This document shows positions 1 through 34,178 of a stretch of 34,178 nt of DNA, one piece after another (the stretch's first letter is position 1; each line of letters begins with the position of its first letter). The translations under genes and the position numbers were made by a program. The notes beneath the pieces were generated by a model that saw only the letters and a list, made by a program, of their open reading frames with translations, was not told where the DNA came from and made no database searches. Origin of the DNA: Sneathiellales bacterium (GTDB lineage: Bacteria > Pseudomonadota > Alphaproteobacteria > Sneathiellales > Sneathiellaceae); the NCBI GenBank assembly GCA_022360775.1, contig JAKSCD010000379.1, forward strand, positions 1-34,178, given 5' to 3'.

Positions 1-693
1 TATGGCGAAGAAGAAGATGAGCTCTTCAAGAATTTGAATGCCCAGTTCATGGATGGCAGCGCCAGTGCCATAGGCGGGGCGAATGGAAGCGGGAAAACAA
101 CCCTGCTTTGGCTTGCAATGGGTCTCGCAAAACCGACATCCGGCCGGGTATTGCTGAACGGTGAAGATATCCGGAAACTGCCCCGCGAGATTATTCGCGA
201 ACGTGTGGCGTACCTTCCGCAAAACGGTACAATCTTCCAGGGCACAATCATGGATAACCTGACCATGTTCAGGAAAGGGAGCCTGATTGATGAAGCGCTT
301 ATCCAATCGAAAAATCTCGGACTGGATGACGCGATCCGCAGATTACCGAGAGGATATGACACCCTGGTTGGTGAGAGTGCCTCTGACAGTCTTCCCGGCG
401 GAATTCGGCAACGAATAGCAATCGCGAGAGCTCTCGTCCAAAAACCTGAAGTCATCCTGTTTGATGAAGCAAACACATCGATGGATGCTGCAGGTGACGA
501 GATTCTAAAGAATGTGTTATTCAAACTTAAAGGCCAGAGCACACTGATCATGGTCAGTCATCGTCCTTCCCTGATGAAACTCGCTGACCAGGGATATAAA
601 ATCACTCGCAAGCACCTGCAGAAGACAACTGTCGATGCCCTGACCGGCTACAAAAAGCCGAAAAAAAATCCACCTAAAATCAAGCTGGTATGA
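1..693 (+). CDS. Type I secretion ABC transporter, ATP-binding domain (5' truncated)
   Basis: The frame is open from base 1, so this is the C-terminal nucleotide-binding domain of a longer ABC half-transporter; a TTG at 34 lies inside the domain and is not a start. Visible are Walker A GANGSGKTT (about codons 26-34), Q-loop LPQNGTIFQGT, Walker B VILFDEA with its catalytic Glu, and H-loop SHR. The signature is LPGGI instead of LSGGQ. The product ends in a basic KPKK...KIK tail. The next gene, a full half-transporter, starts 3 bases after the stop, and an adaptor follows. The pair therefore probably forms a heterodimeric inner-membrane exporter for a protein or peptide. The substrate is not in the window. 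Confidence 0.85.
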   Translation, partial: YGEEEDELFKNLNAQFMDGSASAIGGANGSGKTTLLWLAMGLAKPTSGRVLLNGEDIRKLPREIIRERVAYLPQNGTIFQGTIMDNLTMFRKGSLIDEALIQSKNLGLDDAIRRLPRGYDTLVGESASDSLPGGIRQRIAIARALVQKPEVILFDEANTSMDAAGDEILKNVLFKLKGQSTLIMVSHRPSLMKLADQGYKITRKHLQKTTVDALTGYKKPKKNPPKIKLV

Positions 694-696
694 TCC

Positions 697-2826
697 ATGA
701 CATTTCTATCCTCCACATTGAGAAGACCAAGCCAGGAAAACTGGGGCTGTAACACCCAGTATGCAGCCTGCCTGTCTCCTCTTCTGGAGGCGCTGGGATG
801 GCGTGGTGATGAAGAGCAGGTTATCGAAGCCATGCCGCACTTCAAAACCACAATGGATCAATTTGACTTCAGAAGCACGCTTGCCAACCTGCATTATGAG
901 AGCGAGAGCCAGAAAGCTGTCTTGAAGGATATTGATCCAAGGATGTTTCCTTGCGTCTTTGATCCAGAAAACGGGCCGCTGAAAGTTCTGCTGTCAAGAG
1001 AAGAGGATGGCATTCGCGCCTTTGATACCCGGTATCAGGAATATATAACCCTGTCCGCAAAAAAGGATCTGAGGTCAAAGGGAACAGCCTTCTTCTTCAA
1101 ACCCATTCAAAAAGATAAAATCGGCCAATGGAATACTGGTCAAAACTGGTTCCGCGCTGTCATAAGCCGCTTTTCCCCGATCATCAAGCGCATCTTTCTG
1201 ATCACTTTTCTATTGAACCTTCTCGCGTTGGCGACGCCTCTTTTCATCATGTCTGTATACGATATGGTCATCGGCTCAGGTTCGCTGGATACATTGAGTT
1301 ACTTGCTGATCGGCGTTGGTATTGCTGTGGTTTGTGACATTGTTCTCAGGCTTATCCGAGGGTCGATGCTGGCCTATGTTGGTGCAAGGCTGGATTATAT
1401 TATCGGAAGCACCGTTCTTCAGAAAATTCTGTCCCTTCCCATTTCCCAGACCGAAGGGACATCATTGGGGTCAAAAATATCCAGATTTCGTGAATTCGAT
1501 CAGATAAGAGAATTTTTTATCGGCCCCATGGCACTCGCCTTTCTGGAACTTCCCTTCATATTTGTCTTTCTGATTACAATCGCGCTGATCGGGGGTCCCC
1601 TTGTGCTGGTACCGATTGCGATGCTTGTTACTTATGCCGCTATCGGATTTTTCATCCTGCCGGTCATTCAGCGCCGTGCCAATGATGATCTTGCAAATAC
1701 AGCTTCAAAAAGCACTTTTGTAACGGAAGCTTTTAATAAAATGAGGGCAATCAAGCAGTATGGGGCAGAAGAAATCTGGCTGGATCGATTTCGCGATATC
1801 TCTTCTGCCAACGCCCTTTCCGGCATGAGAAACAGTTTCACTAGCACCATTTCCCAGACTTTCGCGCATGTCATCATGGTGACGGCCGGGGTTATGACGC
1901 TGACCTTTGGTATTTCTCGGGTCTTTGAAGAAACCATGACGGTTGGTGCACTTGTTGCGACAATGGCTCTTGTTTGGAGGATGCTGTCCCCCTCGCAAAC
2001 CCTGTTTCTTGCCTTAACCAAGCTGAACCAGATCAATCTCAGCATTAAACGACTGAACCAGCTTTTTACGCTCCCCAGTGAACGCAATCCGTATGCTTCG
2101 TCAAAACTGAAAGAGTTTAAAGGGCATGTCTCCTTTTCAAGAGTAAGTTTTCGCTATTCGCCAGAGCAGGATCCTGCGCTTATGGGTATTGACCTGCAAA
2201 TTGCCCCTGGTGAAGTGATTGCCTTCGCTGGTGCAAACAGTTCCGGCAAATCAACTCTTGTCAAGCTACTGGCCGGTCTCTATCAGCCCCAGGTTGGTCG
2301 GGTTGCGCTGGATGGTGTTGATATCCGCCAGATAGATCCTCTGGAGCTTCGAAAATCGATAGGCTATATGCCTCAATATAGCGAACTCTTTCACGGGACA
2401 ATCCGGCAAAACCTGCTTCTTGCGGCAAGCACAGCCAGTGAACAGCAAATTCTTGAAGCCTGCGAATGGGCAAATCTGTCAGCGGATATTGACCGGCTTC
2501 CGGAAAAACTGGATACGCGAATTGGTGACCAGATGCTGCAGCAGCTTCCCGCCGGTTTCCAACAGCGCCTGATTATGGCTAGGGCCTTCCTCGCCAATGC
2601 GAAAATTATGATCTTTGATGAGCCTGGCAACACTCTGGATGAAGAAGGAGACAAAGCCTTCCTCGAAGCCGTTGAAAAAATGCGCGGGAAAGCCACTGTT
2701 CTGATGATCACCCACCGGCCCAGCCATATGCGTGCGGCGGATAAAGTGGTGATGCTCAATCGCGGAGCAATACAGACAATCGGTCCGGCCGATAAAATAA
2801 TACCTCTCTTGTTTGGAGGCGCCTGA
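697..2826 (+). CDS. Type I secretion ABC transporter, C39-like domain + TMD + ATPase
   Basis: A 709-residue ABC half-transporter. Residues about 15-120 resemble the C39-like domain that docks substrates in type I exporters; a C39 peptidase Cys/His pair is not obvious, so it is probably non-proteolytic. Several hydrophobic helices follow (about 155-430). The ATPase domain has Walker A GANSSGKST (512-520), Q-loop MPQYSELFHGT, signature LPAGF (617-621, degenerate from LSGGQ), Walker B IMIFDEP (D641, E642) and H-loop H673. It lies 3 bases after the preceding ATPase gene, and its stop overlaps the adaptor start by one base (TGATG), indicating one operon. It should act in the inner membrane to drive one-step export. 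Family membership is clear; the cargo is unknown. Confidence 0.88.
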   Translation: MTFLSSTLRRPSQENWGCNTQYAACLSPLLEALGWRGDEEQVIEAMPHFKTTMDQFDFRSTLANLHYESESQKAVLKDIDPRMFPCVFDPENGPLKVLLSREEDGIRAFDTRYQEYITLSAKKDLRSKGTAFFFKPIQKDKIGQWNTGQNWFRAVISRFSPIIKRIFLITFLLNLLALATPLFIMSVYDMVIGSGSLDTLSYLLIGVGIAVVCDIVLRLIRGSMLAYVGARLDYIIGSTVLQKILSLPISQTEGTSLGSKISRFREFDQIREFFIGPMALAFLELPFIFVFLITIALIGGPLVLVPIAMLVTYAAIGFFILPVIQRRANDDLANTASKSTFVTEAFNKMRAIKQYGAEEIWLDRFRDISSANALSGMRNSFTSTISQTFAHVIMVTAGVMTLTFGISRVFEETMTVGALVATMALVWRMLSPSQTLFLALTKLNQINLSIKRLNQLFTLPSERNPYASSKLKEFKGHVSFSRVSFRYSPEQDPALMGIDLQIAPGEVIAFAGANSSGKSTLVKLLAGLYQPQVGRVALDGVDIRQIDPLELRKSIGYMPQYSELFHGTIRQNLLLAASTASEQQILEACEWANLSADIDRLPEKLDTRIGDQMLQQLPAGFQQRLIMARAFLANAKIMIFDEPGNTLDEEGDKAFLEAVEKMRGKATVLMITHRPSHMRAADKVVMLNRGAIQTIGPADKIIPLLFGGA

Positions 2827-4205
2827 TGGCAGAGACATTAAAATTCCTGGCAATTGACCAGGATAAGTTACGCGAAGAAGTACAGGCTCTGGAGAAGGGA
2901 AAGCCGGAAAGCCGGCGTCTTGGCCAGTCCATCATGCTGGAGGAACGCGGTGCAGCTTCTCTGCTGAGGACTGCCATCTTGTTTTGCTTCGTTATCCTCC
3001 TCTCTCTGATCGTATGGGCTCAATATGCCGTCATTGATGAGGTTGCTGTTTCATCCGGTGAAGTAATCCCTTCAGGAACAGTTCAAACCATTCAGCATAT
3101 CGATGGTGGCATCATAAGCGACATAACCATTCAGGAAGGGGATATTGTCGAACAAGGACAAGTCCTTATTCGCCTGGATCCAACGGATGCGTTATCAGAA
3201 TTCAGCCAGTTGACGACACAGCTTGCGATCTGGACATTGAAGGCAGACCGATTGCGGGCCTTTTCCGATGGTGGTGACATTCAGTCCGCTTATGGCGGCT
3301 CACGTTACGAGGCCCTTCTTGAAGAACAGAAAAATCTTCTTGATATTCAGCGTCTGGATCTTGCGAACCAGAAAAGTGTTCTGCAAACCCAGATTGACCA
3401 GCGGGTCAGGGAACGTGAAGTATTGCAGGATCAGATCAAAATTCTGGAAACACAGCTCAAACCCCTTAAAGAGCAGTTGGATATTCGAAAGGGCCTGCTT
3501 AAAAACAAAACCGTCAGCCGTTATGATTTTCTTGAATCCCAGCGCCAGTATCTTAAGGAAAAGGGCCAACTGGATGAGCTCACCCTTACCGCTAAATCCC
3601 TCGATCAGGCAATAGCAGAAGCAGAAGGAAAACTGGTGGAGCTGGAAGGTCGCGTTAAAAGGGAAGCCCTGGATGAAATGGCTGCCGCAAGCGGTGAAGC
3701 GCTCCGGATCAGAGAGGAGCTCACCCGCGTCCAGTCTGTCATTTCACGCCTTGAGATCAAAGCACCGGTTGATGGCGTGATCCAGGGCCTGGATATCAAT
3801 TCAATCGGTACGGTTGTTCAGCCAGGCAATCCAATCGTTTCTGTAGTTCCCATCGATCAGGAATTGATCCTGGAGACACGGGTTCGTCCTGAAGATATTG
3901 GTTTTATTCAGGTAGGCCAAAAGGCAACCGTTAAATTCACAACCTACAGCTTCTCTCGCTATGGATCCATTGACGGCATATTGACACATCTGTCTGCAAC
4001 CACTTTTCAGGATGAAGAGGGAGGAAATTTCTATAAAGGAAAAGTCGCGCTCTCACAGCCATATGTTGGGAATGATCCGACGCGCAATCTTATTCTTCCA
4101 GGTATGACCGCTACAGTCGATATTCATTCAGGCAAGAAGACATTGATGGAATATCTGCTTAAGCCCATTCATACAACACTGGCAGAATCCTTCCATGAAC
4201 GCTAG
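2826..4205 (+). CDS. HlyD-family periplasmic adaptor of type I secretion
   Basis: A 459-residue membrane-fusion protein. It has a cytoplasmic N-terminus, one transmembrane helix near residues 47-66 (AILFCFVILLSLIVWA), and the split lipoyl/barrel motif typical of HlyD: GEVIPSGTVQTIQHIDGG...VRLDPTD-like segment near 75-125 and IKAPVDGVIQGLDINSIG near 310-330. Between them is a long coiled coil (about 130-290). It starts at the last base of the ABC transporter stop codon, so translation is coupled. It should link the two ABC subunits to a TolC-type outer-membrane channel, which is not encoded here. It converges with the minus-strand regulator ending at 4249. Confidence 0.92.
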   Translation: MAETLKFLAIDQDKLREEVQALEKGKPESRRLGQSIMLEERGAASLLRTAILFCFVILLSLIVWAQYAVIDEVAVSSGEVIPSGTVQTIQHIDGGIISDITIQEGDIVEQGQVLIRLDPTDALSEFSQLTTQLAIWTLKADRLRAFSDGGDIQSAYGGSRYEALLEEQKNLLDIQRLDLANQKSVLQTQIDQRVREREVLQDQIKILETQLKPLKEQLDIRKGLLKNKTVSRYDFLESQRQYLKEKGQLDELTLTAKSLDQAIAEAEGKLVELEGRVKREALDEMAAASGEALRIREELTRVQSVISRLEIKAPVDGVIQGLDINSIGTVVQPGNPIVSVVPIDQELILETRVRPEDIGFIQVGQKATVKFTTYSFSRYGSIDGILTHLSATTFQDEEGGNFYKGKVALSQPYVGNDPTRNLILPGMTATVDIHSGKKTLMEYLLKPIHTTLAESFHER

Positions 4206-4248
4206 GGCGGTGCAGATTTAAACTTAGATCGCCCAGGCAATTGCTGTT

Positions 4249-5436
4249 CTAGGCATCCTGAGCTGAAAGCTGTTCCGACTTAACTTTGCGTTGCACCTTT
4301 ATTTCTCGTGCAAAATGATGAACCTTATTGATTTGACGCAGTTTCTGGATCATTGGTGTTGTCAAGATATGGCCGCGCCCCAAAAGCAGGTGATCCCCTT
4401 TGCTATGGACATCCTCCATAACCAGATCCCCTTCTTCAAGCATGAGAAGAGACACAGATTTTTCCTCATACACAACTTCATCGGTATCTGATGACACTGC
4501 AGGCAGCAGGTATTTTTCCGCAAATGCAAGCAAATCCGGGTCATACAAGGCTGATTTTTGCCTGAGGGCATTGAGAGCGTCCTGAGGTTGCTTTACCTGA
4601 TGGTATTCTATAGCAAGATCTTTTAAAAGCTTCAGAATGCGACCAAGAAGCGGGATTTCCTTACCGCTAACAGTATTGTAGGGAAAACCGTTGCTGTTAA
4701 ACCCTTTGCCCTGATAAAGCACCCCTTCAGCAATGTTATCCAGCCGCGGGATGTTGCTGATCAGGTCCTTCGCGGCTTCCGGTGCCTGCTCGACCAAAGC
4801 AAGCTGGGTCTCAGTCAGGACATCGCCATCCCGCATTTTCAGTTGAATATCACCAGGAAGAGTAATGATGCCAATGGAGTGCAACATTATCCCCATATCC
4901 AGCTCCCAGCGATTAACCCCTTTTATGCGAGGACCGAGCTTTTCTCCCCACCCTCTCATAAGATGAGTGATCTTCGCCGACCGCTCATCCTGCAAACCGA
5001 TCAGGTCAACCAGTAACTTCACGCTGCCGGCCAATGTTCTTTCAAGAAGTTCCTGTTCGCTTTTTTTAATGTTGTAGAACTGATCGGCTTCACGAATAAC
5101 CGAAAGGAGCTGATCTGCCGGGCAAGGTTTTTCCAGAAAACGATAGACCCTGCCATCATTAATGGCCTTGATAAGAAGGTCGCTACCGGTGTTCCCGGTA
5201 AGCATGACGCGCATGGAATCAGAATCAAGATCGGTCACTTTGCCGAGGAAAGTAAGGCCATCCATTCCTGGCATCTGCTGATCACTGACGACAACACTGA
5301 AAGGCCCCTGCTCCTCGAATACCTTAAGTCCTTCTTCTCCGCCAAGTGCGGTCACCAGCTCGACCTCCTTGCGAAGCGTTCTGCGATAGCCGTTCAGTAC
5401 AGACTGCTCATCATCAACAATGAGAACTTTAATCAT
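4249..5436 (-). CDS. Response regulator with degenerate HD-GYP output domain (HnoD-like)
   Basis: 395 residues. The receiver domain (1-120) has the acidic pair D8/D9, phospho-acceptor D52 and K103, so it should be phosphorylatable. Residues about 135-330 follow the HD-GYP fold, but the active site is gone: the usual LLHDIGK reads MLHSIGI (H186, S187), the HP motif reads QAP, and HHExxDGxGYP reads YQGKGFNSNGFP. It is therefore unlikely to cleave cyclic di-GMP. Its start overlaps the upstream HDOD regulator by 8 bases, behind a GAGGGGGAG ribosome site. In Shewanella, HnoD, a receiver plus degenerate HD-GYP, allosterically controls a cyclic di-GMP phosphodiesterase within an H-NOX circuit. The same gene company here suggests a similar role; this is inference. 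Confidence 0.85.
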   Translation of the reverse strand: MIKVLIVDDEQSVLNGYRRTLRKEVELVTALGGEEGLKVFEEQGPFSVVVSDQQMPGMDGLTFLGKVTDLDSDSMRVMLTGNTGSDLLIKAINDGRVYRFLEKPCPADQLLSVIREADQFYNIKKSEQELLERTLAGSVKLLVDLIGLQDERSAKITHLMRGWGEKLGPRIKGVNRWELDMGIMLHSIGIITLPGDIQLKMRDGDVLTETQLALVEQAPEAAKDLISNIPRLDNIAEGVLYQGKGFNSNGFPYNTVSGKEIPLLGRILKLLKDLAIEYHQVKQPQDALNALRQKSALYDPDLLAFAEKYLLPAVSSDTDEVVYEEKSVSLLMLEEGDLVMEDVHSKGDHLLLGRGHILTTPMIQKLRQINKVHHFAREIKVQRKVKSEQLSAQDA

Positions 5437-6505
5437 CTCCCCCTCCTATCTCTTCGGCTCGAGCTCTTTCTATTTCGCGCACGAAAATAACCAGCGTGGG
5501 ATCTTCAAGATCACATTTGGCTGCAAATTCGGGGAAAACCATCGCAAGAACAGCTCTTGCAAATACGGGAAGGTCTTCGTTCGAATTAAGGAGTTTTTCC
5601 ATGGAAAGATACTCAAGCAGGGCATCCGGGAATCCCCAAAGCGCTGCAAGATACCGACCGTCATCCAGGTTTACATCTTTGATGATCGTGCTTTTTTCAA
5701 GCATGGGTGCAAGCATAAAAAACTTGCAGACCTGTCTCGCCAAAGACCAGTCCTTCTCACTCATTCCTATTTTTAATCCAACCCTTTCACCAATATCTGC
5801 GGCGATCGACATCTGCTGAAAAATATCGACCGCCCCCAGTGACTGATCGATTTCTGACCAGAAACCTTCTTTCTTAACCAGGTTGCGCATGGTTTCCAGT
5901 CCTAAAAGACGGACGGCCTGACCAGGGACCAGAACATAGTTACCAGTTCCAAAATAAGCCGAATTTGTCAATTGGATCAATTTCGCCGACAGACTGACAT
6001 CACCGGCAACAATCTTCGTTACAGCTTCAAGATCTGTTTCATCACCGTCAAGTTCCTGGGTTAGATTTCTGGTCACGTGATGTGGACTGGGGCAGGCCTG
6101 AATTGCGTTCATGACGTGCCATGTTTCGGGTTTAAGCTCCTCCCGTAACAAGAAAAGCTTGGTAATCATGGCTTCCAGATTTTCAAGATCACACGGTTTT
6201 GCCCAGAACTGGTGACTGACGCCTACCGCGCGCAGCGTAGAATCTTCATCGGCTTGCCCTGACAGTATGAACCGAACAGTCAAAGGATAGCGTTTCTGGA
6301 TTTCCTCCAGCAGCGTCGCTCCGTCCATTTCAGGCATGCGCATATCACTAATTACCAGGTCGGCTGGGTTCTCCGCCATGATCTCAAGTGCTTCTGCACC
6401 GCCTTCAGCAAAGGACATATCCCATTCTTTGCGCTTTGATCGAAATGCTCTTTTAAGGCCCCGTAACAGATCGGGTTCATCATCGACAAATAAAATCCGG
6501 ATCAA
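5429..6505 (-). CDS. Response regulator with HDOD output domain
   Basis: 358 residues. The N-terminal receiver has acidic residues D8/D9, phospho-acceptor D54 (VISDMRMPEMDG) and K103 (WAKPC). The C-terminal half (about 125-330) reads as an HDOD domain: VTKIVAGDVSLSAKLIQLTNSAYFG, then AVRLLGLETMRNLV. HDOD is an HD-superfamily relative without the metal-binding HD pair, used in proteobacterial signalling as a protein-protein output. The gene overlaps the histidine kinase stop by 4 bases (ATGA) and the next regulator by 8 bases. Both regulators are therefore probably made with, and phosphorylated by, the kinase encoded upstream. The downstream partner of the HDOD domain cannot be read from this window. 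Confidence 0.87.
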   Translation of the reverse strand: MIRILFVDDEPDLLRGLKRAFRSKRKEWDMSFAEGGAEALEIMAENPADLVISDMRMPEMDGATLLEEIQKRYPLTVRFILSGQADEDSTLRAVGVSHQFWAKPCDLENLEAMITKLFLLREELKPETWHVMNAIQACPSPHHVTRNLTQELDGDETDLEAVTKIVAGDVSLSAKLIQLTNSAYFGTGNYVLVPGQAVRLLGLETMRNLVKKEGFWSEIDQSLGAVDIFQQMSIAADIGERVGLKIGMSEKDWSLARQVCKFFMLAPMLEKSTIIKDVNLDDGRYLAALWGFPDALLEYLSMEKLLNSNEDLPVFARAVLAMVFPEFAAKCDLEDPTLVIFVREIERARAEEIGGGDD

Positions 6506-7905
6506 GCGACTTCTCCTGCATTCTCATTCGCAACGGCTGTTTTTGGAAAGCGCAGGGTAAAAACGCTGCCCTGACCAATTTCGCTTTGAACATCAACCGT
6601 TCCCGCATGCTTTGTTGTTACAACATTGTGGATAATGGAAAGACCTTGACCGGTTCCCTTGCCAACTTCCTTGGTTGTGAAAAACGGATCGAAAATCCGG
6701 TCGATATTTTCCTGTTCAATGCCACATCCTGTATCGGCGACTGACACAAAAACATCGGTTTCCGACATTCCGGTCGTGATTGTTATTTTCCCAAGATCCT
6801 CGCCCTTATTTTCCTCAATCGCATGAGCCGCATTTACAACGAGATTAAGAAGGGCCTGATTGATGTCACCGACATGGCCCATAAAGGCAGGAAGATCTTC
6901 AAAAAGCTCCAATTCCATGTTGGATACATACTTCCACTGGTTCTTGCTGACCGTAATGGTTGTTTTCACAGCCTCATTAAGGTTCACCGCACTTTTATCC
7001 TCGGTTCCTGGATGCGCATAATCCTTGATGGCAGATACTATCTTGGCAACACGCTTTATTCCTTCACCCGTCTGCTCGATCGACGCAGGAACTTCTTCTT
7101 CAAGAAATTCGAAATCGGCCTCGTCAAGCAAGGACGTAACTTTTTGCTTCAGCGGTGCCTTGATATTTTCGTCAAGAGTATCAATCGCACCAACCATCCC
7201 TTCAATCAAAGATTGAAGATCCTCAAATGCTTCCTGCATGAAACTGATATTGTCACTGATAAACTGAATAGGGGTATTGATTTCATGAGCAACACCGCTT
7301 GCCAGGGTTCCAAGAGCTTCCAGTTTCTGCGCGTGTCTGAGCTCCTGCTCCAAGTTCCGTTTTTGCAGCTCTTCTTCCTTTTGCCGGGTCAGATCCCTGC
7401 AGAGCCACATAAAATGTTCTCCGCCGCCCCAATCCAGCTTTGTAATTGTCACTTCCATTGGAAAGGCCTGGCCTGTTTTGCTTGTTCCGATGGCCTCAAT
7501 CGGATTTTCATGAGCCAGGGCACCAACATCATTTTGCGGCTCACTGTCCGTGAACAGTTCCTCACTATCACTTTCAGACTCAGTTTTCATTTCCAGAAAA
7601 TCGAAAGTGTTCTGGCCAATGATGTTTTCACGGTCGTCCTGATAGAATTTTTCGGCAGTTTTGTTGGCATTGACAATCGAGCCGTCAGCCCTTGTCAGCA
7701 ATATAGCAAACACCGTCTTGTTCAATATGACAGAGAGCTGAGCTGATTCAGCCGACGTTTCTTCCAGTGTTTTTTCAAGCTTCTGGTTAAGACTAAACAA
7801 GGCTCGACTTTTTTTCTCAAGAAGGTCCTCTGCTTCAAGTCGTGCAGAGGTTTCCCTTGCAAGACGTCTTTGAAGAATTACACTTTCTTCCAAGATACAC
7901 CTCAC
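6502..7905 (-). CDS. PAS-containing histidine kinase (H-NOX-associated, HnoK-like)
   Basis: 467 residues with no transmembrane helix, so probably cytoplasmic. In order: an N-terminal coiled coil (about 5-60, ILQRRLARETSARLEAEDLLEKKS region), a PAS domain (about 55-175), a HisKA dimerisation helix with phospho-acceptor H207 in GVAHEINTPIQF, and an HATPase domain with N box NLVVNAAHAI (N354/N358), G1 DTGCGI, F box DPFFTTK and G2 GTGQGLSI. The start is GTG at 7905, overlapping the H-NOX stop as GTGA. H-NOX proteins commonly control an adjacent kinase through direct contact, so this is the likely partner. The two downstream receiver proteins are its likely targets. Confidence 0.9.
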   Translation of the reverse strand: MRCILEESVILQRRLARETSARLEAEDLLEKKSRALFSLNQKLEKTLEETSAESAQLSVILNKTVFAILLTRADGSIVNANKTAEKFYQDDRENIIGQNTFDFLEMKTESESDSEELFTDSEPQNDVGALAHENPIEAIGTSKTGQAFPMEVTITKLDWGGGEHFMWLCRDLTRQKEEELQKRNLEQELRHAQKLEALGTLASGVAHEINTPIQFISDNISFMQEAFEDLQSLIEGMVGAIDTLDENIKAPLKQKVTSLLDEADFEFLEEEVPASIEQTGEGIKRVAKIVSAIKDYAHPGTEDKSAVNLNEAVKTTITVSKNQWKYVSNMELELFEDLPAFMGHVGDINQALLNLVVNAAHAIEENKGEDLGKITITTGMSETDVFVSVADTGCGIEQENIDRIFDPFFTTKEVGKGTGQGLSIIHNVVTTKHAGTVDVQSEIGQGSVFTLRFPKTAVANENAGEVA

Positions 7906-8441
7906 ACTTTCGACAGTTGAAATTCAGCAGCCTGCCCGTTTTCGGCGGTAAAGGGGCGTTCAATATTAATATCTTGCTGAAAATATTCGATACAGGCATG
8001 GAGCAGTCCGTTTGCGAGTTCGGCAAAGGGACATTGCGAACTATATTCCAGTTTCATAGAGTGCGGCGTTGATTGCTCGACTGTGATTTTGGGAGTGCTC
8101 GCTTCGGGGTAGAGTTTGTGAACCTCAACGTGAATATAGTCATCCACACCTTTCAAAAATTCAAACGCATCACTTTGATTTTCAAAGAAATGCGGATAGC
8201 GTATAGTAAAGGAGTTAAACAGATACTTTCCAAACGCATGTACGAGATCGCCAACCGGCGCATCTGTTCTCTTACTTAATGCGACAACCAGATTAAGGAT
8301 ATCTGCTGGCGGATAGGTTCCCACCGCAGTATAGATACCGTTTGTTGAAAGCTCAGCATCATCAATAAGATGCTCTGTCATCTCGGGTGAGAAGACCTCA
8401 TCAACCATCTTGAAAAATTCTAAAAATACCTCGCCCTTCAT
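7902..8441 (-). CDS. H-NOX (haem NO/oxygen-binding) sensor protein
   Basis: 179 residues, the usual length of a stand-alone bacterial H-NOX. It begins MKG and carries family blocks such as GIYTAVGTYPPADIL, AFGKYLF and RYPHFF. The proximal haem ligand is H104 in DDYIHVEVHKLYPEA. The propionate-binding YxSxR motif reads Y133-S-S135-Q-C137, so Arg is replaced by Cys (codon TGT). A GGAG ribosome site precedes the ATG. It is the first gene of an operon whose genes overlap by 4, 4 and 8 bases. H-NOX proteins bind NO at sub-nanomolar levels and regulate the kinase encoded next to them. The family call is strong; the ligand and haem affinity are uncertain because of the Arg change. Confidence 0.88.
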   Translation of the reverse strand: MKGEVFLEFFKMVDEVFSPEMTEHLIDDAELSTNGIYTAVGTYPPADILNLVVALSKRTDAPVGDLVHAFGKYLFNSFTIRYPHFFENQSDAFEFLKGVDDYIHVEVHKLYPEASTPKITVEQSTPHSMKLEYSSQCPFAELANGLLHACIEYFQQDINIERPFTAENGQAAEFQLSKV

Positions 8442-8590
8442 TACCCACTCCTACCTGCCCCGTCAAAAAACGTCCCCAAGGCACCCATGTCCAGGCTCTA
8501 GTTCGCTCCTATTAATCGAATAGTCATAAAAAAATAATTTATTTTTAACTAATTAATAAATTAATAATAAATAAATAAACTTTTATGGAT
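8442..8590. other. AT-rich intergenic region upstream of the H-NOX operon
   Basis: This spacer separates the sugar dehydrogenase stop from the H-NOX start and must hold the H-NOX promoter if the operon has its own. Bases 8526-8579 contain a single C and are otherwise only A and T, with overlapping AATTA/TAAT repeats. That is far more AT-rich than its surroundings and likely curved or easily melted. I could not assign convincing -35/-10 boxes, an FNR/NnrR-type TTGAC-N4-GTCAA box or an intrinsic terminator. Confidence 0.5.
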
Positions 8591-9685
8591 TTATTGTGGG
8601 GTATAGGTAATCCGGTAAATGACATCGGCATGATCATCAGAAACAAGAAGGGATCCATCAGGAAGCTCGGCAAGATCCACAGGGCGCCCTCTGACTTCAC
8701 CATCAGGCCGTAACCAGCCATCGATAAATACTGTATTCTGTATCGGGTTTCCCTGTTGATCGAAATCCAGGCGCATCAGTCTGTATCCAACAGGATCAGA
8801 CCGGTTCCAGGAACCGTGCTGGGCAACGATTGCACTGTTCTTCATCTCTTTGGGGAATTGCCTGCCTTCATAAAATTCTATACCCAGTGCAGCTGCATGG
8901 GCTTCAAAACGAATGACAGGCGCTTTGAAAGGACCTGCAGCACCGGCGGAAGCAAATTGCGGGTAAGGTTTTCCTTCATCATAGAAAAAAGGAAATCCGA
9001 AATGTTCTCCCGCCCTTTGAGTACGATTTAACTCATCGGGCGGAATAAGATCTCCAAGATTGTCGCCGCCATTGTCGGTGAAGAAAAACTCTTTTGTTTC
9101 AGGATGCCAGTCAAAACCCACAGAATTGCGAACACCTTTTGCATAAATCTCTGCTTTGCCTGTTTCAGGGTGAACACGGATAATTGTACCCTCCACCCCG
9201 TTCACGCGGCAGATATTGCAAGGAGCCCCAACAGCGACATAGAGATATCCATCAGGCCCCCGGGCCATGTAACGCCACCCATGATGACGACGGTCCGGTA
9301 GCATTCCAGGCGGTAGAATAACCGTCTTCTTTCTGTCGGGGTCGACTTTTATGATCTGATGCTGCTCGGCGACATAAAGAGTATCATTCTCATCAAGCGC
9401 AATTCCATTGGGGACTTTAAGTCCTTTCAGATATACTTCCGTCTTGTCTGCCTGCTGATCCAGATTATCATCGGTAATTCGGAAAATCCGGCTGTCGCGC
9501 GTTCCGACATAAATATGACGGCCATCTTTTGTTACAACAAGAGACCGCGCACCAGGAATTTCAGCCCAGATGTCGATTTTATACCCTGACGGCAGGTTGA
9601 GATAGGACAGGTCTTTCGCCCAGGTGTTCCCACCTGCAATCAGGCATATGACAACAAGGGCAATACCTGTCCAGACTCTAGCCAT
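8591..9685 (-). CDS. PQQ-type sugar / sorbosone dehydrogenase family, exported
   Basis: 364 residues. It has a Sec signal peptide (MARVWTGIALVVICLIAGGNTWA, probable cleavage near 23) followed by a six-bladed beta-propeller of the glucose/sorbosone dehydrogenase family. Family features include VPNGIALDENDTLYVAEQ, GYLYVAVGAPCNIC, GVRNSVGFDWHPETKEFFFTDNGGDNLGDLIPPDELN, SWNRSDPVGYR and the C-terminal GRPVDLAELPDGSLLVSDD. Such proteins act in the periplasm as quinoprotein dehydrogenases of sugars or aldehydes, but the substrate varies and cannot be deduced here. The gene starts 14 bases after the saccharopine-reductase-like gene, so it is probably the third gene of that operon. Any metabolic link to lysine breakdown is not evident. 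Confidence 0.85.
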   Translation of the reverse strand: MARVWTGIALVVICLIAGGNTWAKDLSYLNLPSGYKIDIWAEIPGARSLVVTKDGRHIYVGTRDSRIFRITDDNLDQQADKTEVYLKGLKVPNGIALDENDTLYVAEQHQIIKVDPDRKKTVILPPGMLPDRRHHGWRYMARGPDGYLYVAVGAPCNICRVNGVEGTIIRVHPETGKAEIYAKGVRNSVGFDWHPETKEFFFTDNGGDNLGDLIPPDELNRTQRAGEHFGFPFFYDEGKPYPQFASAGAAGPFKAPVIRFEAHAAALGIEFYEGRQFPKEMKNSAIVAQHGSWNRSDPVGYRLMRLDFDQQGNPIQNTVFIDGWLRPDGEVRGRPVDLAELPDGSLLVSDDHADVIYRITYTPQ

Positions 9686-9699
9686 CAGATTTTACATCT

Positions 9700-10857
9700 T
9701 CACTTTTGCAGATGATCAACAAGTTCCATTTCCTCGCCTAACCGACCCAGTTCATCAAGCCATTTTCGGGCTGTGTCTGAATTGCTGGGGGCCGCATGAA
9801 CGCCCGCTGAAAATTCTCCCTTCAGAACCGCGGCAACAGCAAAACTGACCGGGACCGAAACAAGCCGCGCCATGGCAGTATGATCCGCATCACCATAGGC
9901 GTCCATAACATAAGACTTATTATAGACAGTTTCACCGTCTTTTGTTGCCCAAAGATCGACACATAACACAACGCGATCCGCTTCTCCTTCTTCAACAGCA
10001 TACCTGTTCCAAAGATCAGCACTAATTTCTTCCAGGCGGGCATCCCCTTCAGGTCCTTCAAGCGTTTCAACTTCCTTGAAGATTTCACTCCACGCATTCG
10101 ACCAGCCGTCATAACGCAGGGTACCGCGCACAAATTGCTGCAGGTTCAGTTCCTTGTCGAAACCGTATTCCTCTATGTAGGGAAGCGAGTCACGGTTCGG
10201 ATAAACCTCAAAAACCTCCTGTCCTTTTGGAAGCTTTACATCATATTTTTCAACAGCATCCCATGGACGCTCAACATCAAATTCCTTACCGTCTCTCAGG
10301 CTTTTTGAAGGTGAACGAAGGGCTTTCAAAACCCCCAGTGGAGACCAGCTGAATTTATAGCAGAAATCATTAGGCACTTCGGACAATCCGCCACAATAAG
10401 ATCTGAAGAAATGGTCGTTTTCTGCAGAAAAGGCATTGGATTTGCGATAGTCATCCATCACCACATGCGCCATCAGATGATCAATTCCAGGATCCAGCCC
10501 GACTTCGTTCACAAATGCCAGACCTTTTTCCTTTGCTGCAGCATCAAGGTCTTGCATCGCCGGAGAAATGTACGAGCTGGAGACAAAATTTGCTCCTTTA
10601 TCCAGACAGATTTTTGCAATGATAGGATGGAAGTCCCCAGGCAGCATGGATACAGCAACATCTCCCGCATTGAGCTGGTCTGAAAAAGCATCAAGATCAA
10701 ACGCCTTGGCATCGAACGCTCCCGTCAGACCCGCGACAGCTGCCTCCGCTTTTGAAACTGTTCTGTTCCATACAGTCATGGAAAAACCATCCTGTATCAG
10801 CCTGCGAATTCCGGGAACGGAAGAGAGCCCCGCGCCCAACCAGTGAATATGTGCCAT
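9700..10857 (-). CDS. Saccharopine dehydrogenase/reductase family protein (L-glutamate-forming, LYS9-like)
   Basis: 385 residues. It starts with a Rossmann fold (IHWLGAGLSSVPGIRRLIQDGFSMTVWNR), which contains a nucleotide-binding glycine turn. The saccharopine-reductase C-terminal domain follows, with the family signature EVGLDPGIDHLMAHVVMDD and the segment YCGGLSEVPNDFCYKFSWSPLGVL. It probably interconverts saccharopine with glutamate and 2-aminoadipate 6-semialdehyde using NAD(P). It lies 32 bases downstream of the lysine-forming saccharopine dehydrogenase, so both steps of the saccharopine route are co-transcribed as separate proteins rather than fused as in animals and plants. The direction is most likely lysine catabolism. 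A purine-rich GGAG lies upstream of the ATG. Confidence 0.87.
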   Translation of the reverse strand: MAHIHWLGAGLSSVPGIRRLIQDGFSMTVWNRTVSKAEAAVAGLTGAFDAKAFDLDAFSDQLNAGDVAVSMLPGDFHPIIAKICLDKGANFVSSSYISPAMQDLDAAAKEKGLAFVNEVGLDPGIDHLMAHVVMDDYRKSNAFSAENDHFFRSYCGGLSEVPNDFCYKFSWSPLGVLKALRSPSKSLRDGKEFDVERPWDAVEKYDVKLPKGQEVFEVYPNRDSLPYIEEYGFDKELNLQQFVRGTLRYDGWSNAWSEIFKEVETLEGPEGDARLEEISADLWNRYAVEEGEADRVVLCVDLWATKDGETVYNKSYVMDAYGDADHTAMARLVSVPVSFAVAAVLKGEFSAGVHAAPSNSDTARKWLDELGRLGEEMELVDHLQK

Positions 10858-10889
10858 AATTTTACCTACTCCTTAAGCTCACCCTGTCA

Positions 10890-11984
10890 TCAGAGACGAG
10901 CGATATTCCTGTTATATTCCTCAAGTGCACGCCCCCAGATACCCGCCTCCGGTTCTTTCAAATCGATAAGAGCTGTCATCAGCTGACGAGAATAATCCTC
11001 ACTGGATTCAAGAGGGAGCATGGATGGAAGGTGATCAATTGCAGTCACGTCAAGTGGGTTGTCTCCTTCAATAACCGCGACTGTCGGATCATCAAATTTG
11101 GTTGCCTTGTTATAGATGGGGATCGGGTTATAGGCACTTTCCGGATCGCAACTGACATCCGCGATCACAGAAAGTCTGCGGTCCGCTGTCTTTATGTCTT
11201 CACCTGTTACAAAGCGCGGGCAGTCCTTATCAGCGAGAATACAGTTCACAAAGATTGAATGCTGCTGAATTTCCGGGAACGGGCCACCAGAAGCAGTTTC
11301 TGCCATATCCCATTTGGTAATGTCCATTCCAAGGGCAAGACCCAGATCCGTCGCTCCGCTTCCTGTCCTTCCAAGCGCCCCGATTACAATCATATTCGGT
11401 TTCTCACCGATAGTCTTAAGTGTCGTGGAAAGTTCTGCGATAAGGGCATCCACATTCGGATAAGCGCTTACTTCCGAAAGGGCTGGCACAGCAGCTTGCT
11501 TTTGACCGCACCAGACTTTCACGGCAACCGCGGCACCGGCGTAGCCTGCCCAATAGCCAAAGGCTGCAATTCTGCGATTACTTTCGTCAACAAGACATTC
11601 AAGATCATAAAGTGTGCCATCGCCTTTAACAAAGCGTCCAAGCGTATGTTCCCAACCGGGTTGATCCTTATATACATGCCCAAAATAAATATGCCGGTGA
11701 ATGAGATCGCTCTCTCCTTCAGGCAGTTCTTTCACACCGAGAATAAAGGCATCCTTCGGAGCGTTATGCCAACTTGCCTCTTCTGTAATCTTGCAGCCGA
11801 CAGCTTCATATTCTGATACATCAATGCAACGCTGGGAAGATCTCTCAACCGTAATGTCGTATCCGGCTTTAATCAGGGTTTCTGCGTCTTTTGGAACAAT
11901 CGCGACGCGGCGCTCATTCTCCTTCAATTCTGCACGTACCCAGATTTGGTTATTCGCCCGATCTTTCATTGATTTCGATGGCAT
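10890..11984 (-). CDS. lys1: Saccharopine dehydrogenase (NAD, L-lysine-forming; LYS1 family)
   Basis: 364 residues of the alanine dehydrogenase/transhydrogenase-like LYS1 family. The N-terminal domain has WVRAELKENERRVAIVPKDAETLIKAG and IYFGHVYKDQPGWEHTLGRF. The NAD-binding domain includes MIVIGALGRTGSGATDLGLALG. The C-terminal part holds IVADVSCDPESAYNPIPIY-like and VTAIDHLPSMLPLESSEDYS segments. It interconverts lysine plus 2-oxoglutarate with saccharopine. First gene of an operon with the saccharopine reductase 32 bases downstream. A promoter with an adjoining CRP-type operator (12071-12119) lies 87-135 bases upstream. That fits catabolic use of lysine rather than biosynthesis, since alphaproteobacteria normally make lysine by the diaminopimelate route (established knowledge). 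The first ATG is used; an internal ATG at codon 6 has no better ribosome site. Confidence 0.9.
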   Translation of the reverse strand: MPSKSMKDRANNQIWVRAELKENERRVAIVPKDAETLIKAGYDITVERSSQRCIDVSEYEAVGCKITEEASWHNAPKDAFILGVKELPEGESDLIHRHIYFGHVYKDQPGWEHTLGRFVKGDGTLYDLECLVDESNRRIAAFGYWAGYAGAAVAVKVWCGQKQAAVPALSEVSAYPNVDALIAELSTTLKTIGEKPNMIVIGALGRTGSGATDLGLALGMDITKWDMAETASGGPFPEIQQHSIFVNCILADKDCPRFVTGEDIKTADRRLSVIADVSCDPESAYNPIPIYNKATKFDDPTVAVIEGDNPLDVTAIDHLPSMLPLESSEDYSRQLMTALIDLKEPEAGIWGRALEEYNRNIARL

Positions 11985-12070
11985 GGAACACTCATTTTTT
12001 AAAAAATTACAGGTATTTTTCGGACATTAAACGACCGGTGAGAAAATTGCCAGCGAGGAACATTCTCCTT

Positions 12071-12119
12071 TTTAAAAGCAGGAAAAATTTCCTTTTCAAA
12101 CTGTGTGAAACACCACAGT
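12071..12119 (-). promoter_or_regulatory. Promoter of saccharopine operon with abutting CRP-type operator
   Basis: Read on the minus strand, ACTGTG-N8-CACAGT (12119-12100) is a perfect inverted repeat with the TGTG-N8-CACA spacing of CRP sites. It is immediately followed by a -35 TTGAAA (12099-12094), a 17-base spacer and a -10-like TTTAAA (12076-12071). The expected start near 12064 puts the operator centre at about -45, close to the class II CRP position. The neighbouring Crp-family gene is a natural candidate regulator. The site is seen; binding is inferred. Confidence 0.6.
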
Positions 12120-12187
12120 CTCAACGATCCAGCTGTGTCATTCTGGTCTCAGGTTAGCAATGCGACGCCTTTTTTACTGACGAGAGT

Positions 12188-12231
12188 AAAAAAACTCATG
12201 CGGCGAACGGGTTTTCCCGGCCCTTCGCCGC
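12188..12231 (-). terminator. Intrinsic terminator of the Crp-family gene
   Basis: On the minus strand, 23 bases after the stop codon, an 8-bp GC-rich stem GCGGCGAA/TTCGCCGC (12231-12224 with 12207-12200) encloses an inner CGGG/CCCG hairpin. It is followed after five bases by a run of seven T (12194-12188). This should end transcription of the Crp-family gene before the saccharopine promoter. Confidence 0.75.
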
Positions 12232-12253
12232 CTCCCTTTTCCTAAATTGCGAT

Positions 12254-12958
12254 TTACCCGTGAAGAGCGTCTTCCGCAAGCTCGCGAAGTCTGCTCATAT
12301 CAAGAACATCAATTCTGCGGCGCTGCACCGTGATGATCTCTTCATCAACCAGGTGATTAAGTTCCCGCGTAACCGCTTCACGGTGAGTACTGATGCGCGT
12401 TGCCATTTCATAGTGAGTGGGCGCCGGGTTTATGACAACAATTCCCTCCCTCTCATTTTCCTGCCCTTTATCTGCGAGCCTGAGCAGCTCAACAATGACA
12501 CGCCCCTGTACAGGCAGTGTGCTGAATTCAAATACCCGATCACTCAATATTCTTGTTTTTTCAACCAGAATTTCGATCAGTTTGATCGAGGCTTCAGGCA
12601 TTTCAGTCAAGGTTCGCCTAAAGTCACTGGCGGACATGCGGGCAAGAAGACATTTCTTGAGTGCAAAAACAGAAGAAGCACGGTCCTGACCATCAATGGC
12701 AGAGAATTCACCAAATATGTCGCCGTCTGCAATATCATTGAAGGAAACTTCCCGCCCGGACAATGAGTAGCTTTTTGCCCGAACTTCACCTTCAACGACA
12801 AAAAACACATCTGTCGAAGGATCTTCCTGGCTAATAATCTGCTGCCCCTTATCACATTGTTGCCAACGGCATCGGTCACTCACAATACTGACCTGTTCGT
12901 CGCTCAAATTTGAAAGCAATCTGCTTCTTTTTAAACCTGACAACTGCCGATCAAGCAT
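12254..12958 (-). CDS. Crp/Fnr-family transcriptional regulator (Crp-like)
   Basis: 234 residues from the ATG at 12958. I prefer this over the upstream TTG at 12964 because GGGGAG lies 9 bases before the ATG but only 3 before the TTG. The N-terminal cyclic-nucleotide-binding domain includes VFFVVEGEVRAKSYS and a phosphate-cassette-like GEFSAIDGQDRASSV. There are no N-terminal cysteines for an FNR iron-sulphur cluster. The C-terminal helix-turn-helix has recognition helix STHREAVTRELNHL, which keeps the R-E-xxx-R arrangement of E. coli CRP rather than the ExxSR of FNR. It should therefore prefer TGTGA-N6-TCACA sites, three of which occur near by. A terminator follows at 12231-12188. Effector not proven; cAMP is the best guess. 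Confidence 0.85.
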   Translation of the reverse strand: MLDRQLSGLKRSRLLSNLSDEQVSIVSDRCRWQQCDKGQQIISQEDPSTDVFFVVEGEVRAKSYSLSGREVSFNDIADGDIFGEFSAIDGQDRASSVFALKKCLLARMSASDFRRTLTEMPEASIKLIEILVEKTRILSDRVFEFSTLPVQGRVIVELLRLADKGQENEREGIVVINPAPTHYEMATRISTHREAVTRELNHLVDEEIITVQRRRIDVLDMSRLRELAEDALHG

Positions 12959-12991
12959 AATCAAGGGCTCCCCTTCGCACCAATTGTTCGT

Positions 12992-13004
12992 AATGATTGT
13001 ATTT
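12992..13004. repeat. 13-base direct repeat, copy 1 (upstream of the Crp-family gene)
   Basis: AATGATTGTATTT occurs here, 34-46 bases before the regulator ATG at 12958, and again at 13539-13551 upstream of the cyclase gene. Read on the minus strand it contains TACAAT, a -10-like hexamer suitably placed for the Crp-family gene. It may be a shared promoter element or a regulator half-site. Confidence 0.4.
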
Positions 13005-13065
13005 TAGATGGAAGCAGAGAATTGACAAGAATTCTATTCTCTAAGATCTGGAAATACTTAAAAAA

Positions 13066-13341
13066 TTACAATTCGCTTGACCGGAGTGAAATGACCACAA
13101 CCGATACAGGAACATCTGTAATCATAGCTGTAACAGAGGCTGTTTCATACCCAAGAGCCGTTCCTGAGATTTCATAGAGACCAATTGAGTTGATGGGGAA
13201 TTTGACTTCACCTTCTTTGTCACAATAGGAGAAGCTATCTGGTTTTGGAAAAGGAGCGCGTTCAATGACAACCCTGGCGCTTGGAACCCGTTGCCCTGCT
13301 AAATCCTGAACGATAACATGTACCTGCCTGTCGTCAGACAC
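13066..13341 (-). CDS. Small carboxypeptidase-regulatory-like beta-sandwich protein
   Basis: 91 residues starting with GTG, behind AGAGGGG six bases upstream. The whole protein matches the pattern of a carboxypeptidase regulatory-like (transthyretin-fold) domain: VHVIVQDLAGQRVPSARVVIE, a CDKEGEVKFP turn, then GLYEISGTALGYETASVTAMI and a last strand VSVVVISL. No signal peptide, catalytic residue or second domain is visible, so it appears to be a cytoplasmic single-domain protein. That is unusual, because this fold is mostly found in exported proteins. It lies between the Crp-family gene and the cyclase. Upstream it has a promoter, a CRP-like site and an intervening terminator hairpin, suggesting conditional expression. 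Function unknown. Confidence 0.7.
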   Translation of the reverse strand: MSDDRQVHVIVQDLAGQRVPSARVVIERAPFPKPDSFSYCDKEGEVKFPINSIGLYEISGTALGYETASVTAMITDVPVSVVVISLRSSEL

Positions 13342-13365
13342 CCAAGCCCCTCTTAATCACTTTTG

Positions 13366-13404
13366 AAAAAAAGACATCGTCTGACGTTCCAGAATCAGAC
13401 GATG
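13366..13404 (-). terminator. Terminator-type hairpin in the leader of the beta-sandwich gene (putative attenuator)
   Basis: On the minus strand, the perfect 10-bp stem CATCGTCTGA/TCAGACGATG (13404-13395 and 13384-13375, loop 10) is followed by TC and seven T (13372-13366). This has all parts of an intrinsic terminator in minus orientation only. It sits 25 bases before the GTG start at 13341 and downstream of the candidate promoter at 13454-13426, so it would stop transcription before the gene unless read through or antiterminated. Confidence 0.65.
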
Positions 13405-13425
13405 CCAAAATGTACCCTACCCCTA

Positions 13426-13484
13426 AATAAAGTAGTAACCCATAGTGCTTTCAACTGGCTGGAGTTTCTGTGGGAAAAGTCACA
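13426..13484 (-). promoter_or_regulatory. Candidate promoter of the beta-sandwich gene with CRP-like site
   Basis: On the minus strand the near-perfect CRP site TGTGA-N6-CCACA (13484-13469, one mismatch from the palindrome) precedes a -35 TTGAAA (13454-13449), a 17-base spacer and a -10-like TTTATT (13431-13426). The predicted start near 13419 puts the operator centre at about -57, close to a class I CRP position. The same site is over 200 bases from the divergent cyclase start, so it more likely serves the minus-strand gene. Confidence 0.45.
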
Positions 13485-13538
13485 CATGGAAAAGTTTGAA
13501 ATCGAAAAAAAATGAGTGCAAATCGTAGATTCAACGAA

Positions 13539-13551
13539 AATGATTGTATTT
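13539..13551. repeat. 13-base direct repeat, copy 2
   Basis: Second exact copy of AATGATTGTATTT (first copy 12992-13004), about 145 bases before the cyclase start. The two copies lie upstream of two oppositely oriented genes about 550 bases apart. Confidence 0.4.
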
Positions 13552-13586
13552 CATTCACTCTTGAACTTGCCAATATTTGACAGGTA

Positions 13587-13602
13587 GGGCAAAATTTTGC
13601 CC
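13587..13602. promoter_or_regulatory. Perfect 16-bp palindrome upstream of the cyclase gene
   Basis: GGGCAAAATTTTGCCC is fully self-complementary with no spacer and begins five bases after a TTGACA (13577-13582). It lies 93-108 bases upstream of the cyclase ATG. This is the form expected of an operator for a dimeric repressor or activator. With no T run after it and no loop, it is not a convincing terminator. The regulator is unknown. Confidence 0.5.
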
Positions 13603-13674
13603 TCAGTGTCGATACCCTATGCTACTTTTACTTGAGGCCTTCTGGCTCCGGATCACCAGCATGCAGGGAAAAAC

Positions 13675-13695
13675 ATGATCCATAGAATGATCTAA
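13675..13695 (+). CDS. Possible six-codon leader peptide coupled to the cyclase gene
   Basis: ATG at 13675 opens a frame encoding MIHRMI. It stops with a TAA whose last base is the A of the cyclase ATG (TAATG). A weak AGGGA lies a few bases before the leader ATG, whereas the cyclase ATG itself has no clear ribosome site. Termination-reinitiation could therefore drive cyclase translation. Such a short frame can arise by chance. Confidence 0.3.
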   Translation: MIHRMI

Positions 13696-16600
13696 TGACT
13701 AACCAAATAAGAAAAAACACGACAGGTTTTCCTAGTCAGCGACGTCATTTGACTGTCCTATTTTCGGATATTTGCCATTCGACAAGACTTGGCGCCATAA
13801 CCGATCCGGAAATAGCGGCAGAAATTGTTCGAACTGTCAAAACAACCGCCAAAGAGGTTGTCTCAAATTTCGGCGGGCTTGTTACACAGTTTCATGGTGA
13901 TGGCATTCTGGCTGTTTTTGGTTATCCATCCCCTTCAGAAAATGATGTACATCGGGCTGTCGAAGCAGCCCTTAAGCTTCATGAGCTAGTAGATGCACTG
14001 GATTTTGAAGAATTCCTTCCCCAGGACTTTAAAATCGAAATGCACTCCGGTATCGAAGCGGGGCTGGTTCTTGTCAGCGATGGAGATTATCTGGACGGAA
14101 CATTGGAGCTTGTAGGAGATGCGGTGAATACGGCTGCCGGTATTTGTAACCTTGCCTCTGATGGCGAAATACTGGTCAGTTCCTCGACGATCGGTCGCGA
14201 CCTTCCTCTTTTCAATACATCCACCTTGCCGGCCATGGATCTTAAAGGGCGCACCGGCAAAGTTTCGCTCGTCAAAATTCTGGGCCGTTCAGACATTAAC
14301 ACACGTTTCGAAGCAAGCCGTACCCGCGGCCTGACGACCTTCATCGGACGAGAGAACGAAGTTCAGACACTCAACCGATATCGGGACAGGGCAGTTCGTA
14401 ACTCGCGCCAGGTTGTCCAGATTATTGGAGACCCAGGCCTTGGAAAAACGCGCCTGCTTGACGAATTTTGCAGTCAACTTGACGGGAAGAATTACAGAAT
14501 TCATCGAGGACATTGCGAGTCAAGAGGCGGGATTGCGCCCTTGCAACCATTTATTCAGGTTTTACGGGAACTTTTCAATTTACCTCATGCAGAAGGGCGT
14601 GAGGAAACCCTGCACCGGATCAGAAATACTCTTTCCACACTTGATGAAAACCTTCTTCAATATGAAGAAGTCTTTCTGGATGCGCTGACAACCCTGAGGA
14701 CAGCAGACGCCCCGCTATCCAGCCATTCCATGGCCGTACCGGTGGCGCAAATGCTGATTTCCCAATCAAAACTGACCCCGACGGTTCTGATTATCGATGA
14801 CTGGCAATGGGTAGATGATGCGTCGCGGACAGTTCTTTATCATCTTGTCAGACAATCCGAGAAAGAGCGGCTTCTCATTGTTCTGGCAACACGAGACACG
14901 ACTGCCTCGGATATGTTTCTCGAACTTTCCGGCCGCCTTCCCTTGCTTCCTCTAACAAAAGAAGCCACCTCTCAACTCATCGATGAACTTCTCCCGGACA
15001 AGGGAGTTCTGGACACCAAGAATAACCTGCATATCAAATCCGGCGGGAACCCTCTTTTTCTGGAAGAATTATGCCAGTCCTTTCACGACTGGAACCAGAA
15101 AGAAGAACAAAGTACCAAGGCTGGCGTTATTCCTGCAACATTACAGGGTCTTATTGAAACACGTGTACGAAGGCTGCCGGAAGATCAGATCAGTCTCATT
15201 CATATTGCATCGGTGATCGGGAATACGATCCCTTTGTGGCTACTGGAACGTCTCAGTGGCCGTCACAGAAGTGATCCGATTTTCAAGGAACTTGCAGATA
15301 GCGATATTATCTATGACGGCGGGATCCGGGACACACTTCAGTTCAAGCACGGGATTACAAGGGAAACCATTTACGCGACTGTCGGATTAAGGTTACGGCG
15401 TTCCCTGCATCTTCAAATCGCCGAAATCCTTGAAGAGCTTGCAGCTGTTACAAGTCTTGATGAATATCTGGAAAGCCTGGCCTACCACTATGCAGGTGCA
15501 GCAGATTTCAACAGAGCCATGGAATATGCGGAACGCGCAGGAGATAAAGCCCTTGCCTCATCGTCGTTAGACCGTGCGCGTTTGCAATATCAGGCGGCTC
15601 TCTCTGCCATCGAGAAACAGAAACCTTCACAAGAGTCAAAAGAGAGATGGATATCAATAAGTGATCGCTGGGCTCTTCCTTGCGTATATGGTCCGGAGAA
15701 AACTCAATTGGGAATTCTGGACAAAACAATCGCCTATGCAGAAGAGCTGGAGGATATCGATGGTCTTGCCCATACCCAATATTGGCAGGGGTATATTTCT
15801 CATGTTCTTGGTGATCAGGAAGCTTCGATCAATTTCTATACCAAGGCGCTCGCGACAGCAGATAAAGCGTCCAACAAACGCCTATCCGCACAAATTACCG
15901 CAACCCTTGGCCAAAGCCATGCCGCAGCCAGCAATTACGAGGCAGCATTGGGACTTCTGGAACGCGCGATCAACAAGAAAAAGGAACACCCGAATAAATT
16001 CGGGATCCGGGTCGGCACCTCATACGCGCTTTCCAGCAAGGCCCTGGTGCTTGGTGATATGGGCCTTTTCAATGAATCTGACGAATGCAGCGCCAATGCC
16101 TATGATAATGTGAGTGGTAACGGTCATGAAATCGAGAGTTCAATTCTGAATAACCGAGCTGTTGTATGTTTATGGCAAAGCCGCTGGCAACAGGCCATTG
16201 ATTATTCTCTGCAGTCTAGGAAAATCGCTGAACAGGTAAGTGCTCCCTATCTTTTCGCCTGTGCATCAGCGATCAACGCCTATGCCCGGTGGATGAATAT
16301 GAAAGACAGTAAAGCAATTGAAACACTGCGCCAGGCCATATCGCTTGTCGAGGAAAAAGGAATGTTCCTTTATTCTTCGTTCTTCTATGGCTGGATCTCT
16401 GATGCGCTTGTCGATATTGATGAAGATGAAGACGCCCATCACTATGCGAAGCTTGCTCTTCAACGGGCAGACCAGCAGGATCGATTAGGCGAGGCCATGG
16501 CCTGCAGGACACTGTCATTAGTACATCAGAAAAGAAATATGGGAGCTGACGAGAAGGTCTTGCACTATATAGAGCGGGCGATGGAGGCAGCGCGGACAAG

Positions 16601-16775
16601 GCGTTCTCCTCATGAAGCCGCCATTACACAACTTCACAGATTTCGCTACCTTGCGAGCACTGAGACGACTGTCCCGGGGATTGTTGAACTGGAAAAAGTC
16701 AAATCCGAATTTGAAGCGATGGATATGGTCTGGTACCAGCAGCAGGCGCAAATGTTAATCGAGCATATTCGCTAA
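13695..16775 (+). CDS. Adenylate/guanylate cyclase-domain protein with AAA ATPase and TPR repeats
   Basis: 1026 residues. Residues about 15-200 are a class III nucleotide cyclase domain with both metal-binding aspartates (D25 in LFSDICHST, D69 in FHGDGILAVFG) and the transition-state Asn (N145 in GDAVNTAAG). By eye alignment, other catalytic positions differ: Q65 for Lys, E138 for the adenine-selecting Asp and G149 for the catalytic Arg. Residues about 215-480 form a P-loop ATPase with Walker A GDPGLGKTR and Walker B VLIIDDWQWVDD. The rest is helical, with TPR-like repeats (about 600-1000). This layout is common in alpha- and actinobacterial signalling proteins. It may make cAMP for the neighbouring Crp-like regulator, or be a catalytically impaired nucleotide sensor. 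Cytoplasmic; no membrane segment. Confidence 0.85.
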   Translation: MTNQIRKNTTGFPSQRRHLTVLFSDICHSTRLGAITDPEIAAEIVRTVKTTAKEVVSNFGGLVTQFHGDGILAVFGYPSPSENDVHRAVEAALKLHELVDALDFEEFLPQDFKIEMHSGIEAGLVLVSDGDYLDGTLELVGDAVNTAAGICNLASDGEILVSSSTIGRDLPLFNTSTLPAMDLKGRTGKVSLVKILGRSDINTRFEASRTRGLTTFIGRENEVQTLNRYRDRAVRNSRQVVQIIGDPGLGKTRLLDEFCSQLDGKNYRIHRGHCESRGGIAPLQPFIQVLRELFNLPHAEGREETLHRIRNTLSTLDENLLQYEEVFLDALTTLRTADAPLSSHSMAVPVAQMLISQSKLTPTVLIIDDWQWVDDASRTVLYHLVRQSEKERLLIVLATRDTTASDMFLELSGRLPLLPLTKEATSQLIDELLPDKGVLDTKNNLHIKSGGNPLFLEELCQSFHDWNQKEEQSTKAGVIPATLQGLIETRVRRLPEDQISLIHIASVIGNTIPLWLLERLSGRHRSDPIFKELADSDIIYDGGIRDTLQFKHGITRETIYATVGLRLRRSLHLQIAEILEELAAVTSLDEYLESLAYHYAGAADFNRAMEYAERAGDKALASSSLDRARLQYQAALSAIEKQKPSQESKERWISISDRWALPCVYGPEKTQLGILDKTIAYAEELEDIDGLAHTQYWQGYISHVLGDQEASINFYTKALATADKASNKRLSAQITATLGQSHAAASNYEAALGLLERAINKKKEHPNKFGIRVGTSYALSSKALVLGDMGLFNESDECSANAYDNVSGNGHEIESSILNNRAVVCLWQSRWQQAIDYSLQSRKIAEQVSAPYLFACASAINAYARWMNMKDSKAIETLRQAISLVEEKGMFLYSSFFYGWISDALVDIDEDEDAHHYAKLALQRADQQDRLGEAMACRTLSLVHQKRNMGADEKVLHYIERAMEAARTRRSPHEAAITQLHRFRYLASTETTVPGIVELEKVKSEFEAMDMVWYQQQAQMLIEHIR

Positions 16776-16795
16776 CCTGCTCTCTGGACACCCTG

Positions 16796-19700
16796 TCAGT
16801 CTTCGGTCAGGGACAATGTGAAGGTGGAGTTATATTCAAGAACCTCCTGCTCCATAATCACTGCAATAACCCCTTGCAGTACCCCCAGTGCCATCCACTG
16901 TCCGGAACAGCCATGGGTCGTGTCTCCATGATTGCCGCCAAACAAAATAGCGGGATCACCCGGCGCTTCCTCTGCTGCAGACTGGAGGCTTACAACGACG
17001 ACCTGACCGGCTTTAATCTGCACACCCCCGAGTTCCGTATCCCGAACGGCAACACGATGCAATAAATTGGGCCTGGAGCGTTTTTGCATAGCCTTCACCA
17101 TCGGCTCCCTCAAGATGGCACTTGTTTCCGCATAGCCGATATCCGAAGTTTTGCGCTCACTGCGGTCTGTAAAAAGCATCTGACGATATTTCCAAAGCTT
17201 TTCATTACCGATCCAGCGCCGCATCACTGACAGAAAGCTGCCTCTTGATGCTGCAACGAAGCCGTTTACACATCCAACAAGCGTGCGTGTCATCAACTCG
17301 TTATCACCAGCGAAAGGTTCTGTCTGGAGTAAATACTCGTGGAGTGATCCCGGTGCAGCAACCCCTTTATCAACATGAGCCCGTACAGTTGTATTAAGCG
17401 CAATACCCCTAATTTGCGCTTCCTGTACAACAAAGTCTGTTGGCCTTGGCCCAAAAAAGTAATGCGACGCGGAAACCAGATCATCGGGAACATTAGGGGT
17501 CTGTGTTGCCTCGCCGCCGATATCAACGGAACCGTCAGTCGGCAATCCAAAATACTGAACAGACAATTCTCCCAATATATCAACGATACATCGCTTCAAC
17601 TCCAGAATATCCGGGTTTCGTTCCTTCTTTAAGGTATCTTCAAACCATTTACGGGACACTTTTACAGCATGTTCAAAGGCTCTTTCCTCTGTGATGCCGG
17701 CGATCCATTTGTTGGTTGGATCAGCATGGCGGCAATAATCATTTTTCGATTTGCTGCTTTCAAAGGCCTTATCCCGGGTCTCATTTTCAGTAGCAGAGCC
17801 TTCAGGAATAACCGCAGGGTTTGGATCCAGCCCCAAATATAGTGGCCCGATAGACCGGCGCATTCGTTCCCAATACTCCCGGGTTGAAAATGTCTGGCCG
17901 TCATCACGAAATACTTTCAGAACATTTTCCATATCCCCCACAAGAACGCCATACGGGCTCTGCATGACACCCCCATCAAAACGAATTTTAGCCCAGACTT
18001 CCTCGGCTAAGTCCTCGCCGCTCGGATCTTCCAGCAACGCCTTCCAGGCATATCTAACTTTTTCTTCTACAACAGGTTCCGGCAACCTCTGCTGACGCAA
18101 TTGCTGTTCGAACATATGAAGCTGGAAGATAGACCGGGTTCCGTTTTCTATTAGAATGTCCGGCAGCTTGGGCAATTCCTGAGGCTGTCGGCAAAGTACA
18201 TCTATTGCTTCGAGAGACGGAACAAACAGATAGAGCCCCCATTGCAGATCAACAAACTGCTCCTGCGGCAGATCCAGACGGATGATCTGATCATCATGCA
18301 CAAATCTCAATGTCCTGTTTTCATTTTCCGGCCGCGCTGCAACCAGTGCATCGAAATGTTTGCTCAGGCCCCCGGAACTATTATCTCCATTGATCCAGTT
18401 CTGGATGACTTCGAACTGCTCGGCGATTGAGGCATTATAGGCCATGAAGAACAGGCCCCTATCTTCAGATGCTGTTTCTTGCGAATAAGGCGACCCGTAT
18501 GAAAATCCGCGTCTGACAATCCGGGGAACGGGTCCCCCTTCCGCCATTGGCTTTATCGGATCCCGTGGATTGGTTCGCCGGGTATGAGCATGAATTGGGC
18601 AGGCTATGCCTTTTGGGTCATCCTCATAATCGAAATCGTTGATATGTTCCGGAGCCTCCACATGGGGCGGCAGAAGAGGTTCACCATCGGTATAGCGCCC
18701 CATCATTTTCGCTTCCAGGCTCGGGCGATCAATCACTGTTGCCGCGTCATTAACGAAGCGATTAAACGCTTCAACATTCTGATAAAGCTTTCGGATCACC
18801 AAAAAAGAACCTTTATTGAAAAGATCCTTGATTTCGGGTTCGAAAACCTTCGGCGGAACAGAGGGCGCATCCCTGTCACTTGCATATCCGAGGAAAACAT
18901 CTCCAAGAGACACCTCATCACGCTCCAGCTTGTTTTCTTTTGATTGTCCCTGGAGATTTCGGACATGGGGCTGGCTAACGCCATCTAGAAAACCGAAATG
19001 CTCTATAAAACCGTCAATCCCATCCGGCGCCTTAAACCGTTCCAGTTTTTCAACAGCCATAAGCTCAACATCATGAAGCTCAATTGCCTGTTGCCAGTCG
19101 GCTAACTGCTCGTCGATAGAATGGATGAGTTCACTCTGTTTGTCCTTAAAGCCCTGAAGCTGGACAACCATGTCTACTGACGACATTCTGACATCATGTC
19201 CAGTCTTGACATGCTTGGGCAATTTCCAGTTCTTTGGATAGTTACGCCCCATATCACCAAGCTGTCCGGCCCTTGCCTCCATTCCTTCACGGAATTCCTT
19301 GGGAAATTTTCGGAGGACAGGTTCACCTAGTCCAAAACTTTTCAGTGCTTTATAGGTGAGTGAGAAATTACAAAAGACCTTCGCTTCCGTTGCTTCTCCG
19401 GCTATGGACAATCTGGATTTTCGATCCGCGAGAAATGCCCGGGCTTTATCCATATCCGTAAATTGAAGAAGCATGAGACACCCGGTATCTGTCCCGCCAT
19501 AACCGGACAGAATACCGCCCTGAACGCCTTCAGGGATCTCCGGGTTTTCCGGTCCTTTATCAACATCCTTCAGACTTGTTTCAAAGCTGGTCAGCCAATC
19601 GATCTCGTCTTTATATTTTCGCTTTTCAGAAGCCGTCAGCTTTTCGGGGGTAAATCCGAAAATCAGGGCTTCTGTGAGGCGCTGCAAGTAAAACTGGTCA

Positions 19701-20404
19701 CTTCCAATATGATCCTCCCCATGGGCTGCTCCAGGAAAATACTCGTTCAATCGATACATGGCCGAGAGGAGATCCAGGGCCTGTTGCTTTGCCTCTTCCG
19801 GCTTGTTTTTCAGGGCCTGACGTACTTTTTCAGACTGGGTTGGCATCCGCATTGTAGCGGCATACTCATCAAATTTATGAGGATCTGCTATTGACCGCTG
19901 TTTATTTTCAAGCTTTGTCAGATAGATAATATCATCAACAGTAAGATTGGAAGAAGACATCCCGTAGAAATCAACATCGATCTGGTTGTCTTCAACATAT
20001 TTCCCAAATCCTTCATATCCCTTCCAGCAGGTAAAATCTTCATATCCTGTACAGTGGCAGAGAATTGCGTCCAGAACCGGGCCGGCAACATCAACGATCC
20101 GCCGAACATATGTTTCAAGTGAACTGTCGAACGTGACCGCCAAAAGCATCTTCCGGTTTTCCTCGATGACAGTCCAGCGAACCGAATGAATGGTTTGCAA
20201 GCGATCGATAGGGCCGACATAGATGGTTTCACCCTTTTCTTCCAATCCGATTTTTCGAATAGAATTTAATGTCCGAAGCAGAATGCGAAGCCGGGTCGCA
20301 TAAGTAATTGAGTCCCTGATAGGAACAAATTCCTGCTTCAAATCGGAGATGACAAGGAGTTCAGTAGAAGTACGTTGACCTTTGCTGGAGATTTCTTCAC
20401 GCAT
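16796..20404 (-). CDS. DyP-type peroxidase fused to cytochrome P450-like domain
   Basis: 1202 residues from the ATG at 20404. This is preferred over an upstream TTG at 20434 because AAGGGA lies 7-12 bases before the ATG. Residues about 20-240 form an alpha/beta segment of uncertain family. About 290-690 is a dye-decolorising peroxidase domain with the GxxDG motif (GFLDG, 471-475), distal Arg538 in GSFLVIRKLYQNV, and the proximal-histidine region ACPIHAHTRRTNPRD (H605/H607). About 770-1202 resembles a cytochrome P450: LREP K-helix-like segment, ELGGVQIKAGQVVVVSLQSA, and a Cys-loop ending THGCSG (Cys1166) with a three-residue longer spacing than FxxGxxxCxG. There is no signal peptide. Two haem centres in one chain suggest coupled peroxide and oxygenation chemistry. 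A consensus CRP site lies 114-129 bases upstream. Substrate unknown. Confidence 0.72.
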   Translation of the reverse strand: MREEISSKGQRTSTELLVISDLKQEFVPIRDSITYATRLRILLRTLNSIRKIGLEEKGETIYVGPIDRLQTIHSVRWTVIEENRKMLLAVTFDSSLETYVRRIVDVAGPVLDAILCHCTGYEDFTCWKGYEGFGKYVEDNQIDVDFYGMSSSNLTVDDIIYLTKLENKQRSIADPHKFDEYAATMRMPTQSEKVRQALKNKPEEAKQQALDLLSAMYRLNEYFPGAAHGEDHIGSDQFYLQRLTEALIFGFTPEKLTASEKRKYKDEIDWLTSFETSLKDVDKGPENPEIPEGVQGGILSGYGGTDTGCLMLLQFTDMDKARAFLADRKSRLSIAGEATEAKVFCNFSLTYKALKSFGLGEPVLRKFPKEFREGMEARAGQLGDMGRNYPKNWKLPKHVKTGHDVRMSSVDMVVQLQGFKDKQSELIHSIDEQLADWQQAIELHDVELMAVEKLERFKAPDGIDGFIEHFGFLDGVSQPHVRNLQGQSKENKLERDEVSLGDVFLGYASDRDAPSVPPKVFEPEIKDLFNKGSFLVIRKLYQNVEAFNRFVNDAATVIDRPSLEAKMMGRYTDGEPLLPPHVEAPEHINDFDYEDDPKGIACPIHAHTRRTNPRDPIKPMAEGGPVPRIVRRGFSYGSPYSQETASEDRGLFFMAYNASIAEQFEVIQNWINGDNSSGGLSKHFDALVAARPENENRTLRFVHDDQIIRLDLPQEQFVDLQWGLYLFVPSLEAIDVLCRQPQELPKLPDILIENGTRSIFQLHMFEQQLRQQRLPEPVVEEKVRYAWKALLEDPSGEDLAEEVWAKIRFDGGVMQSPYGVLVGDMENVLKVFRDDGQTFSTREYWERMRRSIGPLYLGLDPNPAVIPEGSATENETRDKAFESSKSKNDYCRHADPTNKWIAGITEERAFEHAVKVSRKWFEDTLKKERNPDILELKRCIVDILGELSVQYFGLPTDGSVDIGGEATQTPNVPDDLVSASHYFFGPRPTDFVVQEAQIRGIALNTTVRAHVDKGVAAPGSLHEYLLQTEPFAGDNELMTRTLVGCVNGFVAASRGSFLSVMRRWIGNEKLWKYRQMLFTDRSERKTSDIGYAETSAILREPMVKAMQKRSRPNLLHRVAVRDTELGGVQIKAGQVVVVSLQSAAEEAPGDPAILFGGNHGDTTHGCSGQWMALGVLQGVIAVIMEQEVLEYNSTFTLSLTED

Positions 20405-20517
20405 ACTTATTGTCCCTTTTTGCCCGTTGACCAAGGAAAGGAAAGATCAGAGCACAATTGTACCGTTAAGACGCCCAATTCCTGCCACAAAGATTAAGAT
20501 AACCACTGTTCCTTAAG

Positions 20518-20533
20518 TGTGAGTTTTCTCACA
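20518..20533 (-). promoter_or_regulatory. Consensus CRP operator upstream of the DyP-P450 gene
   Basis: TGTGA-GTTTTC-TCACA matches both CRP half-sites perfectly with the correct 6-base spacer; flanks AAG and TTG also fit the longer consensus. Centre 20525.5 is about 120 bases upstream of the DyP-P450 ATG and about 255 bases from nasT. A TATCTT (minus strand, 20502-20497) about 26 bases downstream could be the -10. Regulation of the DyP-P450 gene is the better-supported reading. Confidence 0.65.
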
Positions 20534-20737
20534 TTGAAAATTAGGAAGGTCAATTTTGGTTAAAATTCCAGCAATTATACTTGCGTAAAGAGAATATCGC
20601 TCTACTACCCCTTGTTTTTAAAATATTTAATCAACCGAGGATTACTTAAACCCGACAAGAATATCTTTATTCAGAAATTGCTCTCTTGAGAATGACGTAC
20701 AGTAATCACCTTTAGCAGTTAACAAGGCGATTAAGAA

Positions 20738-20773
20738 TTTTTGCATTGCACAATATGTTCGCATGCGCAAAAA
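20738..20773. repeat. Inverted repeat overlapping the nasT translation start region
   Basis: TTTTTGC (20738-20744) and GCAAAAA (20767-20773) form a 7-bp inverted repeat with a 22-base spacer ending 6 bases before the nasT ATG at 20780. In RNA it could occlude the start region, which lacks a clear Shine-Dalgarno sequence; in DNA it could be a regulator site. Confidence 0.35.
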
Positions 20774-20779
20774 TACTAT

Positions 20780-21376
20780 ATGTCTGATTCCGCGATATCA
20801 GTATTGATCCTTGATGAGAACAAGATCCGCGCTTCAATAATTGAAGCTGGATTAAAAGAGGCTGGTCACAGCCAGGTGACGATCCTCAGTCATACAACCG
20901 GCATAGCCAAAGAAATAGAAACTCTGGATCCCGATGTCATTGTTATCGATCTTGAAAATCCAAATCGGGACATGCTCGAAGCCATGTTTCAACTTTCCAG
21001 GAGTGTCAAACGACCTGTCGCCATGTTCGTCGATCACTCTGACGGTGCAGCTCTCGTTTCTGCAGTTGAAGCCGGGGTTTCCGCCTATATTGTGGATGGC
21101 CTTAAAAAAGAACGTGTAAAGCCAATTCTTGATCTGGCTATCCTCAGGTTCAACGCCTTTGCCAAGATGGAACGGGATCTTGAATTAGCGAAAGAAGAAC
21201 TGGCCGGCCGGAAACTTATAGATCAGGCAAAAGCAATTCTTATGGAAAAGCGCGGCTTTTCAGAAGAGGAAGCTTATACACTTTTACGCAAGACGGCGAT
21301 GAACCAAAATTCCAAGATCTCCACTGTCGCTCAGAGTCTGATCACCGCCGCAACTCTGCTTAACGAGGGAGATTGA
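20780..21376 (+). CDS. nasT: NasT, ANTAR-domain nitrate/nitrite-responsive antiterminator
   Basis: 198 residues from the ATG at 20780; the frame extends upstream to a TTG at 20741, but the conserved receiver-like start (ISVLILDENKIRASIIEAGL) follows the ATG. Residues about 1-120 are a receiver-like domain. About 130-195 is an ANTAR RNA-binding domain (RKLIDQAKAILMEKRGFSEEEAYTLLRKTAMNQNSKISTVAQSLI). NasT proteins bind paired hexaloop hairpins in nitrate-assimilation leaders and prevent termination; without nitrate they are held inactive by NasS. The nasS gene follows directly (1-base gap), and a matching leader lies at 22719-22832. No good ribosome site is visible before the ATG. Confidence 0.92.
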   Translation: MSDSAISVLILDENKIRASIIEAGLKEAGHSQVTILSHTTGIAKEIETLDPDVIVIDLENPNRDMLEAMFQLSRSVKRPVAMFVDHSDGAALVSAVEAGVSAYIVDGLKKERVKPILDLAILRFNAFAKMERDLELAKEELAGRKLIDQAKAILMEKRGFSEEEAYTLLRKTAMNQNSKISTVAQSLITAATLLNEGD

Positions 21377-21377
21377 A

Positions 21378-22556
21378 TTGGCCTTATCTTCACTAACCAA
21401 TATTCATGCCGGATTTCTACCACTTACGGATGCAGCAATTCTTATCGCCTGTAAAGAACTGGCATATGATAAAAAAAATGGCTTCACACTCAATCTGGTT
21501 AAAGAAAGCTCATGGGCGAATATCCGCGACCGGATGGCTATTGGCCATTTTCAGATAGCTCATATGCTTGCGCCGATGCCTGTTGCCGCCAGCCTCGGCC
21601 TTAGCCCGTTACCGCAATCCATCATCGCACCCATGGCGCTCGGGGTCGGAGGCAATGCCATTACGATCTCCCGCGCTCTCGCAGAAAAAATACACATTCA
21701 TTTATCCGCCCCGACCATTAACGCAAAAGAAACGGGTCTGGCTCTTTATAAAGTTGTAGCCGAAAACCGGAAAAGAAACGGAACTCCTCTCTCCTTCGGG
21801 GTTGTGCATCCCTATTCAAGCCATAATTTTGACCTTAGATACTGGCTGAACGCGTCAGGAATAAATCCGGAAACCGACATTCAGATTGTTGTTGTTCCCC
21901 CTACATTGCTTCCGGCGGCTTTGGAGGCTGGCCATATTGACGGATATTGCGTTGGCGAGCCCTGGAACAGTGTGGCCGTTGAGGGAGAAATTGGAGAAAT
22001 CCTCACAGTAAAAAACGAAATCTGGAAGCATAGTCCGGAAAAAGTCCTTGGAGTGTCACAGTCCTTCGCATCTGAAGAACCAGCCTTACTAAGCGCCGCA
22101 CTTAGATCTTTTTACGAAGCAGCGAGATGGTGCCAAAATCCTGAAAATATTGAAGAACTAGCGATCATACTGGCACAAGAAAAATACATCGGCCAGGCTG
22201 CTTCCGTTATTTTCCCGGCTCTCTCCGGACAGCTCAAAATAAAGTCAGATCAAACGATGCAGAGCGCCGGGTTTCTTGACGCATTTACCAATCACGCCAC
22301 GTACCCCTGGCAAAGCCATGCCTTATGGTTTTATACCCAGATCGAACGGTGGAGGGGCCAGACCTGGGATCCCGTAAAAGCGAAAGCCGCCCAACAAACC
22401 TTTCGGCCAGATCTTTATAAAGATGCCTTGCAAGAACTGGATATATCCTTTCCTGAGAGCTCAATAAAAATTGAAGGGGATAACCAGTTTTTTGATCAAC
22501 GGGTTTTTGACCCAGGGAAAGCAGATCAGTATCTAGAGCAGGATCTGGCAAACTGA
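21378..22556 (+). CDS. nasS: NasS, cytoplasmic nitrate/nitrite sensor
   Basis: 392 residues starting at TTG behind ACGAGGGAG. It is homologous over its length to the NrtA encoded downstream; both share patterns such as HNxxLRYWL, [16 protein letters not shown] and EIWKxxPEKVxG. Unlike NrtA it has no signal peptide, so it stays in the cytoplasm. In Paracoccus, Azotobacter and Bradyrhizobium, NasS binds nitrate or nitrite and then releases NasT. The gene begins one base after the nasT stop, so the two proteins are made together. It is followed by a 293-base region carrying the nrtA promoter and attenuator. Confidence 0.92.
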   Translation: MALSSLTNIHAGFLPLTDAAILIACKELAYDKKNGFTLNLVKESSWANIRDRMAIGHFQIAHMLAPMPVAASLGLSPLPQSIIAPMALGVGGNAITISRALAEKIHIHLSAPTINAKETGLALYKVVAENRKRNGTPLSFGVVHPYSSHNFDLRYWLNASGINPETDIQIVVVPPTLLPAALEAGHIDGYCVGEPWNSVAVEGEIGEILTVKNEIWKHSPEKVLGVSQSFASEEPALLSAALRSFYEAARWCQNPENIEELAIILAQEKYIGQAASVIFPALSGQLKIKSDQTMQSAGFLDAFTNHATYPWQSHALWFYTQIERWRGQTWDPVKAKAAQQTFRPDLYKDALQELDISFPESSIKIEGDNQFFDQRVFDPGKADQYLEQDLAN

Positions 22557-22690
22557 CCTCGATAGCGCCCAAAAAAAACGCATAACGCAAAAAAAATAGT
22601 CAGTTCTACAAATTCATCACGCAGGCAAATCACAAGGAATTTTTCAATAACTGATTGATTTATATAATATTTACCTGAAATCTACTTAAC

Positions 22691-22705
22691 TGGCACAATT
22701 CTAGC
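22691..22705 (+). promoter_or_regulatory. Sigma-54 promoter of the nrtA operon
   Basis: TGGCAC-N5-TAGC matches the sigma-54 consensus TGGCACG-N4-TTGC at all but two positions. The invariant GG (22692-22693) and GC (22704-22705) are spaced exactly as -24/-12. The transcription start would fall near 22716, just before the first ANTAR-type hairpin. Sigma-54 dependence implies activation by NtrC or a similar protein under nitrogen limitation; no convincing NtrC-binding pair was found upstream. Confidence 0.72.
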
Positions 22706-22718
22706 AAAGAAGAAGCTA

Positions 22719-22764
22719 GATCAACGATGATCACGAAATAACACATTATCCATTGACGGATTAT
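22719..22764 (+). ncRNA. Two-hairpin ANTAR-target leader motif upstream of nrtA
   Basis: Hairpin 1 is GATC-AACGAT-GATC (22719-22732) and hairpin 2 is ATCC-ATTGAC-GGAT (22748-22761), the latter extendable outward by T-A and A-T pairs after one T-T mismatch. Both hexaloops carry A at position 1 and G at position 4, the signature of RNAs bound by ANTAR proteins such as NasT. They lie between the sigma-54 promoter and a strong terminator. The stems are short (4 bp core), so pairing strength is modest. Confidence 0.65.
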
Positions 22765-22774
22765 TCTCTGGCAA

Positions 22775-22832
22775 CGCCGCCAAACCCCGCCTGATTTTTA
22801 AAAAAATCGAGCTGGGGCTTGGCGGTTTTTTT
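22775..22832 (+). terminator. Intrinsic terminator/attenuator in the nrtA leader
   Basis: CCGCCAA (22777-22783) and CCCC (22785-22788) pair with GGGG (22814-22817) and TTGGCGG (22819-22825). An inner GATTTTT/AAAAATC stem sits in the loop, and seven T follow (22826-22832). It lies 17 bases before the nrtA ATG, so it must be overcome for the operon to be expressed. With the adjacent ANTAR-type hairpins this is a NasT-controlled attenuator. Confidence 0.82.
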
Positions 22833-22849
22833 ATTTCAAGGAGATCTGA

Positions 22850-24244
22850 ATGCCTCTCTTTAAAACCATGCGACGCATAACCTTGTCCGCACTAAGCGCA
22901 GGTATAATGTCCTTCGCTTTTGTGTCCTCTACCTATGCCGAAATACTGGATGTTGAAAAAGACGAGTTAAAATTCGGTTTTATCAAGCTTACTGATATGG
23001 CCCCCCTCGCGATCGCTTATGAGAAAGGGTATTTCGAGGATGAAGGTCTTTTTGTCACCCTTGAGCCGCAAGCGAACTGGAAAGTTCTTTTGGACCGGGT
23101 CATCACAGGCGAGCTCGATGGTGCTCATATGCTCGCCGGTCAGCCTTTGGCTGCGACCATCGGCTATGGCACAAAAGCTCATATTGTTACGCCCTTTTCA
23201 ATGGATTTGAACGGTAACGGTATTACTGTCTCCAACGAAATCTGGGAAATGATGAAAAAACACATTCCTGTTGGCGAGGATGGAAAACCGGTTCATCCCA
23301 TCAAGGCAGATGCCCTCAAGCCCGTTGTCGATCAATTTAAGCAAGAAGGACGCCCTTTTAATATGGGAATGGTCTTTCCAGTCTCGACACATAATTATGA
23401 ACTTCGATACTGGCTGGCTTCCGGCGGCATTCATCCGGGTTTTTACTCCAAGGAAGATATCAGTGGCCAGATCGGCGCAGATGCCCTTTTATCTGTTACC
23501 CCTCCCCCTCAGATGCCAGCTACTCTGGAAGCGGGAACGATTTATGGATATTGCGTTGGGGAACCGTGGAACCAGGCTGCCGTGTTCAAGGGTATCGGTG
23601 TTCCAGTCATCACAGATTATGAAATCTGGAAAAACAATCCAGAAAAAGTCTTTGGCCTGACGAAAGAATTTACTGAAAAGAACCCAAAGACAACACTTGC
23701 ACTCACCAAAGCCCTTATCCGGGCTGCAAAATGGCTGGATGAGGATAATAACGCCAATCGCATGGAAGCCGTAGAGATCCTCTCCCGTTCTGAATATGTC
23801 GGGGCCGATAAAGAGGTTATTGCCAATTCAATGACGGGGTTCTTTGAGTATGAAAAGGGCGACAAAAGAGACATTCCAGATTTCAACGTCTTTTATCGTT
23901 ACTTTGCAACATACCCTTATTACTCCGATGCCATCTGGTATCTGACCCAAATGCGCCGTTGGGGCCAGATCACCGAGCATAAAGACGACAACTGGTATGC
24001 CGGTGTTGCCAAGTCCGTTTATCTGCCAGACATTTACCTGAAAGCTGCCCAAATGCTGGTTGAGGAAGGTCACGTCGACAAGAAAGACTTCCCTTGGGAC
24101 ACAGATGGTTACCGTGAACCAACCTCAGCTTTCATTGACGGTATTACCTACGACGGCAAAAAACCCAATGCCTATATTGACGCGCTCTCCATTGGCTTGA
24201 AATCAAAGCAAATCATCAAAAACGGCGCAGCCGTAGAAGGCTAA
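22850..24244 (+). CDS. nrtA: NrtA, periplasmic nitrate-binding protein
   Basis: 464 residues with a Sec signal peptide ([24 protein letters not shown], probable cleavage after about residue 30). No lipobox Cys is seen, so a soluble periplasmic protein is likely, unlike the lipoprotein NrtA of cyanobacteria. The mature part belongs to the NrtA/NasF/CmpA solute-binding family: [75 protein letters not shown]. It delivers nitrate (possibly nitrite) to NrtB. AAGGAG lies 7 bases before the ATG. Expression is gated by the sigma-54 promoter and leader terminator just upstream; a stable hairpin follows the stop. Confidence 0.93.
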
Positions 24245-24251
24245 CAGAACC

Positions 24252-24277
24252 TGCCGGAAGCGAAACAGCTTCCGGCA
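24252..24277 (+). other. Stable hairpin between nrtA and nrtB
   Basis: TGCCGGAAGC and GCTTCCGGCA form a perfect 10-bp stem with a 6-base loop, starting 7 bases after the nrtA stop. No T run follows, so it is not a classical terminator. Such structures behind binding-protein genes of ABC transporter operons often protect the upstream mRNA from 3' exonucleases and raise binding protein over permease. That role is inferred here. Confidence 0.65.
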
Positions 24278-24306
24278 AATCGACCCCATAAGTACAGGAT
24301 ATAAAC

Positions 24307-25398
24307 ATGTCTGAGCATAGTGCTACTCCAGAAAACCTTGGCAAGTCCGGGCAGCAATCCATTGCACGAGAAAAGGCCTTTTTGATTATCTCCAGGCTGG
24401 AAGGCTGGCTGAATGCACTGGGATTATCCTGGCTTACTCCACTGTTGAAACTTGCCGCCGGTGATAACCCGAAAGAGCAGCTGAACGAACTGAAGCGGGT
24501 TTTGCTAATCCCTTTGTGTGGCATTGCAATTTTTCTGATTGCCTGGGCTATTCTTGCCCCCAAGGTTCATACATCGCTTGGCGCAATTCCGGGCCCGGTT
24601 CAGGTTCTGGAACAAGCCCAAAACCTGATCGAAGATCATGTTCGTGAACGACGCAAGGCTGACGCTTTCTATGATCGGCAAGACGCACGAAATGCAAAAC
24701 TTATCGAAGCGGGCAAAGCTGATAAGGTTAAGCACAGAAACTATACTGGCAAGCCGACCTATTTTGACCAGATATTTACATCCCTGATGACCGTCGGGCT
24801 TGGCTTTCTGGTTGGAACCATTATCGCAGTTCCGCTCGGTATCGCCTCGGGCTTGTCGCGCACAGTCAATGGCGCGATCAATCCCCTGATCCAGATTTTC
24901 AAGCCGGTATCCCCTCTGGCCTGGCTTCCTATTGTCACCATGATAGTCTCTGCCCTTTACGCCAACCCCTCCGATCTTCTTCCGAAGTCACTGGTTATTT
25001 CGGCTATTACAGTGACACTGTGCTCACTTTGGCCAACCCTGATCAATACGGCACTTGGCGTGGCTTCAATTGACAAAGACCTCATTAATGTCAGCAAAGT
25101 GCTTCAATTACCAACACCGCAGACCATTACCAAACTTGTTTTGCCTTCTGCACTTCCCCTGATTTTTACAGGCCTGCGTCTTTCTCTTGGAGTGGGCTGG
25201 ATGGTTCTGATTGCCGCTGAAATGCTCGCACAAAATCCTGGTCTTGGAAAATTTGTCTGGGATGAGTTTCAAAATGGATCCTCCCAGTCGCTAGCAAAAA
25301 TCATGGTCGCTGTTTTGACCATTGGCATCATCGGCTTTCTGTTAGACCGCGTCATGTATGCGCTTCAACAAGCCTTCACCTTCAGCGCCAACCGTTAA
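24307..25398 (+). CDS. nrtB: NrtB, nitrate ABC transporter permease
   Basis: 363 residues, longer than typical NrtB (about 280) because of a hydrophilic N-terminus (1-60) and a charged insertion at about 110-155 (DHVRERRKADAFYDRQDARN region). A first transmembrane segment lies at about 65-85 (LLIPLCGIAIFLIAWAIL). The core binding-protein-dependent permease domain follows (about 155-355), with further helices and the cytoplasmic coupling segment near INVSKVLQLPTPQTITKLVLPSALPLIFTGLR. It should form the inner-membrane channel with NrtA and the NrtCD ATPase. It starts 62 bases after nrtA and is followed 15 bases later by the ATPase gene. Confidence 0.92.
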   Translation: MSEHSATPENLGKSGQQSIAREKAFLIISRLEGWLNALGLSWLTPLLKLAAGDNPKEQLNELKRVLLIPLCGIAIFLIAWAILAPKVHTSLGAIPGPVQVLEQAQNLIEDHVRERRKADAFYDRQDARNAKLIEAGKADKVKHRNYTGKPTYFDQIFTSLMTVGLGFLVGTIIAVPLGIASGLSRTVNGAINPLIQIFKPVSPLAWLPIVTMIVSALYANPSDLLPKSLVISAITVTLCSLWPTLINTALGVASIDKDLINVSKVLQLPTPQTITKLVLPSALPLIFTGLRLSLGVGWMVLIAAEMLAQNPGLGKFVWDEFQNGSSQSLAKIMVAVLTIGIIGFLLDRVMYALQQAFTFSANR

Positions 25399-25413
25399 GC
25401 AGGAGTATATTCG

Positions 25414-27147
25414 ATGAGCTTCATTGAGATTTCAGGTTTTGGGAAAAGCAATGGCGAAGGAAAATCTGCTTCCTCGGTACTAAAAGATGTCAATCTCACA
25501 GTCCGAGAGGGAGAATTTATTGCCATCGTTGGTTTTTCCGGCTCCGGAAAAACCACTTTAATTTCTGCCATTGCCGGACTTAATCAAGGGGATGAAGGCC
25601 AGATCATCTTTAAAGGTGAACCAGTCAAAGGTCCCAGTCCAAAGCGCGGTGTTGTTTTTCAATCTTATTCCCTTATGCCCTGGCTAACTGTCGAGGGAAA
25701 CATCGCACTGGCGGTGGATAGTGTTTTTCGGTCCAGTAGCAAAGCGGATCGCCAGGCTATCGTTAGCAAATATATTAAGATGGTTGGTCTCTCTCATGCG
25801 ACGGACAGGCGTCCAGCAGAGCTTTCCGGCGGCATGCGCCAGCGGGTCGCTGTTGCAAGAGCCCTTGCGATGCAGCCTGAATTGCTTTTGATGGATGAGC
25901 CGCTCTCTGCACTGGATGCACTTACGCGCGCAAAGTTACAAGACGAGTTCGCGGAAATTTCTCAAAAAGAGAAAAAAACCATCATTCTGATCACTAATGA
26001 TGTGGATGAAGCGATTTTACTTGCAGACCGTATTATTCCCTTGAAGCCAGGTCCTGGCGCGACTTTGGGTCCTGATTTTAAGGTTGATCTTCCTCGTCCT
26101 CGTGACCGTGGTTCTATGAATAACGACCCTGCTTTCATCAAATTGCGCCGCGACGTGACGGAATATCTGATGAATGTTGGATCGGAAAGAGGCGCTGATC
26201 TGGAGAATGATATCCAGCTACCGAACATTACACCGATCACACAAAAAGACCTTCCGGATGCTTATAAAAAAGCATCGGCATCAAACAGACTTGAAAGATA
26301 TGTCGAGTTCAGTCAGGTCTCCAAGGTTTATCCGACGCCAAAGGGGCCTCTTACTGTTGTTGACGGATTTGATCTGAAAATCAAAAAGGGGGAGTTCATT
26401 ACCCTGATCGGTCATTCAGGCTGCGGCAAATCGACGGTCCTTTCCATGGCTGCCGGGCTCAATAAAATCACATCCGGTGGTGTTATTCTCAACGGTACAG
26501 AAGTCGCAGGCGCAGGCCCCGAGAGAGCCGTTGTCTTCCAGGCTCCGTCCCTTATGCCTTGGTTATCCGCGTATGACAATGTGTCCCTTGGTGTGGAAAA
26601 AGTCTATCCGGGAGCTAATAAATCCGAACGTAAAGATATTGTTGAATATTACCTGTCTCGCGTTGGCCTTGCTGATGCCATGCATAAAAAAGCAGCCGAT
26701 CTTTCAAACGGCATGAAACAGCGTGTCGGGATCGCCCGGGCTTTTGCGTTATCCCCCAAACTGCTGCTTCTGGATGAGCCTTTTGGCATGCTGGACAGTC
26801 TGACCCGATGGGAGCTGCAGGATGTATTGATGGATGTCTGGAAGAAAACCAAGGTCACAACAATCTGTGTCACCCACGATGTAGATGAAGCCATTCTTCT
26901 CGCGGACCGGGTTGTCATGATGTCAAACGGTCCAAATGCACGGATCGGTAATATCATGGATGTTGGCCTTGAAAGGCCTCGTTCACGGACCGAATTACTG
27001 GCGCATCCGGATTACTACGCCTACCGGGAGGAGCTCCTTGATTTTCTTGAAGCTTATGAAGGCGGCGCCAATCCAAGCCCGGAACTTCTGAAATCCATCC
27101 AGCAAAAACGTGCTGACCGCCTGGCTAAACAAAAGCCGGCAGCGTAA
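25414..27147 (+). CDS. nrtC: NrtCD, tandem ATP-binding protein of the nitrate transporter
   Basis: 577 residues with two complete ABC ATPase domains in one chain. Domain 1 (about 1-265): Walker [10 protein letters not shown] (40-48), signature LSGGM (137-141), Walker B LLLMDEP, but the H-loop reads TND, giving N195 where His is expected. Domain 2 (about 295-560): Walker [10 protein letters not shown] (333-341), signature LSNGM (430-434), Walker B LLLLDEP, H-loop His488 in THDVDEA. It powers nitrate import through NrtB. Cyanobacteria use separate NrtC (ATPase plus NrtA-like domain) and NrtD proteins; here both ATPases are fused and the NrtA-like regulatory domain is absent. AGGAG precedes the ATG; nirB follows after 11 bases. 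Confidence 0.9.
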
Positions 27148-27158
27148 GGGAGGCAATC

Positions 27159-29606
27159 GTGAAAGAAAAACTTGTCGTTATCGGAAATGGTATGGCGCCT
27201 GGCAGAATGCTGGAAGCCATACTTGAAAAAGATCCGGATCGTTATGACATTACGATCTTCAATGCGGAACCCAGAGTAAATTATAACCGGCTCATGCTTT
27301 CACCCGTTTTATCCGGTGAAAAGAAGTATGAGGACATCATCACGCATGATGACAGCTGGTATGCGCGTCATGGCATTACCCTCCATAAAAATGCACTTGT
27401 GACGAAAATCGACAGAGACGAGAAAACTGTCGTTTCGGAAAATGGGCTCATGGCCCCTTATGACAAGCTCGTTATCGCGACCGGGTCTTCTCCTTTCGTT
27501 ATCCCGGTACCCGGCCATACACTGGAGGGTGTTCTTGTTTACCGTGATCTCGATGATGTCGAAAAAATGATCCAGGCGTCAAAGAAACCGGGCAGCCGCG
27601 CTGTTGTAATCGGCGGCGGGCTTCTGGGTCTGGAAGCCGCAGCCGGGCTTAAAGCCCAGGGGATGGAAGTTACGGTTCTGCATCTGATGCCGACGCTTAT
27701 GGAACGTCAACTGGATGGCGCGGCGGGCTACCTGCTTGAGAAATCCATTCAAGAAATGGGTATCGATGTCGTTACTGAAGCCAATACAAAATCAATCATG
27801 GGTGATGAGAAGGTCACCGGTGTCGAGCTCGAAGATGGCACTGTAATCGACGCAAACATTGTCGTGATGGCCGTTGGTATTCGGCCCTCTACCTGGCTTG
27901 CCGAAAGTGCAGAGATTCAGATTAATCGCGGCATCCTGGTCAATGACCGGATGGAAACTTCTGCAGAAGACATTTATGCGCTTGGGGAATGCGCCGAACA
28001 TAACGGGGAATGCTATGGATTAGTCGCCCCTCTTTATGACATGGCCCTGACCCTTGCCGATCAGTTACTGGACGGAGCTTCTGAATATTCTGGTTCCCAA
28101 ACGGCCACCAAATTGAAGGTGACCGGCATAGACCTTTTTTCGGCAGGTGATTTTGCCGAGGGAGAGGACCGGGAAGAGATCATCCTGCGTGACGCAACAG
28201 CCGGCATATATAAGCGCCTTGTGCTGAAAGAGAATAGAATTATTGGTGCTGTTCTTTATGGCGAAACAAGTGACGGCATGTGGTTCTTTGATCTTCTCAA
28301 GAAGGGAGCCGATATATCAGAAATGCGCGATAGCCTTATTTTTGGCCAGGCCTTTCAGGGAGGGGGTGCGCAGGACCCGCTTTCAGCCGTTGCATCCCTG
28401 CCGCCTGATGCGGAAATTTGCGGATGTAACGGCATTTGTAAATCTGCAATCACCACAGCAATTGCAGAGAAAAATCTCACAAATCTCCAGGAAGTCCGCG
28501 AACATACCAAGGCATCTGCTTCCTGCGGGACCTGTACCGGCCTTGTAGAGCAGCTCATGGAGCTCAGCCTTGGAGACAAGTATAATGCGTCTTCAGTGAC
28601 CGCCATGTGCTCCTGTACCGAACTTGGCCATGATGACGTTCGAAAACTCATTCGGGCAAAAGGACTGAAAACCATTCCTGCTGTCATGCAAGAGCTTGAA
28701 TGGAAAACATCCGGTGGATGTGCGAAATGCCGCCCTGCACTGAATTACTATCTGGTGAGCGATTGGCCTGATGAATATGCTGATGATTATCAGTCCCGTT
28801 TTATCAATGAACGCGTCCACGCAAATATTCAGAAAGACGGAACCTATTCCGTCGTTCCCAGAATGTGGGGAGGCGTGACCACGGCTGATGAGCTGCGTAC
28901 GATTGCCGATGTTGTCGATAAATTCAATATTCCCTCGGTCAAGGTTACTGGCGGTCAGCGTATTGATATGCTTGGAGTCAAAAAAGAAGATCTCCCCGGA
29001 GTCTGGGCAGATCTTGGAAAGGCCGGTTTTGTTTCAGGGCAAGCTTATTCCAAGGGGCTGCGCACAGTCAAAACCTGCGTAGGCACAAACTGGTGTCGGT
29101 TTGGAACGCAAGATTCCACCGGACTAGGCATCAAGCTGGAAAAGTTTATGTGGGGGTCCTGGACACCCGCAAAGCTCAAACTCGCGGTATCAGGATGTCC
29201 GCGAAATTGCGCGGAAGCGACTTGCAAAGATATTGGCGTGATATGTGTGGATTCCGGATACGAAATTCATTATGCCGGCGCCGCCGGGCTCGATATCAGA
29301 GGCACCAGGATCCTTTGTTCGGTGAAAACCGAAGAGGAGGTCATGGAATATATCTGCGCTCTCACCCAGATGTATCGTGAACAGGGGCATTATCTGGAGC
29401 GTATTTATAAATGGGCGGACCGAATTGGTGAAGATGAAATCAGGAAACAGATCGTCCAAAGCCCGGACATGCGAAAAAGCTACTATGACAGGTTCGTTTT
29501 TTCACAGAAATTTGCGCAAGTTGATCCCTGGGCAGAGCGGGTTAGCGGCAAAGATCATCATGAGTTCAAACCGCTTGCCACACTAACGCTGGAGGCAGCA
29601 GAATGA
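27159..29606 (+). CDS. nirB: NirB, NADH-dependent assimilatory nitrite reductase large subunit
   Basis: 815 residues from a GTG behind GGGAGG. Order of parts: FAD/NAD(P)H pyridine-nucleotide-disulphide oxidoreductase domain (1-330; VVIGNGMAPGRMLE, VVIGGGLLGLEAA); two BFD-like [2Fe-2S] domains with C421, C423, C456, C459 and C484, C486, C521, C524; then the nitrite/sulphite reductase domain with sirohaem-[4Fe-4S] ligands C640, C646, C680 and C684 (TCVGTNWC, SGCPRNC). It reduces nitrite to ammonium in the cytoplasm with NADH electrons and the NirD partner, whose start overlaps this stop by 4 bases (ATGA). In Paracoccus the equivalent NasB also feeds electrons to nitrate reductase. Confidence 0.95.
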   Translation: MKEKLVVIGNGMAPGRMLEAILEKDPDRYDITIFNAEPRVNYNRLMLSPVLSGEKKYEDIITHDDSWYARHGITLHKNALVTKIDRDEKTVVSENGLMAPYDKLVIATGSSPFVIPVPGHTLEGVLVYRDLDDVEKMIQASKKPGSRAVVIGGGLLGLEAAAGLKAQGMEVTVLHLMPTLMERQLDGAAGYLLEKSIQEMGIDVVTEANTKSIMGDEKVTGVELEDGTVIDANIVVMAVGIRPSTWLAESAEIQINRGILVNDRMETSAEDIYALGECAEHNGECYGLVAPLYDMALTLADQLLDGASEYSGSQTATKLKVTGIDLFSAGDFAEGEDREEIILRDATAGIYKRLVLKENRIIGAVLYGETSDGMWFFDLLKKGADISEMRDSLIFGQAFQGGGAQDPLSAVASLPPDAEICGCNGICKSAITTAIAEKNLTNLQEVREHTKASASCGTCTGLVEQLMELSLGDKYNASSVTAMCSCTELGHDDVRKLIRAKGLKTIPAVMQELEWKTSGGCAKCRPALNYYLVSDWPDEYADDYQSRFINERVHANIQKDGTYSVVPRMWGGVTTADELRTIADVVDKFNIPSVKVTGGQRIDMLGVKKEDLPGVWADLGKAGFVSGQAYSKGLRTVKTCVGTNWCRFGTQDSTGLGIKLEKFMWGSWTPAKLKLAVSGCPRNCAEATCKDIGVICVDSGYEIHYAGAAGLDIRGTRILCSVKTEEEVMEYICALTQMYREQGHYLERIYKWADRIGEDEIRKQIVQSPDMRKSYYDRFVFSQKFAQVDPWAERVSGKDHHEFKPLATLTLEAAE

Positions 29607-29959
29607 CAGTACAGGATCAGATCTGGTTTCCTGTGGGAAACATCCATGACATCCCCAAGCGCGGAGCTAGATGCATCAATTTTGGCCCCAACAAACTGGC
29701 TATCTTCCGCACTGAAGAAAACAGGCTTTTCGCCATGGAAGACAAATGCCCTCACGGGGGAGGTCCTTTAAGCCAGGGGATCGTTCATGGGGATTGTGTG
29801 ACCTGCCCGCTTCATAACTGGGTGATCTCGCTGGAAAACGGGGAAGCCCAGGGTGCAGATAACGGGCGGTCGAATACCTATCCGGTTAAATGTGAAGACG
29901 ATCAGATCTTTATCGGATTAAGCACATCGTCAAAAGAGAGTAGCGATCTAAATGCCTGA
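29603..29959 (+). CDS. nirD: NirD, Rieske-type small subunit of nitrite reductase
   Basis: 118 residues forming one Rieske-like domain. All four [2Fe-2S] ligands are present: C49 and H51 in CPHGGGPLSQG, and C68 and H71 in CPLHNW. This contrasts with E. coli NirD, which lacks them, and matches the redox-active NasG of Paracoccus. It can therefore carry electrons between the NirB FAD module and the nitrite- and nitrate-reducing centres. Translation is coupled to nirB (ATGA, 4-base overlap) and to nasA (8-base overlap). Confidence 0.93.
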   Translation: MTVQDQIWFPVGNIHDIPKRGARCINFGPNKLAIFRTEENRLFAMEDKCPHGGGPLSQGIVHGDCVTCPLHNWVISLENGEAQGADNGRSNTYPVKCEDDQIFIGLSTSSKESSDLNA

Positions 29960-32615
29960 ATTTTCTGCCGTTACCAAATCCACCTGTCCCTATTGCGGTG
30001 TTGGATGTGGCATTGAAATTACCCGGGAAAATGGTGAAGTCTCTGTTAAAGGGGACAAACATCATCCTGCTAATTTCGGAAAGCTGTGCTCAAAAGGATC
30101 TGCCCTTGCTCAAACCATTGATCTTCAGGATCGCTTGTTGCACCCGGAAATAAAGGGCCGCCAAACCAACTGGGAGGAAGCCCTGAACAAGATTGCCCGC
30201 GATATGACCCAAGCGATTGAGGAATACGGCCCTGACAGCATCGCCTTCTATGTCTCAGGCCAGCTTTTGACCGAAGACTATTATGTCGCAAACAAGCTGA
30301 TGAAAGGCTTTATCGGATCCGGAAATATCGATACCAATTCCCGGCTTTGTATGTCCTCAAGTGTGGCTGCCCATAAGCGCGCCTTTGGCAGTGATACGGT
30401 TCCAGGAAGCTATGAAGACCTTGAAAAAGCAGATCTGCTGATCCTCACAGGCAGTAACCTGGCCTGGTGCCACCCTGTTCTGTTTCAAAGGGTGATGAAC
30501 GCAAAAAAAGCGCGCCCGGAAATGAAGATCGTTGTCATTGACCCCAGAAGAACACCAACGGCTGACAATGCCGATTTGCATTTGCCTCTGGCTGCAGACA
30601 GCGATGTGGCCCTGTTCACCGGACTTTTAAATCACCTTGCAAAATCCAAAAGTCTGAAGAAGGCTTACATTGATCAATATACAAACGACATCGAAGACAC
30701 CCTCGCTCAATGCAAAACGGCGACGCTTGAAAAAGTTTCTGAACTGACGGGACTGCCCGAGCATGATCTCCTGACCTTTTACGAACTGTTTCAACAAACA
30801 GAAAAAGCCGTCACAGTCTATAGTCAGGGTGTTAATCAGTCTGCCAAAGGCACAGATAAGGCGAACGCGATTATAAACTGTCATCTCGCAACCGGCCGTA
30901 TCGGACGGGAAGGCATGGGCCCTTTTTCAATAACAGGTCAACCCAATGCCATGGGAGGACGAGAAGTGGGCGGTCTTGCAAATATGCTGGCGGCTCATTT
31001 GGATATTGGCAATCCACAGCATCATGAACTCCTCTCCCGGTTCTGGGAGACTGACACCCTCACGTCAACACAAGGCCTGAAAGCGGTTGATCTTTTTAAA
31101 GCTGTCGCAAATGGAGATATCAAGATGCTCTGGATCATGGCAACAAATCCGGTTGATAGTCTTCCACAAGCCGATGTGGTAAGAGACGCGCTCAAAACCT
31201 GCCCAATGGTTATTGTCTCGGACATTATGAGTAACACCGATAGTATCCTTCACGCGGATATAAAGCTTCCAGCGGCTGGCTGGGGCGAAAAAGAGGGCAC
31301 GGTTACCAATTCTGAAAGGCGTATTTCAAGGCAAAAGGCCTTCCTGCCTCTACCGGGAGACGCAAAGCCTGACTGGTGGATCATCTCGGAAGTCGCCAAA
31401 CGCATGGGATTTGAAGCTGAATTTACCTATTCCTCGCCTGCCAGCATCTTTCGTGAACATGCTTCTTTATCATCGTTTGAAAATGGGGGCACACGTGACT
31501 TTGATATCGGTGCTTATGCAACGATAAGCGACGAAGATTACGAGCATTTCAGCCCCTTCCAATGGCCACAAGCCATAGGAGCCAAAGAGGAAGAGACCCG
31601 CTTTTTTTCAGAAGGCGGATTTTTTACAGCAAATGGCAAAGCGAATTTCATCCCTTTATCGCCCTCTTCTGCACCTGAAATCGGCGAAAAATCTCTCATT
31701 CTCAACACGGGTAGAACAAGGGATCAGTGGCATACAATGACCCGAACGGGGAAAAGTGCCACACTCTCCTCTCATATCACCGAACCGTTAGTGGAAATTT
31801 CACCTGAGGATGCAGCTTCATTAAACATTACTGATGGAGAGCTGGCCTCCGTGCGCAGTTTTCATGGTGAAATCATAGGTCGGGTAAAAATATGCGACCG
31901 GCAACGCCCGGGAGACATCTTCTGTTCCATGCACTGGACCGATCAATTTGCAAATAGAGGGCGCGTCAACAGCCTGGTCGCAAGCGTAACAGACCCGGTC
32001 TCAGGCCAACCTGCTGCAAAATATACCCCTGTTCAGCTATCGCCTTTTAAAGCACTGACATACGGCTTTAGTGTCTCTATAAACAAGCCGGTCTTTTCGT
32101 CCGCTGCTTATTGGGCGCAAGTCCGACACTCCAACGGATGGCGAACTGAACTCGCTTTTAAAGACGTTATAGAAAATCCGAAAAGATTTGTGGTTGATCA
32201 TTTTTCCGATGATCCGAACGCTGATATTCTTTTCTTGGAGGATCGCAGTCGGCAGGATTATCGAATACTCCTGTTCGAACAGGACAGATTAAGTGCCGCC
32301 CTCTTCCTGTCGCCGCACCCGCTAACCCTGTCCAGAGAATGGATTGCTGACCAGCTTAATCAGGAAATAATTGAGCCTTCCTCCCGCTTCCTGTTAAGCG
32401 CAGGACGCCCCGGTCCCTCACAACCGGATAAAGGGCCTATTATTTGTGCATGCTTCTCAATTGGTGCCAACCAGATTAGCCAAGCCGTTACCCAAGAGGG
32501 ATGTCAAAATATCGATGACGTCGGCACATTACTAAAAGCAGGAACAAATTGCGGCTCCTGCAAATCCGAAATCAGTCAGTTTTTTGAGGTAAAGAACATG
32601 ATAGCAGCTGAGTAA
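29952..32615 (+). CDS. nasA: NasA, assimilatory nitrate reductase catalytic subunit
   Basis: 887 residues of the molybdopterin oxidoreductase family. The N-terminal [4Fe-4S] site is C12, C15, C19 and C46 (CPYCGVGC...LCSKG). The probable Mo ligand is C133 in SRLCMSS. Typical bis-MGD segments include TGSNLAWCHPV, IDPRRTPTADNADLHLPL, GREGMGPFSITGQPNAMGGREVG and WIMATNPVDSLPQAD. The C-terminus carries a BFD-like [2Fe-2S] domain with C832, C834, C867 and C870. There is no twin-arginine signal, so it is cytoplasmic and reduces nitrate to nitrite. No dedicated NAD(P)H:NasA reductase gene is in the window; electrons may come through NirB/NirD. It overlaps nirD by 8 bases and is the last gene of the operon. 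Confidence 0.94.
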   Translation: MPEFSAVTKSTCPYCGVGCGIEITRENGEVSVKGDKHHPANFGKLCSKGSALAQTIDLQDRLLHPEIKGRQTNWEEALNKIARDMTQAIEEYGPDSIAFYVSGQLLTEDYYVANKLMKGFIGSGNIDTNSRLCMSSSVAAHKRAFGSDTVPGSYEDLEKADLLILTGSNLAWCHPVLFQRVMNAKKARPEMKIVVIDPRRTPTADNADLHLPLAADSDVALFTGLLNHLAKSKSLKKAYIDQYTNDIEDTLAQCKTATLEKVSELTGLPEHDLLTFYELFQQTEKAVTVYSQGVNQSAKGTDKANAIINCHLATGRIGREGMGPFSITGQPNAMGGREVGGLANMLAAHLDIGNPQHHELLSRFWETDTLTSTQGLKAVDLFKAVANGDIKMLWIMATNPVDSLPQADVVRDALKTCPMVIVSDIMSNTDSILHADIKLPAAGWGEKEGTVTNSERRISRQKAFLPLPGDAKPDWWIISEVAKRMGFEAEFTYSSPASIFREHASLSSFENGGTRDFDIGAYATISDEDYEHFSPFQWPQAIGAKEEETRFFSEGGFFTANGKANFIPLSPSSAPEIGEKSLILNTGRTRDQWHTMTRTGKSATLSSHITEPLVEISPEDAASLNITDGELASVRSFHGEIIGRVKICDRQRPGDIFCSMHWTDQFANRGRVNSLVASVTDPVSGQPAAKYTPVQLSPFKALTYGFSVSINKPVFSSAAYWAQVRHSNGWRTELAFKDVIENPKRFVVDHFSDDPNADILFLEDRSRQDYRILLFEQDRLSAALFLSPHPLTLSREWIADQLNQEIIEPSSRFLLSAGRPGPSQPDKGPIICACFSIGANQISQAVTQEGCQNIDDVGTLLKAGTNCGSCKSEISQFFEVKNMIAAE

Positions 32616-32651
32616 CTTCCGTCATCCAATGAAGGTTATTGCGCCTATTTT

Positions 32652-34049
32652 CTATCTCTCTTTCAGGCTTTCGTTCTTGTATCTCAGAAGCGGTGTCAGC
32701 ACATATTCGAGCACCCGGCGATTACCGGTTTTGACCTCTATCGTTGTGGCCATGCCTGGGGAAAGGCTGACCATACGTTTATCAACCTGGATTTCATGAG
32801 CCGACATCTCAATTCGCGCATCATAAACCAGCCCCAGGTTTTCATCTTCTATGGAATCATTGGAAATCGTCAGGACCTTACCTTCAATGATCCCGTATTT
32901 TGTATAGGGAAAGGCCTCCAGTTTCACTTCCGCCTCCTGCCCGACCTCGACAAAACCGATATCTTTATTCAGGATCTTGGCATTGACCACCAGACGGCTA
33001 TTATCAGGCACGATGACCATCAGCGGTTTCGCCGCCTCGACCACACCGCCAACTGTATGAACGGCCAGTTGCTGAACCTTTCCATCCACAGGGGAGGTGA
33101 GCCTTCTCAGCACATCCCGGCGCTCTGCTTTCAGGATTTCCTGGTCGATCCCGTCAATCTGCCGCTGGACCTCGTTAAGCTCCCCAAGGCGGGTTTTTCG
33201 GATTTCATTCTCTTCGCGGAGCCGTTCCTGTTTGAGGGCTGCGATAGATGCAGTCACTTCGGCAATTCCCGCTTTTTCTGTCAGGATATCCTTTTCATTT
33301 TCAACCTGGACCTGCTGCAGTTCAAGCAGCCTTAAACGCGCGGCATATCCCTTGCGTTCCAGCTCGGCGATTGCATCCACCTGCTCCTTGATAAAGGGGA
33401 GTGACGCTTCCAGTTTTTCTATCCTGGCTTTGGCGACTTTCAGTTGCGCCTGCCGGCGCGCACCTTCTTCTTTATAATAGCGAAGACGCGCTTCCTGTTC
33501 GGCAAGTTCGTTTTCTATCCGTTGATGCTGTAAGCGAACTCGAACCGGGTCGGCTCCTGCAGGCGGTGTGAAACTCTCCCTTACTTTCTTTGAATCAACC
33601 AGCAAAGCCTCAAGCCGTGCCTTTTCAAGAGACGCCGTCATGCGTTCCTGCAACAACCGGTCCCGATCCGCTTCACTATCGGTTGGATCCAGTTCAATCA
33701 GAACATCGCCCGTCTTTACATGCTGACCATCGGCCACATGGATCGCCCGGACGACCCCGATTTCAGAAGCCTGAATAAACTTCACATGGTCAATAGGTAC
33801 GACCTTTCCCGTTGCTGTTGCCACAACATCAATTTTTCCGAACCACGCCCAAAGCGCCGCAATGGTAAGAAAAGCACCGATGCTCAGCATTAATCCTCGC
33901 CCAATGGGGGATGCCGGAGTTTCCATGACCTCGATCACGGCAGGCAGAAACTCGTAATCACTTTTTTTGCGCTTGATCCTGGGTCTTGCCTTATCCGCCT
34001 TCTTGGCCTCTTTCCAGATGGAGGCGGAGCGCTTCATCCCCTCAAGCAT
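32652..34049 (-). CDS. HlyD-family periplasmic adaptor of a second type I secretion system
   Basis: 465 residues from the ATG at 34049. This start is chosen over an ATG at 34076 because GGAGG lies 8 bases before it and none precedes the other. A charged cytoplasmic head is followed by one transmembrane helix (about 50-70, GLMLSIGAFLTIAALWAWFG). Then come the first lipoyl half (ATGKVVPIDHVKFIQASEIGVVRAI, VLIELDPTDSEADRDRL), a coiled coil (about 125-300), the second half TSPVDGKVQQLAVHTVGGVV and a C-terminal beta-barrel. It is a close functional analogue of, but clearly distinct from, the adaptor at 2826-4205. The ABC transporter gene upstream overlaps it by 8 bases (ATGCTTGA). It converges with nasA. 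Confidence 0.92.
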   Translation of the reverse strand: MLEGMKRSASIWKEAKKADKARPRIKRKKSDYEFLPAVIEVMETPASPIGRGLMLSIGAFLTIAALWAWFGKIDVVATATGKVVPIDHVKFIQASEIGVVRAIHVADGQHVKTGDVLIELDPTDSEADRDRLLQERMTASLEKARLEALLVDSKKVRESFTPPAGADPVRVRLQHQRIENELAEQEARLRYYKEEGARRQAQLKVAKARIEKLEASLPFIKEQVDAIAELERKGYAARLRLLELQQVQVENEKDILTEKAGIAEVTASIAALKQERLREENEIRKTRLGELNEVQRQIDGIDQEILKAERRDVLRRLTSPVDGKVQQLAVHTVGGVVEAAKPLMVIVPDNSRLVVNAKILNKDIGFVEVGQEAEVKLEAFPYTKYGIIEGKVLTISNDSIEDENLGLVYDARIEMSAHEIQVDKRMVSLSPGMATTIEVKTGNRRVLEYVLTPLLRYKNESLKER

Positions 34050-34178
34050 CTTCAAGCCCTCCAAGCTGCTTGTCATAAAGGCTTTTAAACAGACCGTTTT
34101 TCTTCAAAAGCTCTTTTGGAGGACCATCCTCGACAATACGTCCACCTTCCATCGAGATAATGCGGGTTGCATCTCGAA
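34042..34178 (-). CDS. Type I secretion ABC transporter, C-terminal end (truncated by window)
   Basis: On the minus strand from the window edge, an open frame reads RDATRIISMEGGRIVEDG, then PPKELLKKNGLFKSLYDKQLGG, and ends in TGA at 34044-34042. The MEGGRIVEDGPPKELL...NGLFKSLYDKQ pattern is the standard end of an HlyB-type ATPase domain, after the H-loop. Only about 44 residues are in the window. Its stop overlaps the start of the adaptor gene, so the two are one operon. Confidence 0.82.
   Translation of the reverse strand, partial: RDATRIISMEGGRIVEDGPPKELLKKNGLFKSLYDKQLGGLEDA

Follow-up and report, generated by a model that had tools for sequence, protein, structure and literature searches.

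A bacterial DyP-type peroxidase fused to a diverged cytochrome P450 domain, a member of a wider predicted haem-protein module

The fusion gene and its three domains

The window, i.e., the whole stretch of 34,178 nucleotides analyzed here, carries a gene on the minus strand (16796..20404) that encodes, in a single chain of 1202 amino acids, an N-terminal domain (NTD), a DyP-type peroxidase and a diverged cytochrome P450 domain. The start ATG lies at 20404 and the stop codon at 16796-16798; an alternative in-frame TTG at 20434 would lengthen the protein to 1212 amino acids. The first-pass annotation had placed this gene on the forward strand, but the plus strand at 16796-20404, read in its coordinates, holds no open frame, and the real frame runs from 20404 to 16796. 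Its central claim, that a DyP peroxidase and a P450-type domain share one 1202-residue chain, was borne out by profile matches, the structural model and full-length homologues, although this two-part description missed a third, unnamed domain (residues ~10-180). The profile searches and structure prediction that it had suggested for the regions of the protein were run, and the C-terminal part was predicted to adopt a P450 fold.

A homologue spanning the full length of the protein (66% identity, no stop codons) was found in a one-contig genome of the same genus, and further full-length homologues were found in one gammaproteobacterial MAG and in genome G198; the DyP-P450 portion was also present in a second gammaproteobacterial MAG and on a complete Sphingopyxis plasmid. 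The distribution is patchy and partly plasmid-borne, with the fusion found in 2 of the 25 same-genus genomes. As the source assembly consists of 579 contigs, assembly or gene calling might have joined separate genes; however, the 1202 codons contain no frameshift, and the homologues with the same fusion or its DyP-P450 part in these other genomes refute this explanation in practice, which makes it vanishingly improbable. The fusion is thus a real architecture, the homologues ruling out both a chance reading frame and a chimeric contig.

The peroxidase domain (residues ~291-738; 18191..19534, minus strand) matched Pfam Dyp_perox_C (PF20628) above threshold (3.9e-9; 36.9 bits vs. a cut-off of 20) and the PDB peroxidase 8re3 over residues 345-736 (3.8e-37), and its match to TIGR01413 (4e-27; 95.4 bits) fell just under the cut-off of 100.5. 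No match to PF03098, the cyclooxygenase-superfamily peroxidase, was found anywhere in the fusion protein. GFLDG (residues 471-475) represents the GxxDG motif with the distal Asp of the DyP superfamily (Asp474; 18983..18985), His607 in IHAHTRRTNPR (18584..18586) represents the proximal haem ligand, and Arg631 in PRIVRRGFSYG (18512..18514; all on the minus strand) represents the distal Arg, within the DyP-typical spacing of ~20-25 residues; all three residues are retained across an alignment of 30 related DyPs (30/30 for Arg631). While GFLDG and the proximal His had been recognized correctly, the distal Arg had been assigned to Arg538, which belongs to a conserved GSFLVIRK motif; the position relative to His607 and the comparison of the 30 DyPs point to Arg631 instead. 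Judged by these residues, the DyP active site is intact in the fusion protein, and peroxidase activity is predicted.

The NTD (residues ~10-180; 19865..20377, minus strand) is predicted by an AlphaFold2 (AF2) model to be a ferredoxin-like or dimeric alpha-beta-barrel-type domain. The pLDDT was mostly >85 across residues 10-150, and the top VIA matches of the model were to the dimeric alpha-beta barrel (ABM-like) fold, at a Z of only 8.4 (ABM/WhiE-ORFI-like fold; 2.6 A over 110 residues). Foldseek found nothing under E 0.05 for this model, the Pfam search assigned the NTD to no family, and a PDB sequence search with the NTD found no relative of note; a match to oligogalacturonate lyase spanned 29 residues and was taken as chance.

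The C-terminal domain (residues ~801-1202; 16799..18004, minus strand) is predicted from profile comparison, an AF2 model and a tree to be a true but strongly diverged P450. It scored 12.1 bits with Pfam p450 (PF00067), below the cut-off of 22.8, and an hhalign comparison of five window-type domains against 13 ordinary P450s of the wider module described below gave a match of 99.5% (E 9.4e-23, 329 columns). The AF2 model of the domain (pLDDT 79.8, pTM 0.83), the input alignment of which included ordinary P450s, matched P450BioI with a Z of 29.1 (3.1 A over 335 residues), and the nearest solved structures were ordinary bacterial P450s (i.e., P450BioI, CYP109 and EryK). These results agree with the first-pass description of a P450-like C-terminal part, as do the motifs with its reading of a degenerate ExxR helix and of a Cys loop (THGCSG) with unusual spacing.

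The I-helix region GCVNGFVAASRG (17240..17275, minus strand) has no acid-alcohol pair, with FVAAS standing where O2-activating P450s have (D/E)T; the I-helix acid is missing in all six window-type domains and in 20 of 22 ordinary module P450s. The K-helix region KAMQKRSRPNLLHR (17054..17095, minus strand) has lost both the E and the R of ExxR, which is replaced by KAMQ (1104-1107) and is missing in 6/6 window-type domains. The lengthened haem-thiolate loop FGGNHGDTTHGCSG (16901..16942, minus strand), with His1164 and Cys1166, retains the F, the G and the His-x-Cys-x-Gly of FxxGxHxCxG with 4 residues inserted. Across the six window-type sequences, this loop is 4-15 residues longer and the meander region is shorter, and His-x-Cys is present in every one. 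Between the window and genome G012, the P450 and DyP domains show 65% and 64% identity, respectively, with synonymous sites saturated, so that no dN/dS ratio is given.

A wider module with alternative haem partners

Comparison of loci shows that the window fusion belongs to a far wider module, whose P450 may also be encoded separately, stand in another order or give way to a catalase-related protein. The NTD is the hallmark of this module and adjoins or is fused to the DyP in 44/44 loci. Of 46 loci, 28 have a P450 as partner and 10 a catalase-related haem protein; no locus has both, and the other 8 have neither. The P450 is fused in two different orders and is elsewhere a separate gene, as in G032, which has split NTD, DyP and P450 genes (L005/L007), and the catalase-related partner is fused to the DyP in L056; the catalase-like set matched catalases (7.5e-6) and the coral allene oxide synthase 1u5u (5e-5). 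The module is spread over proteobacteria, among them the culturable Novosphingobium aromaticivorans (SARO_RS19865), and NTD-DyP pairs without a P450 also occur in Streptomyces and an acidobacterium.

Compared to 20 other P450s from the same genomes, the module P450s form a clade (99% SH-aLRT), inside which the window-type P450s represent one branch (100% support) with a stem branch of 1.55 and with the G1005 P450 as a possible sister (88% support). Four genomes (G439, G364, G189 and G332) have no Pfam P450 other than that of the module, and no P450 was recognized by Pfam in genomes G000 and G012. The constant link between NTD and DyP and the mutually exclusive P450 and catalase-related partners are newly seen here. 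Searches of the open literature found no DyP-P450 fusion or module, and a description may exist in subscription papers.

Neighbouring genes and putative regulation

Genes related to lipids occur at or beside the module in several loci, i.e., patatin and FadL (L046), LCAT (L065), a GDSL lipase fused into the module (L039), a Tle1-like phospholipase (L061) and an esterase (L042), and a cyclooxygenase-superfamily peroxidase lies beside it in L056 and L105. Other neighbours include a tyrosinase-like gene, as read from sequence (L059), a RoxA-like cytochrome (L040), a GST (L054), a GMC oxidoreductase that is a possible H2O2 source (L044), and KatG and Fur genes (near L081); overall, lipid genes near the module outnumber aromatic genes. 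The window itself contains no lipase, and the right-hand neighbours of the fusion gene are nitrate assimilation genes.

Convergent with the fusion gene, a gene on the plus strand (13695..16775) encodes 1026 amino acids with a nucleotide-cyclase-like domain, an AAA ATPase and TPR (Pfam); homologues lie beside the module in L064, L002, L003 and L077, with weaker ones in L055 and L062. A Crp/Fnr-family regulator (cNMP-binding and HTH_Crp_2 by Pfam) is encoded at 12254..12964 (minus strand), and its homologues adjoin the module in eight other loci. A perfect predicted CRP-type box, TGTGAGAAAACTCACA (20518..20533, minus strand), lies 129 bp upstream of the fusion ATG, and a predicted box with one mismatch (13469..13484, plus strand) precedes the cyclase-like gene by 226 bp. 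The presence of a CRP box goes along with that of a Crp gene. Together, the Crp gene, the cyclase-like gene and the perfect box suggest that expression is under a cyclic-nucleotide/Crp circuit.

Possible functions and related systems

The fusion may be the single-chain form of a bacterial haem module handling fatty-acid hydroperoxides (oxylipins), a proposal that in our judgment could equally well prove right or wrong and for which we infer both substrate and order of steps. Once a lipase has freed or exposed an unsaturated fatty acid, the first step would fall to the NTD-DyP half, i.e., peroxidase or radical chemistry forming or activating a lipid hydroperoxide; and the P450 (or, in other lineages, the catalase-related protein) would rearrange, dehydrate or cleave it. 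This second step would need neither NAD(P)H nor a redox partner, as in CYP74, the P450 half of PpoA and catalase-related allene oxide synthase, and the fusion would channel the intermediate between domains. The proposal draws on the exchange of P450 and catalase-related partners, as these are the two haem families known to share fatty-acid-hydroperoxide chemistry (PMC5617202, PMC13049297). It also draws on the lipid and cyclooxygenase-like genes listed above, on the loss of the I-helix acid, on the retention of His-x-Cys, the His of which is essential in PpoA (PMC9579011), and on the constancy of the NTD-DyP pair and the separate clade of module P450s, sometimes the only P450 of a genome. It is weakened by the tyrosinase-like, RoxA-like and GST neighbours, by the lack of a lipase in the window, by the 8 loci with neither partner, and by the fact that H2O2 would be just as plausible a substrate for catalase-like and DyP proteins; moreover, DyPs are not known to act as fatty-acid dioxygenases. 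A lipid, suggested earlier alongside an aromatic compound, is a likely substrate, and the two-step peroxide-driven oxygenase proposed with it is a plausible working of the fusion.

With ExxR lost and the Cys loop altered, the P450 half of the window protein may be non-catalytic; it may be either a specialized isomerase or a retained scaffold, with haem binding predicted. That the window-branch domain is no longer an enzyme, and serves as a scaffold, oligomerization or ligand-sensing part for the DyP half, is a somewhat unlikely reading, to which the consistent loss of ExxR, the longer Cys loop with shortened meander and the long stem branch lend weight. Such a role also seems to fall to the P450-related domains of PpoC and CcDOX1, and in CcDOX1 the Cys is lost, yet the oxygenase half alone is inactive (PMC9579011). 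However, His-x-Cys, lost in CcDOX1 and PpoC, is kept in all window-type domains; the P450 and DyP domains are conserved to much the same degree between the window and G012, with synonymous sites saturated, and P450s without ExxR exist (CYP157; PMC3599690).

A system in which both the DyP and the P450 use H2O2, the P450 as a peroxygenase, to act on aromatics, xenobiotics, lignin-type compounds or a secondary metabolite would fit the intact DyP active site, the absent I-helix acid, and the GMC oxidoreductase and tyrosinase-like genes, but aromatic genes are fewer than lipid genes near the module and the catalase-related protein in the place of the P450 at 10 loci is left unexplained; we regard this system as unlikely. 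It is quite doubtful that the module clears H2O2 or lipid peroxides in oxidative-stress defence instead of making products: the DyP and catalase-related partners, the patchy, partly plasmid-borne spread and the nearby KatG and Fur genes agree with such a role, whereas a P450 is an odd partner for detoxification, the phospholipase, FadL and cyclooxygenase-like genes link the module elsewhere, and CRP boxes are found instead of a known peroxide regulator. An extended form of the hydroperoxide proposal is in our view improbable: the module would be a bacterial oxylipin synthase of a third class with an independent origin, in which the NTD-DyP half itself dioxygenates fatty acids, as the first DyP to do so, and passes the hydroperoxide to an interchangeable P450 or catalase-related partner, under a cyclic-nucleotide/Crp circuit and, in the window's branch, with a P450 that is active despite the loss of ExxR.

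Haem peroxidase-P450 fusions are known in fungi, with a cyclooxygenase-type peroxidase. Like the window protein, these fungal proteins (PpoA, linoleate diol synthase and AOS; DOX-CYP) place a haem peroxidase-type half N-terminal to a P450 with His-x-Cys, and in some of them (PpoC, CcDOX1) the P450 half has decayed. As the first-pass annotation held, the likeness to Ppo/LDS is one of kind and not of common descent: the window type is bacterial, has a DyP and an extra NTD in place of the cyclooxygenase-superfamily peroxidase, draws its P450 from a separate bacterial clade, and has lost ExxR rather than Cys. The module suggests an undescribed bacterial route to make or break oxidized fats, parallel to the fungal one. 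The natural role of DyPs is a long-standing question, and a DyP-based bacterial version, if true, would tie these enzymes to a defined pathway with lipid substrates that can be tested, would make P450s and catalase-related proteins interchangeable in one slot, and would provide a natural P450 without ExxR.

In CYP74 and CYP8A1 the oxygen-activation acid is also lost, and in CYP74 the Cys loop is lengthened. The window P450 is not close in sequence to these or to CYP157, although CYP157 has likewise lost ExxR (PMC3599690). Coral and cyanobacterial fusions of catalase-related allene oxide synthase or hydroperoxide lyase with lipoxygenase similarly pair a catalase-related haem protein with an oxidase, but in the module the catalase-related protein is teamed with a DyP and NTD instead of a lipoxygenase, and its sequence match to this family is weak (E ~1e-5). 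Ordinary DyP-type peroxidases (TIGR01413, PF20628) share the profile match, the distal Asp and Arg and the proximal His, whereas the window DyP is tied to the NTD and a second haem-type domain. A DyP is also fused to another enzyme domain in the DyP-PFL protein of Chaetomium, but the partner there is a glycyl-radical domain (PMC5041501).

Domain structure of the fusion protein

The fusion gene runs on the minus strand from an ATG at 20404 to a stop at 16796 and encodes 1202 residues. From the N-terminus these form an unnamed domain (NTD, residues about 10-180), a linker, a dye-decolorizing peroxidase (DyP, about 291-738) and a domain derived from a P450 (about 801-1202). Of 25 same-genus genomes, just 2 carry the fusion; the homologue in G012 (L004/L064, one contig) is full length, 66% identical and without stops. 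The domain order recurs in two MAGs of gammaproteobacteria, at full length in L002 and truncated where the contig stops in L003, and in genome G198, and a Sphingopyxis plasmid (L077) has DyP and P450 in the window's order with the NTD lost. These homologues show that the fusion is real, one protein of three parts, as the first-pass annotation had proposed for its DyP and P450-type domains. On the Sphingopyxis plasmid, pDB-1 (L077, 5013-10463), 63 bp separate the end of a Tn3-family transposase gene from the start of the DyP-P450 gene; the transposase gene and the missing NTD aside, the neighbourhood matches the window's. The G198 protein (L039, 356-5152) is a 1599-residue open frame with an extra C-terminal GDSL lipase-like domain.

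The DyP half is recognised by Pfam and NCBIfam, matches PDB peroxidases 8re3/8re2 at about 1e-36, and shares Asp474, His607 and Arg631 with all 30 aligned DyP sequences. The distal Arg position is known from solved DyPs; Arg538, previously assigned this role, is conserved, yet lies at a different position.

The P450 half scored below the Pfam p450 cut-off (12.1 vs 22.8 bits). When five domains of its branch ("window-type"), aligned among themselves (A7), were compared with a profile of 13 other ("ordinary") P450s from related loci (A8), the match had 99.5% probability (E 9.4e-23, 329 columns). A confident AlphaFold2 model (pLDDT 79.8, pTM 0.83) had P450s as top structural matches, P450BioI first (Z 29.1, rmsd 3.1, 335 residues); as ordinary P450s were in this model's alignment, the profile match is the more independent evidence. 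Both give P450, in agreement with the earlier proposal, and the degenerate ExxR and unusual Cys loop reported there hold for all six window-type domains: E and R are both lost, the haem loop is 4 to 15 residues longer, and His-x-Cys is kept (6/6 each). In a tree with 20 other P450s of the same genomes, the P450s found with NTD and DyP, window-type ones included, form one clade (99%), within which the window type is a single branch (100%) on a long stem. Between the window and G012 the P450 domain is no less conserved than the DyP domain (65% vs 64% identity) with synonymous sites saturated, and is thus under constraint.

The NTD-DyP module across genomes

The NTD has no Pfam family name and no relative among PDB sequences. 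Its structure model, good over residues 10-150, has its best match (Z 8.4, rmsd 2.6, 110 residues) among dimeric alpha-beta-barrel (ABM-like) proteins, which moderately supports a fold of this type; the predicted fold gives no hint of function.

Relatives were found by profile in 25/398 genomes of the window's phylum, 12/385 of its class and 6/369 of the class of G161, these three draws overlapping. Surroundings of NTD loci and plasmid records were scanned with profiles built in this analysis. DyP was adjacent to or fused with the NTD in 44/44 NTD loci (excluding L112, whose sequence ends inside the NTD). Among 46 loci (these 44, L003 and L077), some from close relatives and hence not independent, the second haem partner was a P450 in 28 (22 ordinary, 6 window-type) and a catalase-related protein in 10; 8 loci had neither, and none had both. 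The module P450 is a separate gene in L065 (genome G032), L054 and L061; it leads chains of 1410-1643 residues ordered P450-NTD-(NTD)-DyP in L048, L049, L051, L053, L057, L063, L078, L079 and L103; and it follows DyP in one chain in the window type and in L109, whose NTD is separate. Two further plasmids, one from Streptomyces and one from Granulicella, carry NTD-DyP pairs that lack a P450. The six aligned catalase-related partners matched catalases (7.5e-6), coral allene oxide synthase 1u5u (5e-5) and 3e4w (8e-4); one more (L055) exceeds the Pfam catalase cut-off, and in L056 the partner is fused to DyP.

As the module P450 is the sole Pfam P450 of four genomes (G439, G364, G189 and G332), and as Pfam recognises no P450 in G000 or G012, chance adjacency is not credible; the window's fusion is a member of a wider module rather than an isolated oddity. 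NCBI names the fused proteins "cytochrome P450" or "Dyp-type peroxidase domain-containing protein". The open literature searched (subscription papers lay outside the search) held no description of a DyP-P450 or NTD-DyP module; against that literature the NTD-DyP-P450 module is of the same kind as other haem peroxidase-P450 fusions but new in its parts.

Possible function

P450s (CYP74, PpoA-type) and catalase-related proteins are the two haem families for which convergence on fatty-acid hydroperoxide rearrangement is known (PMC5617202, PMC13049297). That they substitute for each other in the module suggests action on lipid hydroperoxides, as do two further features. The I-helix acid, used by P450s in O2 activation, is absent from every window-type domain and from 20/22 ordinary module P450s, and the module has no fused redox partner. 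Lipid genes also lie beside or in several loci: L046 has an operon with patatin phospholipase and FadL genes (L047 keeps this order), L065 an LCAT-like hydrolase, L061 a Tle1-like phospholipase and L042 an esterase. In L039 the window-type chain of G198 includes a GDSL lipase domain, and L056 and L105, from two genomes of different families, each have a cyclooxygenase-superfamily peroxidase and a second catalase-related gene. Against this, GST, GMC oxidoreductase, RoxA-like cytochrome and tyrosinase-like genes are also neighbours and the window has no lipase gene, which is why the lipid role is inferred, with about even odds as a full mechanism. A serious rival is that the window-type P450 half would act as a scaffold: P450-related domains of CcDOX1 and PpoC are still fused though their Cys is lost, and the CcDOX1 oxygenase half is inactive by itself (PMC9579011). 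P450s without ExxR are known in CYP157 (PMC3599690).

The L056 and L105 peroxidases (4772-7795 and 10774-13914) are proteins of about 1000 residues with an An_peroxidase domain; they adjoin the NTD-DyP module as well as the second catalase-related gene. In L040 (4388-8137), the gene after NTD-DyP encodes a RoxA-like cytochrome c domain; rubber and fatty-acid dioxygenases are among the relatives of RoxA.

Regulatory and other neighbours

The convergent neighbour of the fusion gene (13695-16775) encodes a protein with nucleotide-cyclase-like, AAA and TPR parts; a gene of the Crp/Fnr type is found at 12254-12964. Homologues of the cyclase-like neighbour flank the module in L064, L002, L003 and L077, and more weakly in L055 and L062; on a Pararhizobium plasmid, cyclase, P450-NTD-NTD-DyP and Crp/Fnr genes are consecutive. 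The fusion gene has, 129 bp upstream, the window's sole perfect TGTGA-N6-TCACA box (20518-20533). Among 47 loci, a CRP box with at most one mismatch was upstream of 8/9 modules with a nearby Crp gene vs 3/38 without, a count that overstates independence as several of the eight are related; in the ninth (L077) a Tn3-family element occupies the upstream DNA. Class III cyclases usually have VN.AAR, its Arg being the transition-state Arg; the window's protein has VNTAAGICN at this site, and its cyclase-like domain, despite the adjoining Crp gene and CRP boxes, may have lost its activity or be altered.

Upstream of the P450-NTD-NTD-DyP gene in L048, L049, L051, L053, L057, L063, L078 and L079 is one of two kinds of TPR regulator: cyclase-TPR, accompanied by a Crp gene and a CRP box, or SARP-like TPR, which has neither beside it. 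The kind tracks the P450 tree branch. To the right of the fusion, 20741-32615 reads as a nitrate assimilation cluster (two genes Pfam-checked) with an ANTAR response regulator, two NMT1-like binding proteins, a permease, a tandem ABC ATPase, NirB/NirD and a NasA-like reductase. Both ends of the window (697-4205 and 32652-34076) carry type I secretion-like genes, an ABC transporter and two HlyD-like adaptors.
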